From the IMG/VR virus record IMGVR_UViG_3300035199_001163, positions 1 to 43,224 of that record: a stretch of 43,224 nt of DNA. One strand, 5' to 3'. Positions 1 through 43,224 of this stretch are shown here, one piece after another (within the stretch, counting starts at the first letter, position 1; each line of letters begins with the position of its first letter). Position numbers and translations under genes: made by a program. The notes under the pieces are model-generated. The model ran no database searches and was not told the origin of the DNA. It saw only the letters and a list, made by a program, of their open reading frames with translations. Origin of the DNA: a virus.

Positions 1-276
1 ATGCCGCGCGTACCTGATATTGACCACACCGAGCAGGATCTCCTGCGCCTGGACGTCGACCTGCTGGTGCGCCAGTACCGCAACCGGCACAGCAATCCGC
101 TGACCCGGGAACAGCGGCAGGCTTGGGCGGCCGAGGCGGCGGACTTGCTGGAGGCACTGATCTCGGTTACGCGCGGGCCCGACGAATCGCTGGCGCGGGA
201 TCGGTTCCTGCAGGTCGTCCTGCGGTGGAATGCGGATATGGCGGCTGGAACGCGGCCGGTGACGGCGAAGACGTGA
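1..276 (+). CDS. small hypothetical protein (91 aa) at left edge
   Basis: The ORF opens with ATG on the first base of the window, so its promoter and ribosome site cannot be seen and the true start could lie upstream. The product is short and charged (many Arg, Asp, Glu) and looks helical, with no membrane segment or signal peptide. I do not recognise a family. It is convergent with the LamG tail gene: the two stop codons abut at TGATCA. Its opposite orientation at the end of the tail operon suits a late-end accessory gene or a flanking gene, but that is inference. Confidence 0.5.
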   Translation: MPRVPDIDHTEQDLLRLDVDLLVRQYRNRHSNPLTREQRQAWAAEAADLLEALISVTRGPDESLARDRFLQVVLRWNADMAAGTRPVTAKT

Positions 277-1758
277 TCAGCTCGGCATGTTTCCGGCGAC
301 GTAGTCCTCAGCAAGCTGCCGATCCGCATCGGACAAATGCTCGCCTACGATGATGATGTCGCCAAAGAATCCATTCCAGTAGCGGTCGCTGCCATTGTCG
401 TACCCGATGCGCAACGTCTCCGTGCCCGCAGGATTGAACCCTGTCTGCGTATCCGACCCCACGAGCGAACCATCCTGGTAGAAGTCTTGGTCGCCCTCAC
501 CACCGCGCACCGCCCAGACCGTCCAGTTCTCGAGCGAGTCGTCATTGGCGGGCTCCTCCCACCGAACGGACTCGGAGTTCGTGATGAAGACGAGATCGTC
601 GGAGCCACTCGACAACCAGTAGACCCCCCAATCCTGACCCGGGTGGGTGCCCTGCGAGGCTATCGTCCGGAACCCTGCCGAGTAGCCCGACACATCCTGC
701 AGGTTGACTGCCGCAATCAGCGACACGTCCGACGCCGACCCAATGATTGCTGCGGTCTCTAAGAAGTCGTCCACGCTCTCCAGCCAGTGATGCGTGCCGT
801 CGGTGCGGTAGGTCATGCGGCGCGCGGCTGTGCTCTGCGTTAGATGGTTGCCGTTGCCGCTCTTGTCTTCTACACGCGCAACAGGGTCGCCGTCCGCCGC
901 TACGGGCGTCGTGCCCGCCGCATCCTGGAACAGGGTGGATAGATCGCTCGGGCTGTACCACGCGCCCTCCTGCGCCCCGGCAAACAGATACGCCGGATTC
1001 CAATCCGGGCCACCGCCGGTACCGACGTCGTAGTGCGTCTGTGCACGCGAAAGCGATAGCTCGTGGTTGTAGATCGCGGCCTCGTCGACACGGCCATTGA
1101 AGAAGTCGCCATTGTCACCGGCGGCGATCCGCCCTTCCGTCGATGTGAAGTCAACAGAGCTGGCGGACCCGGACGAGGACAGGGTGCTATCGACGCCGTT
1201 GATGTAGATCGAGACGTCATTGATGCCACGTGCCACAGCGACGACGTGGTTCGGCTCGCCTACAACTAGCGCCCTGTCAGTCGTCGTGTGCGATCTACGC
1301 CCGAACGCGGAGGTATCGGTGTTGTTACCGAACCGCAGTGACACGGTTCTGCTGGGCGTGACCTGCAGCGCAGCTCCGCCATATGTGCTCGCCTGCCAAT
1401 TGGTATCCAGGAACGTCCAGAAGGACTCGAAGTCTCCTGGCTCCACCCACGCTTCCAGGGTGAATGGGAACGTCAGCGATAGCGCGCTGAAATTGGCGTA
1501 TTCGGTCGATCCGTCGAAATTGACGGAGTTCCTCGTGGTGATGAGCGGATCCGCACCGAGGCCGGGTGCATTGACGTACGACGCATTATTACCGTTGCCG
1601 GATGCGTCCTGTGCCAACGTCCCCGACAATTCGTCCAGCCGCCAGTACGCCTCCGGCGAATCCGCGTCCACCTCGTCGCTGTACGAATCGCTCGGTGTGG
1701 GCGCCCCACCCCCACCTGATGAGCCACCAGCCAGCAGGAATCTGCGCGCGATGCTCAC
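277..1758 (-). CDS. tail-associated protein with two LamG/concanavalin-like domains
   Basis: A 493-residue product starting at GTG, with the GTG sharing bases with the upstream TGA (GTGA). Residues of about 30-245 and 255-490 each read as a LamG-type jelly roll. Both carry the D-x-SGNGN signature, the first also has a VNFDGSTEY strand and IYINGV, and the second has FYQDGSLVG. Such domains bind glycans, and as the last gene of the tail operon it probably forms a fibre or tip decoration that touches the host surface. No chaperone or peptidase domain is visible. It does not carry the DGR variable repeat. Confidence 0.75.
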   Translation of the reverse strand: MSIARRFLLAGGSSGGGGAPTPSDSYSDEVDADSPEAYWRLDELSGTLAQDASGNGNNASYVNAPGLGADPLITTRNSVNFDGSTEYANFSALSLTFPFTLEAWVEPGDFESFWTFLDTNWQASTYGGAALQVTPSRTVSLRFGNNTDTSAFGRRSHTTTDRALVVGEPNHVVAVARGINDVSIYINGVDSTLSSSGSASSVDFTSTEGRIAAGDNGDFFNGRVDEAAIYNHELSLSRAQTHYDVGTGGGPDWNPAYLFAGAQEGAWYSPSDLSTLFQDAAGTTPVAADGDPVARVEDKSGNGNHLTQSTAARRMTYRTDGTHHWLESVDDFLETAAIIGSASDVSLIAAVNLQDVSGYSAGFRTIASQGTHPGQDWGVYWLSSGSDDLVFITNSESVRWEEPANDDSLENWTVWAVRGGEGDQDFYQDGSLVGSDTQTGFNPAGTETLRIGYDNGSDRYWNGFFGDIIIVGEHLSDADRQLAEDYVAGNMPS

Positions 1759-2399
1759 AGCCCCTCCACGGCCCGCGCACCGATGATGCGGGCGGTCCCT
1801 ACGCCGGCGAACACGTAGAGGTCCGTACCGCCCGGCGTCGGTTCGGTAGACGGCGACCCCTTAACGGAAACCGGCCAGGTGATAAGCGCCGCAGGTGATC
1901 CCGCGTTTTCCGTGATCTCCATGCTCCACCCCAGAGCGAGACCAGACGCCGGCAACCCCGTGAACGAAAACGTCGTGTCCGCCGTGAGGGTGCAGGTGAT
2001 GTAGGTGCCAAGCCGGAGATCTACAGCGACGGATCCACTAACATTGCCGATATCCTGCACGGTTTCAGCGGGCGACAACGCCACCCAATTGCCATTGACT
2101 TTGCGGACCTCCGCATCCTCGTCCACGACCGGCACCGTCATGCCGTTGGGCGGCGTATAGCCGTACCACCCACCGTTCGACCGGAACGCGATGTCACCCG
2201 CGCTGAAATCGTCCCAGGCGCCGGTCGCCGAATCGACGATGTACGTATCCCCGTCGCTCGGCGAGCCGGGCGGGCCGCCGTTGCTGCGCGACAGGACCCG
2301 CACGCCGCTCTCCAGCCAGCGCAGGCCGAGGTTGTGCGTGACGTGCTTGCTGCCCTGAGACTGGCTGATCTCCGGGATATCGAGGACGGACGTGCTCAT
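1755..2399 (-). CDS. DUF2793-type phage tail protein
   Basis: A 214-residue product whose ATG overlaps the stop of the J-like gene (ATGA). It has the DUF2793 pattern: a conserved region (about 40-110) with GDTYIVDSATGAWDDFSAGDIA, a tryptophan-rich GGWYGY turn, then EVRKVNGNWVAL. The C-terminal half is beta-rich. The family sits next to the tail-tip gene in siphoviruses and gene-transfer-agent-like tails, and is thought to be part of the tip or a short fibre; its biochemical role is not known. The chosen start follows from the 4-base overlap, since longer in-frame ORFs would run deep into the J-like gene. Confidence 0.7.
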   Translation of the reverse strand: MSTSVLDIPEISQSQGSKHVTHNLGLRWLESGVRVLSRSNGGPPGSPSDGDTYIVDSATGAWDDFSAGDIAFRSNGGWYGYTPPNGMTVPVVDEDAEVRKVNGNWVALSPAETVQDIGNVSGSVAVDLRLGTYITCTLTADTTFSFTGLPASGLALGWSMEITENAGSPAALITWPVSVKGSPSTEPTPGGTDLYVFAGVGTARIIGARAVEGL

Positions 2400-5300
2400 A
2401 CGGTGATCTCCACAGCCAGCGGGTCGGAGGCATAACCCCTTCCGACCACATCGCTGATCTGGTAGGCGGTGATGGTGATGTCGTGGGTGCCCGGGTCGAA
2501 GTCCTCGGCCATCTGGGCGCTGGTGTAGTTCGCGCTCTCGCTGGTGGCGCTGATCGTCCGCACCACCGTCCCGCTGTCGTCGGCAATATCGAACTCGATC
2601 TGCAGAGAGGATTCGTTCAGAGCTACGTCCGCGCCGTCGCGCCACTCGCCGCCGTAGCGGGTGCGGCGAATGCACTCGATGGCCAGGTCGCCGTCATGCA
2701 CCGCGCGAAGGTGGACCGGGGAATAAGGTTTAAGTGCGACGCCCTCGAGCTCGGCGGGGAGCACGTCCGCGTTCTCCGGAACGTTGCCGTTTGACACGGC
2801 ACGGTAGTAGAGCGTGTTGCCGATATCGTTCTCATCGATCTGCTCGCGGACCACGCGGCTGTCGACCAGCACGAAATCGTCGCCATCCTCGTGCAGGTCC
2901 ATCGCCCATTCGGTGCCCCACCGGCCGCGCAGCAGGTTGCTGACCTCGTATTCACCACCGCCCTGATCGGCCGCGTCGGCGAAATTGAGCAGCTCCCACC
3001 GGCCCGGCTTGCCATAGGCCGCCAGGTTGCCGTTCTGCAGCACATCATCCTCCGGCAGGCCGGCAAGCGTGCCGTTGCGCATGTCGACGGTGATGACCGT
3101 GCCGCGGTCCCACACGTCCGGGTTGCTGGCCGCGACAGCGGTCGAGACCACACCGTTGACCGCGCGCTGACCCAGAAAAGCCAGCGGCTCGTATTGCGAG
3201 GCATTGCGCGATAGCTGGACAGAGGCATAGGACCAGCCGGCATAGAACGCCCGCGCACCCAGCTCCACGCCGGCGCTGTCGTTCTGCCGGCTCCTGGCCG
3301 GCAGCTCCAGCAGCATCAGCTGCGTCGGCCCCGCCAGCGGAACAGCCTGGCCGGCCTCGGGTGTGTCGCCCCCCACGGCCGCAGATTCGTAGATGCTGGC
3401 GTCATCGCGCAGCGCGCGCACATTCAGCACGCCGGGCAGCCGGTAGTTGATCTCGACCACCCGCACCCGGCGCGTCACGCCCGAGATCTGCAGATTCACC
3501 GCATCGCCCGGGTCGAGATAGATGTAACTCAGCGGCAGCGAGAACTGCAGCTCATTGCGGGACCAGTAAGCCTCGTGCGCGATGATGTCCGCGATCTGCG
3601 CGGCCTCGGTGTTGCCCAGGGCGCCGGCATATTCGATATCGGTCGAGGCCTCGGACTGGATTTCGATGCGCTGATAGAGCTGCTGCGCCCGCTCATAGGC
3701 GTTGCCGGCGTCCTTGTAGTGGACGCGCACCGTCTTCGGCAGCTCGCGACCGGCGCCCCGCTCCAGCGCATAGACCGGCGGCCTCTGGCTCCCCTCCGTG
3801 TGCGCCGCCAGATCCTCCTCGGTGATCGTCGCCACGGGCTCCGACCCACGCAGCGGGAACCGCAGCTTGCCGCCGCTCTCCACCGCATCGAAGAAGTGCG
3901 CAGCGCGCAGCGGGTCGATGGCCTGGCGCCCGCTCATCTGGCGGGTGATCGAGTAGCCGTGGATCGTCTTGGTCAGCTCGGTGACGTCGATATCCGACGT
4001 GGCGAGCCCGTTCTCCTCGCAGATCGCGGACACCACCGAGCCGAGGGTGATCTCGCCCGGCCCGCAGACCGGGCATGTGAACAACCCGCCCGACGTGAGC
4101 ATCGCGCCGGGGATCGAAACGGGATGCACGGCTTTGCCGAATCCGGCATCGATCGAGTCATAGGCGAGGACGTCGTAGGTGTCGTCGTCGTGCAGATCAA
4201 GGACGCGATACCGCCCCTGTGTCGTCTGCTCCGCGATCATGGTGCAAGCGCCCTCGCGCGCCATCCAAGGGCGATTTATCGCCGGGATGCCGGTCCAATG
4301 GTGGACCTGGCTGCCGCTCTGCCGATCGTAGGCGTAGATCTGCTTCTCCGTGGTGCCGTCCGGCCCCACCAGCGCGTAGTAGTAGCGCTCGTCGAATGCG
4401 ACGTTCCACACCAGGTCGTCGCCGGTATACGAGTGCGACCGAATCGGTGTGCTCCCCCCGAACGTCACCACGTAGAGGGTGTTCTCGGGGTTCTGCGCTC
4501 CCGATCCCGGGATGAGGTAGATGGTGTTGGGGGCCTCCGGATCCTCGGCCGCGAACGCCACCTGCGTGCTGCCTGCAGGGCCGAGGAATCCGAGTCGCGC
4601 GCCCTCGATCTCCAGCGACTCGCCAACGTTCGGGAAATAATCGAGCCAGGCCAAGTACACCGTGCTGCTGTCGTTGATACCCGGCAGGGTCACGCCGCAC
4701 GAAAAATTGATCCGCCCAATCGCCGCGCCAGGTCGGTTCGTAATCGGCCGCAGGATCGTAACGACGAACGTCCGCGTCTCGCCGGGATCGCAGAACTTCT
4801 CCTCGAACTGGTAGACGTCGTGCCCGCGCGTCAGGACGTTGCCCTCCAGGCCAACCGTGACCGTCTCGACAATGAGCCGCCCCGAGTCCTCCTGCGAGCG
4901 CTGCGCCTCCGACAGCCGAAACACGCTGTCCCGGCTGGTGACCGGGTAGGAGTCCGATAGATCCGGCCAGTCGCTGATCGGGAACTCCAGCACCTCGTCT
5001 TCGCCGGTTCCGACCACTTCGGCCGTGATATTCGGCAGACGGTTGCCGAACTGCGCCAAGGGAAGGTCGCGGAAAACGATGTAGGCGATGCCGCGATAGG
5101 CCGGCGTCAGGCTCTCGCCGACGTCCGCCTGGATCGTCGGATCCGGCTCCTGATCCTCCGTCCCGAGATACAGCGTCACGCCCTCTTTCAACTTCAACGA
5201 CGCGGCCACCTCTTCCAGGCTGCTCTCATCGTCCACGCTGTAGAACAGTTCCGAGTTCAGCCACAGCTTGCGGATGCCGCAGATGGGGCCGCGGCCCAGC

Positions 5301-5623
5301 GCCATGGCGAAGGTCGCATAGGCCTCCTGCGGTCCGGGCGCCTTGCCCCCGCCGCCCTTGCCGCCGCCTTCCTCAACGCGCACGTCGCCGCCCCAGATCA
5401 GCTGCGTGGCCACCCGATCGCGGCCGTAGGTCCGGATGATCGGCGCGCCGAAGCTGGCGCCGTTGAATATCGAGTCATCGATCCCCGGCCCGCCCGGCGG
5501 CGTCTCCGGGAACAGACCCTGCCCGAGCGCGCTGCCGATCGTGAAACCCAGCGCCGGGTTGCCGAAGAACGCGCCGACGGCAAAGCCGCCGACCGTCAGT
5601 ACCGCCTGCCTTGCGTTAGCCAT
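2396..5623 (-). CDS. tail tip host-specificity protein (J-like / GTA gp15-like)
   Basis: The largest gene in the window, 1075 residues. The N-terminus has a glycine- and alanine-rich hydrophobic stretch (about 8-38), followed by the FNGASFGAPIIRTYGRDR segment typical of this family and a Gly/Lys linker. The middle contains the beta-rich hub region, including TARVRVVEINY-like strands near the centre, and the C-terminal part has fibronectin-like strands. It follows DUF2460, DUF2163 and NlpC/P60 genes, the tail-tip order seen in gene transfer agents and related siphoviruses, where this protein closes the tail and contacts the receptor. Its start overlaps the end of the peptidase gene. Confidence 0.85.
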   Translation of the reverse strand: MANARQAVLTVGGFAVGAFFGNPALGFTIGSALGQGLFPETPPGGPGIDDSIFNGASFGAPIIRTYGRDRVATQLIWGGDVRVEEGGGKGGGGKAPGPQEAYATFAMALGRGPICGIRKLWLNSELFYSVDDESSLEEVAASLKLKEGVTLYLGTEDQEPDPTIQADVGESLTPAYRGIAYIVFRDLPLAQFGNRLPNITAEVVGTGEDEVLEFPISDWPDLSDSYPVTSRDSVFRLSEAQRSQEDSGRLIVETVTVGLEGNVLTRGHDVYQFEEKFCDPGETRTFVVTILRPITNRPGAAIGRINFSCGVTLPGINDSSTVYLAWLDYFPNVGESLEIEGARLGFLGPAGSTQVAFAAEDPEAPNTIYLIPGSGAQNPENTLYVVTFGGSTPIRSHSYTGDDLVWNVAFDERYYYALVGPDGTTEKQIYAYDRQSGSQVHHWTGIPAINRPWMAREGACTMIAEQTTQGRYRVLDLHDDDTYDVLAYDSIDAGFGKAVHPVSIPGAMLTSGGLFTCPVCGPGEITLGSVVSAICEENGLATSDIDVTELTKTIHGYSITRQMSGRQAIDPLRAAHFFDAVESGGKLRFPLRGSEPVATITEEDLAAHTEGSQRPPVYALERGAGRELPKTVRVHYKDAGNAYERAQQLYQRIEIQSEASTDIEYAGALGNTEAAQIADIIAHEAYWSRNELQFSLPLSYIYLDPGDAVNLQISGVTRRVRVVEINYRLPGVLNVRALRDDASIYESAAVGGDTPEAGQAVPLAGPTQLMLLELPARSRQNDSAGVELGARAFYAGWSYASVQLSRNASQYEPLAFLGQRAVNGVVSTAVAASNPDVWDRGTVITVDMRNGTLAGLPEDDVLQNGNLAAYGKPGRWELLNFADAADQGGGEYEVSNLLRGRWGTEWAMDLHEDGDDFVLVDSRVVREQIDENDIGNTLYYRAVSNGNVPENADVLPAELEGVALKPYSPVHLRAVHDGDLAIECIRRTRYGGEWRDGADVALNESSLQIEFDIADDSGTVVRTISATSESANYTSAQMAEDFDPGTHDITITAYQISDVVGRGYASDPLAVEITV

Positions 5624-6038
5624 AGGCCACCCCCGGGATGCGGTACGTGCCCACGGTCAGCCGACGCCAGGCGGCGTCGATGCGGTGCTGCACCACGCGC
5701 GGCCGGCGTGGTGCCCTCGCCCATGCATGGATCATGCTTTCGCCGGCGCAAAATGCGACATGCTGTGGCTCCACCGCGCCGCGGATCAGCATCACGCAGC
5801 CCGGCTCCATGCTGCTGCTGCGCTCCAGGCGTGCGTCGAGCACCGCGACCAGCTCGCGGCCGGAGGGCGTGCGGCGGTACTGCGTCCACCGTTCGCCTGC
5901 GGACATGAGGCCCAGCGGCAGGCAGACCACAATTAACAGGCCGATGCAATCCACGCCGTCACGACTGCGCCCCTGGTGCACCCAGGGCACGCCCACCCAT
6001 TCTCGCGCGGTAGCGATCAGCTGCTCCGAGGCCGTCAT
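5616..6038 (-). CDS. NlpC/P60-family tail peptidase
   Basis: A 140-residue cysteine peptidase of the phage NlpC/P60 type. Cys31 lies in RDGVDCIGLL, the general-base His93 in EPQHVAF, and His104 in SMIHAW could be the third polar residue. It would cut peptidoglycan cross-links during DNA entry, or act in tail-tip assembly. I chose the ATG at 6038 because it overlaps the DUF2163 stop and begins just before the family's conserved A-x-x-WVGVPWVHQG. The product is cytosolic with no signal peptide, as expected for a virion-incorporated peptidase. Confidence 0.85.
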   Translation of the reverse strand: MTASEQLIATAREWVGVPWVHQGRSRDGVDCIGLLIVVCLPLGLMSAGERWTQYRRTPSGRELVAVLDARLERSSSMEPGCVMLIRGAVEPQHVAFCAGESMIHAWARAPRRPRVVQHRIDAAWRRLTVGTYRIPGVAYG

Positions 6039-6910
6039 TCCGGCCCCTTCACCAGCGCGTCGCGGCCCGGGATATCGGGGAAGCCGCGGAAGTTGACGAT
6101 GTTGTTGAACTTGCCGGCGCAGGTCGCGCGCGTCTTGTCGCATCCGGGGTAGATGGAATACTGGTCGCCGGCGGTGATCTCGTAGGACATCGGCTCCGTC
6201 AGCACGAAGGCCTCGCCGTCGAAGCTGCGCACGTCCATGGACAGCCCCTGATTCTCGCCGCTGTCCCAGGTCAGATGCCCGCCGGAGAAGTAGCCGCTGG
6301 CGAAGCCGGTGGTGGAATCGGTGAAGCGCGCGCGCGAACCATCCGATACGGACTCGACGCTGCTGGAAATCGTCAACGCCTCCACGTCCACGCCGCACCG
6401 GCTGTCGCCCAGGTCCGCGTCGCAGGTCGGGCCGTATGTCGGCACCATCGGCTTCTGCAGCGCCTGCGCCAGGCCGCGCAGCTCGGCCTTGTACTGGCCG
6501 TCCGAGTCCTGCTGCAGGATGCCCAGCGTGCCGCGCTGCAGGATGATCTGGCCGTCGTCCGGCGCATCCCACCGGCAGAGGAACAGCAGCACCCCCGCCC
6601 CGTCGAAGCGGCCGCCCTCGGCCTCGGCCGCGTCAATGGACAGCGCCAGCCCGTCCACGTCCAGCCCGCCCGTGACCTCGGAGTTGTCGACCGACATGTC
6701 CCGCGAATAGCGGATATCGCTGGCGGTGATGTTGGACGTGGCCTTGTAGGTGCCGGGAATGTCGAAGTCGCCGGTGGTCAGCACCAGGTCGCGCGTCGCT
6801 TCGGTGCCGCGCAGCGTCGCGCCGTCGCGCCGCTTCAGGTACCAGCACGGCACCATGCGCGTGCCGCCACTGTCCAGGTGCGCCTGCAGCGCGGCCGGGA
6901 TCTGCTTCAC
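6035..6910 (-). CDS. DUF2163 tail assembly protein (TIGR02218 family)
   Basis: A 291-residue product. The N-terminus (IPAALQAHLDSG, CWYLKRRDG) and the Cys-rich C-terminus fit DUF2163, with CDADLGDSRCGVD near 163-175 and YPGCDKTRATCAGKFNN near 255-270. In gene transfer agents and related phages this protein forms the distal hub between the DUF2460 protein and the peptidase, and the cysteines bind a metal cluster. Both flanking genes overlap it by 4 bases. Nothing unusual in length or start. Confidence 0.85.
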   Translation of the reverse strand: MKQIPAALQAHLDSGGTRMVPCWYLKRRDGATLRGTEATRDLVLTTGDFDIPGTYKATSNITASDIRYSRDMSVDNSEVTGGLDVDGLALSIDAAEAEGGRFDGAGVLLFLCRWDAPDDGQIILQRGTLGILQQDSDGQYKAELRGLAQALQKPMVPTYGPTCDADLGDSRCGVDVEALTISSSVESVSDGSRARFTDSTTGFASGYFSGGHLTWDSGENQGLSMDVRSFDGEAFVLTEPMSYEITAGDQYSIYPGCDKTRATCAGKFNNIVNFRGFPDIPGRDALVKGPE

Positions 6911-7536
6911 GAGCGCACCTCCCGCACCGTGACGCTGCCCAGCTGATAGAAACGCTGATTGCCCGCCCCGCGCGTCTCGAAGGCAAGGAAGCGCGCCGGC
7001 AGGCGCTCGACGTCGAAGCGCACATGCACGTCAAACTCGCCGCTGGCGCGCACGTAGGCCGGCGGCGGGCTGCCCAGGATGGTGACGATGCCGGTGGTGT
7101 AGGCCACCGAATAGTCCGCATCCTCCGTCCAGTCCAGCCAGGTCTCGCCGTCGTCGCTGTACTGCAGCGTCAGCGCGCCTTCCACCGGCAGGGTGATCGG
7201 GCAGGCATACGGGTCCAGGCCGGCGCCGTAGGTCTTCGTCAGCTGGATCTGGCTGCCGTCGATGGTCTGTGCTTCGTTCGTGAACTCGTAGTCGTTCCAG
7301 TCCCGATAGCGGAAGGTGTGCTTGCGGCCGCGCGCGCCCGCGACGAAGCCCGCCAGGTAGTCGTAGTCCGCCTTCGTGACGTTGCGCTCGCCCAGCTGCC
7401 AGCTGCCCAGCCAGTCCTGCCAGTTCTCGTTGCGCGTCTCGAAGCCGCCACCGTGCTCGGTGATGCTGGTGTTCCAGCCGCGCCCGCCCTCGGCGCCGTA
7501 GTCGAAACCCATGTCCAGGCGCTTGTCGATGAACAT
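6907..7536 (-). CDS. DUF2460 distal tail protein (TIGR02217 family)
   Basis: A 209-residue product. Diagnostic features are the early GWNTSI segment, the long run RKHTFRYRDWNDYE in the middle, and the FDVHVRFDVERLP strand near the end. The family forms the distal tail ring that joins the tail tube to the tip hub. Its ATG shares one base with the stop of the tape measure gene (TGATG), which suggests coupled translation. Confidence 0.85.
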   Translation of the reverse strand: MFIDKRLDMGFDYGAEGGRGWNTSITEHGGGFETRNENWQDWLGSWQLGERNVTKADYDYLAGFVAGARGRKHTFRYRDWNDYEFTNEAQTIDGSQIQLTKTYGAGLDPYACPITLPVEGALTLQYSDDGETWLDWTEDADYSVAYTTGIVTILGSPPPAYVRASGEFDVHVRFDVERLPARFLAFETRGAGNQRFYQLGSVTVREVRS

Positions 7537-9737
7537 CAGCGGTTCCTCTGCAGCGCCCGGCTGACGGCCGCACCGATGCTGGCCTCAACCTCGCTGCGGT
7601 GCCGGCGGAAGCTCTCGGCATCCGGCGTGGAGATGGGCACGGTCACCTGCACGGGCCCCATGCCGCGTTCGTATTCGCGCGTCTGCTCACGGCTGAGCAC
7701 GCGCTCGCCCTTCAGGCCGATGAAGGGCACCTCGCCCGGCGCCAGGCCGAGCCGCCCGCCGGTATGAAGGCGCGGCGCGCCCGCCCAGGCCAGGGGGGAT
7801 ACCGTCTTGCCCGATGTCGCTTGGCCGATGACCGCACCGGTATGGCCCGTACCGGCGAACAGCCCGGACACGAAGTCCACGCCCGCGCCAACCAGCCCGC
7901 CGCCGCCACCCTGCCCACCGCCGGTAATACCCTCGAGGATCTGCGCCGCGGCCGCTTCGGCAGCCATGCGCTGCAGCGTGCGCGCGAAGCTCTGGAACAT
8001 GCCTTCCAGGCCTTCTTCGAAGGGGTCGAAGAGGAAGTCCGCCAGGGCGCTCTCCATGTTGCGCGCGGCCTGCACGAAGAACTCGCTGGCGTCGTCGGTC
8101 GCGTCGCGCATGTCGTACAGCTCGCCGGCCAGGCGGCGCACGGCTTCGCGCTGCTGGTCGGTCGCCTCGACGCTGAGCTTGCTGACGGCGATGGCCTGCA
8201 CGCGCTCGCGCTCGGTCATCTGCTGGAGTTCGATCTCGCGCTGCATGTCGGCGATCAGGTCGCGGTTCGCCGCACGCATCTCGGCGATCTCGTTCGTGCG
8301 CTCGCGCTGCGCCTCGGCGGCCTTCTCGGCGGCCTCCGCGCGCTCTTCCTCGGCTTCCTGCGCGGCCTGCTTGGCGTCGACTTCCGCCAGTAGCTCGCGC
8401 GCCAGGCGCATCGTGCTCTCGCTGGCGCCGAGCTGCTCCAGCTTGTAGAGCTCCGTGGCCTGCGCCGCCTCGCCGGTTGTGGCCGCCTGCTCGCGCAGCT
8501 TCTCGATGATGCGCGCGATGGACTGCTCGCGGTTCTCGGCACTCCCGCCGCCGCTGGTATCCGGCAGCGAGAGATCCGGCCGCTCGGGCGGGTCCGGCGT
8601 CTCCACGCCGCCACCGCCATCGATGCGCCGCTGCGCCGCACGCGAGCCCTCCTGCGCCAGCTGCAGGCGCTGCTGGTAGAGCTGACGCAGCTGGTCCGTC
8701 AGCTCGTCCTCGTCTTCCTGCGAGAAGCCCATGCGCGCAGCGGCTTCGCTGTCGCTGCGCAGCAGCCGCAGGCGCCGCTCCACCTTCGCGATCTGCTTGT
8801 CCAGCCGCTCGATCGAGTCGGTGGAGCCGTGGATGAACTCGCCGAAGGCCTCGCCCAGCGCGGTGCCCGCCTGGCCGGCGAAGGAGACAATGTTGACCAG
8901 CCAGCCGGCGATGCTGCTCAGCCCGGAGACCAGGCCGCTGATGCCGTCGCGCACGCGCGGGCTGTTGATGGTGTCCGCCAGGTCCTCGAACTGCCCGGCG
9001 TTCTCGGCGATCGCGCGCGTGAAGGCGGCGTCGAAGACGTTGCGCAGCTCGCGGAAGGCGTCCGCCGCATCGGCCGCGTCGTCGATCGCTTCGTCACCCA
9101 GCACCGCACCGGCTTCGTGGGCCTTCTGGCGCAGCCGGTCGAAGCCCTCCGCACCGTCGATCAGGAAGGGCAGCAAACGGCGGCCCAGGTCGTCGCCGAA
9201 GATGCGCACGGCCGCGGCGTTGCGGCGGGTCGGGTCCTCCACCTTCGAGAGCCGATCCACGAACAGCTCGAAGAGCTCCGCCGGCCGCTTGCCCCGCAGG
9301 TCCTCCACCTCGATGCCAACCAGGCGGAAGTCGTCGACGAAGGACTGCATGCCGTCCTTGGCATCCTGCGAGCGGTCGGCCAGCGTGTTGAGCGCGTCCG
9401 ATACGTCGTTGCTTTCCAGCCCGAACTCGCGGAAAACGAAGTTCAGCTCCTGGATGGACTGCGCATCCTCGCCCAGCGAGCGCGCCGTGCGGCGCACCTC
9501 CTCCAGCTCCCGCGTCACGCGCTGGGCGCCGTTGGCAATGGCCGCGAAGGACAGTGCCCCGGCAAGGCCGGACAGCGCGAAGCGCACATCGAAGATGTTG
9601 CGCGTGATGCCGGCGAAGGTGCGCCGGCCGCTCTCGCGCAGCTTCTGGAACTGCCCGGTCGCCTCGCGCCGCGCGCGCGCCAGGCCCTCGGCGTTGCCGA
9701 GGATGTTGACGATGTAGTCGGTCTTGCTATTCGCCAT
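7536..9737 (-). CDS. tail tape measure protein
   Basis: A 733-residue product. The N-terminus (MANSKTDYIVNILGNAEG) leads into an alpha-helical region with a hydrophobic segment near 55-70. A long charged coiled coil rich in Ala, Glu and Arg runs from about 400 to 560, followed by a Gly-rich hydrophobic patch near 600-640 and a polar C-terminus. Tape measure proteins fix tail length at roughly 0.15 nm per residue, so a tail near 110 nm is expected (inference). It follows the G/GT chaperone pair, as is standard, and its ATG lies inside the end of the GT reading frame. Confidence 0.85.
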   Translation of the reverse strand: MANSKTDYIVNILGNAEGLARARREATGQFQKLRESGRRTFAGITRNIFDVRFALSGLAGALSFAAIANGAQRVTRELEEVRRTARSLGEDAQSIQELNFVFREFGLESNDVSDALNTLADRSQDAKDGMQSFVDDFRLVGIEVEDLRGKRPAELFELFVDRLSKVEDPTRRNAAAVRIFGDDLGRRLLPFLIDGAEGFDRLRQKAHEAGAVLGDEAIDDAADAADAFRELRNVFDAAFTRAIAENAGQFEDLADTINSPRVRDGISGLVSGLSSIAGWLVNIVSFAGQAGTALGEAFGEFIHGSTDSIERLDKQIAKVERRLRLLRSDSEAAARMGFSQEDEDELTDQLRQLYQQRLQLAQEGSRAAQRRIDGGGGVETPDPPERPDLSLPDTSGGGSAENREQSIARIIEKLREQAATTGEAAQATELYKLEQLGASESTMRLARELLAEVDAKQAAQEAEEERAEAAEKAAEAQRERTNEIAEMRAANRDLIADMQREIELQQMTERERVQAIAVSKLSVEATDQQREAVRRLAGELYDMRDATDDASEFFVQAARNMESALADFLFDPFEEGLEGMFQSFARTLQRMAAEAAAAQILEGITGGGQGGGGGLVGAGVDFVSGLFAGTGHTGAVIGQATSGKTVSPLAWAGAPRLHTGGRLGLAPGEVPFIGLKGERVLSREQTREYERGMGPVQVTVPISTPDAESFRRHRSEVEASIGAAVSRALQRNR

Positions 9738-10370
9738 CGTCGTCGTCAGCGCCCAGCGCCTTCTCCCAGGACTCGTCGGTTGCGTAGTAGGCCAACCGAG
9801 TCAGTGCCGCCTGCTCGCGCATCCGCTGTCGCTCCACGCGTGTGACGGATGCGTCCCATGCGCGCAGCTCCGCTAGTGAGTACCCGGCGACGTCGGCGCG
9901 GCTGTGTCCGGCTGCGATGAGCCGGCTGCAGGCGTCGTCGACATCCCTGCGAAAGCGGCGGAGACGATCCGCGCCAGTCGCCCCACGGCGGCGTTCAGAA
10001 GCGGCGCCGCCCGTTGGCCGAAAAAATCCAGGTTCACCTCCACCACGGCCAGGGCCAGGTCCAAGGCGTCGTCGGCCGGCAGCCGGTTGACGCGCGCCTC
10101 CTCGAGGCCGGCACCCAGCGCGATCCAGCTGGTGAGGTCCGGTACGCGCGCGGCCGCCAGCTCGAGCACGCTCTGAACCGACTGCTGCTCGGCAGCATCC
10201 TCGGCGAACACGGCGGAGAACAGCGCCTCGCCTCTCCGCAGGAAGTCCGGCAGGTCCGCCACGCACACCGGCCGCACCGTCACCTGCTGGCCATCCAGCG
10301 TGACGGTGCGGCGGCGGCGCTCGCCCTCGACGGCGGCGGGCGCGTCAGTGTCGGCAGCCGGCTCGCTCAT
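9727..10370 (-). CDS. tail assembly chaperone GT-like, made by -1 frameshift
   Basis: The predicted shifted product (about 214 residues) shares its first ~116 residues with the G-like protein, then continues FFRPTGG in the -1 frame. Its C-terminal helical domain contains GYSLAELRAWDASVTRVER and ends DDDDGE. This fits the T domains of phage tail chaperones. The C-terminal frame has no good start of its own near the domain, which supports frameshifting over independent translation. The 3' end overlaps the tape measure start. The coordinates span both frames; the shift is at about 10020. Confidence 0.65.
9873..10370 (-). CDS. tail assembly chaperone G-like (unshifted product)
   Basis: A 165-residue product between tube and tape measure. 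It has an acidic N-terminus, then an RRRTVTLDGQQVTVRPV strand and helical segments. Codons GAT TTT TTC (10028-10020) contain the heptamer T TTT TTC, a classical -1 slippery site. A long open frame in the -1 register starts exactly there and runs to 9727. This is the arrangement of lambda G and GT, where the short form is abundant and the frameshifted form recruits tube subunits. The slip here comes about 50 codons before the unshifted stop, earlier than in lambda. Confidence 0.75.
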   Translation of the reverse strand: MSEPAADTDAPAAVEGERRRRTVTLDGQQVTVRPVCVADLPDFLRRGEALFSAVFAEDAAEQQSVQSVLELAAARVPDLTSWIALGAGLEEARVNRLPADDALDLALAVVEVNLDFFGQRAAPLLNAAVGRLARIVSAAFAGMSTTPAAGSSQPDTAAPTSPGTH

Positions 10371-11134
10371 CAGGCCGGCTGCGCGTAGCGCACGCGGTAG
10401 AAGCGGCTGAGGCCCGGCGTGGTGACCGTCGGATCCGCCAGTACGTCGCCAGAGGTCTCCATCGACAGGAACTCGTTGGAGATCCAGCCCAGGGACTGCG
10501 CTACGCCCGGCTTGTAGCGATGCACGTCGATCAGCACCGGCCGGTCGCTGTCGGCCTCGTTCAGGCCCTCGAAGAAGAGGCGGAAGGTCTTGCCCGTCTC
10601 CGCCAGCGCCTCCACGACGTCGGACTTGAGCGGCGTGTAGCTGACGGTGATGGCCGAGCCGGCTGCCTTCATCGAGCTGCTAAGGCCGACGATGCCGGAT
10701 GGCGTGCGCTCGTAGTCCGTGCCCTCGTTGTAAGTGCCCTGCGACGGCGAGCCCGCATCCGTCACGGTGACGGTCTCATCCGGGTTCGGGATCCGCTTGA
10801 AGGGGATCAGCCCGCCCGGGTAGAACTTGTGCGACTCGTTCGTGATCTCGCTGGTGCTGGTCTCCTCCGTGGCCTTGCCGCGCGTGGCCCGCGCCAGGTT
10901 GGCCGGCAGCAGGATGTCCCACTTCGCCAGGTCCAGCGTCACCGCATCGATACGGCGGTGGCTGTCGTACTCGCCGCCACCGCTGGTGGTGAAGTCCGGC
11001 ACGCTGATCTTCGATTCGTTGTGATTGAAGGTCAGCGAGCTGCAGTTGCCGATGAAGGCCAGCGCGCCGTCGCCGTCGTAGGGGCCGATGTAGATCTTGC
11101 CCTTGCCCGAATAGGTCCGCTTCTTGAATGACAT
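10370..11134 (-). CDS. major tail tube protein
   Basis: A 254-residue beta-rich protein in the tube position, between the tail terminator and the chaperones. Recognisable features are the N-terminal KKRTYSGKGKIYIG strand, an ISVPDF-TTSGGGEYDSHRRI segment and a YTPLKSD strand. Most of the length is predicted strand with few Cys residues, as in lambda V-like tubes. Function is assigned from gene order plus this pattern. Confidence 0.75.
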   Translation of the reverse strand: MSFKKRTYSGKGKIYIGPYDGDGALAFIGNCSSLTFNHNESKISVPDFTTSGGGEYDSHRRIDAVTLDLAKWDILLPANLARATRGKATEETSTSEITNESHKFYPGGLIPFKRIPNPDETVTVTDAGSPSQGTYNEGTDYERTPSGIVGLSSSMKAAGSAITVSYTPLKSDVVEALAETGKTFRLFFEGLNEADSDRPVLIDVHRYKPGVAQSLGWISNEFLSMETSGDVLADPTVTTPGLSRFYRVRYAQPA

Positions 11135-11145
11135 GGCTGTTGCTC

Positions 11146-11658
11146 CTACTTGCCCGGTGCGTTGGCGTGGAGCATGTACTCCACGGTGGTGTCGATAAGG
11201 GCCGCCGCGATGCGGCCGCCGTCGTCATGCGGGTGAATGGCGTGGCTGGTATAGCGGAAGGCGCTGGCGTTGGCGTCCAGGTCGTCCTCGAGGCCGCCGC
11301 TCGGCTCGAAGAGCGCGCGCATGATGTCCAGCCACACACGGCCGCCGGCCGTCCGTGCGGCCAGCGCGATGTCCACCGCGTCCTCGGATTCCGTCAGCGG
11401 ATGCGGCACGCGGTCGAAGCCCGCGATGGTGACCGGCAGCTCCACCATCCCGTGGCTACGGTTCCATTCCTGCGCCGGAGCGGTGTCACCGGTCAGCACG
11501 TCGATGCGCGGATAGTCGCCCTGGTCGCCGTGGTTGTCCGGCGGGTCCAGATACACCCGCAGGCCGGCGTCAGTCTGGTAGCCGTTGGCCATCGTGATCT
11601 GCTGCAGCCGGCGCACGATCTCGCGCAGGCAGCGCTCCTCGCGGGGCGTCGTGCTCAT
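11146..11658 (-). CDS. tail terminator protein (gpU-like)
   Basis: A 170-residue product between the gpZ-like protein and the tube gene. It begins REERCLREIVRRLQQI and contains PRIDVLTGDT and an IAGFDRVPHP strand, consistent with gpU/tail-terminator proteins that cap the tube and join it to the connector. The ATG overlaps the stop of the upstream gene. The DILMRALFE-like helix is near residue 112. The assignment relies partly on synteny. Confidence 0.65.
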   Translation of the reverse strand: MSTTPREERCLREIVRRLQQITMANGYQTDAGLRVYLDPPDNHGDQGDYPRIDVLTGDTAPAQEWNRSHGMVELPVTIAGFDRVPHPLTESEDAVDIALAARTAGGRVWLDIMRALFEPSGGLEDDLDANASAFRYTSHAIHPHDDGGRIAAALIDTTVEYMLHANAPGK

Positions 11659-12296
11659 GCCCGGGCCCTCGCGATGGCGCGTTCCATTTCCTTGTTGACC
11701 TGGCCGAGGAAGTACGCGCGCACCTCCTCGTCGAGGCCCATCTGCTCCACCTGCCAGCGGAACATCTCCAGCACGCTGGTGGTGTGCAGGATCTGGTACT
11801 GGCGATCGCCGGTGCTGCCCACCGCGCCGCGATCGACGGTGTAGCCGAGCTCGCGCAGCACCTTCGTTCGCACGGCAATGCCCATGCGTCCGGCGTTGTC
11901 CGCCTTGCCGCGCTTCAGCCGCACGAGGAAGCCGCTGTGGATCCGCTGCGGCCCGCGGCCCCGGCGGATCCGCACGCTGATGCCGGCCTTCACGCGCTTG
12001 CCGCCTCGCGAGCGATAGACCTGCCGGTGCGGAAAGCGCGACGTCAGCGTCGGCCGGCGCCGAGCGCGGACATAGGCACGCGGCGCGCCACCCAGGTCGC
12101 GCCCCACCTGCAGATTGCTACGGATGTAGCTGGCCTTCAGGCGCCACTGCTGGCCGATACCCTTGGTCGCCCGCGCGCGCAGCCGCGTTGCCGCCCGGTT
12201 GGCCGCACGCTTCAGGCCCGCCTTGGCGAAGCGCTCCGAGGCGTTGATGGCCTCGAGCACCGCCTTCTCGTTATCGAAGCGCAGGTCGACTTCCAT
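11655..12296 (-). CDS. minor tail protein, lambda gpZ-like
   Basis: A 213-residue, very basic product. The N-terminal half (KAGLKRAANRAATRLRARATKGI) and the SYIRSNLQV segment match the gpZ pattern of a helical Arg-rich region followed by strands. gpZ-type proteins act at the head-proximal end of the tail during joining. The chosen ATG (12296) shares bases with the stop of the connector gene; longer in-frame ORFs would overlap it entirely. Confidence 0.65.
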   Translation of the reverse strand: MEVDLRFDNEKAVLEAINASERFAKAGLKRAANRAATRLRARATKGIGQQWRLKASYIRSNLQVGRDLGGAPRAYVRARRRPTLTSRFPHRQVYRSRGGKRVKAGISVRIRRGRGPQRIHSGFLVRLKRGKADNAGRMGIAVRTKVLRELGYTVDRGAVGSTGDRQYQILHTTSVLEMFRWQVEQMGLDEEVRAYFLGQVNKEMERAIARARA

Positions 12297-12622
12297 CAGT
12301 CCGTCTCCCGCGCCGCGAGCATCCACTCGTCCTCTGAGGATTCCTGCAGCGAGTCCACGACGAAGCTGCGGCCGAGCTCGCCGAAGACGATGGTGCTGCC
12401 CTTGGGTGGGCACGTCGCCACTTCCGAGCGCAGCAGGCTCACCTGCGTCAGCCGCTCGCGCATGGCACTGCGCGGCATGCCCGGCACCGTCTCCTCGTTC
12501 GGGTCGTCGACGATCCCGGTCACGTCCTGTGGGCCGCCGCCGGGCACGGTCAGCACGGCCGGCTCTCCGAAGGTATCGAAGAGCCGGTCCGTGACTGCCG
12601 TGAGCTCGGCGGCGAATCCCAT
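12296..12622 (-). CDS. head-tail joining protein
   Basis: A 108-residue product in the head-tail connector position, between the decoration protein and the gpZ-like protein. The short beta-rich composition (PAVLTVPGGGPQDVTGIVDDP, STIVFGELGRSFVVDSLQE) fits gpFII-like or head-tail adaptor proteins. I cannot tell the two apart by eye. No unusual feature. Confidence 0.6.
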   Translation of the reverse strand: MGFAAELTAVTDRLFDTFGEPAVLTVPGGGPQDVTGIVDDPNEETVPGMPRSAMRERLTQVSLLRSEVATCPPKGSTIVFGELGRSFVVDSLQESSEDEWMLAARETD

Positions 12623-12642
12623 GGCGCGCTACCCGGTCAGCC

Positions 12643-13017
12643 TCAGCTGGTGGGCTGGCTGACGTTGAGCTTGACGCTGACCGTATCCGCGCCGCTGCCC
12701 GCGCCGCCCTCGACGGTCACGCCGGCGCAGACGAAGTCCAGGGCGGGCGAGCCGCCATCGTTGCCGGTAGCCAGCTGCACCCGCTTGTTGGCGTGGTCCA
12801 GGAAGACGCGCTTGCTGCCCGTCATATCGTCGGCGGACACCTTGTTCAGCGTGACCACGCCCTCGGTCATTACCGAGCCCGTGTTGCCGTTCTTGATGTC
12901 GACGATGCAGACAGCGACCATCCCGTCGCCGTACCGCACCGGATCGCCCACGGACAGGTCGGCGCCCGTGTTGTTGGTGTAGTCGAGGGCGATGCCCTCT
13001 TTGATGAAGTTCCGCAT
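12643..13017 (-). CDS. DUF2190 capsid cement/decoration protein
   Basis: A 124-residue product directly downstream of the capsid gene. The pattern KEGIALDYTNNTGADLSVGDPV, then VTLNKVSADDMTGSKRVFLD and FVCAGVTVEGGAG, is the DUF2190 beta-tulip fold of decoration proteins that stabilise the mature head. A 65-base gap separates it from the capsid gene, the longest gap in the head operon, which could give it its own translation rate. Confidence 0.8.
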   Translation of the reverse strand: MRNFIKEGIALDYTNNTGADLSVGDPVRYGDGMVAVCIVDIKNGNTGSVMTEGVVTLNKVSADDMTGSKRVFLDHANKRVQLATGNDGGSPALDFVCAGVTVEGGAGSGADTVSVKLNVSQPTS

Positions 13018-13082
13018 GATCGTGTCCTCTTGCTGTGACCGCCCGAACGCGCGCGCTCAGGATCCCGTGACCGGCGCCCTTA

Positions 13083-15386
13083 TCAGGCGCCGGCGTTCTT
13101 GACGATGCCGCGGTAGCCGACCCCGGCCACGCCGTAGTCGCGAATCACGCGCCACTTCATGCCGGCGGTGCCGAAGTCATCCTCCATCGTCAGCTGCGCT
13201 TCCTCGACACCATCCAGGAAGGCCACCTCGATGACCGGCTCGATGACGGCGGCGGCGAGCATGTACCAGGCCGTGCCGCTGAGACGCGGGGTATCCACCA
13301 CGTCCGAGAACAGGCCGCGAACCTTGTTCACGCGCTGCAGCTTGTTGTTCGCGTCCGGGTCGTACTCGGAGTTGTTGACCACGCGCGCGGTGCCGCCGAG
13401 ACCGATCGGGCCGAGCCAGACATCCGGGCGGATGTCGAGGAAGTCGTTGCCGCTGACGTCCTTCTGCTGGGCCATGAGCACCCGCATGGCCTCGACCGCC
13501 TCGACGCTCGGCGCGGCCGGGTTGCTGGCGATGTTGTTGTGCGAGGCGTGGAACATCGGGTTGCCGTCGCCCAGCGTCGGCCCGTTGCCGCCGTTCTCCG
13601 CCAACTTGGCGTAGACGTCCTTCTCGACGGTGCGCTCCGAGGCCTGGCCGAGACGGAAGGTCGCGTTGGAGAACACGCCCATGTCGTCGTTGATGAGGAT
13701 GTCGCGGCCGATGTTGAGCACGCGACCCTTGCTGCTGCCCCGGATCGACTCGCGCTCCGCATCGCTCATCGTGCCTTCGACATACTCGCCGTTCTCGTTG
13801 ACCTCCTGCAGGTCCGAGAAGGTGCCGGTGGTGTAGCGCGGGTGCTCGCGGAAGTCCGACAGCGAGCCCACCGCGCAGAAGCGGCGCCAGGTCGGCTGCA
13901 CGGACTGCGCGCCCAGCCGCAGCGTCTTGTGCAGCGCGTTCTCGAAGATGTTCGGGAAGTCGTCCGTGCTGTGGGTAGCGGCCGCCTTGATGGCCGCGTC
14001 GATCAGCGCGATGCGGCCCATGCCGCGGCAGTTGATGCCGTTGGCCTCCAGCACCGAGCGGGCCAGGTCCGCGTAGCTGTGGCCGCGGTAGGGGTTGCCG
14101 TCCATGGCCTTGCGCACGCGCTTGGACTCGTCCGTGTCGTGCGAGGTGACGCCGGCGCGGAACACCAGCCAGTCGCCCGCCGCATCCACGCGCTTGTCGC
14201 GCTCGTCGGCACCGGCCTCGATGGCCGCATAGCTGCCGCCGATGGGCTCCGCCGTGTTGCTCATGTGCGCGAGCAGCTCGGTGCGGACGTCCTTGAGGTC
14301 CTTGTCCTCGTCGATGGCGGCCTGCGCCTCGAGGTCGGCGAGCTTCTTGTCCTCCGGCCGCGCCTGGCGCGCGATGGCGAACATGCTGGCCACGCGCTCG
14401 GCTCGGGTGGGCTCGGGCTTGTGAGGGCCGGCGGCGGCGCCACCGGCACCCTCGCCGCCGTCGCCGCCGGACTGCCGCTTGAGTGCGGCTGCCATGATGG
14501 CGTCGTCGGCTGCGGCAGCTTCAAGCTGCAGGTGCTGCCGGACCTGGTCGCGCACGGTCTTGTCGTCCGCATCCGCGGCGACTTCCAGGCCGAGCGCCTT
14601 GGCGATGGTCTTCCAGTTCATGATGCACTCCTCGGGTTTCGCGGCGCTCGCCGCAGGTGTGGAGGGGGTTGCCGCCGGCGCGGGTGCGCCGGCAGTGGCG
14701 CGCACTTCGCGCGCGACTCGGGGATGCAGGGCGGCGGCCATGGCGGCCGGAGCGCTGCGGTAGCGATGCATTGCCGCGATCGACGGCGCGAAGCGTTCGC
14801 TGGCTTCGGCGTCGTCGACCGGCTCCAGCTCGTCGAGCACCTCGTCGACGTAGCCTTCTTCCTTGGCGCGGCCGGCGCTGTACCAGTGGTCCTTGCCGTC
14901 GCTGAGGACTTCCAGCTCCGCCTCGGCGGTGCGGCCGGTCTTGCGCGCGTAGCTGGTGGCCATGGCCTCGCCGAAGCTGTCCAGCACGTCGGCCATCTCG
15001 CGCAGTTCGACGGCGTTGCCGGCGGCGACCAGCCACGGCAGGTGGTTCATCACCATGGTGTTGGCGTAGGCCTGGACGGTGTCGCCCGCCATGGCGATCA
15101 GGCTGGCGATGCTGGCGGCGATGCCTTCGATACGCACCGTCACCGGAATGCCCAGCGCGCGGATCATGTTGTAGATGGCCGTGCCGTCGGTCACCGAGCC
15201 GCCGTAGCTGTTGACGCGCACCAGCAGGTGGCTGGCGTTCAGCTCGCGCAGCTGGTCGTTGACCGTGCTGGCATCGACGAACTGGCCGATCCAGCGCTCG
15301 CCGATGTCGCCGTAGATGAGCAACTCGGCATCCGGTTCGCCCTGCGCCTTGGGCTTGCGCGCCTGCGCCTTCAGGATCAGCTTCAT
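13083..15386 (-). CDS. prohead protease-major capsid fusion protein
   Basis: A 767-residue fusion. Residues 1-200 are a ClpP/S14-type protease with NSYGG (59-63), Ser92 in GIAASIAS and His115 in MVMNHLPW. A Pro/Ala linker follows (about 205-255). Residues 256-390 are helical and resemble a scaffold (delta) domain, and from about 390 to the end is a major capsid domain with NIGRDILINDDMGVF and a WLGPIGLGGTARV segment. Met256 (ATG at 14621) has a GGAG ribosome site about 7 bases upstream, so a separate scaffold-capsid product of 512 residues is likely. This mirrors nested genes C/Nu3 of lambda but with the capsid included. The start overlaps the portal stop. Confidence 0.85.
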   Translation of the reverse strand: MKLILKAQARKPKAQGEPDAELLIYGDIGERWIGQFVDASTVNDQLRELNASHLLVRVNSYGGSVTDGTAIYNMIRALGIPVTVRIEGIAASIASLIAMAGDTVQAYANTMVMNHLPWLVAAGNAVELREMADVLDSFGEAMATSYARKTGRTAEAELEVLSDGKDHWYSAGRAKEEGYVDEVLDELEPVDDAEASERFAPSIAAMHRYRSAPAAMAAALHPRVAREVRATAGAPAPAATPSTPAASAAKPEECIMNWKTIAKALGLEVAADADDKTVRDQVRQHLQLEAAAADDAIMAAALKRQSGGDGGEGAGGAAAGPHKPEPTRAERVASMFAIARQARPEDKKLADLEAQAAIDEDKDLKDVRTELLAHMSNTAEPIGGSYAAIEAGADERDKRVDAAGDWLVFRAGVTSHDTDESKRVRKAMDGNPYRGHSYADLARSVLEANGINCRGMGRIALIDAAIKAAATHSTDDFPNIFENALHKTLRLGAQSVQPTWRRFCAVGSLSDFREHPRYTTGTFSDLQEVNENGEYVEGTMSDAERESIRGSSKGRVLNIGRDILINDDMGVFSNATFRLGQASERTVEKDVYAKLAENGGNGPTLGDGNPMFHASHNNIASNPAAPSVEAVEAMRVLMAQQKDVSGNDFLDIRPDVWLGPIGLGGTARVVNNSEYDPDANNKLQRVNKVRGLFSDVVDTPRLSGTAWYMLAAAVIEPVIEVAFLDGVEEAQLTMEDDFGTAGMKWRVIRDYGVAGVGYRGIVKNAGA

Positions 15387-17038
15387 TTGATGGCCCTCAG
15401 ATGCGAGGGCTTGTCGCCGGCGTTGGCACCGCCCTCGGTCGTGGGTTCGGGAGCGGAGGGGCGCGCCTGTTCCTGCGCGCCGGCCGGCAGCTCGGCCGAG
15501 CTGCTGATCTGCAGATCGTTCTTCAGCGCGATCTCACTGGCGATCTGCCGCCACTCCTCTTCGTGGTTCCGGCCCAGCTCGCGCATGACGCGGGCCGAGG
15601 AGGTCAGGCAGGCCTGCAGCATGATCAGCTTGCCGTTGGCCTCCTTCTCCGGGTCGATCCACGGCATGGGCGGACCGAGGTACATCGCGTCCGTCAGCGT
15701 GGAAACGTCGAGATCCGCGGGCACGCCGTAGACCATGGCCACCCAGCGCGCGAAGGCCTGGTAGTGCGGCCGCGTCCAGCGCGCGACAAAGCGCCCGGTC
15801 AGCGCGTGGTAGTGCGGCCAGTTCTCGACCAGCTCCTGGCGCTGCGCGCTGTAGGTGCCGTTGTAGTCGCGGGCGACCGCGGAGTAGCTGAGGCCGACGC
15901 CGCCGGAGGTCCGGCGCAGCATGCCGTTGACCCAGTCCACGGCCTGCGTGTTGGGCCGGCCGCTGTTGAAGAACTCCGCGTCCTCGCCCGGCTGCGTGTT
16001 CGCCACGACCATGCCGCCGTCCATGCGGAAGATGGGCGGGTCTTCGGGGTCATAGGACTTCGCGCCGCCTTCGCTGCCCCACATCTCAGGCGCACCGCGC
16101 GTGATCTTCATGACGAGATCGGCCGCCATCTTGTTGGCGAGCCGCTCGCTGTCTTCGTATTCGTGGATGTCCTGCAGACGCGTGATGACCGGCGCCAGAA
16201 CACTGATGCCGCGCAGCTGCCCGATGCGGGTGACGTGCGCGTGGTGGAGCATGTTCTCCGCAGCCACCCGCTTCGTGCGCAGGTTCCAGGCACGCCAGTC
16301 ATCACCGGGGTGGCCGCGATACACATGGAAGGCGGTGGGCCGGCCCCAGTTGTTGCGCTCGATACCCTGCCGGATGTTGCGGCCCCAGTCGTCGTAGTCG
16401 TGGGGCAGCACGTCCGGCTCCAGCAGCTCCAGCGCTACCGGGATGTCGCCGGCGTAGGGCCGGTCGCCGCGCGGGCCCTGCACCAGCTGGCCAAGCGTCT
16501 CGCCGTCGCGGAAGTGCGTGCGCTGCGCCAGCCGCTCCGCCTGGCCGCGGTCGTGCGTCCAGGTGACTTCGGGCGATTCGCTGTGGCGCTCCCACTCGGT
16601 ACGCAGCAGCTTGGCGAAGTCGCGGTGGATGTTGCCGTCGCGATCCTTCGGCGCGGGCTCCACCATGATGCCGTTGGGCCCGACGCTGAAGTCCACCAGC
16701 TTGTCGAGGATGCCGGTGGTGATGTCGTTGTTGCGCTCCAGGTGCCGCGCCTGGTTGCGCAGCGCCTGCGCCGAGGCGCGGCTGAGGCTGTCGCCGGACT
16801 GCGTGTTGTAGTGGAAGCGCCGCTTGCGCCCCGGCCGGCCCGCCTCATAGGCAGTGGTGCCGGCTGTATTGACCGAGCCCAGAACCGCCCGGCTGCGCTT
16901 GCGCGCCAGCGCCGTCTGCGGCGCCATCGCCTGCACGCCGGCATCGACCAGCCCACTGATGCGATCGAGCGCCGGCAGCGCGACGCTTTCGGCAGCGTCG
17001 AAGAGGCGGTCTACCCGGCTGCGCGGCGCGTCCGTCAT
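15383..17038 (-). CDS. portal protein (lambda gpB family)
   Basis: A 551-residue lambda-family portal, a dodecameric ring for DNA entry and exit. Visible family signatures are the RARDLERNND-like RHLERNNDITTGILDKLVDFSVG stem near 95-120, VGPNGIMVEP, the ELLEPDVLP strand and the AENMLHHAHVTRIGQLRGIS region. The Lys/Asp-rich C-terminus is polar. Overlaps with the gpW-like gene upstream and the protease-capsid gene downstream are 4 bases each. Confidence 0.88.
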   Translation of the reverse strand: MTDAPRSRVDRLFDAAESVALPALDRISGLVDAGVQAMAPQTALARKRSRAVLGSVNTAGTTAYEAGRPGRKRRFHYNTQSGDSLSRASAQALRNQARHLERNNDITTGILDKLVDFSVGPNGIMVEPAPKDRDGNIHRDFAKLLRTEWERHSESPEVTWTHDRGQAERLAQRTHFRDGETLGQLVQGPRGDRPYAGDIPVALELLEPDVLPHDYDDWGRNIRQGIERNNWGRPTAFHVYRGHPGDDWRAWNLRTKRVAAENMLHHAHVTRIGQLRGISVLAPVITRLQDIHEYEDSERLANKMAADLVMKITRGAPEMWGSEGGAKSYDPEDPPIFRMDGGMVVANTQPGEDAEFFNSGRPNTQAVDWVNGMLRRTSGGVGLSYSAVARDYNGTYSAQRQELVENWPHYHALTGRFVARWTRPHYQAFARWVAMVYGVPADLDVSTLTDAMYLGPPMPWIDPEKEANGKLIMLQACLTSSARVMRELGRNHEEEWRQIASEIALKNDLQISSSAELPAGAQEQARPSAPEPTTEGGANAGDKPSHLRAIK

Positions 17039-17256
17039 AGCGCCCCGCTGAAGTCCGCGACCTGCACCGAAACCCCGCCCTTGCGCTGCATCTGCGCACG
17101 GCGCCCGTGCAGGTACTGCAGGTGCGTGCGCAGCTCCGCCAGCGACTCGCGCCGCTCGCGGCGGTCGCCCTTGCCCATGTCGATGGCCTTCAGCGTCCGG
17201 CTGATCGAGGCCTCGGTCTCGGCAATCTGCGCGTCGAGTTCGGCAATCGTGCTCAT
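17035..17256 (-). CDS. gpW-like head-tail joiner, first gene of head operon
   Basis: A 73-residue helical product (STIAELDAQIAETEASIS, then RRESLAELRTHLQYLHGRRAQ). Size, the helix-turn-helix composition and the position between terminase-side genes and the portal fit gpW. I chose ATG 17256; a GTG at 17265 behind a GGGGCGGG stretch is a good alternative. The start lies in an inverted repeat (GGGCAGCA, CAT, TGCTGCCC at 17257-17275) that could pair over the ribosome site. The 26-bp dyad lies just upstream. Confidence 0.6.
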   Translation of the reverse strand: MSTIAELDAQIAETEASISRTLKAIDMGKGDRRERRESLAELRTHLQYLHGRRAQMQRKGGVSVQVADFSGAL

Positions 17257-17281
17257 GGGCAGCACATTGCTGCCCGCCCCT

Positions 17282-17307
17282 GTCTCACTTACAGGGGAAT
17301 GTGAGAC
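17282..17307. promoter_or_regulatory. 26-bp dyad upstream of the head-tail operon (copy A)
   Basis: GTCTCA at 17282-17287 and TGAGAC at 17302-17307 form a dyad with 14 bases between. The interior holds TTACAGGGGA. The same element recurs at 23856-23881 with identical spacing and 22 of 26 positions equal. Both copies lie 25-45 bases upstream of the first gene of a leftward late operon. A binding site for a late activator is the simplest reading. Confidence 0.6.
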
Positions 17308-17330
17308 GGAGTGCTAGGGTTCCTCTGCCC

Positions 17331-17359
17331 TTGACCTACATAATATGTAGGTGCATAGT
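17331..17359 (+). promoter_or_regulatory. promoter with embedded palindromic operator for the 17.4-18.1 kb genes
   Basis: TTGACC (17331-17336) and CATAGT (17354-17359) are 17 bases apart, a plausible sigma-70 promoter reading rightward. The perfect palindrome CCTACATA-A-TATGTAGG (17335-17351) fills the spacer, a position where a bound repressor would block polymerase. No second copy of this palindrome was seen in the window, so its repressor may be one of the small HTH proteins just downstream or a host protein. Confidence 0.55.
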
Positions 17360-17427
17360 GGGAACCGTGGATAGGGATACGGCCTACCACCCCATTCCCC
17401 GGGACCGGGGAGCAACTGGAGAAAATC

Positions 17428-17760
17428 ATGGCAGACGCTAAACCCACAGTTCAGAAAATTCGCGACATCGCTGAGCAGATCGCCGCGATTGAGCCACGAG
17501 AGACCAACCCGAACAGCAAGTTCGTCGAGAGCCAGATCAACGACATGGCTGCTCACTTGCGTCACGTTGCCGACTGCATCGCTACCTGGGACGGCCGGCA
17601 CATTGACGAGATCGGCCGAAAAAACTCCGGCGTGCTGGAGTTCAACGGAGCAAAAGCGGATCGCGCGCAGTACGCATTCGGGTTCCCGGTCACCGACATC
17701 ATCGACGCCCTGCTGGACGAGATGGAGGCGGAGGCCGAATCCTCCGAGGGGAAACAGTAA
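17428..17760 (+). CDS. hypothetical 110-aa protein
   Basis: A plus-strand gene inside the leftward late region, preceded by its own promoter-operator and a GGAGA ribosome site 5 bases before ATG. The product is helical and acidic (helices about 5-25, 35-55 and 85-105), soluble, with a single Cys. I do not recognise a family. Its stop overlaps the next ATG (TAATG), so the two are probably co-transcribed. Orientation against its surroundings marks it as an accessory gene. Confidence 0.65.
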   Translation: MADAKPTVQKIRDIAEQIAAIEPRETNPNSKFVESQINDMAAHLRHVADCIATWDGRHIDEIGRKNSGVLEFNGAKADRAQYAFGFPVTDIIDALLDEMEAEAESSEGKQ

Positions 17761-18056
17761 TGCCAACGATCTCCCCATTTGACTACACCACCGAGCAGAT
17801 GACGCCCGGTGAGTTCCAGGAATTCCACGGTCACCCGCTCACGGTGCACGTTCACGGCTGGGACGCATGGGCGCGCGGTGGCCAGGGTGGTCGATTCGTC
17901 GAGCTGCGCTATATCGGCGCCTACTCCGGCCCGTACAAACAAATGGCTTCGTCGACCGCACAGGCGTTCGAATTCGCATCAGCGTGGCGGGAATCACTCG
18001 GCAACGGCCCCCGGTGCGAGTGCGCGAAATGCCGCGGGGAGGTCGATGACCGCTAA
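17760..18056 (+). CDS. hypothetical 98-aa protein
   Basis: Begins at ATG overlapping the previous stop. The product has aromatic and His/Trp-rich strands (HGHPLTVHVHGWDAW) and ends with a possible half zinc-ribbon, CECAKC. The family is not recognised. A perfect 12-bp inverted repeat follows the stop and probably terminates this two-gene unit. Confidence 0.6.
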   Translation: MPTISPFDYTTEQMTPGEFQEFHGHPLTVHVHGWDAWARGGQGGRFVELRYIGAYSGPYKQMASSTAQAFEFASAWRESLGNGPRCECAKCRGEVDDR

Positions 18057-18060
18057 CGCA

Positions 18061-18085
18061 AAGGCCCGCCAACTTGGCGGGCCTT
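18061..18085. terminator. intrinsic terminator-like hairpin
   Basis: AAGGCCCGCCAA (18061-18072) and TTGGCGGGCCTT (18074-18085) are perfect 12-base complements, with the central pairs opening to form the loop. It lies 4 bases after the stop of the upstream gene. The T-run is short on the plus strand (TT), but the A/T arms make it usable on both strands. Its right arm abuts the first CRISPR-like repeat. Confidence 0.6.
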
Positions 18086-18171
18086 CATCCCCACATGGGT
18101 GGGGAAACATACGGATTCCTGCAAATGCAGCGAACCGTTCCACGGACCATCCCCGCCTCGGCGGGGAACAC
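18086..18171. repeat. two CRISPR-like (type I-E-like) repeats with one spacer-sized gap
   Basis: Units at 18086-18109 and 18148-18171 share CATCCCC-stem-loop-GGGGAA and start 62 bases apart, close to the type I-E period of 61. On the minus strand the second reads GTGTTCCCCGCCGAGGCGGG, very like I-E repeats. Both fold with a 6-bp stem and 4-base loop, and the fifth pair covaries (A-T against G-C). The units are diverged outside the core and no cas genes are present. It is either a degenerate phage-borne mini-array or a pair of regulatory hairpins. Confidence 0.4.
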
Positions 18172-18187
18172 GGAGAAACATAGCGCA

Positions 18188-18463
18188 ATGAAAACGACCC
18201 CGCAATACCAGCGCCCGCCGGTGGGAAGTCACGACCCGAACAGGGTCAACGGGCTCTGGAAAAAAATCCGCGCGCTTTGCGATATCGACGACCGTGAGGT
18301 CGCGGACGCACTCAACGCGCGCGGAATCCCGATCAGCCGGTCCCGGGTCGCCGCCTGGTCGCGACGCGAGGACAGTGACAAATTCAGCCCGCTGAACATC
18401 GCCGAGCTGGAGGCGGTGCTCGACGCGCTAATCGAGACCGATCGTGCTGATCGATCCGAATAA
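18188..18463 (+). CDS. small HTH protein, YehS/DUF1456-like
   Basis: A 91-residue product. The segment NGLWKKIRALCDIDDREVADALNARGIPISRSRVAAWSRRED-DKFSPL resembles one repeat of YehS/DUF1456, a helical domain with an HTH-like core. I chose ATG 18188, because an upstream in-frame extension would translate the CRISPR-like repeats into the spurious TIPASAGNT type of peptide. The ribosome site is weak (GGAG 12 bases upstream). Possibly a regulator of the small plus-strand cassette (inference). Confidence 0.6.
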   Translation: MKTTPQYQRPPVGSHDPNRVNGLWKKIRALCDIDDREVADALNARGIPISRSRVAAWSRREDSDKFSPLNIAELEAVLDALIETDRADRSE

Positions 18464-18668
18464 CTGGCCATCCTCCCCCGCCCCGGCCAAGATTCGCGCC
18501 GCCCGAATCACTGCCGGCATCACGCAGTCCCAAGCAGGCGCGCTGATCTACTCACGCGAGCGCACCTGGGCAGGCTGGGAGCGCGGGGAGAACCCGCTGC
18601 ACCCGGCACTGTGGGAGCTGTGGCAGATGCGGGCTGCGGACGCAGACTGGGTAGCGCGGTTGGAGTGA
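18444..18668 (+). CDS. small XRE-like HTH protein
   Basis: A 74-residue product overlapping the previous gene by 20 bases. It contains KIRAARITAGITQSQAGALI-YSRERTWAGWERGENPLHPALWELW, the helix-turn-helix core of XRE/antitoxin-type regulators. It is close to the size of a single DNA-binding domain. It could bind the palindrome at 17335-17351 or act as an antitoxin-like repressor; no partner toxin is recognised. Confidence 0.65.
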   Translation: MLIDPNNWPSSPAPAKIRAARITAGITQSQAGALIYSRERTWAGWERGENPLHPALWELWQMRAADADWVARLE

Positions 18669-18677
18669 TTGACCGAC

Positions 18678-19325
18678 CTACTCCGCCAGCCACCACAGAG
18701 CGACCGACAGGTCGATCTGCTGATAGGCGCGAATGACACTCTGAGGACTCGCGTTCCGTAGACTGCAACTCCGCCACTCCAACTCATCAGAGGCCGACGC
18801 AAACAACTCCGGCAGATGCCCAAGGTCCCGCGGGTATCCACCATCGATCCGCCGCCGCCCGTCGCCGTCGACCCCCGCCAGCACCACCCGCCGCGCCCCC
18901 ATGTGCACGGCCAGGCCGAGCGCGCCGTAGGCGCTGTTGCCGGTATGGATGGCGCTCGGGTCCGCAGACAGCCCTGCCCGCGCGCCGAGCGGCCCGAAGC
19001 CGGTCAGACGCCGCAGCCAGACGATGCCGGGCTCGGGCGGCTCGCGGTGGTCGATGCAGGCCGCGTCCGGCGTGCCGTAGTCCGACGGCACCGCCGCGTA
19101 GTAGGTGGCACCGGGCCGCGGGTTGCGCATGCGTGCGCGGATCTCGCGGCAGGGGTCGACGGTGATCCAGCTGTCGAAGCGAGGCAGCCAGTCGGCGGCG
19201 CCGTTGACCGCGATTATGTGCACGCCGGCCGGAACGGTGATGCCCGTCAGCGGCCCCGCACTCGGACCGCCGGCGACGATCAACACGCGCTCCGCGCGCT
19301 GCGTTACCCGCCCGAACCGGACCAC
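18678..19325 (-). CDS. MptE/DUF115-like glycan-related protein
   Basis: A 215-residue product with a Rossmann-like opening (RVLIVAGGPSAG) and the later TGNSAYGALGLAVHMGARRVVLAGVDGDG, which match the MptE-like/DUF115 domain found with glycosyltransferases and flagellin-modification genes. In the middle, FDSWITVDPCREIRAR is the family's second strand. It starts at GTG and overlaps the sulfotransferase by 22 bases. It is the last gene of the modification island. Substrate unknown. Confidence 0.6.
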   Translation of the reverse strand: MVRFGRVTQRAERVLIVAGGPSAGPLTGITVPAGVHIIAVNGAADWLPRFDSWITVDPCREIRARMRNPRPGATYYAAVPSDYGTPDAACIDHREPPEPGIVWLRRLTGFGPLGARAGLSADPSAIHTGNSAYGALGLAVHMGARRVVLAGVDGDGRRRIDGGYPRDLGHLPELFASASDELEWRSCSLRNASPQSVIRAYQQIDLSVALWWLAE

Positions 19326-19873
19326 AGGTCAGGCTCCACGAAGCCGGCGGCAACATCCGGCCGGTAGGCCAGGCCGACCGCCTCCAGCGCGGGCGCGATG
19401 CCGGCCGGGTCGCGCACCAGCTCGTCCGTGTGCACGTCGACGACCTGCCGCGCTTCCTTGCGGATGCGCCGCATGCGGTCCCACGCGGTCAGGATGGCGC
19501 GCTCCGTGCTGTCCCACCCTACCCGCGCGCGGCTGGCCGCGATGTCCGCCACCGGCCGCCAGCAGAACACGACGACCGGGTCCAGGTGCTGCACCAGGTG
19601 CCAGGCGTCCGGCCCCATCTTGAACACGGCCGGCCCGCCGCCGTAGCCGTGCTCCGCCATGTAGGCCACCAGACGTTCCGGCCACTCCGGCTGCGGGTCA
19701 CGCATCTGCTGCTTCAGCGCCAGCGACTCGAAGTAGCCGCGCGGATTCTTCGCGTCCGCCTCCAGGCTCGGCCCGCACCATGCACCGTGATGCGCGATCA
19801 GCCCGGCCGTCATGCTGGTACCGCTGCGGCTGGCGCCGGTGACGAAGATGCTCGGGGCGCCGCGGTTATCCAT
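19304..19873 (-). CDS. sulfotransferase-family protein
   Basis: A 189-residue product. The N-terminal loop VTGASRSGTSMTAGLI is the 5'-phosphosulfate (PAPS) binding loop, and the later VVVFCWRPVADIAASRARV with conserved Arg and Ser is the 3'-phosphate site of cytosolic-type sulfotransferases. It would transfer sulfate from PAPS to a hydroxyl or amine, probably on a glycan. Rare in phages. I chose ATG 19873 because it leaves the divergent membrane gene at 19894 free; a longer in-frame start at 19912 would overlap it. Confidence 0.75.
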   Translation of the reverse strand: MDNRGAPSIFVTGASRSGTSMTAGLIAHHGAWCGPSLEADAKNPRGYFESLALKQQMRDPQPEWPERLVAYMAEHGYGGGPAVFKMGPDAWHLVQHLDPVVVFCWRPVADIAASRARVGWDSTERAILTAWDRMRRIRKEARQVVDVHTDELVRDPAGIAPALEAVGLAYRPDVAAGFVEPDLWSGSGG

Positions 19874-19893
19874 GCGCAGGCACCTGCGGCACG

Positions 19894-20193
19894 ATGGCTG
19901 ACCATCGCCCAAACCAGGAATACGCCTTGCCGGAACTTCTGCAGTATCTCTTCCCGTCCCCCGCAGTCACACTCACCACCTGCGGCCTGCTGCTAGACAT
20001 CGGCGGCGTCGTTCTGATCTTCAAGTACGGGCTTCCCGCCAGCATCAATCGCTCCGGCATGATCGGGCTTGGAACCCCGGATGAGACTGGCGAGCACAAG
20101 GCCGCTGCGCGCAGGTACGACCGCTGGGCGCGCGTCGGGCTCGTGATGCTCATCGCGGGATTCGCCCTGCAGATGCTGGCCTCATACGCCTAG
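19894..20193 (+). CDS. small two-TM membrane protein
   Basis: A 99-residue plus-strand gene set inside a minus-strand island. Two hydrophobic segments (about 22-44 and 80-98) flank a cytoplasmic loop with GTPDETGEHKAAARRYDRW. Similar small inner-membrane proteins occur in many proteobacterial genomes, with no known function. It diverges from the sulfotransferase and converges with the glycosyltransferase, overlapping its stop by 3 bases, which suggests separate acquisition. Confidence 0.6.
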   Translation: MADHRPNQEYALPELLQYLFPSPAVTLTTCGLLLDIGGVVLIFKYGLPASINRSGMIGLGTPDETGEHKAAARRYDRWARVGLVMLIAGFALQMLASYA

Positions 20194-20858
20194 GCCTCCG
20201 GCGGCTCCGGCGGCAGATTGCTCGCGTGATCCGCAGCTCGGTCGACGGCCCATCCGGTTTCATGTGGCCGCGGCTTGCCGTGATAGCAGACGAGTCGTGC
20301 ATCGGGCGGCCTCTGGTCGCGGCAGTGCGCCTTGTAACTCACCACCTGACCGGGCACCAGGTCCTGCCAGCGTGCGGCAGACTCACGCAGGCCGATGAGC
20401 TCGAGGAAGCGCTGGTCGCCGAACTGGCCGCACTGCGCCATCCAGTGCGAGGGGTCTGCTATCCAGCGCTCCCAGATAGCGGCGCGGTCCGCCTCTGGCA
20501 AGTACATGAGGCCGGAACCGATGCCGTTGGCGCGACCATGCGCAAAGTAGTGATAGAAGTCGCGCAGCACGGTCAGGCGACCAACGCCCGCGATCTCCGA
20601 CAGGCCGCCGCAGATGACGGTGTCGAGATCCAGGTAGAGAATGTCGCCGCGCAAGTCCGGCCGGAACAACTCGAGCTTCGACCACCAGGTCGGCCAGTCA
20701 TGGTCAAGCGCCATGTGCCCGGTCACCCCGGAATCGTCGGACAAACAGCGGAAGTCCACGCCCGGCAGATGCCGCTCTACCCCGCGCGCGATGCGCTCGA
20801 CGTACTCGCGGCCGAAGTCGCCGCCTGTGCGAAGTACGGTATAGACAGTCAGTTTCAT
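20190..20858 (-). CDS. glycosyltransferase (GT-A fold, GT8-like)
   Basis: A 222-residue product. KLTVYTVLRTGGDF starts a nucleotide-sugar fold, and GDILYLDLDTVICGG supplies the DxD metal-binding motif at about 75-80. SKLELFRPDL just before it is typical of GT8-like and phage-associated glycosyltransferases. GIGSGLMYL and GDQRFLELIG follow, as acceptor-side elements. The ATG overlaps the stop of the upstream MptE-like gene (ATGA). Acceptor unknown; a virion or host surface glycan is likely. Confidence 0.75.
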   Translation of the reverse strand: MKLTVYTVLRTGGDFGREYVERIARGVERHLPGVDFRCLSDDSGVTGHMALDHDWPTWWSKLELFRPDLRGDILYLDLDTVICGGLSEIAGVGRLTVLRDFYHYFAHGRANGIGSGLMYLPEADRAAIWERWIADPSHWMAQCGQFGDQRFLELIGLRESAARWQDLVPGQVVSYKAHCRDQRPPDARLVCYHGKPRPHETGWAVDRAADHASNLPPEPPEA

Positions 20859-21541
20859 GTAGCCACCATTGGTAGAAGACGCTGCAACGGAACGGACGTG
20901 GTGCCGTCGATGACGCTGAGCGGCGAGACGTTCAGCAGCTCGATGCCGTGCTCGTCCCGCAGGCCGACGCACAGCGCCTCCAGCGCCGCGCGCTTGGCGG
21001 ACCACAACGGGTCGTCGCGCCACAGCTTCGCCGGCACATTGCCGGTGCAGTAGCGACCGCTCGCACCGTCGCGTAGGTCGAAGCCCACCAGCACGATCCG
21101 ACGCGCGCCCCAGGCGCGTGCCAGCTCGATGGCCTGCACGCCCGAGTTGGCTCCGCCACCACCGGCGCCGAAATGGATGTAATTGTCAGGATCCGGAGTC
21201 GGGCCTGCGCAGTACCGTCCCGGTACAAGTTCCACATCGGCAAGGCTCTCCGCATCCACCTGGGCTGCGAAGCGGCGCCCGCTGCAGCGCGCGCGCACGT
21301 CCGGCAGGTACACCTCCCACCAGGCCGCATCCGCTGCGTAGATCGCGGCCGGCTGCCCCTCCCGCGCGAATACCGTGCCGACGGCGATGGTCCGAGAGCC
21401 CGGGAGCCGATGCAGCGGAATCGTCCTGATGCTGGTGCCCGGCGCCACCACCCAGGCGGTGCGGTCCACGTCCGTCAGCGTCAACGGCGAGGCCGGCACC
21501 CCACCCGCTTTCGCCGGCGAAAGGCAGGCGGCGCTATCCAT
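20855..21541 (-). CDS. MptE/DUF115-like protein, first gene of modification island
   Basis: A 228-residue product. ANSGVQAIELARAWGARRIVLVGFDLRDG matches the MptE-like/DUF115 core and is parallel to the protein at 18678-19325. The N-terminal part lacks the usual full Rossmann entry but has WVVAPGTSIRTIP. It is coupled to the downstream glycosyltransferase. The codons for SPAKA near the N-terminus lie in a perfect 16-bp palindrome that recurs at 34165. Confidence 0.6.
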   Translation of the reverse strand: MDSAACLSPAKAGGVPASPLTLTDVDRTAWVVAPGTSIRTIPLHRLPGSRTIAVGTVFAREGQPAAIYAADAAWWEVYLPDVRARCSGRRFAAQVDAESLADVELVPGRYCAGPTPDPDNYIHFGAGGGGANSGVQAIELARAWGARRIVLVGFDLRDGASGRYCTGNVPAKLWRDDPLWSAKRAALEALCVGLRDEHGIELLNVSPLSVIDGTTSVPLQRLLPMVAT

Positions 21542-21974
21542 TGTCGAGCAGCCACTTGGCCAGGAAGGTCAGCACGGCACCGACGAAACCGCTGGCCATC
21601 AGCCACAGCGCGCGGGCGTGGTGCTTGACGGTGGTCTGCAGCCCGGGCACGTCGCGCATGCGGTCGTCGATGCGGTCCAGCGTGCTACTGACCCGCTCCA
21701 TGGTTCCCTTGAGCGACGCAAGCGCCTCGCCGTCCGCACGGTCGCGCCCCTCCAGCGCTTCGATGCGCTCGAAGGCACGGCCGAGACTCTCGCGCGTTGA
21801 CTTGAACTCCGCCAGCTCGCGTCGCAGATCCTCCAGCAGCTCCCGCGTCGCCCGCTGCTCTTTGCCGTGATCGTCTGCCTGCTTCTCCAGGCGCGCTTCC
21901 AGCCGCTCCTGCCGGCGCCTGATCTCGTCGTCGCCGCCTCGTGGAGATTCGGCGGCCGCTCGATCACCACTCAT
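21534..21974 (-). CDS. coiled-coil protein with C-terminal membrane anchor
   Basis: About 146 residues. Residues 15-110 form a highly charged coiled coil (Arg, Glu, Asp), followed by a hydrophobic C-terminal segment (HARALWLMASGFVGAVLTFLAKWLLDNG). This resembles XhlA-like or lysis-associated tail-anchored proteins. It overlaps the Rz1-like gene, so it belongs to the lysis transcript. I chose ATG 21974 for its upstream GGGG; ATG 21986 is the alternative. Role not certain. Confidence 0.6.
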   Translation of the reverse strand: MSGDRAAAESPRGGDDEIRRRQERLEARLEKQADDHGKEQRATRELLEDLRRELAEFKSTRESLGRAFERIEALEGRDRADGEALASLKGTMERVSSTLDRIDDRMRDVPGLQTTVKHHARALWLMASGFVGAVLTFLAKWLLDNG

Positions 21975-22296
21975 CTCGGGCCCCATCGATTGCAGTGTTC
22001 GTGTCGGCCACGGCCCATTCGCGCCAGGCGCGATCGCGGGCCAGCAGCTCGCCGAGCAGGCCGCGCAGCGCAGCCTCGCCCGCAGGCGTCAGCGCGCTGC
22101 TGGCCTCCGGGTGGTCAGGCGCCACGAACCGCGGCGCTTCGAGCTCGGGCGCATCAGTCAGGGCCTGCGGCGGTGTCTGCTTGACCGGAACAGGCACGCG
22201 CACGGTGACGGTTTCGGTCCGCGTGCGGATCTGCGAATGCGCCGCACACGCGGCCAGCATCGGCGCAAGAATCACGATGGCGGCCAGGCGCAGCAT
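21964..22296 (-). CDS. Rz1-like outer-membrane spanin lipoprotein
   Basis: A 110-residue lipoprotein. Signal segment 1-16 is followed by lipobox LAAC with Cys17 as the lipidated residue, then a Pro/Thr-rich stretch (VRVPVPVKQTPPQA). It sits directly after the Rz-like gene with TGATG overlap. Together the pair would span the periplasm and fuse the membranes at lysis. It is longer than lambda Rz1 and out of frame after Rz rather than nested in it. Confidence 0.75.
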   Translation of the reverse strand: MLRLAAIVILAPMLAACAAHSQIRTRTETVTVRVPVPVKQTPPQALTDAPELEAPRFVAPDHPEASSALTPAGEAALRGLLGELLARDRAWREWAVADTNTAIDGARDEW

Positions 22297-22691
22297 CACG
22301 GCGCAAGTGCCCGCTGCAGCCAGTCGTTCATCGCTGCCGGGCCGTGGCCGTCGGGCGGCCGTCGTGCGCGTTCGCGCTCGTGCTCCAGCGTGCTCAGGGC
22401 CCGGCTGCGCGCATCGGCCGCGTCGCGATCGGCCATTGCGCGCATTCGGGCGATGCGTTCGTTCTGGTGCTGGATGGCGCTTTCCAGCCCGCCGACGTCC
22501 GTCTCGCACTGCGCGAGATCACGCTGGGCTTCAGCGGTGGACTGCTGCGCCTCAGCCACCTCGGCACGCAGGCTGTGGTTGTCCCACTGCAGCCAGCCGA
22601 TCCAGCCGCCGAGGCCAGCCAGGACAACCACGACCCCGCCAACGATGTACGGCCCGGCCGCGCCGGCGAGCTTGCCCAGCAGCCAGCCCAT
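22296..22691 (-). CDS. Rz-like inner-membrane spanin
   Basis: A 131-residue product. One N-terminal transmembrane segment (about 12-35, with GPYIVGGVVVVLAGLGGWIGWL) is followed by a long periplasmic coiled coil (38-115) rich in Ala, Glu, Gln and Arg. This is the layout of i-spanins. It lies between the transglycosylase and the Rz1-like lipoprotein. Confidence 0.75.
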   Translation of the reverse strand: MGWLLGKLAGAAGPYIVGGVVVVLAGLGGWIGWLQWDNHSLRAEVAEAQQSTAEAQRDLAQCETDVGGLESAIQHQNERIARMRAMADRDAADARSRALSTLEHERERARRPPDGHGPAAMNDWLQRALAP

Positions 22692-23497
22692 CAGTGCGCG
22701 GCCTCACAGGCAACCACGGGGCCCCAATGGCGATAGACGGCCTGGCGCTCCAGCAGGATGCGCCGCGGGTAGTCCCGGTTTTCCCGCACGGCCCAGTCCG
22801 CGCGGCGCGGGTCCGGGTGCTCTGCGACGTGGCCCCACCACCGAGCCGGATCGCAGCTGCCACAGGGCGGCGGCTTGCCGCCGGCGGCCCGCTCGCACTG
22901 GCGGCGGTCGCGGTTCACCCAGCCGGGGCCGCCGTTGTAGCCGGACAACGTGAAGGCCCACTGATCGCACTCGGTAGCGGCGTCCGCGGCCTGCCGCTGC
23001 CAGATGTACCGGTCGTAGCGGACCAGCGCGCGGATGGCCCACTGCGGATTCCACACGCTCGGCGCGCCGAGTGTCGGGTAGATGTCGCTGATCCAGTCCG
23101 CCGTGCCGGGGGTGAACTGGGCGAGGCCCTGCGCGTAGGGGGACTCCGCGTCATCGCGCCAGGAGGATTCCTGCGCGATCTGCGCGGCCATCACCGGCAC
23201 CGCCGCGTCCATGCCCCAGACGGCGCGGGCTTCGCGGGTGAGGTCGCGCTGGTAGTGCTGGGCGGCGGCTGGGGGCTCGGCCGCGCTTGCGGTGTTCGCC
23301 GCGCCCGCTGCCATGACGATCAGGCCTGCCAGGGCGGCCAGGTACAACACCATGCCGAACACGACCACCGCGCCGACGACAACCCGCTCAACAATCGACG
23401 CCGCTTCCCCGGACCACTCCAACTCGTCCTGCGGCGGCGGCAACGGCGGCGGATGCGCCGGGTCGATCACCACACCCTTTCGATCGTACTCAGCCAA
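22691..23497 (-). CDS. membrane-anchored SLT transglycosylase endolysin
   Basis: About 268 residues from a TTG start at 23497; the start is uncertain and a GTG 27-30 bases inside is possible. A Pro-rich cytosolic tail and a single hydrophobic segment (about 37-64, Gly/Ala/Val-rich) precede an SLT domain with the catalytic Glu110 in AAQIAQESSW and AQGLAQFTPGTADW. The C-terminal part has a Cys-containing domain with several Trp. The weakly hydrophobic anchor suggests an anchored or SAR-type lysin. Next to a holin and spanins, it is the muralytic enzyme. Confidence 0.75.
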   Translation of the reverse strand: MAEYDRKGVVIDPAHPPPLPPPQDELEWSGEAASIVERVVVGAVVVFGMVLYLAALAGLIVMAAGAANTASAAEPPAAAQHYQRDLTREARAVWGMDAAVPVMAAQIAQESSWRDDAESPYAQGLAQFTPGTADWISDIYPTLGAPSVWNPQWAIRALVRYDRYIWQRQAADAATECDQWAFTLSGYNGGPGWVNRDRRQCERAAGGKPPPCGSCDPARWWGHVAEHPDPRRADWAVRENRDYPRRILLERQAVYRHWGPVVACEAAH

Positions 23498-23499
23498 AG

Positions 23500-23811
23500 C
23501 TACAGCCCGATCGCCACAGCCAGCATTGCGGCCGCCACGATGATCGCGCGCCGGATCATGGCCATGGCGGCGAAGCGTGCGCGGCGTTCCTTGTCCTGCG
23601 GCAACTCGTCCTGGTACGGCATCAACAGATGCGGCCGCGCATAGGGATACAGCAGCCGGTCGAGCCAGTAGCCGAGGCAACCAGCGAGCGTGACGAGGGC
23701 GCCCTTCCAGACCGCCACGCCGAGCTGATGCGGGGCGATGATCGCCACCACGCCGAGCAGGGCGATGGTGACGAGGACGAGCTGCCAGATTCGGAAGGGA
23801 CGCGAGCGCAT
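23500..23811 (-). CDS. putative holin
   Basis: A 103-residue product with three hydrophobic segments (about 8-26, 32-48 and 86-103) and an Arg/Lys-rich loop between the last two. Size and position before the endolysin fit a phage holin, which would form the lethal membrane lesion. The ATG at 23811 has GGAG 8 bases upstream. The upstream in-frame Met (23862) would read through the 26-bp dyad and is less likely. Confidence 0.65.
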   Translation of the reverse strand: MRSRPFRIWQLVLVTIALLGVVAIIAPHQLGVAVWKGALVTLAGCLGYWLDRLLYPYARPHLLMPYQDELPQDKERRARFAAMAMIRRAIIVAAAMLAVAIGL

Positions 23812-23855
23812 GGCCGGCTCCGCTGTGTGCACGCGGTCAGCCTCGCGCGCGCCCC

Positions 23856-23881
23856 GTCTCAATTACAGGGGAGACTGAGAC
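23856..23881. promoter_or_regulatory. 26-bp dyad upstream of the lysis operon (copy B)
   Basis: GTCTCA (23856-23861) and TGAGAC (23876-23881) with 14 bases between, containing TTACAGGGGA as in copy A at 17282-17307. It lies 45 bases upstream of the holin start and overlaps the last codons of the small gene at 23863. Conservation across 6.6 kb at the heads of both late operons argues for a common regulator. Confidence 0.6.
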
Positions 23882-24057
23882 GATCCAATGACCGCTTCGT
23901 CAACCACGCGAGCCACCACCCCCTTCACCAATGAGATGTGCTCGCGAAGTTGCTCCGCGTCCAGCGCATCGGATTCAGCCGCGTCGTTCAGCAGCTCAGT
24001 CAGCCCCCTGACTTCCACCAGCGCCTCAAGCAACCGCTCTCTCCCATGCGAAGCCAT
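23863..24057 (-). CDS. small helical acidic protein (64 aa)
   Basis: A short product (HGRERLLEALVEVRGLTELLNDAAES, DALDAEQLREHISLVKGVVARVV) predicted as two helices with an acidic C-terminus. The ATG at 24057 follows AGGAG by 7 bases, which chose it over the Met at 24063. Family not recognised. It is the first minus-strand gene downstream of the Mor-like/terminase unit and its last codons form part of dyad copy B. Confidence 0.55.
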   Translation of the reverse strand: MASHGRERLLEALVEVRGLTELLNDAAESDALDAEQLREHISLVKGVVARVVDEAVIGSSQSPL

Positions 24058-24168
24058 AACCATCTCCTAGCAACTCGTTGTTTCATCAACTTGGCCGCAT
24101 CCCGCTGTGTCTAACCAGTAGAACCGGATGAGTGGTAACCAGCCTAGGCGGACCTGAAGGTGCCAACC

Positions 24169-24186
24169 ATGTCCGTAAGCGGACAT
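24169..24186. promoter_or_regulatory. 18-bp palindrome upstream of the 24.26 kb gene
   Basis: ATGTCCG-TAAG-CGGACAT is a perfect inverted repeat with 7-base arms, placed 73 bases before the start of the small plus-strand HTH-like gene, in the gap between it and the minus-strand gene at 24057. Probably an operator; no second copy was seen in the window. Confidence 0.45.
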
Positions 24187-24258
24187 ATCGACCGCTTTAC
24201 TGGGTACTCGTGGCGCGGCAGACTTTTCAGCGGCGATAAACGCCGAGGAGGAGACGCA

Positions 24259-24456
24259 ATGGCGAAGAGCAGACAAGGCACCCGATGGAGCCCTGAGGAA
24301 GTTCAGAAGCTGAAGAATCTGGCGAAAGAGAACACACCGACTCGCGTTATCGGTCTGAAATTGGACCGCTCCGAGGACGCCATCTACAGCAAGGCACAAG
24401 CTGAGGGGATATCGCTGGCCCCGTGGAATCAGTCGCCGTATAACCGCCGGAAGTAG
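24259..24456 (+). CDS. small HTH protein with SANT/GcrA-like pattern
   Basis: A 65-residue product beginning behind AGGAGGAGA. RWSPEEVQKLKNLAKENTPTRVIGLKLDRSEDAIYSKAQAEGISLAP fits a Myb/SANT-like or GcrA-like helix-turn-helix, W-S-P-EE followed by a recognition helix and NQSPYNRRK. This type of small protein is widespread in proteobacteria and on mobile elements. It is convergent with the Mor-like gene. DNA binding is inferred. Confidence 0.65.
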   Translation: MAKSRQGTRWSPEEVQKLKNLAKENTPTRVIGLKLDRSEDAIYSKAQAEGISLAPWNQSPYNRRK

Positions 24457-24480
24457 GCTGCATCGCACTAGCACGCCGAC

Positions 24481-24786
24481 TCACCTCGCAGCACTTCGGG
24501 GTGCGCACCGACGCCGATTGAGCACGCGATACAGCGTGGCGCGGCTGATGTGGTGCCGTGCGCAGACTTCCCGTGCGTTGTTCCCGCAGAAGTCGGCGAG
24601 CACGTCTTCCTCGCGATACCGCACTTGGCGGATATAGACCTCGTTGCCGCCGAGGTCGCGCCGGATGGTTTCCTCCACCAGCTCCGCAAGCTCGCGCGCT
24701 TCCTCGCTGTCGCCGAGGCGCTCGGTCAGGGTTCCCACCAGCGCGGTCATGCTGGCGCCCAGGGGATCGGTGTCGGTATTCGGCAT
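24481..24786 (-). CDS. Mor-family transcriptional activator-like protein
   Basis: A 101-residue product. An N-terminal dimerisation-like helix region is followed by VYIRQVRYREEDVLADFCGNNAREVCARHHISRATLYRVLNRRR, the Mor/C pattern of a tetrahelical region plus a helix-turn-helix. Mor/C proteins activate middle and late promoters in Mu-like phages by binding dyad sites. Candidate targets here are the two 26-bp dyads (inference). I chose ATG 24786 for its AGGGAG site; ATG 24801 overlapping the terminase stop is an alternative. Confidence 0.65.
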   Translation of the reverse strand: MPNTDTDPLGASMTALVGTLTERLGDSEEARELAELVEETIRRDLGGNEVYIRQVRYREEDVLADFCGNNAREVCARHHISRATLYRVLNRRRCAPRSAAR

Positions 24787-24800
24787 GGCTCGCTCCCTCA

Positions 24801-26858
24801 TCAATCTCGATAACCCCGGAACTTCTGCGCGCGGCCGGTGGACTCAACGGCCGGCGCGGTGTCGTCGTCGTTGCGCTGCTGCGGCGTGGCGCTGCGCTGC
24901 GGGTTCAGCAGATCCGGCTGGCGCATTTCGCGTTCAGCCTGGTCCCACTGCCGGTCGTCCCAGGTATGCAGCCGGAGGCGATGGGCCTGGTGCAGACACA
25001 TCACCTCCAGGTCCAGCGGCTCATTCGGCACGCCGGCCTTCTTGACGTAGTAGGCGACGCCGTTGGCCTTCGGCATCTTCGCCTCGCTCGTCAGCCCCTT
25101 CATGTAGGCCGAGTCCGTGTCGGCATCGAAGTGCATGCGGCCGGGGCCGCTGCCGGTCAGCTTCAGGCGGGCGTAGATCTGATCCTTCGCGGTGCGGGTG
25201 CCAACGATGTACAGTTTCAGCCCCCACTTCGCGGCCTTGTCCGTCGCGGTGTGATCCAGCGGCGACGGCGGCGTGAATATCTCGCGCTGGCGCCGGCCCT
25301 GTTCGTTGGCGCCCTTGACCGCGACGAAGCCGCGATGCCGGTTGCGCCGGCAGTAGGCGTAGACGGCGTCCGAGGTCATGCCGTCGGAGGCGTCGATGCT
25401 CATCCCGCGCAGCGGCATCACCCCACCGCCGGCGTTGCGCACCTCGCGCGCCAGCTCGTGGTCCAGCGCGTCCCAGGTCGCCTGCTCCAGCGGATTGCCC
25501 GGCACCGCTCCATAGGCCACGCGCCAGGATTCCATGCCGCGCCCAAACGCTTTGAGCTGGTACTCGAGCCGCGGCTCGCTGTTCTCGCCACCGCGCTGCA
25601 CGTCGACCGAGCCGACAAGGATCAGCCCGCCCTCCGGGCACGTCCACGCCGGGTACTGCTCGACGCGGTCGACGAGGACCTCCACCTCCGGCGTGTCCGC
25701 CTTCAGCTTCCAGGTGCGCGCGAGGGTGCCGTTCCAGAACTCGACGAGTTTTTGCGTATCGCCCTCTGATTCGCGGTGCTTGGCTTCCAGGTAGCGCCGT
25801 GCGAGCACTTCCATGCGCGACTCGGACAGCGTCGAGTAGAGCTCGCCGCCGCCCTCCAGGTCGAAGCCGGCGACGCCGGTGAAGGCCGCCGTCGCCTGCC
25901 AGCCGAGATTCGGATCCTTGTCGGCCTGCCGGACGGCTTCGTTCTTTTCGTAGTCGGACCACAGCGCACCGCAGTCATCGGCCGCGCACTTGTAGCGCGC
26001 CGTCTCCGGGCGGTGCCGGCCGTAGACGGCGTGCGTGGTGTCGGCGTCCGACAGCCATTCCACCTGCTCCCACACCAGGCGCTGCACATGGCCGCAGTGC
26101 GGGCACGCCACGACGAAGCGGCGCTGGTCGCTGATGCCCATCTCGGCGGAGACGGCCGAGTGATCCTCGATCGTCGGCGTGCCGCCGATCAGGATGATGC
26201 GATCGGGGAAGGTCTTGCTGCGCGCTTTCGCCAGCGAAATGGCGTCGCCCTGCCCCTTCACGTCGTGCGCCACGTCGTCGGGCTCTTCCACCAGCACGAC
26301 GCGCGCGTCCGTCGACTTCACGTTGGCCGGGCTGTTCGCGCCGGCCAGCATCAGGAAGCCGCCCGGGAAGCCCTTGAAGTCGGTGGTGTTGCTCGGGTCG
26401 TTGCGCTTGTCGACCGGGATGCGCTCCATCAGCGCCGGCGTGCTGCGAATGGTCGGGTCGAGCTTCTCGCGAACGAAGCGCTTCGCGGCGCCGTCCTTGG
26501 CGAAGAGCGCGATGATCGCGCAGGGCGCAGAGGCGACCAGGTAGCCGATGACGTTGAGCACGACGGTCACGGTCCAGCCGATCTGCGAGGGCTTCTTGAA
26601 CACGATCTCGCGCACGCTCGGATCGTCCACCGCCTCGAGGATCCCACGCAGCACCGGCACCGCATCCGCGCGGAACGGCCCCGACCGCGAGCCGGTGGCG
26701 ACGTAGCGGTGCCGCTCCGCCCACTGGATGAGCGACAGGCGCTCGGAAGGGCGAACACGCCGGATGGTCCGGACGAATGCGCTGCGCGCCGGGCGCGAAA
26801 GCGAGGCCAGGAAGCCGGGCGGCAGGCCTTGCTCAGTCTGTTGCTGCTGCGCGCTCAC
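24801..26858 (-). CDS. terminase large subunit (GpA family)
   Basis: A 685-residue packaging motor and nuclease. The adenine-side and Walker A-like loop is FKKPSQIGWT (87-96), the Walker B-like strand VVLVEEPDD (187-195), and a zinc finger is supplied by CPHC (252-255) with Cys291 and Cys296. The C-terminal nuclease has Asp residues in GSVDVQRGG and ACDGM-like SIDASDGM. GpA-type enzymes usually cut at cos sites. The start overlaps the small-subunit stop. Confidence 0.9.
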   Translation of the reverse strand: MSAQQQQTEQGLPPGFLASLSRPARSAFVRTIRRVRPSERLSLIQWAERHRYVATGSRSGPFRADAVPVLRGILEAVDDPSVREIVFKKPSQIGWTVTVVLNVIGYLVASAPCAIIALFAKDGAAKRFVREKLDPTIRSTPALMERIPVDKRNDPSNTTDFKGFPGGFLMLAGANSPANVKSTDARVVLVEEPDDVAHDVKGQGDAISLAKARSKTFPDRIILIGGTPTIEDHSAVSAEMGISDQRRFVVACPHCGHVQRLVWEQVEWLSDADTTHAVYGRHRPETARYKCAADDCGALWSDYEKNEAVRQADKDPNLGWQATAAFTGVAGFDLEGGGELYSTLSESRMEVLARRYLEAKHRESEGDTQKLVEFWNGTLARTWKLKADTPEVEVLVDRVEQYPAWTCPEGGLILVGSVDVQRGGENSEPRLEYQLKAFGRGMESWRVAYGAVPGNPLEQATWDALDHELAREVRNAGGGVMPLRGMSIDASDGMTSDAVYAYCRRNRHRGFVAVKGANEQGRRQREIFTPPSPLDHTATDKAAKWGLKLYIVGTRTAKDQIYARLKLTGSGPGRMHFDADTDSAYMKGLTSEAKMPKANGVAYYVKKAGVPNEPLDLEVMCLHQAHRLRLHTWDDRQWDQAEREMRQPDLLNPQRSATPQQRNDDDTAPAVESTGRAQKFRGYRD

Positions 26859-27589
26859 GCGGCCTCCTCGATCGTCTCGTCATCGTCGCCGACCTGATCG
26901 GCCAGCCGCTCGAGCGCGGCATCGAACTCGCGGTCGACGATGCGGGCGCGCTCGGCGTCGTTGCTCGCGCCGGTCATCGCGGCTTTCAGCTGCGCACGCA
27001 GGCCGGCCAGCGCGCCGAGGAACAGGGACTGCTGCGTCTCCATGCAGCGCTGCAGCTCGGTGTCCGGAATCAAGTGGCCCGCTTCGCGCAGCCGCTTCGT
27101 GCGCAGTGACAGCGCCTCCTCCGTAGCCTTCCAGTTCTTCGGGTCGCGCCCGCCGATCACCTCGAGCATCACGTCCAGCAAATCCGGATCCGGGTGCCCG
27201 GCCGCCTTCGCCGCACTGACGCGGTCGCGCAGCTGGCTGCGCCCCTCACCCGCAGGCGCAACCGGCAGGTCATCGCTGGTGGCGCGAGCCGGGGTCGCCG
27301 GTTGTCCCTCGCGCTGCGCCAGATGACTCGCCTGGCTGAGCATGTCGAGCACCGCGTCGCCGGCCTCCAGCCGATCGCCTGCCCGCTCGGCGCGATCCAT
27401 CAGCCACTGCACCACGTCGCGCAGCCGGTACCGGTGCCCCTGCCCATTCAGGCCGCGCTCCGCGATCGGGCACGGCACCTCCTCGTGTATCCAGCGCCGC
27501 ACCGCCGCCGCCGACCAGCGACCGACGCCGAGCTCCGCCAGGCGCTCGACCAGCTGCTTCCCGGTATAGAGCTGCTCGCGCTCACTCAC
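26855..27589 (-). CDS. terminase small subunit (Nu1/DUF1441-like)
   Basis: A 244-residue product. An N-terminal winged HTH (TGKQLVERLAELGVGRWSAAAVRRWIHEE, GHRYRLRDVVQWL) binds DNA, and a long helical C-terminus follows (ALEERLADQVGDDDETIEEA-like). It matches Nu1-type small subunits that recognise the packaging site. Overlaps the large subunit by 4 bases. Confidence 0.8.
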   Translation of the reverse strand: MSEREQLYTGKQLVERLAELGVGRWSAAAVRRWIHEEVPCPIAERGLNGQGHRYRLRDVVQWLMDRAERAGDRLEAGDAVLDMLSQASHLAQREGQPATPARATSDDLPVAPAGEGRSQLRDRVSAAKAAGHPDPDLLDVMLEVIGGRDPKNWKATEEALSLRTKRLREAGHLIPDTELQRCMETQQSLFLGALAGLRAQLKAAMTGASNDAERARIVDREFDAALERLADQVGDDDETIEEAA

Positions 27590-27747
27590 CGCAGCACCTC
27601 ACAGCCCACGAACACCCTGACACCCCTACCCTGTGAACCGATCCCAGAACCCGCGCGCCTGCCAAAAAACTGCGCCTTTCTATACCCGCATGGAGGGGGG
27701 CCAGGGAGGACCCGTAGATAATTGGGAGGGGTCGAGCGCGCATCCGA
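27590..27747. other. intergenic region before terminase small subunit, candidate cos region
   Basis: A 158-base gap between the helicase and terminase genes with no ORF that looks real. It contains a G-run and an A-run (27663-27668 and 27694-27700), AAACTGCGCC, and GGGAGGACCCG near 27706. Phages with GpA/Nu1 terminases usually carry cos just here, so this is where I would expect it. I cannot identify the cleavage site by eye. Confidence 0.3.
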
Positions 27748-29115
27748 TTACTCCGGTGCCCGCAGGCCCTTGCGGGCTTGCGGCGGTGGCGTCGAGTCGT
27801 CGAAGTCGTAGTGCGCCAGGTCGTCGAAGCGGCAGTATTCGCCGCGCCAGCAGATGCGCACCTTCACGCCCTGCGGACCGTTGCGCTGCTTGCAGATGAT
27901 CGCCTCGGCTACGTTCGGCGGCGCCCCGGTGTTGTAGTAGTGATCGCGGTACAGGCCGACGATCAGGTCAGCGGCCTGCTCGATACCGCCGCAGTCCTTG
28001 GCGTCGCTCGGCCGCGGCCGCTTGTTCTCGCGGCGTTCCACGTCACGGCTGACCTGCGTCGGCACGACGACGGCAAAGCCAAGCTCCTTGCCCAGTTCCT
28101 TCAGCCCGATGGCCGCGTTCTCCAGCTCCAGGTTCCGATTCTCCTGGCCGCAGCCACGGATCAGCTGGAAGTAGTCGATCACCAGGAGCGACAGCTTCTT
28201 GCTCCGAGCCACACGCCGCGCCCGCGCCCGGATCTGGTTGATGTTGAGCCCGCCACGGTCGTCGATGACGATGTCGCGCACCCCGCCTCGGACACGCGCC
28301 AGCGCATCGAAGTCGGCATCGTTGAGCTTCTGCGGATCACGCAGACGCTCGAAGGGAATGTCGGCACGGCCGCTCATCACGCGGTCGATGAGCTGATTCG
28401 TCGGCATCTCCATGCTGAAGAACAGCGACGCCTCGCCACGCATGGCAGCCCGGTCAGCCAGGTTCATCGCCAGGGCCGTCTTGCCCATGCCAGGCCGCCC
28501 CAGGACGAAGCACAGATCACCGGGACGCACGCCACCCGTCGCCGCGTCCAGATCCTTCAGCCCCCACTTGATCGTCGGGTCGAACTCGCCACGGTGCCGA
28601 CGCTCCAGCTGCCGCTCCCAGCTATCCATGTGCTCGGAGATATCCAGCGGCATCTCGGCCTGCGACACCTCGCCGATCCCCATCACCGCCTTCTGCGCGG
28701 CGTCGGTAGCTTCCTCGGCTGAGGCAGCCTTCCATCCGGCATCACCGACAGCAGCCCCGGCCACGATCACCTGCCGCCGGATCGAGCACTCCCGCACCTG
28801 GCGCGCATACGCCACCGTGTTGGCAGCGCTCGGCGTGTCGCTGGCCAGCGTGCCCAGGTACGTCAGGTCCGCTGCATCCGCCAACTGGCGATCCCGCAGC
28901 CGGTTCGACAACGTCACCATGTCCGCCGGCTCGTTGTGATCCAGCATCGCCGCCATCACCTCGAAGATCACCTGGTGCTGATGGCGGTAGAAGTCGGCGG
29001 ATGTCAGCAGCTCAGCCACATCCGGCCAGTAGCGGTTATCGATCAGCAGGCCGCCGATGACGGATTGCTCGGCGTCGATGCTCGAAGGCGGATGGCGCAC
29101 GGTCGGGTCGCTCAT
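27748..29115 (-). CDS. replicative DNA helicase, DnaB-like
   Basis: A 455-residue hexameric 5'-3' helicase. The N-terminal domain (1-155) starts SIDAEQSVIGGLLID. Walker A GRPGMGKT is at 206-213, the Walker B strand LLVIDY at 310-315, and ELGKELGFAVVVPTQVSRDVERR is the sensor and arginine-finger region. It would be loaded by the O-like initiator encoded just upstream, and its ATG overlaps that gene's stop. No loader protein of the P/DnaC type is visible, so the initiator may do both. Confidence 0.88.
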   Translation of the reverse strand: MSDPTVRHPPSSIDAEQSVIGGLLIDNRYWPDVAELLTSADFYRHQHQVIFEVMAAMLDHNEPADMVTLSNRLRDRQLADAADLTYLGTLASDTPSAANTVAYARQVRECSIRRQVIVAGAAVGDAGWKAASAEEATDAAQKAVMGIGEVSQAEMPLDISEHMDSWERQLERRHRGEFDPTIKWGLKDLDAATGGVRPGDLCFVLGRPGMGKTALAMNLADRAAMRGEASLFFSMEMPTNQLIDRVMSGRADIPFERLRDPQKLNDADFDALARVRGGVRDIVIDDRGGLNINQIRARARRVARSKKLSLLVIDYFQLIRGCGQENRNLELENAAIGLKELGKELGFAVVVPTQVSRDVERRENKRPRPSDAKDCGGIEQAADLIVGLYRDHYYNTGAPPNVAEAIICKQRNGPQGVKVRICWRGEYCRFDDLAHYDFDDSTPPPQARKGLRAPE

Positions 29116-29903
29116 TGCCCGGCCCTCGCGTTGCGGTACTGCTGCCCGACAGGGCTCAGCTTGAATTCACCGCCGCTCTCCAGCCACCAGAGCTTGAACC
29201 AGTTCTCCCGGAACGCACGACGGAACACGATCCGCCAATCCCGATACTTCCGTTCGCTGTCCTCGCGGTAGCGATCGCAGAACGCCAGCCAGGCCAGCTC
29301 GACGTACTCCTCCGGCAGCCCCATCCGCTTCGCCTTGTCGAAGATCGGGTCATCGGCCGGGATCGGATCATCGCCTTCCAGGCTTTCCAGCCAATCCGAG
29401 AAAGTGCGGTTCGGAGAGGGGGCTCGCCCCCCTCTCTCTTGTTTCCTTACGGTTCCTGACGGTTCCGAGTCCCGTTTTTGGGACTGCTTCGAGGGAAAAT
29501 TGGTACCGTTTCGAGGGAAAATTGGTACCGTTTCCCCATTCGGGCAGTCCCGTTTTTGGGACTGTTCAGCAGTACCGTTTTCGGCACCGTTACCCGCCTC
29601 TTCCCCGACGTCCTCAGCGGCGTTCTTACCGATCGTCACATCGAAGCACAAACGGTAGACGGGAACCCGCCCGGTATCGCCCGCGCGCCGCCCCGTATCG
29701 ACCAGCCAGCCGTTGTCTCGAAGCCAATGTATCGCCTTCAGTACCGTCTTCCGGTCCTGAGCTGTCACGTCGGCCAGGTAGTTCACGCTCGGGAAAGCCA
29801 GGAAGCGCTCATTCGCGCAGTTCGCCAGCATCACGAACACGAACTTCGTCGTCGATCGCCCGATCCTGGCCTTCGCAGCCAGCGTGATTGCCTCGACGCT
29901 CAT
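29112..29903 (-). CDS. O-like replication initiator with N-terminal winged HTH
   Basis: A 263-residue product. The N-terminal 1-110 is a helix-turn-helix of the phage replication O/RepA_N type (RSTTKFVFVMLANCANERFLAFPSVNYLADVTAQDRKTVLKAIHWLRDNGWL). A low-complexity middle (about 125-165) has QSQKRD twice, and a C-terminal helical part (RDWRIVFRRAFRENWFKLWW) may contact the helicase. I chose ATG 29903 because it overlaps the zinc-protein stop (ATGA). The gene contains the iteron-like repeats described separately. Confidence 0.8.
   Translation of the reverse strand: MSVEAITLAAKARIGRSTTKFVFVMLANCANERFLAFPSVNYLADVTAQDRKTVLKAIHWLRDNGWLVDTGRRAGDTGRVPVYRLCFDVTIGKNAAEDVGEEAGNGAENGTAEQSQKRDCPNGETVPIFPRNGTNFPSKQSQKRDSEPSGTVRKQERGGRAPSPNRTFSDWLESLEGDDPIPADDPIFDKAKRMGLPEEYVELAWLAFCDRYREDSERKYRDWRIVFRRAFRENWFKLWWLESGGEFKLSPVGQQYRNARAGQ
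29414..29563. repeat. iteron-like repeat cluster inside the initiator gene (candidate origin)
   Basis: Contents: a hairpin with 9-bp arms (29414-29422 with 29428-29436); GGTTCC twice, 10 bases apart (29451, 29461); AGTCCC-GTTTTT-GGGACT at 29468-29485 and again at 29546-29563; and an exact 22-bp tandem repeat at 29489-29510 and 29511-29532 containing AAAATTGGTACC. The 22-base period is not a multiple of 3, so the two copies encode different peptides. That points to selection on DNA, as in the lambda origin inside gene O. Confidence 0.65.
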
Positions 29904-30124
29904 CGCGCGTAGCGCCTCCCGCGCGCTTCCGCCGCACTGGCGCAGTCCACGCACACCCGCGTCTGCGGCACGCACACGCGCCGTTGCTGCGGAATCAGCG
30001 CATCGCACTCCTCGCACCACAAGCGCCCGCTCGGCGCCCCCTGCCCGGCCGCTACCGAGCGCGCAACGATCGCCTCGCGCTCCCGTTCCGCCAGCTCGGT
30101 GGCGCGGTCGATGGCGTCAGCCAT
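29900..30124 (-). CDS. DksA/TraR-type zinc finger protein
   Basis: A 74-residue product. Cys37 and Cys40 in WCEECDALIP, then Cys58 and Cys61 in RVCVDC, form the C4 zinc site of TraR/DksA-like proteins, with the basic RRVCVPQTR between. Such short proteins bind RNA polymerase or the host's transcription machinery. It overlaps the flanking genes by 8 and 4 bases. Confidence 0.75.
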   Translation of the reverse strand: MADAIDRATELAEREREAIVARSVAAGQGAPSGRLWCEECDALIPQQRRVCVPQTRVCVDCASAAEARGRRYAR

Positions 30125-30752
30125 TCGCGTCTCCCCGGATGTTGGGCAGCTTGTACCCCGTGCCCTTCTGGATCATCTGCACCGCCGAGTGACACTCGGC
30201 AGCCAGGTCATAGAGATTCGATACCGCCTGCGGCGCGTCCGGCAGGTCCTCCGGCCCGAAGCGCAGGTCCTTCAGCATCCGGCTGCCGTCCTGCAGCACC
30301 CGCGCCGTGCGCTCGCTGATGCGCGACATCGTCTGCACATCCTCCAGGCCGTCGCACTCGCCCGGATCCGCCTGCACACCCAGGAAGCCGTAGCGCCGCG
30401 CCAGTTCCCGCGCGCAGGCCAGCCGATACGGCTGCGGCAGCGCGTACACCCACGCCTCCTCGATCCACACCGGCATATGCACCGCGCCGCTGATCCAGCG
30501 CGCAACGCGCGTCCGTACCCGCTCGACAAGCGCCTCGTACTGATCGGCGGACATGTCCCCGTCCGGGTCCGGCCAGTCGCCCTCGCGCAGCGCCTCCGGC
30601 ACCAGCTCGCGCACCGCGCGGATCAGCGCCACCAGGAACTCGCCCTCGCGCAAGCCCGTTTCATCGCGCACCGCGCGGTAGTGGCGGACCAGCACCGCGT
30701 CCCGTCGCGGCGGGTGTCCGGTTCCCAACGTAGTCGGCTTGCTCTCGGTCAT
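30117..30752 (-). CDS. hypothetical early protein, 211 aa
   Basis: The first gene after cro on the leftward early transcript. Soluble and helical, with a Trp- and Arg-rich middle (VARWISGAVHMPVWIEEAWVYALPQPYRLACARELARRYGFLG, about 83-125) and Asp/Glu-rich stretches. It sits where YdaT-like or CII-like genes occur after ydaS, but I do not see a clear domain match. I chose ATG 30752; an in-frame ATG at 30767 adds 5 residues and neither has a strong ribosome site. Confidence 0.6.
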   Translation of the reverse strand: MTESKPTTLGTGHPPRRDAVLVRHYRAVRDETGLREGEFLVALIRAVRELVPEALREGDWPDPDGDMSADQYEALVERVRTRVARWISGAVHMPVWIEEAWVYALPQPYRLACARELARRYGFLGVQADPGECDGLEDVQTMSRISERTARVLQDGSRMLKDLRFGPEDLPDAPQAVSNLYDLAAECHSAVQMIQKGTGYKLPNIRGDANG

Positions 30753-30910
30753 GGATGATTCCCACATGGACGCCGCAACGAACAACGCACACCGCCGGCC
30801 GGCACCGCCGAGCGCCGGCCGGCAAGCGAATCGCCCTCCCCGCCCCGCGCGCTCGGCTGCGCGGGTTGGATCGAAGGGCTCGGAGGCATGGCGGCAACGC
30901 CACGCGGGCG

Positions 30911-30946
30911 GAATAGAAAACGGCCGCCGCTTGGTGTCGGCGGCCG
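30911..30946 (-). terminator. intrinsic terminator after cro
   Basis: On the minus strand CGGCCGCCG (30946-30938), an 8-base loop and CGGCGGCCG (30929-30921) form a 9-bp GC stem, followed by TTTTCTATT (30920-30912). It stands 50 bases after the cro stop and before the next early gene, like tR1 in lambda. Transcription beyond it would need antitermination or read-through; no N-like gene is recognised. Confidence 0.7.
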
Positions 30947-30996
30947 AGAGCAACCCCTTGCGGGGCTGGAGGAGACACGGTTGTCCGGCTTCGCGA

Positions 30997-31248
30997 TCAC
31001 GCCGCAGCACTCGGTTGCGGTGGCGCCGGCCGGGGATCGTCTTCCGGCTCACCGAAGATGTCTGGCCGCAGGTCATAACGCGTCCAGCGGTAGTTCACCG
31101 CCTGCTCGATCGCACGCGCGTGCTTCGGCTGCAGCGGTCGCCTGCCCTCGATGATCTGCCACGCGTAGGGCCTTGCGATCTCGCAGACGCGTGCCATGGC
31201 GGTAACCCCACCCAGTGCTTTAGATACTTCGCGCAGATCCGCAGACAT
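30997..31248 (-). CDS. YdaS/Cro-like repressor
   Basis: An 83-residue protein. SKALGGVTAMARVCEIARPYAWQIIEGRRPLQPKHARAIEQAV is a helix-turn-helix, and the following NYRWTRYDLRPDIFGEP is the strong signature of the YdaS family, which acts as Cro in lambdoid prophages. The Pro-rich C-terminus is disordered. It diverges from the CI-like gene across 70 bases that hold the operators. I chose ATG 31248; a longer in-frame ORF would run through the repressor gene. Confidence 0.8.
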   Translation of the reverse strand: MSADLREVSKALGGVTAMARVCEIARPYAWQIIEGRRPLQPKHARAIEQAVNYRWTRYDLRPDIFGEPEDDPRPAPPQPSAAA

Positions 31249-31254
31249 TTGCGA

Positions 31255-31296
31255 ACGGTAGCCTGTGCTACCCCCTGCGTCAACACGTGCTAACGC
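31255..31296. promoter_or_regulatory. operator pair between cro and the CI-like gene
   Basis: Two sites of one type, 8 bases, 4-base spacer, 8 bases. Site 1 (31255-31274) has the perfect core GGTAGC-CTGT-GCTACC at 31257-31272. Site 2 (31277-31296) is GCGTCAAC-ACGT-GCTAACGC. Their centres are 22 bases apart, about two helical turns. The consensus CGTTAGC-N4-GCTAACG also occurs twice at 32765-32825. Confidence 0.65.
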
Positions 31297-31318
31297 GGAC
31301 GTCGTGTAGCTTTCTACA

Positions 31319-31732
31319 ATGGACATCACAGAGATCCGGCTTAAAAATCTGCGCCGTGTCCGCGACGAACGGTACGGCGGCAGCAGCGCTGCGTTGGCGC
31401 ACGCCATCAAGCGCTCTCCGAGCCAGATCAAGCAGTGGCTTCTCGGCATCCGCAACCCATCGGAGAAGAGCGCCCGACACATCGAGGAGCGGCTCGGCCT
31501 GCCCTATGGCTGGATGGACACGCCGCCCGGATATCAGGACCACCGGCGCACACCCGAGGGTGGAGTCGCGGATGCACCCGACACCATCCGCATCGGCCAG
31601 CTACCCGTCGCCACTCAGAACCTCGTGCGCGACCTCGTCGACGGCCTGGTCGCGCGGCAGCTCACCGACAGCGAACTCGAGCTGCTGACCACCATCGTCA
31701 ACCACATGACCAGCCGGCGCCGCAGCGCCTGA
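31319..31732 (+). CDS. CI-like prophage repressor without a peptidase domain
   Basis: A 137-residue product. An XRE-type helix-turn-helix occupies about 1-65 (IRLKNLRRVRDERYGGSSAALAHAIKRSPSQIKQWLLGIRNPSEKSARHIEERLGLPYGWMD). The C-terminal ~70 residues are helical (DSELELLTTIVNHM) and can dimerise, but the S24 LexA-like peptidase with its Ser-Lys pair is absent. The prophage should therefore not be induced by RecA-driven self-cleavage of this protein. It diverges from the YdaS/Cro gene. Confidence 0.75.
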   Translation: MDITEIRLKNLRRVRDERYGGSSAALAHAIKRSPSQIKQWLLGIRNPSEKSARHIEERLGLPYGWMDTPPGYQDHRRTPEGGVADAPDTIRIGQLPVATQNLVRDLVDGLVARQLTDSELELLTTIVNHMTSRRRSA

Positions 31733-32032
31733 TTGCCCGTGGCCCTCGTCAGCTGCCCGGACTGTCAAGGCCAGATATCCACCCGCGCCGCTGCCTGCCC
31801 GCACTGCGGCGCCCCGGTCAGCGCCGACCTCGCCGGCAAGCCCGCCGCCGGCAGCGCCAGCGCCCACCGCACCGGCCGCCAGCGCTCCCGCCTGCGGCAG
31901 GACATCGGCAACGCCATCGCCCTCATCGGCCTGCCCGCCGCCATCGTCATCGGCGCCGTCTGGGGTGCGCTACCCGGCTTCGCCACCGCCATCGGCACAC
32001 TCGCCGTCGCCATCTTCATCGCATACCGATAA
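31733..32032 (+). CDS. zinc-ribbon membrane protein
   Basis: A 99-residue product. CPDC and CPHCG (about 8-26) form a zinc-ribbon, a basic linker follows, and one or two hydrophobic segments (about 60-97) end the protein. Similar zinc-ribbon and membrane fusions are common in temperate phages next to the repressor and of unknown role, perhaps superinfection exclusion. The start is TTG 31733 directly behind the CI-like stop, with GTG 31739 as an alternative. Confidence 0.6.
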   Translation: MPVALVSCPDCQGQISTRAAACPHCGAPVSADLAGKPAAGSASAHRTGRQRSRLRQDIGNAIALIGLPAAIVIGAVWGALPGFATAIGTLAVAIFIAYR

Positions 32033-32052
32033 TCACCGCACAGGGGGACATC

Positions 32053-32706
32053 ATGAAACGCGCAAGCCTCGCCACCGCCGCCATCGCAGCCCTCGCCGCC
32101 TGCAACGCCCACGCGTTGGACCCGTACGACAACTACCTCGAAGGCGGCGTCGCCCACACCTGGGCCGACCTCGATATCGACGGCCTCACCACCCTCAGCA
32201 GCGACGGCTTCGGCGCCACCGCAAGAGGCCGCCTCTTCCTCGAAGGCCGCGCCTTCCTTCGCGGCGACACCATTGCCGCCTTCACCAGCGGCAACGAGTC
32301 CGGCGTCGATTACGACCTGGACGTCCAACTCCACCGCCTCGGCCTCGGTGCATCCACATTCGCCGGCGAAGGCAACATCGCCGCCAGTTTCTGGGTCGAA
32401 GGCGTCTACGGCGAAACCGACGTCAGCAGCGACGCCGCCGACGTCTCCGGCTCCGACGACGACTTCGGCGGCGCCGCCCAGGTCCGCTTCGAACGCGCCG
32501 ACGACAACGGCATCTACCTCCCCTACATCCAGCTCGGCTACATCGCCCTCGGCGAGGCCAACGGCCCCGAATTCCGCATCGGCACCCACGTCAACCTCGG
32601 AAGCACCCTCTTCCCCTACCTCGAAGTCCAGGTGCAGGACCTCGACTTCGACGGCTTCCAGCTGACCCCCGTGACACTCAACATCGGCGCACGTTTCACC
32701 CTCTAG
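32053..32706 (+). CDS. outer-membrane beta-barrel protein, YfaZ/porin-like
   Basis: A 217-residue product with a signal peptide of about 22 residues ending NAHA. Alternating strands follow (YLEGGVAHTWADLDIDG, GNIAASFWVEGVYGETDV, YLPYIQLGYIALGEA, NIGARFTL) to an amphipathic terminal strand. The composition is acidic and Gly-rich. A GGGGA ribosome site precedes ATG 32053. It lies in the repressor transcript, so it is likely made by the lysogen and could alter the cell surface. The exact family is uncertain. Confidence 0.7.
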   Translation: MKRASLATAAIAALAACNAHALDPYDNYLEGGVAHTWADLDIDGLTTLSSDGFGATARGRLFLEGRAFLRGDTIAAFTSGNESGVDYDLDVQLHRLGLGASTFAGEGNIAASFWVEGVYGETDVSSDAADVSGSDDDFGGAAQVRFERADDNGIYLPYIQLGYIALGEANGPEFRIGTHVNLGSTLFPYLEVQVQDLDFDGFQLTPVTLNIGARFTL

Positions 32707-32764
32707 CCGCGCGCTATTGCAGAAGTACGCCGACTAAATCCGCTGGAAAATCTGGCGACTACAT

Positions 32765-32825
32765 GCGTTAGCCTACGTTAACGCCGGCAGGTCGCTTGTG
32801 CTGCACGGTTAGCATGGGCTAACGT
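32765..32825. promoter_or_regulatory. second operator block before the right arm
   Basis: Two sites of the same 8-N4-8 geometry as at 31255. The first is GCGTTAGC-CTAC-GTTAACGC (32765-32784). The second, at 32806-32825, has the perfect core GTTAGC-ATGG-GCTAAC (32808-32823). Centres are 41 bases apart. The block lies 16 bases before the first right-arm start, so the repressor could also silence the rightward early operon. No convincing -35/-10 pair was found by eye. Confidence 0.65.
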
Positions 32826-32855
32826 TCAGGGAAGCTTTTGTTGAGCGACCCTGCA

Positions 32856-33152
32856 ATGACCGACTCGCTGACCCGCTACCTGAACCACCCCCGCCGCGCC
32901 GACATTATCGAGCGCACGCTCGACGTCCCCGCCATCCTCCGCAACGCCCCCGAGCGCGTCCGCTGCCCGCAGCGCGCCGCGCGGCACTGCGCCGAAGTCG
33001 CGCACTACCACATCGTCCGCAGCGTTCGCCTGCACGCAGTCGGCCACACCATCGCGGCCGACCGCGCCCGCCGCATCGCCAACGCCGCCGACCGCCTGGC
33101 GCAGCGCTATCGGAAGCAGACGGACACCCAGCCGCAGCGGGTGGCGGCATGA
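32856..33152 (+). CDS. hypothetical early protein, 98 aa
   Basis: First gene of the right arm. It is basic and helical with several Arg and His (RADIIERTLDVPAILRNAPERVRC, AHYHIVRSVRLHAVGH). No recognised family. ATG 32856 has no clear ribosome site; TTG 32841 has AGGGAAG 6 bases before it and would add 5 residues. A DNA-binding role is possible but not shown. Confidence 0.55.
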   Translation: MTDSLTRYLNHPRRADIIERTLDVPAILRNAPERVRCPQRAARHCAEVAHYHIVRSVRLHAVGHTIAADRARRIANAADRLAQRYRKQTDTQPQRVAA

Positions 33153-33646
33153 GCCACGACTACATCGAGCCGCCGCGCAACACGTGGAAGCGATTGGCCG
33201 TGTTTCTGGCTTTCTGGCTGCCGGTAGCTGCCGTCTCGGCGCTCGGCATCCGCTACGTCCTACCGGCCGAATGCCAGGAGCCCGCAGACGATCAGGACGC
33301 CCCCGAGAATGTCGAACGCAACACCAGTGAGGTGGGCGTTCCGCGGGTACCCACTGATCTTGTAGGTGCCGCCATCAGCGCCCGTCACGACCCGCACCTG
33401 CAAAGGGTGATTGCGCCACTCGCCGAGCCCAACAAAGAAAGCGCCGAGCGCCACCAATGCCACTGGCCCGTTGGGCAGCTGCAAGTCGATGGTGAGCGCT
33501 GCGAATACGCATACAGCACCGAACGCCATCACCACTTTGTACCAGGCGTTCAGCGAAAGGTTCTTCAAAAACTCCATAAACCTTCGGCCCCCTCTCCGCT
33601 TGACGTCGAGTTTACGCATACCGGCGCGCAGCAGGTGGCGCCATGA
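33149..33646 (+). CDS. membrane protein whose C-terminal half is antisense to another gene
   Basis: A 165-residue ORF that starts and ends with the operon's usual ATGA overlaps. Residues 1-45 look real, with one hydrophobic segment (RLAVFLAFWLPVAAVSALGIRYVLP). The remainder, from about 37, lies antisense to the minus-strand membrane gene (33260-33577) and reads as featureless His/Gln-rich sequence. A gene interrupted by insertion, or an overprinted pair, are both possible. Confidence 0.4.
   Translation: MSHDYIEPPRNTWKRLAVFLAFWLPVAAVSALGIRYVLPAECQEPADDQDAPENVERNTSEVGVPRVPTDLVGAAISARHDPHLQRVIAPLAEPNKESAERHQCHWPVGQLQVDGERCEYAYSTERHHHFVPGVQRKVLQKLHKPSAPSPLDVEFTHTGAQQVAP
33260..33577 (-). CDS. 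small membrane protein on the opposite strand
   Basis: A 105-residue product with three hydrophobic segments (about 10-25, 32-48, 85-104) and the loop FVGLGEWRNHPLQVRVVTG. The pattern GEWxNHP followed by a terminal GILGGVLIVCGLL-type segment is that of a conserved small inner-membrane protein. The ATG at 33577 lies behind GAAGG. It runs against its neighbours and is flanked by 22-bp near-identical repeats, so it looks like a moron inserted into the operon. Confidence 0.65.
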   Translation of the reverse strand: MEFLKNLSLNAWYKVVMAFGAVCVFAALTIDLQLPNGPVALVALGAFFVGLGEWRNHPLQVRVVTGADGGTYKISGYPRNAHLTGVAFDILGGVLIVCGLLAFGR

Positions 33647-33891
33647 GCTTCACCCACGCCAGCTACGCCCGCGCCATCGAGCAGGCGCTCCCGCACCTCC
33701 ACAACCGCCTGCAGTACCTGACGCGCACCGGGCGGTTCCACCCGAAGCTGCGCGACGAAGTGCTTGCCGCGCTGGAGAGCTGCCAGGCGCACCACGAAGC
33801 CGCAGCGAAGACCGCTCAGCGTGCCGAAGCCCGCATGGAAGACGTCGAGGCGAGCGCCCACCAGCAGCTGGAGGCCAGCCATGGACATTAG
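33643..33891 (+). CDS. hypothetical helical protein, 82 aa
   Basis: A His- and Ala-rich coiled-coil-like product (AIEQALPHLHNRLQYLTRTG, DEVLAALESCQAHHEAAAK). No recognised family. Overlaps the upstream stop by 4 bases and the next gene by 11. Confidence 0.55.
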   Translation: MSFTHASYARAIEQALPHLHNRLQYLTRTGRFHPKLRDEVLAALESCQAHHEAAAKTAQRAEARMEDVEASAHQQLEASHGH

Positions 33892-34150
33892 CGCCAACTC
33901 GCTCGGCCACCCGCTCGCCGTCATGTCCGAGGCCGCCGACCACTACGAAGGCGTGCACCAGTACGACCTGGCCGCGCGCATGCGCAACGCCCGCAGCATG
34001 GTCAGCCTGCACGACGAGACGCTGGCCATCCTCCGCCGCTCCTACTCCGACGAGCTGGCCAAGAACGCCAGGCTGAAGGCCGACGTCGCCGAGCTGATCG
34101 CCGAGCGCGACGAGCTGCGGCAGGCCCTGCAGGCGGAGCGGCAACTGTGA
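33881..34150 (+). CDS. hypothetical coiled-coil protein, 89 aa
   Basis: The C-terminal half is a clear coiled coil (SDELAKNARLKADVAELIAERDELRQALQAERQ), with a helical N-terminus (AVMSEAADHYEGVHQYDLAARM). No recognised family. Its stop overlaps the GTG of the next gene (GTGA). Confidence 0.55.
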   Translation: MDISANSLGHPLAVMSEAADHYEGVHQYDLAARMRNARSMVSLHDETLAILRRSYSDELAKNARLKADVAELIAERDELRQALQAERQL

Positions 34151-34530
34151 GCGCCGCCCCGCATCTTTCGCCGGCGAAAGTCCACGCCAGCGCCTACCGA
34201 TGCCGCTGCCGGCACTGCCGCACGCGCACCACGCTGCGGCATCACCCGGAGTGGTACATCCGCCGCCGCTACGCCCGCTGCCCCCGCTGCAAGCGCGACG
34301 CCCTGAGCGTGGACAGCCACCGCACCAGCGGCCGCGAGCACCGCCGCGTCACCCGCCACTGCGGCCACTACCCGTTTCCCCACCGCCGCGCCTCGCTGCT
34401 CTGCGAGCACGGCGTCATGGGCCGCGCCGGCTTCAGCTACTGGAGCCGCTACGAGGCCGAGCACATCCATTTCGAGCAATGGCTCGCCGGCGAGCAGGCC
34501 GAGCCCTATCTGCAGGAGCACGCGGCATGA
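34147..34530 (+). CDS. zinc-ribbon protein, 127 aa
   Basis: Starts at GTG. Two zinc-binding pairs are CRCRHC and CPRCKRD in the first third, and HCGHYPF near the middle adds a third possible ligand set. The C-terminus is helical and aromatic (GFSYWSRYEAEHIHFEQWLAGEQ). It is probably a nucleic-acid-binding regulator, like other small zinc-ribbon proteins in this arm. No family name is certain. Confidence 0.6.
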   Translation: MSAAPHLSPAKVHASAYRCRCRHCRTRTTLRHHPEWYIRRRYARCPRCKRDALSVDSHRTSGREHRRVTRHCGHYPFPHRRASLLCEHGVMGRAGFSYWSRYEAEHIHFEQWLAGEQAEPYLQEHAA

Positions 34531-35147
34531 CGCGGACTTGTATCCGCTTCAACGATTCGATGGTCCGGGCCATTCTCGACGGCCGGAAGACGCAGACGCG
34601 GCGCGTCGTTAAAGCGCAACCCCGCAGCCGAGCCGATATAGGGATTTGCGGTCGCGGCTTACCGTTTATCCGCGTCAGCACAGGGAAAAATGAGGTCTGC
34701 CCTTACGGTCGACCCGGTGCCTTGGTGTGGGTGCGTGAGACATGGCAGGAGTTCTTTGCCGATGAGCTGCCCGCAGGTCGGCCCACGCCGATCGCTGGAC
34801 GCATGGGGATACCGGCGCAGCCAGAGCGGCGCGCCGTCGTCGCCTACCGAGAAGATGGCGAAGTACCCCCACACCCGGAGCATGGCGAGGCCGTCTGGGC
34901 GCCCTCTTGCCGCATGCCGCGCTGGGCATCCCGCCTGACACTTCGGCTGAAGGGCATAGGCATCGAACGCCTGCGCAGCATCACCGATGCCGACGCCCTC
35001 GCCGAGGGCTACTCCAGCGCGTCCGCATTCCTGGCCGGCGAATGGGCTGCGCCCCTCGCCGACCGTAACCCCTACGTCTGGGTCCTCGACTTCGACCCGA
35101 TTCACGCGAACGTCGATGACGTCATCGCCCAGCAGGAGCACGCCTAA
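34527..35147 (+). CDS. ASCH-like phage protein
   Basis: A 206-residue product. FNDSMVRAILDGRKTQTRRVV starts an ASCH-type fold (the MVxAILxGxKTQTRR pattern), followed by YGRPGALVWVRETWQEF, PSCRMPRWASRLTLRLKGIGIERLRSITDADALAEG and NPYVWVLDF at the end. This protein is widespread in temperate phages and likely binds RNA or a modified base. Its start overlaps the previous stop. Confidence 0.7.
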   Translation: MTRTCIRFNDSMVRAILDGRKTQTRRVVKAQPRSRADIGICGRGLPFIRVSTGKNEVCPYGRPGALVWVRETWQEFFADELPAGRPTPIAGRMGIPAQPERRAVVAYREDGEVPPHPEHGEAVWAPSCRMPRWASRLTLRLKGIGIERLRSITDADALAEGYSSASAFLAGEWAAPLADRNPYVWVLDFDPIHANVDDVIAQQEHA

Positions 35148-36622
35148 TGCCCGACACCACCCACCCCACCGAAGCCGTCGCCACCCGACTGGCGCTGGCC
35201 AGCATCGACCGCGACCCCGCCCAGTGGCGCAAGTATTTCGACGAGGCCGCGCTGCACGAGCTGGCAGATAGCATCCGCGCGCACGGCATCATCCAGCCCA
35301 TTGTCGTGCGGCCCGTCACGGCCACTGACGGCACGCGCCTGGTCGAGCCAGCGGACTACCTGATCGTGGCCGGCGAGCGCCGCTGGCGCGCGTCGCACAT
35401 CGCCGGCCTGGCGGAAGTGCCCGCCATCATCCGCACCGACCTGGACGCCGACGAGGTCATGGTCCTGCAGGTGCTGGAAAACCTCCAGCGCGAAGGCCTG
35501 ACACTCCCCGAGACGGCCGCCGGCGTGCACGCCCTGGTCGGGCAGATCGGCACCGCCAAGGCCGCCCAACAGCTCGGCAAGAGCGAGGCATGGGTCAGCA
35601 AGCACGCCCGCATCGGCGAGCTGGACCCGCGCGTGCAGCAGCTGGTGGACGACGGCGCCCTCACCAGCGCCGACCTCGCGCACGACGTGCACCGCCTGCT
35701 GCAGGACTGCGAGCGCGGCGAGGCCATCGGCATGACCTGGCTGCGCGAGCGCATCGGCAACGTGCTGCAGCTGGCCAGCAAGGGCGAGCTGCGCCGCGCC
35801 CAGGTCCGCGACCGCATCAGCCACACCGCCGAAGACATCAAGCGCCACGAGCGCGCCGAACAGATCCGCAACGGCCAGGCCAGCGAAGCCGCCGCCGAGC
35901 CGCCCGCTCCCAAGCCGCCGGCCGAGCAGCCGCCCAGCACCGGCAGCGCACCGCTGCTCAGTGGCGCCGAGGCCCCGGAACCGGCCCCCGCCCAACCGCC
36001 GCCCGAGCCGCCCGCGCCGCCCGTCGACTCCGTCTTCGAGTCGCGCCTGGCCGCCCGCAAGCAGCTTGAGCACGACATAACGCCCGTCGTTGCTAGCCTC
36101 ACCCGCCGCATTCTCGCCGGCATGGGCCTGAACGTCGCCGCGCTCTATCCCGACGTCAACACCGACGACGACGACGAGCTGCTCCACAACTACGACCCGG
36201 ACGTCGACCCCATCTACGTCGGCGTCGACTACCCCACCCTCGAAAGCGGGCGCCCCATCCCCAAGGCCGAGGATGCGAGCCTGGAGATCACCCTCACCCT
36301 CAACCACCAGCAGGCCGAGCGCCTCGCCCAGTGGATCGAATCCGGCGGCCTCACCGGCCAGCCCGCCAGCGACCTGATGGACGGCGAGCAAGCCCTCGCC
36401 CGCTTCGTGCAGCACGGCATCCGCCGCGTGAAGGGCGAGCAGATTCGCGGCTCCCTGCTGCGCGCCCACTACATCACCTACTGCATCAACCGCGGTGTGG
36501 AGCCCGTCTACTCCGAATCCGCCTTCGGCCAGGCCGTGCGCGACGCCGGCTACGGCATGAAGCGGACGGCCGACGGGCGCATCTACCTGGACTGCGCCGT
36601 GGCCGGAGTAGTGCCGGCATGA
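35147..36622 (+). CDS. ParB-like nuclease/partition protein with C-terminal wHTH
   Basis: A 491-residue product. The ParB/RepB domain (1-165) has the clear signature GIIQPIVVRPV, ADYLIVAGERRWRASHIAGL and ENLQREGLT, then the HTH (AQQLGKSEAWVSKHARIG). A long Pro/Ala linker (about 250-305) follows. The C-terminus (about 455-485: YITYCINRGVEPVYSESAFGQ) reads like the winged helix of D5-type primases. No ParA is nearby, so it is more likely a regulator or nuclease than a partition system. Confidence 0.75.
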   Translation: MPDTTHPTEAVATRLALASIDRDPAQWRKYFDEAALHELADSIRAHGIIQPIVVRPVTATDGTRLVEPADYLIVAGERRWRASHIAGLAEVPAIIRTDLDADEVMVLQVLENLQREGLTLPETAAGVHALVGQIGTAKAAQQLGKSEAWVSKHARIGELDPRVQQLVDDGALTSADLAHDVHRLLQDCERGEAIGMTWLRERIGNVLQLASKGELRRAQVRDRISHTAEDIKRHERAEQIRNGQASEAAAEPPAPKPPAEQPPSTGSAPLLSGAEAPEPAPAQPPPEPPAPPVDSVFESRLAARKQLEHDITPVVASLTRRILAGMGLNVAALYPDVNTDDDDELLHNYDPDVDPIYVGVDYPTLESGRPIPKAEDASLEITLTLNHQQAERLAQWIESGGLTGQPASDLMDGEQALARFVQHGIRRVKGEQIRGSLLRAHYITYCINRGVEPVYSESAFGQAVRDAGYGMKRTADGRIYLDCAVAGVVPA

Positions 36623-36843
36623 GCACGCAGACCTACAGCTGCCCCGAATGCCAGCGGCTGATCGACGTCCGCATCCGCACCGACTGCGGCGTCTACAGCA
36701 CCGAGTTCTTCGACGCCCGCGGCTACCAGCGCGCCACCTGCGACTGCGGCCTGCCGCTCTACGAAGCGCTGGCGCAGCGTCGGCTTCAACCGTTTCCAGC
36801 CACCACCACCGAGCCACCCGACAGGAGCACCCCATGCAGCTGA
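36619..36843 (+). CDS. zinc-ribbon protein, 74 aa, upstream of the DGR
   Basis: CPEC (8-11) and CDCG form a possible zinc site, with FFDARGYQRATC between. It starts inside the ParB-like stop (ATGA) and overlaps the variable protein's start by 10 bases, so it is translated with the DGR target. No recognised family. Confidence 0.6.
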   Translation: MSTQTYSCPECQRLIDVRIRTDCGVYSTEFFDARGYQRATCDCGLPLYEALAQRRLQPFPATTTEPPDRSTPCS

Positions 36844-37373
36844 GCATTTCCATCGACCGCACCGGGCCGTACGGCCTGAGCATCCACATCCCGGACCTCG
36901 CAGAGCTAGCCCCACGCGCAGAGCCGACACCCGACCACCAGACGCCCGACGGGCGCTTCCGCCTCCTCGATAGCCAGGGCCGCACAAGCGACAGCACACC
37001 CGAGCTGGTGCACGACACCACCACCGGCCTCATCTGGACGGCCGCGGAAAGCCTCACCAGCGAGCGCGTCAACCACGCCACCGCCAGCGAGGCCGCAAGC
37101 GCTCTGCGCTACATGGGCGCCGACGACTGGCGCCTGCCGACGATGCACGAGCTGCTGAGCATCGTCGACTACGGCCGTACCGACCCGGCCATCGACACCG
37201 CGGCGTTTCGCTGCCACGCCCGGCCGTACTGGTCGTCGTCGCTCTTCGCGGGCGATTCCGACGGCGCCTGGATCGTCGGCTTCCGCGACGGCTACTCCCT
37301 CATCCACGACCGCGGCGACGACCTCGCCTTTGTGCGTGCGGTGCGCGGCCCGGTGCGCGCGGCCAGTCAGTAA
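36834..37373 (+). CDS. DGR variable protein with DUF1566/Lcl-type C-terminal domain
   Basis: A 179-residue product behind an AGGAG site. The C-terminal domain (about 55-177) has the DUF1566 core: TTGLIWTAA, DDWRLPTMHELLSIVDYGRTDP, and PYWSSSLFAGDSDGAWIVGF ending VRAVRGPV. DUF1566 is one of the known C-type-lectin-like DGR target folds. The last 46 residues are encoded by the variable repeat (37232-37367). No signal peptide, membrane segment or virion-fibre repeats are visible, unlike phage Mtd-type targets. Confidence 0.85.
   Translation: MQLSISIDRTGPYGLSIHIPDLAELAPRAEPTPDHQTPDGRFRLLDSQGRTSDSTPELVHDTTTGLIWTAAESLTSERVNHATASEAASALRYMGADDWRLPTMHELLSIVDYGRTDPAIDTAAFRCHARPYWSSSLFAGDSDGAWIVGFRDGYSLIHDRGDDLAFVRAVRGPVRAASQ
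37232..37367 (+). repeat. DGR variable repeat (VR), 136 bp
   Basis: Aligns without gaps to the template at 37894-38029. There are 14 differences, all opposite TR adenines: 12 lie in 7 AAC codons and one each in a CAC and a GAC codon. No other TR base differs. The first 29 bases and last 42 bases are invariant, and alignment ends at 37368, where VR has C and TR has G (the expected distinction of IMH and IMH*). A 5-bp inverted repeat (ATCAG-CCTTT-CTGAT, 37373-37387) follows VR at the DGR cruciform position. Confidence 0.92.
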
Positions 37374-37403
37374 TCAGCCTTTCTGATCTTCGCCGGAGGC
37401 GCC

Positions 37404-37838
37404 ATGTCCTTTGAACTCCCGCCCATCGTGAAACAGGCCGAACGGCTGATGGTGGAAATCGAGGAAGCGGTCCGCCGCTTCCCGCGCTACCACAAGTACA
37501 CGCACGGCGCGGAGTTGCGGACGGCCGCCATGCGCGTTACCCGCCTCACGCATCGCGCCTGGCGGGACCGGCGCCACCAGGCGCACTGGCTGGACGAGCT
37601 GGTATGGGCGATCGACGAACTCAAGATCACCATGCAGCTCGGCCAGCGCGTGCGCGCCTACGCAAGCCTCCGGCAGTTCGAGCACCTCGCCCGCCAGGCA
37701 CGCCAGCTCGGCAAGCAGGCGGGCGGCTGGCGCAAGCAGCAGCACCCCAAGGGCCAGAATCCAGCGCCGTCCGCGGCGTCGGAGCGCGCCCAGACACTGA
37801 GTACCCGCACCGCCTCCGCGCAGGAGGCCACGCCATGA
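37404..37838 (+). CDS. avd: DGR accessory variability determinant (Avd-like)
   Basis: A 144-residue product. RFPRYHKYTHGAELRTAAMRVTRLTHRAWRD, then DELVWAIDELKITMQLGQRVRAYASLRQFEHL and QLGKQAGGWRKQQ, match the Avd four-helix bundle, which oligomerises and binds the RT and template RNA. A polar C-terminal tail is added. It has GGAGG before its ATG, and its stop overlaps the RT start by 4 bases, which indicates coupled translation. Confidence 0.88.
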   Translation: MSFELPPIVKQAERLMVEIEEAVRRFPRYHKYTHGAELRTAAMRVTRLTHRAWRDRRHQAHWLDELVWAIDELKITMQLGQRVRAYASLRQFEHLARQARQLGKQAGGWRKQQHPKGQNPAPSAASERAQTLSTRTASAQEATP

Positions 37839-39220
37839 CGAAGCCGCGCTACCCCCAGGGCTGCCCGGCCGGGTCCCAAGCGTGCGGGGATGCGTCGTCG
37901 TCGCTCTTCGCGGGCGATTCCGACAACGCCTGGATCGTCAACTTCCACAACGGCAACTCCAACATCCACAACCGCGACAACGACAACGCCTTTGTGCGTG
38001 CGGTGCGCGGCCCGGTGCGCGCGGCCAGTGAGTGTCAGGGTGCCGTCAGCTTCGCCGGCCTGCATCGCGCCTGGCAGGCCGCGCGGCGTCACAAACGGCC
38101 CAGCCGCAACCAGCTCGCCTTCGAGGCCCACTGGGCAGACAACCTGCTGTCCCTGGAAGCCCGCATAGAGGCAGGCAACTGGTCGCCCGCGCCCAGCACC
38201 TGCTTCATCGCCAGCCGCAACAAGGCGCGCGAGATCCACGCGCCGGACTTCGCCGACCGCGTCGTGCACCACTGGCTGGTTCCGCAGCTCGAGCGCATCT
38301 TCGAGCCCGGCTTCATCCACGACAGCTACAGCAACCGCCCCGGCAAGGGCACGCACGCCGCCGTCATCCGCCTGCAGCGCTTCGTGCGCCAGGTGCACAG
38401 CGGCCAGGGCGGCGGCTGGTATCTGCAGCTGGACATCGCCAACTTCTTCAACGCCATCCACCGGCCCACCCTCTGGCGCATCCTCAAGCGCCGCATGGCC
38501 GTCCATGGCGTGCCGGGCACCACGCAGCGCGTCGCCCACGCCCTGCTGCGCCGGCCGCCCACCGCCCAGGGCGTGCACTACCGCGCCACCCGCCAGGAGC
38601 GCGCCCAGGTGCCGCCCCACAAGCGCCTGCACAACGCCGGCCGCGGGCGCGGCCTACCCATCGGCAACCTCTCCAGCCAGTTCTTCGCCAACGTCTACCT
38701 CGACCAGCTCGACCAGTTCGTCAAGCACCAGCTGCGCGCCAGGCGCTACATCCGCTACGTCGACGACTTCGTCCTCATCCACCACGACCGCGCCCAGCTG
38801 GAGCAATGGCAGCACGCCATCGAGCACTTCCTGCACACCGAGCTGCGCTTGCGCCTCAAGTCGGAGATCAAGCTGCAGCCGCTGAGCGCCGGCATCGACT
38901 TCCTCGGCTACATCGCCCACCCCACGCACACCCGCGTCCGGCGCCGCGTCATCAGCCACGCCCGTGAAGCCCTGCACCGCATCGAGCGCGACCACTTGCG
39001 CGGCAACCGCCTGCTACTCACCCCCGAGCAGCTCCGCCGCGCCGCGTCCACCTGGAACAGCTACCGCGCCCACTTCCAGCACGCCAACGCCTGCGGCCTC
39101 ACTGACGGCTTCCACCGGCGCCACCCCTGGCTGCACGCCATCACCGCCCGCCGCCGCCTCGACTACCGGCTGGAAGGCCGGCGCATTGCCATTCCTGTAT
39201 CGGAGAAACAAGCTCCATGA
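37835..39220 (+). CDS. DGR reverse transcriptase
   Basis: The ORF gives 461 residues from ATG 37835 (AGGAGG 7 bases upstream). The RT core begins about residue 70, with ARRHKRPSRNQLAFEAHW and DRVVHHWLVPQLERIFEPGFIHDSYSNRPGKGTH. Catalytic Asp200 lies in LDIANFF and the active site is YVDD at 308-311. LPIGNLSSQ (275-282) is the motif typical of DGR and group II-like RTs. Residues 1-66 encode a leader plus TR; no in-frame ATG or GTG just after TR was found, so either the TR peptide is part of the enzyme or a non-standard start is used. Confidence 0.9.
   Translation: MTKPRYPQGCPAGSQACGDASSSLFAGDSDNAWIVNFHNGNSNIHNRDNDNAFVRAVRGPVRAASECQGAVSFAGLHRAWQAARRHKRPSRNQLAFEAHWADNLLSLEARIEAGNWSPAPSTCFIASRNKAREIHAPDFADRVVHHWLVPQLERIFEPGFIHDSYSNRPGKGTHAAVIRLQRFVRQVHSGQGGGWYLQLDIANFFNAIHRPTLWRILKRRMAVHGVPGTTQRVAHALLRRPPTAQGVHYRATRQERAQVPPHKRLHNAGRGRGLPIGNLSSQFFANVYLDQLDQFVKHQLRARRYIRYVDDFVLIHHDRAQLEQWQHAIEHFLHTELRLRLKSEIKLQPLSAGIDFLGYIAHPTHTRVRRRVISHAREALHRIERDHLRGNRLLLTPEQLRRAASTWNSYRAHFQHANACGLTDGFHRRHPWLHAITARRRLDYRLEGRRIAIPVSEKQAP
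37894..38029 (+). repeat. DGR template repeat (TR), 136 bp, inside the RT reading frame
   Basis: The donor for mutagenic homing. It contains 25 adenines, 16 of them in 8 AAC codons; AAC is the codon type that yields many amino acids but no stop after adenine mutation. It is in the same translational phase as VR and also in frame with the RT ORF (RT codons 20-65), so it reads SSSLFAGDSDNAWIVNFHNG there. TR should be transcribed as an RNA copied by RT with Avd. Confidence 0.92.
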
Positions 39221-39684
39221 GCCTCGCCGACCGCCTCATCAAGCGCATCACCCGCCGCCCGCCGGACTTCACCGTCGGCGACCCCGCCGCGCCGTACCTG
39301 CGCCGCTGGTGGGTCATCCCGCGCAACCGCGTCTTCAACGTCTACCTGCACGAATTCCTGCGCGACGACGACGACCGGGCCCTGCACGACCACCCGTGGC
39401 CGTGGCTCAGCATCATGCTGCGCGGCGAGTACATCGAGCACACCATCGCCGCCGGCGGCATCAACCACGCCAAGCGCCACCAGGCCGGCGGCTTCCGCGC
39501 CCACGGCCCGAACTACGCCCACCGCCTGGCACTCGCCGACCACGGCCGGCCCGCATGGACACTGTTCATCACCGGCCCGCGCTTGCGCGAGTGGGGCTTT
39601 CATTGCCCATTCGCCGGCTGGGTGCACTGGCAGAACTTCACGTCCACTGACGGCCGGCAGGTCGGCAAGGGATGCGACCAATGA
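39217..39684 (+). CDS. cupin-like protein coupled to the RT
   Basis: A 155-residue product. The His pairs in ALHDHPWPWLSIMLRG-YIEHT and the following AHGPNYAHRLALAD fit a double-stranded beta-helix (cupin) with a metal site, and CPFAGWVHWQNF ends it. The ATG overlaps the RT stop (ATGA). Such small cupin-like proteins occur elsewhere in phages outside DGRs, so a role in the retroelement is only suggested by coupling. Confidence 0.65.
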   Translation: MSLADRLIKRITRRPPDFTVGDPAAPYLRRWWVIPRNRVFNVYLHEFLRDDDDRALHDHPWPWLSIMLRGEYIEHTIAAGGINHAKRHQAGGFRAHGPNYAHRLALADHGRPAWTLFITGPRLREWGFHCPFAGWVHWQNFTSTDGRQVGKGCDQ

Positions 39685-39857
39685 TCGGCAAGCTAATGGC
39701 TGCACCCGTGCGCCTGCTCAACACGCCCGCCCGCACCGTCGAGAAGATGGTCGGAGACGACGACCAGCGCGACCGCGTTCTCTCCCAGCCACTGGAATCG
39801 CTCGCCGAGTCGGTTGAGGAAGCAGTCGACGGCGAAGACGAGAAGGGAGGGGTGTGA
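39681..39857 (+). CDS. small acidic helical protein, 58 aa
   Basis: A short product (KLMAAPVRLLNTPARTVEKMVGDDDQRDRV, LESLAESVEEAVDGEDEK) with an amphipathic N-terminal helix and an acidic tail. It overlaps the cupin-like stop (ATGA). No recognised family. Confidence 0.5.
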   Translation: MIGKLMAAPVRLLNTPARTVEKMVGDDDQRDRVLSQPLESLAESVEEAVDGEDEKGGV

Positions 39858-39858
39858 G

Positions 39859-40164
39859 ATGGGCTGCTACACGATCGGGACAGGGCAAGCCAGTTGGATT
39901 TGCGGCGACCTAGGCCCGAAATGCTCGAACTGCGGAACAGTGGGTGACGCGCTTTGCGACTACCCGGTGGGCGAGGAAAAAACCTGCGACCGGCAGATTT
40001 GCACAGAGTGCGCCCATGAGGTTGCGCCGGACGTTCATTACTGCGATGCCCACTTTGCCGAGTGGACGAAGTTTCGGGACGCCGGAGGCGTGCAACGCGA
40101 GCTTGCCAATGTGGTGCCTTTCAAGACCCCAACTCCGGGGAGGCTGGGCGATGACAGCAAATAG
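39859..40164 (+). CDS. zinc-finger protein, 101 aa
   Basis: Cysteine pairs CSNC, CDYPV, CDRQICTEC and CDAHF give several possible zinc sites between residues 20 and 62, in a pattern seen in small phage zinc proteins. It is preceded by GGGAGGGG and overlaps the next gene. Function unknown. Confidence 0.6.
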   Translation: MGCYTIGTGQASWICGDLGPKCSNCGTVGDALCDYPVGEEKTCDRQICTECAHEVAPDVHYCDAHFAEWTKFRDAGGVQRELANVVPFKTPTPGRLGDDSK

Positions 40165-40537
40165 TCACCTGCGTGGCCACCCCATCTACTGGGACGAAGC
40201 CAGCGCCGCCTGGCGCTTCGCCGATACGGACGAACCCACCGCCGAGACGTGGCCCACTCGCCCCTGCGGCCACTGCGGCCTGTACGGAAATAGCAGCGAC
40301 GGCGAAGTCGACCCCTGCCTCGGTGAACTCGCCGGCGTCACCAACGCATGCTGCGGCCACGGCAACCCGGAGGAGTCCTATATCGCTTTCATGGGCGGGC
40401 TGGTAATCCGTGGCTTCGACATAGACACCCTCCACCACCGCACCTTCAGCGACGTCGAGAGCGAACTGATATCCGACCACAACCAGGCGCGCAGGCGGTT
40501 TCGCACACTGCCGCCAGGAGAGGGCGCCGATGTCTAA
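40151..40537 (+). CDS. conserved phage protein with CxxC and CCGHG motifs
   Basis: A 128-residue product. RPCGHCGLYGNSSDGEVDPCLGELAGVTNACCGHGNPEESYIAFMGG is a recognisable conserved segment of a phage and bacterial family of unknown function with a probable metal site. It overlaps the previous gene by 14 bases. Confidence 0.65.
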   Translation: MTANSHLRGHPIYWDEASAAWRFADTDEPTAETWPTRPCGHCGLYGNSSDGEVDPCLGELAGVTNACCGHGNPEESYIAFMGGLVIRGFDIDTLHHRTFSDVESELISDHNQARRRFRTLPPGEGADV

Positions 40538-40631
40538 GAAGCAAAGCAACCCCGCGCCTCCGGACGTCAGTAAGCGACCACCACCGCCGCCGCGCCCGCC
40601 GCCAAAGGGTCGAAGCGGGAGGAGCGATTGA
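40530..40631 (+). CDS. 33-aa proline-rich peptide
   Basis: ATG 40530 behind AGGAGAGGG overlaps the previous stop; the stop TGA at 40629-40631 overlaps the next ATG. The peptide is Lys-rich, then Pro-rich (PPPPPRPPPKGRSG). Overlap at both ends with a strong ribosome site supports real translation. Unknown role. Confidence 0.5.
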   Translation: MSKKQSNPAPPDVSKRPPPPPRPPPKGRSGRSD

Positions 40632-40894
40632 TGCCCGTCTACGTCGACAACATGCGCGCCCGCTACGGCCGCCTGGTGATGTGCCACATGCTCGCTGATA
40701 GCGATCCTGAGCTGCTCGCCATGGCTGACCGCATCGGCGTCGCCCGCCGATGGCACCAGTACCCGGGCACACCCCGCTCGCATTTCGACATCTGCCAGAC
40801 CAAGCGCGCAGCAGCGGTCGCCGCCGGTGCGCGCGAGATCACGATGCGCGAAGCCGCGGCACTACGCGCGAAGCGGAGAGGGCATTGCCGATGA
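40631..40894 (+). CDS. DUF4031 protein
   Basis: An 87-residue product with the family's typical VYVDNMRARYGRLVMCHMLADSDPELLAMADRIGVARRWHQYPGTPRSHFDICQTKRAAAV. DUF4031 proteins are small phage and bacterial proteins of unknown biochemical function. Overlaps the upstream stop (TGATG). Confidence 0.8.
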   Translation: MPVYVDNMRARYGRLVMCHMLADSDPELLAMADRIGVARRWHQYPGTPRSHFDICQTKRAAAVAAGAREITMREAAALRAKRRGHCR

Positions 40895-41100
40895 GCTACA
40901 TGCACCCCAACACCGAGCGCTATCCGGTCACCCCATTCGCACACGCCGGCGACTTGTACTGGTGCCAGCTGGTTGAGCACAACACCGGCGACCTGCGCAT
41001 CGGCCCGCTCGGCGAAGACCGGCCGGCCGACGACGCCGACGGCCTGCGCCACGCCGCCATGCGCGCGCACCTGGAAGCTGGACAACGGAGTGGCCAATGA
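40891..41100 (+). CDS. hypothetical 69-aa protein
   Basis: A short soluble product (YPVTPFAHAGDLYWCQLVEHNTGDLRIGPLG). No recognised family. Overlaps both neighbours by 4 bases. Confidence 0.55.
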   Translation: MSYMHPNTERYPVTPFAHAGDLYWCQLVEHNTGDLRIGPLGEDRPADDADGLRHAAMRAHLEAGQRSGQ

Positions 41101-41327
41101 CCAGCACCTACTTCGGCCTGCTCGCCGAGTTTGACGGCCGGGCCCACATCCCCCTCGACGAAGTCGCCCCGCGCTACTTCGGCCTCAGCCCGCGCGAAGC
41201 CAAGCGCCGCGCCGCCAGCCGCACGCTGCCGTGCCCGGCCTTCCGGACGATGGGGCAGAAGTCGCCCTGGCTGGTCTCGGCAGACGATCTGGCAAAGCTG
41301 ATCGACGCGCGGCGGCAGGCGTCTTAG
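41097..41327 (+). CDS. PrtN-like (pyocin activator) family protein
   Basis: A 76-residue product. The pattern AEFDGRAHIPLDEVAPRYFGLSPREAKRRAASRTLPCPAFRTM-SPWLVSADDLAKLIDARR is that of the PrtN pyocin activator family: a small helix-turn-helix domain that activates pyocin or phage promoters. Here it may act on the integrase or early promoters. It overlaps the preceding gene by 4 bases. Confidence 0.75.
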   Translation: MTSTYFGLLAEFDGRAHIPLDEVAPRYFGLSPREAKRRAASRTLPCPAFRTMGQKSPWLVSADDLAKLIDARRQAS

Positions 41328-41336
41328 AGTAGCGCC

Positions 41337-41534
41337 ATGGCAGAGAAGCAAAAGAACGACCTCGAGGCCCGCACCGCGGATGAGATTCGGGCCAGTCACC
41401 CGCGCATGCAGGACTTGAGCGATGCCGAGGTGCGGAGCGAATGCCGCGACACCATGACCTGGGAACTCACCAGGGCCGGGATTGCCATGCGGGACTTCGG
41501 GAACATTCTGCGCAACACTTTCACCGAGCCATGA
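41337..41534 (+). CDS. hypothetical 65-aa protein
   Basis: A short charged helical product (RMQDLSDAEVRSECRDTMTWELTRAG). No recognised family and only a weak ribosome site. Its stop overlaps the next ATG (ATGA), consistent with the operon. Confidence 0.5.
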   Translation: MAEKQKNDLEARTADEIRASHPRMQDLSDAEVRSECRDTMTWELTRAGIAMRDFGNILRNTFTEP

Positions 41535-42154
41535 TGGGCGACGCCACAATGCAGGCCTTCCAGGGCGCCGAGTGGCACAAGCGCTGGCGCGAGCAGCTGG
41601 ACGCAGAGTGCCGTGGCGACGTGCCCCTGCCTGAGCCAACTAATTCCTGCACGCAATCAGGAGGCCGCCACATCATGAATACACCCCAGCTCGAGTCGAT
41701 CTGGATCGAAAGCAATGCCGCCTTCTCCGACACCACGGAACGGCGCGTGCTACGCGTGGACTTCGACAACGACCGCCACTACCAGGTCCCGATAGACCAC
41801 CCTTATGACGGCCGCGCTGTCGCAGCAGCACTGCGCGAGATGGCCAAGGTGCTATCCGCTGACCCGCGCGTGCAGGAAGGCACCCGAGGTCTCGCGATTT
41901 CGGACTTGCGGATGGCTCCCTGGACAGACCATGGCGGCTGCCCGATTCGCGAACACGACCGGATTGAGGCGCCGAACGGAGAATCCGCCGTCGTCGTGTT
42001 TCTCGAGAACGAATCGCAGCCAGACAGCCAGTGGCGCGTGCGCTTTGACGACCGCGACAGTTACAGCGAATTGGTACCGCTGACCCGCCTGATTAACGCC
42101 ACCGGTCTGGGCGGCCGCAAGGGCGTGCGGGTTGTCGCCAACCGGCAGGGCTGA
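41531..42154 (+). CDS. hypothetical protein, start uncertain
   Basis: The ORF from ATG 41531 (overlapping the previous stop) gives 207 residues. An internal ATG at 41675 has AGGAGG 10 bases upstream and would give a 159-residue product that carries the well-formed beta-rich part (VLRVDFDNDRHYQVPIDHPYDGRAVA, AVVVFLENESQPDSQWRVRFDDRD). The first 48 residues may be a separate leader. No recognised family. It converges with the integrase. Confidence 0.5.
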   Translation: MMGDATMQAFQGAEWHKRWREQLDAECRGDVPLPEPTNSCTQSGGRHIMNTPQLESIWIESNAAFSDTTERRVLRVDFDNDRHYQVPIDHPYDGRAVAAALREMAKVLSADPRVQEGTRGLAISDLRMAPWTDHGGCPIREHDRIEAPNGESAVVVFLENESQPDSQWRVRFDDRDSYSELVPLTRLINATGLGGRKGVRVVANRQG

Positions 42155-42168
42155 CACCAGCTGCGCGA

Positions 42169-43224
42169 CTACAGCTGGCGCACGCCCTCCGGCCGCAGGT
42201 TCGTGTAGCGCTTCAGCTCGTCCCAGCTCTCGTGGAGCGTGAACTGCGTCACTTCGTGGATCTGATAGCCGCGCTCGAAGAGCCGCGACGTCGCCTCGTG
42301 CCGCAGGTCGTGGAAGCGTAGATCGGGGATCCCCAGCACTTTGCACGTCCGCGTCCAGTTCGACGACACGCTCTTCGCATCAAAGGGGAATATGCGATCG
42401 CCAGGCTGCGGGTGCTCCGGCTTCGGCTGCCGGTCGATGATCGCCCTCGCCTCCGGCGTCAGCGCGAAGCGGCGGTGGTTCCCTTTCTTCGCCCGCGGGT
42501 GCTTGGCATCGCGCAGTAGGCAGGTCTTCCCGTCGTAGTCCACCCACTCGATGCGGCAGATCTCCGCCTCGCGCCTGGCGCTGTGGATCGCGAACCACAT
42601 GATCTCGCGCATCGGGATCCGCGCCCGGCCGTCGCGGCGGGAAAGGTAATCGTCCAAGCGCGCGAGCTCGTCATCCGTCGGCCGGCGGTCGCGGCGCCTC
42701 GAGGCCCCGATCAGCCGCAGCTCGCGACAGGCCGTGCGCGCCTCGAGCACCACCTCCGGCCGCACCGGCAGCCCGCGCACGCTCGCGGCCGCGCGCAGCA
42801 CCACGCCGATGTAGGTCAGGTCCGAGCCCGCCGTCGCCGGCTGCACACCGCCGGCGCGCCGCTGTCGCACGAAATCGATCAGATGCTGGCGCGTCAGCTG
42901 CAGCGCGTCCAGATCCGCGATCGGGTAGTTCTGCAGCCGCTTCAGCACCGCGTCCTTCGAGCGCTCCCACTGCCCCTCGCCGCCGAAGTCGCGCACGTAC
43001 CAGCGGATCAGCTCGCCCAGAGAAGTGTCGCCCGCCTGCACCTGCTGGAGCGCCGCCGGGTCCTCCAACTCCACCTCGCGCCGCTTGCTCCAGTCGACCG
43101 CAGCGGTGCGACGCGAGAACGTCTGCGACTCCTGGTGCACAATTCGCCCATGTCGCTTAAGCCGAACCGTCGCCGTATACCCTGTGCTGCCGTCCTTACG
43201 ACGGCGGGCGCGTATCGTTGCCAA
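42169..43224 (-). CDS. int: tyrosine recombinase (phage integrase)
   Basis: 351 residues, starting at TTG on the last bases of the window; a start further upstream cannot be excluded. The SAM-like core-binding domain is about 64-165, and the catalytic domain follows with Arg217 (HSARREAE), His305 and Arg308 (FHDLRHE), His331 (TLHESW) and Tyr340 (KRYTNL). All key residues are present. It would insert and excise the prophage, but no attachment core is visible because the upstream side lies outside the window. Confidence 0.88.
   Translation of the reverse strand: MATIRARRRKDGSTGYTATVRLKRHGRIVHQESQTFSRRTAAVDWSKRREVELEDPAALQQVQAGDTSLGELIRWYVRDFGGEGQWERSKDAVLKRLQNYPIADLDALQLTRQHLIDFVRQRRAGGVQPATAGSDLTYIGVVLRAAASVRGLPVRPEVVLEARTACRELRLIGASRRRDRRPTDDELARLDDYLSRRDGRARIPMREIMWFAIHSARREAEICRIEWVDYDGKTCLLRDAKHPRAKKGNHRRFALTPEARAIIDRQPKPEHPQPGDRIFPFDAKSVSSNWTRTCKVLGIPDLRFHDLRHEATSRLFERGYQIHEVTQFTLHESWDELKRYTNLRPEGVRQL

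Follow-up and report, generated by a model that had tools for sequence, protein, structure and literature searches.

A diversity-generating retroelement of a Xanthomonadales prophage lineage with a conserved RNA element 5′ of the template repeat and an RT reading frame open through the template

The diversity-generating retroelement (DGR) of BPP-1 is the model for DGR cDNA initiation, which in that system requires RNA on the 3′ side of the template. There, a folded spacer 3′ of the template repeat (TR) both recruits RT-Avd and provides the priming adenine, and RT is stopped by a motif in the 3′ end of avd (PMC12875486). The Rfam family Phage_DGR RNA (RF03022) lies 3′ of TR in BPP-1, with a match at 3825-3957 of locus L011, and Rfam also holds RT-15 (RF03018), a family that is not named as a DGR element. 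Among DGR targets the commonest Pfam domain is DUF1566/Lcl_C (PMC6642488), and it has been noted before, for DiGReF group 3 in a passage of PMC3521204, that TR overlaps annotated RT ORFs.

We analysed one whole IMG/VR record, IMGVR_UViG_3300035199_001163 (43,224 bases; hereafter the window), which reads from protein family matches as a siphovirus-like (pro)phage. Its minus-strand late genes encode a GTA-type baseplate hub, tape measure, major tail protein, ClpP-capsid fusion, portal and terminase, after which come DnaB and then an O-like replication protein; the plus-strand early block consists of ParB, the variable protein (VP), Avd, RT and a cysteine-dioxygenase-like protein. The DGR cassette lies ∼4 kb from the integrase end of the contig, with the tail genes far off (Table 1). 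The cysteine-dioxygenase-like (cupin) phage protein is encoded directly 3′ of RT (39217-39684), and cupin/dioxygenase homologues in relatives are found 2.5-3.5 kb upstream of RT. The contig also encodes a major capsid protein with a fused ClpP-type protease (13083-15386; NCBIfam NF045540) and, amid the late genes, a glycosyltransferase-like moron gene (20190-21023; PHROG 1962).

Table 1. Positions in the window of the DGR components, the 5′ RNA element and the integrase (aa, amino acids).
Feature	Position	Strand	Basis or remark
Variable protein VP, 179 aa	36834..37373	+	Lcl_C/DUF1566 C-type-lectin domain, residues 58-171
Variable repeat VR	37232..37367	+	14 of 25 TR adenines changed
Invariant VR 3′ end (IMH-like)	37325..37367	+	next codon CAG, then stop; TR has GAG
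Avd accessory protein, 144 aa	37404..37838	+	Pfam bAvd, 41.9 bits (above cutoff); PHROG 3206, E 4e-20
Conserved RNA element, model R1	37740..37893	+	directly 5′ of TR; overlaps avd 3′ end and RT start
R1 helix H1	37752-37754/37788-37790	+	covariation
R1 helix H2	37760-37764/37779-37783	+	covariation
R1 helix H3	37804-37810/37882-37888	+	covariation
R1 helix H4	37812-37817/37823-37828	+	covariation
R1 helix H5	37843-37846/37866-37869	+	covariation
AGGAGG-type Shine-Dalgarno in H4 3′ arm, then ATGA	37823..37838	+	sequence
RT reading frame, 461 aa	37835..39220	+	residues 1-69, leader and TR-encoded tail; RT core from about residue 71 (38045)
Template repeat TR	37894..38029	+	in frame within RT ORF; same frame as VR in VP
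Tyrosine integrase	42169..43224	-	Pfam Phage_integrase; closes contig end

The features by which a DGR is recognized were all found in the window: an adenine-only pair of TR and variable repeat (VR), an RT with the catalytic motif, Avd, and a VR placed by Pfam and by predicted structure at the C-terminus of a C-type-lectin-fold protein. TR and VR aligned over 136 bp without gaps, and all 14 mismatches fell at the 25 TR adenines, a placement with a chance of ∼1e-12 for random mismatch positions; all 14 VR changes lie at VP codon position 1 or 2. This alignment confirmed the repeat length and adenine-only differences reported in an initial annotation, which was also right that the repeats have invariant ends but gave them as 29 and 42 bases, where we found 31 and 43. 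The whole 43,224-base record yielded no second VR and no further TR copy. Avd fell below the cutoff of the NCBIfam model DivGenRetAVD, and PHROG 3206, which it matches (Table 1), is annotated as 'Avd protein of DGR'. The profile search matched RT to PHROG 1423 (phage RT; E 1e-98), and the IGNLSSQ and YVDD motifs named in the initial annotation are both present. The best match to RT by sequence among solved structures was 8ub7, which we take to be the BPP-1 DGR RT complex; in a quick tree RT falls in a DGR clade, and cultured-phage RTs are at most ∼41% identical to it. We conclude that the element is a real, intact DGR of a temperate siphovirus-like phage, complete as first annotated, with all components intact in the standard VR-Avd-TR-RT order. 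It is ordinary as a DGR; what is new is its RNA layout and its probably translated template, both of which the initial annotation had overlooked.

Plain sequence searches of viral contigs with RT and VP returned no relatives, and a search with an RT alignment found 160 loci. The close set of ∼105 loci, with RT at least 53% identical to the window RT, was reduced to 83 lineages by removal of near-copies. Named hosts of these ∼105 relatives are mostly Xanthomonadales (Stenotrophomonas, Xanthomonas, Lysobacter, Dyella, Rhodanobacter, Luteimonas, Pseudoxanthomonas), and the relatives are mostly prophages that form one clade (SH-aLRT 100 in a quick tree of a sample of 33). RT lies at most 8 kb from a contig end in 39 of the 48 contigs of at least 35 kb, compared with a random expectation of 36%. 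Because the neighbours of the DGR vary, while ParB-like genes recur in 13 loci and dioxygenase-like genes in 14, the cassette seems to be mobile as a module.

Throughout the clade, VR changes were found at 2125 of 3724 TR adenines versus 22 at all other TR bases. Activity is also evident from two relatives, L085 and L116, whose RT genes are 99.9% identical and whose TR stretches differ by a single base; their two VRs differ at 15 of 22 and 14 of 22 TR adenines and at no other position. Divergence confined to adenines despite nearly identical RT genes indicates that the lineage is active in nature, and it supplies the adenine-only new VR variants between strains that the initial annotation had suggested looking for. 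Its description of the element as recently active thus holds for the clade; for the window contig we only infer activity, since the searches turned up no close relative of this particular phage.

The first base past the repeat is C in VR (37368; CAG, then stop) and G in TR (38030; GAGT), and across the clade C follows VR in 124 of 159 cases and G follows TR in 155 of 159, a switch at the 3′ junction that resembles the distinction between IMH and IMH* in BPP-1. A short motif, CAGTRATYGGCCTTTTGGC, is conserved 3′ of VR in clade loci (window form ATCAGCCTTTCTGAT, within 37368-37387) and is perhaps an IMH-downstream element. A BPP-1-like conserved perfect hairpin 3′ of VR was not supported, perfect stems there being no commoner than in shuffled sequences.

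Aligned TR 5′ flanks of 77 lineages yielded a structural model, R1, with five helices. In these helices 94.1% of cells are paired, and double-sided changes number 288 versus 73.8 ± 7.5 in shuffles, falling to 22-95 when the partners are slid. The minimum-energy fold of the window reproduced all five helices; the energy of that fold is ordinary for sequence so rich in GC (z −0.12), so the case for the RNA rests on comparison. The R1 covariance model scored 88-140 bits against held-out clade members and also matched more distant DGRs (among them L120, L121, L124, L130 and L134), and nearly all matches end a few bases or less from the TR start. The avd codons contain helices H1, H2 and H4 together with the 5′ arm of H3, and the RT leader contains H5 with the 3′ arm of H3; the ATGA shared by the two genes is in the junction. 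R1 is absent from Rfam, and an Rfam scan gave no match anywhere in the window: RF03022 was absent, the RF03018 gathering score was not reached in the window or in any of 31 clade records, and the RT-15 and Phage_DGR identities for this RNA were thereby ruled out. In one of the more distant loci, L130 (Thiorhodospira), a C4 antisense RNA (RF01695) lies at 9031-9115, ∼3 kb from the DGR.

On the other side of TR, there was no sign of a BPP-1-type structured spacer RNA between TR and RT in the window. The gap from TR to the RT core is 15 nt here and mostly 12-30 nt in the clade, compared with 138-195 nt in tail-type DGRs, and a clade-wide test of the stretch between 30 nt upstream and 200 nt downstream of the RT core start found no covarying helix 3′ of TR.

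The RT frame of the window is open from well upstream of the ATG at 37835, which overlaps the Avd stop (37836-37838) as ATGA and is, judging from sequence, the plausible RT start. This ATGA overlap recurs in the RT frame of 81 of 83 lineages, GRGG occurs at −11 to −8 before the ATG in the clade, and 81 of 83 lineages share a leader resembling MT(T/K)PRYPxGCxAGSQVxG. In all 81 of these lineages no stop interrupts the frame from the ATG through TR to the RT core, at 23 different ATG-to-core lengths (138-222 nt), and we conclude that TR is probably translated as an RT tail. By comparison, frame 2 is open in only 5 of 81; the stop-codon test is uninformative for frame 1, which the Avd stop itself closes. 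In seven lineages there is no ATG, GTG or TTG from the TR start to the RT core, so RT there must start before TR. The window thus has all three lineage traits: the ATGA start at the Avd stop, the open frame through TR and the R1 RNA. Residues 1-69 of RT are predicted to be disordered (AlphaFold2 pLDDT mostly 33-47), which ruled out a folded TR-encoded RT domain. The codon-position pattern shows that the leader is conserved partly at the RNA level, and the leader peptide itself may therefore not matter.

One could instead suppose that this is an ordinary BPP-1-type DGR, in which RT starts at a GTG in or just past TR, the overlap is a compact, GC-rich by-product and the 3′ spacer is hidden in RT coding sequence. 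Most relatives, like the window, have in-frame GTG codons close to the TR 3′ end that would in principle serve as alternative RT starts, GC-rich DNA favours stop-free frames, and the group 3 passage cited above already records TR overlapping annotated RT ORFs. We find this account very doubtful, however, given how regularly the ATGA stands in the RT frame, the excess of open frame 0 over frame 2, the seven lineages without an internal start, the short gap from TR to the RT core and the lack of covariation 3′ of TR in the region tested. Also against it stand sister lineages that have the same RNA without a TR-RT fusion, such as L120, where the ATGA frame is not the RT frame.

A different explanation for the in-frame TR is that it was selected as a fail-safe, with nonsense or frameshift mutations in TR disabling RT before they reach VP. 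Of 81 lineages, 76 read TR in the same frame as VP, and a tail predicted to be disordered would tolerate any coding content. In the other five (L029, L052, L090, L091 and L112), however, TR is read in a frame other than that of VP, giving a Thr/Ser-rich tail, and the RT frame is still open; these exceptions weaken the case for strict selection on the VP frame, and retention of the frame may be simple inheritance. We regard the fail-safe as unlikely.

We consider it highly probable that the window carries an intact DGR of a Xanthomonadales-prophage lineage with a rearranged RNA and gene layout, a 5′ RNA and a TR-encoded RT tail, a reading whose observed parts, at the level of sequence comparison, are the adenine-only copying pattern, the activity of the lineage, the conserved RNA and the open RT frame through TR. 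In the mechanism that we propose, the VP, Avd and RT genes are read in one direction and their transcript folds, as the covariation shows, into the element directly 5′ of TR. This element, rather than a BPP-1-style 3′ spacer, may recruit RT-Avd and position or prime cDNA on TR; RT miscopies template adenines, and the mutated cDNA replaces VR in VP, as the adenine-only pattern and the paired relatives show. Translation of RT would begin at the ATGA within the 5′ RNA and cross TR to give the disordered tail. With the RT start inside the RNA and translation running through TR, template folding and RT translation would be expected to compete.

More tentatively, the lineage may represent a permuted class of DGR RNA, in which the template is preceded on its 5′ side by a structured region that binds RT, possibly primes cDNA synthesis and contains the RT start codon; we put this somewhat below an even chance. 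If such a class exists, the same RNA must choose between the roles of template and RT mRNA, and the RT tail would be an unmutated copy of its own template. A large active lineage with a covarying 5′ RNA and no 3′ spacer makes multiple routes of DGR priming directly testable.

The diversified protein, VP, matched Lcl_C in Pfam (E 1e-25), and its AlphaFold2 model (pLDDT 88.8) is a C-type lectin with the C-terminal domain of Legionella Lcl (8q4e) as top PDB match. It has no signal peptide and no TM segment. Clade VPs are free-standing (median 153 aa), with Lcl_C in all 60 scanned, and 67 of 81 lineages have two or three VRs; by a crude hydropathy test, a hydrophobic N-terminal stretch is absent from 152 of 153. 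Modelling and context suggest that VP is a small lectin-fold binding protein of the early region without recognisable tail-fibre character, and the lineage draws attention to a set of hypervariable phage proteins encoded in early regions. VP could be a receptor-binding component of the virion that is encoded in the early region only by chance, so that the DGR alters host range as in BPP-1: the lectin fold suits binding, and phage DGR targets are mostly tail proteins in several clades (PMC8144416). We think this rather unlikely, however, because the clade VPs are small and free-standing and mostly accompanied by at least two VRs, their genes cluster beside Avd-RT, mostly near a prophage end, and the VP gene of the window is distant from the tail genes. 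VP may instead work inside the lysogen as a hypervariable intracellular recognition protein that binds, for example, a superinfecting phage or a host protein. The location in the early/lysogeny region, the paired paralogues and the hydropathy result fit this proposal, and DGR-based immunity has been suggested earlier (PMC10053308), but VP has no known effector domain and small lectin domains can also be associated with virions; we hold it only tentatively. In either case VP would bind a variable partner, and a role in the lysogen seems somewhat more likely than one in a tail fibre.

A parallel in layout is a set of DGRs from the Pseudomonas phages VB_PaD_phPA-G, Haboob, Cruim01, LPPA56 and SC_8_H2H8_2017, Burkholderia phage Magia and Shewanella phage QDWS, in which RT-15 is found. 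RF03018 lies immediately 5′ of TR in L004-L008, that is L004, L005, L006, L007 and L008, and in L012, L013, L149, L150, L154 and L155, so that RT-15 looks like a DGR RNA and a family whose name is silent on DGRs becomes linked to them. As in the window lineage, TR is close to the RT core with a structured RNA directly 5′ of it, and two VRs lie in paired small VP genes beside Avd, non-tail where annotated. The two RNAs are alike in layout (a 5′ hairpin, single strand, a closed junction, then TR), and since in our reading of the two structures the published RT-15 layout looks like R1, the RNAs may be variants of a single 5′ element. They differ in that the RT-15 class RNA is RF03018, which R1 does not match, the VR and RT frames differ, in L013 the RT-frame opening begins inside TR, and the RTs are 37-41% identical to the window RT and form a separate clade. 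The two sequenced phages L004 (VB_PaD_phPA-G) and L012 (Haboob) have almost the same VP pair, with the differences falling mainly in the variable region, and are a possible laboratory model.

Compared with the BPP-1 DGR (mtd-avd-TR-brt), the window element shares gene order, Avd, adenine-specific changes, a lectin-fold target and a DGR-class RT. It differs in having its RNA 5′ of TR, where BPP-1 has a spacer RNA 3′ of TR that the window lineage lacks, in a target that is a small early-region protein instead of a tail fibre, and in the probable translation of TR into RT. With other DUF1566/Lcl_C targets it shares the domain, here in free-standing phage early proteins. The overlap of TR with the RT ORF is common to DiGReF group 3, which the PMC3521204 passage describes as an arrangement of annotated ORFs; the conserved RT start at the Avd stop and the RNA element do not appear in that passage, and measured against it they are additions to the known overlap. 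In retrons, msr lies 5′ of msd, an arrangement to which we liken the structured RNA 5′ of TR in the window lineage.

Follow-up and report, generated by a model that had tools for sequence, protein, structure and literature searches.

Phage diversity-generating retroelements (DGRs) are generally taken as diversifiers of receptor-binding tail proteins. The early-arm class described here breaks this rule, because the diversified protein is small, soluble and encoded among early and lysogeny genes. The stretch of DNA analyzed (the window, 43,224 nt) is an entire virus record and contains a complete DGR (Table 1).

Table 1. Coordinates of the DGR and of neighboring features in the window.
Feature	Position	Strand	Remarks
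DGR target (variable protein), 179 aa	36834..37373	+	Predicted Lcl_C/DUF1566 C-type-lectin fold, residues 58-171
Variable repeat (VR)	37233..37367	+	14 differences from TR, every one opposite a TR adenine
VR end, stop codon and following stretch	37362..37403	+	Corresponds to the family motif GCCGGTCAGTAATTGGCCTTTTTG
avd	37404..37838	+	PF22296 (bAvd); phrog_3206 'Avd protein of DGR'
Template repeat (TR)	37895..38029	+	Within the RT coding frame; frame shared with VR
DGR reverse transcriptase (RT)	37835..39220	+	phrog_1423, E 1.2e-98
ParB-like gene	35147..36622	+	PF02195; operon shared with target
74-aa Cys-rich (CPEC...CDC) ORF	36619..36843	+	Between ParB-like gene and target, overlapping both
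'Cysteine dioxygenase'-like gene	39217..39684	+	phrog_4786; 4-nt overlap with RT
Tyrosine integrase	42169..43224	-	phrog_1, PF00589; reaches the record end
Tail-module end (Laminin_G_3, DUF2793 and gpJ-like proteins)	280..5623	-	Undiversified, without VR

The mismatches between VR and TR all fall at template adenines (14 of 14, against 25 adenines among the 133 columns; P = 1.5e-12 by the hypergeometric test), a bias that rules out a chance repeat. The script used for these repeats recovered the annotated repeats of phage BPP-1 to within 15 nt, and target frames were chosen by the count of AAC and AAT codons in the TR. The VR is C-terminal, ending 6 nt before the end of the target ORF, and 17 of its codons contain a template adenine, for a theoretical repertoire of up to about 1e14-1e15 variants, calculated at about 7e14 proteins. 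A repeat scan of the whole record found no second VR, other positions giving background scores, and the idea of a remote second VR within one of the tail genes was rejected accordingly. The target ORF begins with ATG downstream of a Shine-Dalgarno-like AGGAG, while the ATG of the RT overlaps the avd stop codon (ATGA) and is preceded by AGGAGG. Avd matches PF22296 above the cut-off (E 1.5e-10) as well as phrog_3206 (E 4.1e-20), and in the RT tree described below the window RT is nested among RTs of loci that bear TR and VR.

The original prediction had described the target as a 179-residue DUF1566 protein lacking a signal peptide or membrane segment, and each part of this description holds. The sole Pfam domain is Lcl_C (PF07603, formerly DUF1566; E 9.8e-26), matched over profile positions 2-117 of 117 with 90.8 bits against a curated cut-off of 34.9. 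No hydrophobic segment was found in the window target, for which the best 19-residue Kyte-Doolittle mean is 0.45 and the best 12-residue mean at the N-terminus 0.95. The same prediction had proposed modeling of the C-terminal fold. The AlphaFold2 model, built with an alignment of 61 relatives, has a mean pLDDT of 87.6, with blocks spanning residues 41-170 at or above 93 and residues 1-40 at low confidence, near 60. For this model, the best structural matches (Foldseek, VIA-align) are the C-terminal domain of Legionella Lcl (Z 12.7) and Bdellovibrio Bd2740 (Z 11.3); further down, among many tied rows, come two DGR targets, Mtd-I1 (Z 8.7) and TvpA (Z 8.4). The target is thus predicted to have a C-type-lectin fold with the VR at its C-terminus. 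HbP1, a sequence-profile match, is an entry of the Lcl C-terminal domain, and a literature search on HbP1 returned nothing relevant.

A lectin fold would also suit a component of the virion, i.e., a tail-tip or fiber-tip adsorption protein made from the early arm, assembled late and functioning in the manner of Mtd, the classic DGR target of an isolated phage and a receptor binder by demonstrated role. The best matches among viral models include both DUF1566 proteins and long fiber-like proteins with collagen repeats or S74 domains, a weak hint in favor of such a function. Because the C-type-lectin/Lcl_C domain occurs in fiber-like proteins too, the fold leaves the choice between fiber and soluble use undecided.

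The virus is a lambda-like temperate siphophage, with the target on the early/lysogeny arm, at the integrase side. Structural and replication genes occupy the minus strand, encoding Laminin_G_3, DUF2793 and gpJ-like tail proteins, the tape measure, major tail protein, head protease, portal and large terminase, together with DnaB, O-like and CII-like proteins. Two genes between portal and terminase on this strand (18681-21023) match phrog_4603 (alpha-2,3-sialyltransferase) and phrog_1962 (glycosyltransferase). The plus-strand arm opens with a weak HTH repressor-like ORF (31319-31732), and a homologue of the PrtN-like pyocin activator (PF11112, E 1.1e-17) lies near the integrase at 41097-41327. 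This gene plan resembles that of lambda, the plus strand presumably corresponding to the side with N, the recombination genes and int. Plus-strand genes from 32838 to 39684 are closely packed, with successive junctions of -4, -4, -128, -4, -4, -1, -4, -10, +30, -4 and -4 nt. Since the target sits in the middle of this chain of overlapping genes, it is very probably made together with the early and lysogeny genes. A scan for promoters and terminators gave no more sites than in shuffled sequence.

Two positional claims of the original prediction need amendment. The target had been placed between a ParB-like gene and avd; it does share an operon with the ParB-like gene, but the 74-aa Cys-rich ORF, which has no Pfam match, intervenes. 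It had also been called far from the tail genes, as is true of the linear record (25.7 kb from target to major tail gene) but not of the circular map, on which joining of the ends would bring the tail-fiber-like gene at 280-1758 within roughly 6 kb of the target, although it lies beyond the integrase and is read from the other strand. This proximity favors a virion protein, against which stands the location of the target in an overlapping early operon that runs opposite to the structural genes.

Close relatives of the target were found neither by tblastn against a phage collection nor by a single-sequence scan of viral_contigs, and a single-sequence scan with the RT likewise found none. Alignment-based RT scans, using the window RT and those of seven isolated phages, each yielded a best 80 loci from viral_contigs and from genome_contigs. 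After loci L118-L174 (except L120 and L165) had been set apart as not window-like by RT identity, these best 80 of each scan gave a window-like group of at least 105 loci, in at least 89 clusters at 95% RT identity. Among the matches listed, the relatives are mostly phages and prophages of Xanthomonadales, with named hosts mostly from Dyella, Rhodanobacter, Stenotrophomonas, Xanthomonas, Pseudoxanthomonas, Luteimonas and their kin. The 89 listed clusters contain 183 targets, with 2446 of 2533 mismatches at template adenines, and 182 of the targets lie on the RT strand; the sole exception is a VR opposite the RT strand at L058:14160-14275 (coordinates on its minus strand).

Where at least 5 kb of upstream sequence was available (76 listed clusters), two targets occur in 54 clusters, three in 19 and one in 3. 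With its single target the window may therefore be a reduced case, as 73 of these 76 relatives have two or three. The 176 complete targets listed have length quartiles of 148, 178 and 202 aa and 171 are of 300 aa or less, ORFs being taken from the longest start, so that some lengths and signal-like matches are over-extended. Pfam and PHROG scans covered the window target and 114 of the 176 complete targets, hand-picked from the first 148 listed. Lcl_C was matched at E<=1e-3 by 114 of these 115 proteins, and among the 12 PHROG families matched none is named for a fiber. One target, at L016:8284-8910, has an N-terminus with a tape-measure-like motif (YHSGGIAGLRPDEVPAILQPGE); this is the sole match to a tail family (1 of 115) and again a weak hint of a virion role, against which the presence of two or three small targets in most listed relatives counts. 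No known defense or effector domain is fused to the scanned targets, which carry Lcl_C and, in one remote second target (L057:1159-1893), PF13876 (Phage_gp49_66, E 1.2e-30) ahead of Lcl_C.

The C-type-lectin fold, for which extracellular ligands are common, raises the further possibility that the target is exported or released, by a non-classical route or on lysis, and binds at or outside the cell surface, e.g., as an adsorption blocker or decoy. For signal peptides, a hydropathy rule was applied in groups that follow the RT tree, the 'chromosomal-type' targets being defined as the 39 outside both phage groups. Chromosomal-type targets are mostly exported by this measure (32 of 39 with signal-like N-termini), a point in favor of such a function, whereas signal-like N-termini occur in only 6 of 176 listed window-like targets and lipobox-like sequences in 0 of 176; in a Pseudomonas/beta group each was found once among 54. 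Moreover, no one gene accompanies the targets across most loci, and an exported binder appears quite improbable.

Gene neighborhoods, searched within ±10 kb for relatives of named reference proteins, are consistent with an early-arm position. Integrase relatives lie downstream in 55 of the 89 listed clusters and upstream in 0, while genes resembling CI (6), CII (16) and O (11) occur upstream only. Relatives of the window terminase, portal and tape measure are absent within 10 kb in all 89 clusters, and those of gpJ are present in 2. A single conserved partner gene beside the targets was sought and is lacking in most loci, the commonest neighbor cluster (integrase by sequence) occurring in 28.

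These neighborhoods also bear on whether the target might be a cytoplasmic protein that serves the phage's own regulation or replication, perhaps with the ParB-like protein, its diversity being a form of bet-hedging over host factors. The operon overlapping with the ParB-like gene in the window, the ParB-like genes near 20 of the 89 listed relatives, the fusion of the L057 target to an early-type phage domain and a report that DGRs tune cyanobacterial regulatory proteins (PMC7517822, as far as that source was available) would all fit. ParB-like genes are nevertheless near only a minority of the relatives, in 15 of 20 cases on the other side, downstream of the RT, and no other gene recurs in the majority of loci. 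Use by the phage for its own regulation or replication thus seems unlikely.

Sequence comparison shows that the DGRs of the window's relatives are active, the window itself being a single record, since close relatives differ mainly at template-adenine sites. Among 46 pairs with RT nucleotide identity of at least 88%, which overlap and so are non-independent, the non-identical pairs sum to differences at 730 of 1218 VR sites opposite template adenines and at 98 of 4087 other VR sites, with 712 of 10324 sites differing in the remainder of the sequence compared. For six pairs the RTs are identical and no difference was seen anywhere; these apparently represent the same sequence in two collections. 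Pseudomonas phages phPA-G (Portugal) and Haboob (Denmark) have RTs that are 98.7% identical and identical TRs, and their two VRs differ at 12 of 34 and 13 of 32 template-adenine sites, and at 0 of 69 and 0 of 68 others.

Placement of the TR in the RT coding sequence, in the frame of the VR, gives the RT an N-terminal copy of the template hairpin. Overlap of TR and RT ORF defines cassette group 3 of DiGReF (PMC3521204, in the part of the source available). In all 87 listed relatives having a TR, the RT reading frame starts upstream of the TR and runs through it uninterrupted, as compared with an open frame in 53% of random 135-nt stretches; the RT reads the TR in the VR frame in 82 of the 87 and has an ATGA-type start in 85. 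That the overlap is near-universal and frame-matched suggests selection. At 37362-37385 in the window and around 176 targets from relatives, the consensus GCCGGTCAGTAATTGGCCTTTTTG is conserved over and 3' of the stop codon, and may possibly be a cis element for homing in the window-like group. A 5-bp hairpin follows the window VR. Stems of at least 6 bp are found 3' of the VR in 15 of 182 cases in relatives and 8 of 182 shuffled sequences, barely more than by shuffling, so that a hairpin seems doubtful as the family-wide cis element; the sequence motif is conserved instead.

A similar arrangement is found in isolated phages. By tblastn, a related RT is present in 136 phage records. Among the 20 examined, 7 place the DGR outside the tail module and carry a pair of targets of 118-220 aa (phPA-G, Magia, LPPA56, Cruim01, Haboob, QDWS and SC_8_H2H8, the context of the last, hardly annotated record being judged from target size and gene order only). 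Lcl_C is matched at E<1e-3 by 9 of the 10 targets scanned (of 14), all below the Pfam cut-off. In Haboob, a single strand carries, in this order and interspersed with hypothetical genes, those for CI, a glycosyltransferase, two targets, Avd, RT, a methyltransferase, Bet, a nuclease and integrase. Some isolates have methyltransferase or host-nuclease-inhibitor genes near the DGR. The Magia record annotates its own lectin-fold protein as a potential DGR target; a literature search on the RT of this Burkholderia phage found nothing. The other 13 isolates examined have one target each of 253-770 aa, in the tail module, with structural names on or adjoining the target in 11 and missing in VP585 and phiWae15. 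The original prediction of a small soluble protein of the early/lysogeny arm that is not a fiber is thus sustained, and the arrangement recurs in relatives and in seven isolated phages.

An unrooted RT tree of 100 rows, including 24 window-like rows chosen at random from the 89 clusters, places the window in a 25-row clade (support 100/100), apart from the 12-row tail-module clade. The seven early-arm isolates belong to a 32-row clade (100/99) and 12 of the 13 tail-module isolates to a third (100/100), with Bacteroides F2 apart on a long branch. By this tree, the early-arm, small-target arrangement occurs in two RT lineages, which fits either two gains or one gain with losses. Position of the window RT outside the clade of 12 of the 13 tail-module DGRs speaks against a virion component, which overall seems an unlikely role for the target.

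The reading we favor is that the target is a diversified intracellular, non-virion binder that functions in phage-phage or phage-host conflict; we hold it to be probable, with the conflict role a conjecture. The cytoplasmic binder of the original prediction draws support from the few export signals in the group, the overlapping operon and the contrast with the 13 tail-module phages, which together point to an intracellular location. The protein, we infer, acts inside the cell, is expressed early or in the lysogen, stays out of the virion and benefits the phage through a partner of one of the kinds given below. RT-Avd would copy TR RNA, as part of the RT message, making errors at its adenines, and the resulting cDNA would replace the VR and so alter the C-terminal hairpin. 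Different variants would then be carried by different lysogens or progeny, and selection would retain whichever of them can bind an intracellular partner that is both useful and changing. The leading candidate for this partner, though less likely than not, is some component of a rival phage as it enters the lysogen (superinfection); next comes a variable host defense factor (anti-defense), and some other intracellular ligand or use is rather improbable. Conflict is proposed because a partner must itself vary for repeated diversification to be worthwhile, because the early/lysogeny arm usually houses superinfection and anti-restriction genes, and because methyltransferase or host-nuclease-inhibitor genes accompany the DGR in some isolates. 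Weighing against the preferred reading are the compatibility of the Lcl_C fold with a fiber tip, the tape-measure match of L016 and the nearness of the tail fibers on the circular map. More tentatively, and with some doubt, temperate phages of Xanthomonadales, Pseudomonas and Burkholderiales might each carry, on the lysogeny/early arm, one to three antibody-like cytoplasmic DGR binders, from two DGR lineages, as an anticipatory repertoire selectable among lysogens against competing phages or host defenses. If true, this would be a prophage-borne form of somatic-hypermutation immunity.

A literature search, mostly at the level of titles and abstracts, found no published description of an early-arm DGR class. 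As far as available, Roux et al. 2021 (PMC8144416) give tail proteins as most of the viral targets in three clades, and write of 'non-structural or cellular targets' elsewhere. DUF1566 is reported as a common DGR target domain (PMC4159848 and PMC6642488, both available in part). Two targets are present in about 13% of DGR cassettes, with Treponema denticola and Stenotrophomonas cited as having up to eight (PMC10743442, in the portion available). One Xanthomonadales genome, Stenotrophomonas sp. SKA14, has several DUF1566 DGR targets, which the available part of the source describes without phage context (PMC6642488).

Among characterized systems, the DGR of Bordetella phage BPP-1 (mtd-avd-TR-brt) has the same order of target, avd, TR and RT as the window, adenine-specific VR changes and a target with a C-type-lectin fold. 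It differs in that the tail module encodes its target, a tail protein of 381 aa, whereas that of the window is a soluble protein of 179 aa from the early arm, and the window RT belongs to another clade and has the TR inside its frame. The window thus lacks the features of an Mtd-type tail-fiber DGR, having no long target in a tail module and an RT outside the tail-module clade. Haboob, phPA-G, Cruim01, LPPA56 and SC_8_H2H8 (Pseudomonas), Magia (Burkholderia) and QDWS (Shewanella) resemble the window in having the DGR outside the tail module and small Lcl_C-like targets beside avd, with an annotated integrase downstream in 4 of the 7. They differ from it in having two targets each, a separate RT lineage, an RT that reads the TR in another frame and Lcl_C scores below the Pfam cut-off. 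The closest conceptual precedent is the hypothesis of DGR immunity, in which cytosolic VR proteins bind viral proteins, with superinfection exclusion as precedent (Belalov et al. 2023, PMC10053308, as far as available). The systems considered there were picked by neighbors with immune Pfam domains, and the available text describes no phage early-arm class and does not contain DUF1566, PF07603 or ParB. In isolated, culturable phages, the early-arm class offers a tractable system in which to ask what an intracellular hypervariable phage binder recognizes, and makes that hypothesis of prokaryotic immunity, as set out in the part of the source available, directly testable.

Follow-up and report, generated by a model that had tools for sequence, protein, structure and literature searches.

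The reverse transcriptase (RT) of a viral diversity-generating retroelement (DGR), one of a large family in phages, appears to be translated from an ATG at position 37835 straight through the template repeat (TR), with the same RNA acting at one time as message and at another as mutagenesis template and, by inference, never as both at once; we assign this joint reading a probability of about 0.82. As far as sequence evidence alone can establish it, the read-through arrangement is confirmed as real and not a product of chance. With template, RNA scaffold and RT start site lying in one translated stretch, the division of a DGR transcript between enzyme and template becomes directly testable.

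The window, by which we mean the whole stretch of DNA analysed, is a 43224-base virus record (IMGVR_UViG_3300035199_001163) with a GC content of 68%. Judged by its parts it holds a complete DGR, made up of an Lcl_C target with its variable repeat (VR), avd, TR and RT, all on the plus strand; mutagenic retrohoming activity is inferred from these parts. The locus comprises:

36834-37373, plus strand: DGR target gene with an Lcl_C domain (Pfam Lcl_C, 9.8e-26; taken from the ORF list), its C-terminus being VR
37232-37371, plus strand: VR, with 89% identity to TR; of the 15 mismatches, 14 fall on TR adenines
37404-37838, plus strand: avd accessory gene (Pfam bAvd 1.5e-10, over the gathering score; PHROG Avd 4.1e-20)
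37822-37827, plus strand: RT Shine-Dalgarno sequence AGGAGG, 7 nt 5' of the ATG at 37835
37835-39220, plus strand: RT ORF, its ATG overlapping the avd stop codon (ATGA); residues 1-20 are leader, residues ~21-66 are TR-encoded and the core begins at about residue 71
37894-38033, plus strand: TR, paired with VR 37232-37371, the RT frame being in the target's phase
37994-38017, plus strand: in-frame GTG codons at the TR 3' end (37994, 38003 and 38015), alternative start candidates
38045-39220, plus strand: RT core (Pfam RVT_1 3.3e-17; profile match to PDB 8ub7, 5.7e-54)

The window meets the DGR criteria of an A-specific TR/VR pair, a DGR-type RT, Avd, a C-terminal VR and distinct 3' borders of TR and VR. 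Over the first 136 nt of the two repeats there are 14 mismatches, all 14 at TR adenines, which make up 25 of the 136 bases (P ~5e-11); the fifteenth (G38030/C37368) lies at the 3' border. The target's stop codon, TAA, abuts the VR end, and a scan of both strands of the window found no second VR for this TR. The avd product was also matched by NCBIfam DivGenRetAVD (1.4e-14), under the family cut-off. PDB 8ub7, the entry matched by the RT profile, is a reverse transcriptase, which we take to be the BPP-1 enzyme; comparison of the window RT with BPP-1 brt by tblastn gave 30.6%, and the RT also matched PHROG 1423 (1.2e-98).

The ATG at 37835-37837 overlaps the avd stop codon (TGA, 37836-37838), and from it the RT frame runs without a stop across TR to 39220, with TR in the phase of the target. 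An earlier note on this DNA had proposed this start, with its AGGAGG, and a frame crossing TR in the phase of the variable protein; the coordinates were confirmed, and its figure of about 46 TR-encoded RT residues was upheld. It had also stated that no in-frame ATG or GTG follows TR, which held for the interval between the TR end and the RT core of the window, where no TTG occurs either, but the three GTGs within TR had been left out of that account. A CTG at 38060 is in frame as well, inside the RT core. The RT frame of the window is open over 601 codons; because the window is so GC-rich, the open frame is weak evidence by itself, and it is the comparative data that decide.

Relatives were gathered from phages and plasmids, IMG/VR and GTDB genomes; a single-protein scan of viral contigs returned none, and they were found with an alignment query. 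The 174 sequences examined yielded 102 loci (the window included) with an RT at least 50% identical and a TR detectable by A-biased matching, and 81 representatives were left at <90% DNA identity. Three further loci with an RT at least 50% identical (L047, L069 and L085) were excluded from the 102 for want of a detected TR; in all three the RT lies near a contig end. Named hosts of the relatives include Dyella, Rhodanobacter, Stenotrophomonas, Xanthomonas, Lysobacter, Pseudoxanthomonas and Solimonas. In one locus (L011), an Ideonella plasmid, avd and RT are each present twice, in tandem.

We observed the 4-nt overlap of an RT-frame start with the avd stop in 100 of the 102 loci and in 80 of the 81 representatives, the exceptions being L034, which has no overlap, and L077, whose ATGA is out of the RT frame (a possible frameshift, a sequence error or a sign of another start). 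With L077 excluded from the count for that reason, none of 80 representatives has a stop in the RT frame between the RT start and the core, whereas stops break up the two alternative frames in 39 and 75 of them; around 13 of 80 would be expected to be open in the RT frame in shuffled sequences. The gap from TR to the core measures 4-51 nt overall and is a multiple of three in 76 of 81 (these span 9-51 nt). TR lies in the target's phase in 76/81, as assigned from the ORF whose stop directly follows VR together with the phase of the gap; an automatic count based on the longest ORF (phase 0 in 67/81) was set aside. The other five (L027, L050, L088, L089 and L110) have a TR shifted from the target's phase by compensating length changes on both sides of it, and their leader and RT core still share one frame. 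Because these five retain the RT frame, the two constraints can be separated: by this comparison, reading of the RT through TR is kept, and a common phase with the target is usual, not required. The earlier note had held that a start codon downstream of TR, or frameshifts in TR among homologues, would refute its reading. Comparison of TR placement in the related DGRs bore the reading out, with the frame from the avd overlap crossing TR in 80 of 81 representatives; both kinds of refutation were looked for. No ATG, GTG or TTG occurs between TR and core in 56/81. Shifts of TR phase do exist, in the five loci just described, but they are compensated; L077 remains the one ATGA out of frame.

Many members of the clade carry an in-frame GTG or TTG inside TR, which makes internal initiation of the RT there possible. 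It could accordingly be argued that the RT of the window starts at one of its three in-frame GTGs in TR and that the open frame upstream is incidental, all the more since in another DGR clade (RT-15, discussed below) an ATG inside TR seems to serve as the RT start, in three loci with a stop just before it. We regard this as improbable: 7 of the 81 members have no ATG, GTG or TTG in or after TR, the GTGs of the window correspond to the valines of VRAVRGPV in the target, and the conserved ATGA and the frame-keeping indels upstream of TR would be left without a reason. The lack of a canonical start between TR and core in 56 of 81 means that an initiation event later still would need an unusual codon, such as the in-frame CTG 38060. 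That codon, however, cuts into the beginning of the conserved core, and the preference for gaps that are multiples of three suggests that ribosomes cross the gap in the RT frame, leaving a start after TR barely credible. Translation from the upstream ATG through TR is strongly supported by this conservation (in-frame starts, absence of stops, frame-keeping indels and members without any later start); in vivo use of ATG 37835 is our inference, there being no translation data. RT start sites in this group, and TRs taken as intergenic, are possibly misannotated.

The leader also appears to evolve as coding sequence in the RT frame, with a pN/pS of 0.64 compared with 1.12 and 1.17 in the other frames, the RT frame being lowest in 200 of 200 taxon bootstraps. 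The sequence pairs are not independent, and the ratio is not a pure protein signal, because two RNA helices described below (P4 and P6) partly account for the conservation of bases. In the gap after TR, pN/pS in the RT frame was indistinguishable from that in one other frame. AlphaFold2, run with a shallow alignment of 31 sequences, predicted the RT core confidently and residues 1-68 mostly at pLDDT <50; run on the single RT sequence it gave a mean pLDDT of 33.8. Nothing in these models points to a protein function for the N-terminal tail; it looks more like a by-product that is tolerated than like a domain that folds.

The same stretch holds a conserved RNA fold of six helices, P1-P6, the 5' part of which is captured by a covariance model, R1:

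37751-37889, plus strand: structured RNA element (R1, 115.6 bits, the window itself being a member of the model), spanning the 3' coding end of avd and the RT leader
37751-37754/37788-37791, plus strand: P1, within the avd coding sequence, with covariation
37760-37765/37778-37783, plus strand: P2, within the avd coding sequence, with covariation
37793-37798, plus strand: P3 5' strand, GACACT, pairing with 38031-38036 across TR; 99.7% of cells paired, the variable base covarying
37804-37810/37882-37888, plus strand: P4, enclosing the RT Shine-Dalgarno sequence, the start codon and P6; 97.9% of cells paired
37812-37828, plus strand: P5 hairpin (core 37812-37815/37825-37828), supported by covariation and by the single-sequence fold
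37843-37849/37863-37869, plus strand: P6 hairpin, in the RT leader coding sequence; 93.1% of cells paired
38031-38036, plus strand: P3 3' strand, AGTGTC, at the TR 3' border, where the VR counterpart has the target's stop codon

P3 is formed by a GANACT motif at the avd 3' end, which can pair with AGTNTC at the TR 3' border, the N varying in step on the two sides. The variable base was pairable in 75 of 78 representatives, against a mean of 38 after shuffling, and none of 20000 shuffles reached as many; the search pattern found no motif in the remaining 3 of the 81 (L015, L017 and L020). Of the three unpaired cases, two (L038 and L058) proved to be mis-picked motifs and one (L019) a true mismatch; the motif of L048 was mis-picked too, but had been tallied as pairable.

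For the fold as a whole, the alignment list took in 77 of the 81 representatives (L061, L068, L071 and L077 omitted), 60 of which were aligned (A2) and 45 of which entered the model alignment (A3). RNAalifold on the 60 representatives of A2 gave the six helices, with 33 of 37 pairs retained. Across them 94.8% of 1980 cells are paired and 28 of the 33 pairs show changes on both sides (all seven in P4), a result that none of 500 shuffles matched; the covariation score was 0.477 compared with 0.149 for shuffled alignments. Sliding the structure by 1-3 columns lowered pairing to 27-50%. The structure was derived from the same alignment that was used for counting, which favours it over its slid versions; the compensatory changes are not explained by this origin. 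In the window P5 extends to GCCTCC/GGAGGC and occupies most of the RT Shine-Dalgarno sequence. Much of the P1-P6 arrangement is present in the minimum-energy fold of 37745-37893. The single-sequence fold of the window was not more stable than shuffled sequences (z +0.30 and -0.59).

With P4, P5 and P6 extending over a large part of both leader and start region, the upstream ATG and its open frame might be thought conserved merely as parts of this fold, the leader itself being untranslated. A requirement of that kind is hard to reconcile with zero stops in 80 loci, with frame-keeping indels in leader, TR and gap alike, with an RT frame left intact in the five shifted TRs and with a pN/pS lowest in the RT frame, and we hold it to be very improbable. 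The reading that we prefer has the leader both translated and folded.

R1, built on the 5' part of the fold from 45 sequences, was run on 89 sources. It matched all 36 of the clade members supplied, 35 of which were not in the model, and weaker matches were obtained in L118, L119, L121-L124, L127, L128, L131 and L132, most of them ending a few bases from TR. When R1 alone was used to search 398 genomes of one order, it returned nine matches, each with the in-frame ATG overlap; seven were known loci and two were new. It had no match in the RT-15 loci and BPP-1 sequence supplied, and no Rfam family matched the fold in the window (36800-39300) or in six relatives. P1-P6 would represent a new class of structured RNA, usable for finding DGRs. 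A second match of R1 in the window (5834-5942) is weak (17.6 bits, E 0.064) and probably due to chance. At L132:3829-3993, tandem 15-nt units (GTCAATTTCAACAAT) occupy a TR-like stretch beside the weak R1 match.

The 3' borders of the repeats, known as IMH at VR and IMH* at TR, differ in a consistent manner. Directly after VR, 68 of 81 representatives have CAG plus a stop codon, whereas after TR most have GAGTNTC; AGTNTC is found near the TR end in 76/81 and near the VR end in 3/81. The P3 half-site therefore sits at the position of the target's stop codon. By comparison of the two borders, a single exchange does away with the stop, allowing the RT frame to go on, and at the same time provides the partner for P3. 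This partner may also mark the template as distinct from the target mRNA, which is inference on our part.

On the reading that we favour, RT translation would begin at ATG 37835 by coupling to the avd end and run across leader and TR into the core, so that the enzyme carries its first ~70 residues, ~46 of them TR-encoded, as a fused tail. This stretch of RNA would also be the mutagenesis template, with P1, P2 and P4-P6 as its 5' scaffold within coding sequence. Ribosomes finishing avd would open P1-P5 and start the RT; RNA free of ribosomes would fold, P3 linking the 5' scaffold to the TR 3' border, at which RT-Avd would begin cDNA synthesis. As P5 hides the RT Shine-Dalgarno sequence and P4 encloses the start codon, each molecule would be either an RT message or a template for RT-Avd, not both at once. 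Both the binding of RT-Avd to the fold and the mutual exclusion of the two states are inferred. The suggestion of the earlier note that translation could compete with TR copying gains from the conserved fold at the RT start site; competition itself has not been demonstrated. A further step, which we put forward tentatively and with rather more doubt than confidence, would be a self-limiting switch, in which RT-Avd binds P1-P6 on its own mRNA, shuts the start site and turns message into template, ribosomes finishing avd reverse the change, and the phase of TR ties the supply of RT to a template without stops or frameshifts. The group II intron Ll.LtrB offers a likeness in mechanism only: its protein LtrA binds DIVa, which contains LtrA's own ribosome-binding site, and an RT's RNA binding site thereby overlaps its own translation start. 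Unlike the window element, it is a splicing intron without a template repeat.

Among known DGRs, the well-studied one of Bordetella phage BPP-1 (mtd-VR-avd-TR-brt), whose template RNA is situated between avd and brt, has the same parts in the same order, including a DGR-type RT, Avd and A-specific TR/VR differences. It differs, however, in having TR (end 2320) and brt (start 2465) separated by a spacer of 144 nt that contains the Phage_DGR RNA (RF03022), whereas the window clade has 4-51 nt between TR and RT core, its structured RNA 5' of TR and TR inside the RT ORF. RF03022 was found in BPP-1 and had no match in the window or in six relatives. According to PMC12875486, the BPP-1 3' spacer serves to recruit bRT-Avd and to prime synthesis, which is stopped by the 3' end of avd. 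The window lacks a 3' spacer of the BPP-1 type, and for that reason we propose that the 5' element would take over this role. Closer in layout is the RT-15 RNA clade (Rfam RF03018; phPA-G, Magia, Cruim01, QDWS, LPPA56 and SC_8_H2H8_2017, the presence of RF03018 having been tested on six loci), which also has a structured RNA directly 5' of TR and a TR near the RT core; unlike in the window, its RT and target are read in different phases, and RT initiation apparently occurs at an ATG inside TR. RF03018 gave no match in the window (36800-39300; threshold E 5) or in six relatives (threshold E 0.1).

Overlap of TR with annotated RT ORFs was described in 2012 as architecture group 3 of DiGReF (PMC3521204), which the window fits in that its TR overlaps the RT ORF end; the account of the group given there includes no check of reading frame, start codon or RNA structure. 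The overlap is thus already known, and the covarying fold P1-P6, which we observed here, is new as far as the available portions of the literature allow it to be judged. Neither translation through TR nor an RNA of the P1-P6 type is discussed in the literature searched, mostly open papers and in part only partially available (PMC6642488, PMC8144416, PMC12875486, PMC4372165, PMC3091744, PMC3594303 and PMC10747581; PMC10743442 contains no relevant terms); Wu et al. (2018, NAR), outside this scope, may describe the architecture.

The read-through arrangement forms one clade of 84 rows (82 so labelled), with a support of 100, in a tree built from 152 RT cores. The labels of some distant loci (for example, L132, L134 and L159) are unreliable, the automatic TR search having failed there or chosen other repeats. 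In the RT-15 clade (L003, L004, L006-L008 and L147-L173), 23 of the 28 loci examined have an in-frame ATG inside TR, often within AATGGC, and three (L006, L161 and L163) have a stop in TR just upstream of it, so that initiation is possible there only inside TR or shortly after. RT initiation in this clade apparently takes place within TR itself.

In the nearest relatives of the read-through clade (L118 and L123), TR is contained in a leader ORF of its own (L118:3681-3956; L123:132-398), which opens at the avd stop (ATGA) and closes overlapping the RT start (ATGGTGA and GTGA, respectively); in L123 the overlap was judged from sequence, avd not having been traced there. TR is in a target-like phase in L118 and in another phase in L123. 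Going by these ORFs alone, a coupled chain from avd through the TR leader to the RT seems to extend the coupling of TR translation to RT beyond the fused arrangement. That TR is translated even where it is not fused, and that it keeps the target's phase in 76 of 81 clade members, leaves room for a different selective cause: translation through TR would be real, but kept as protection against Rho-dependent termination between avd and RT, or as a check on the frame of TR, a nonsense or frameshift mutation in which would cost the RT. A strict frame check is not required, given that five clade members and L123 read TR outside the target's phase, and the fold at the RT start site points to regulation at the RNA level. 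We think selection of this other kind unlikely, without dismissing it; both ideas are compatible with our favoured reading, in which one RNA is by turns message and template.

Between TR and RT in L118 (~3890-3950), we noticed by eye an insertion-like stretch with an inverted repeat (CCCCCTTTGATAAGGGGGG), which may have split a formerly fused frame.
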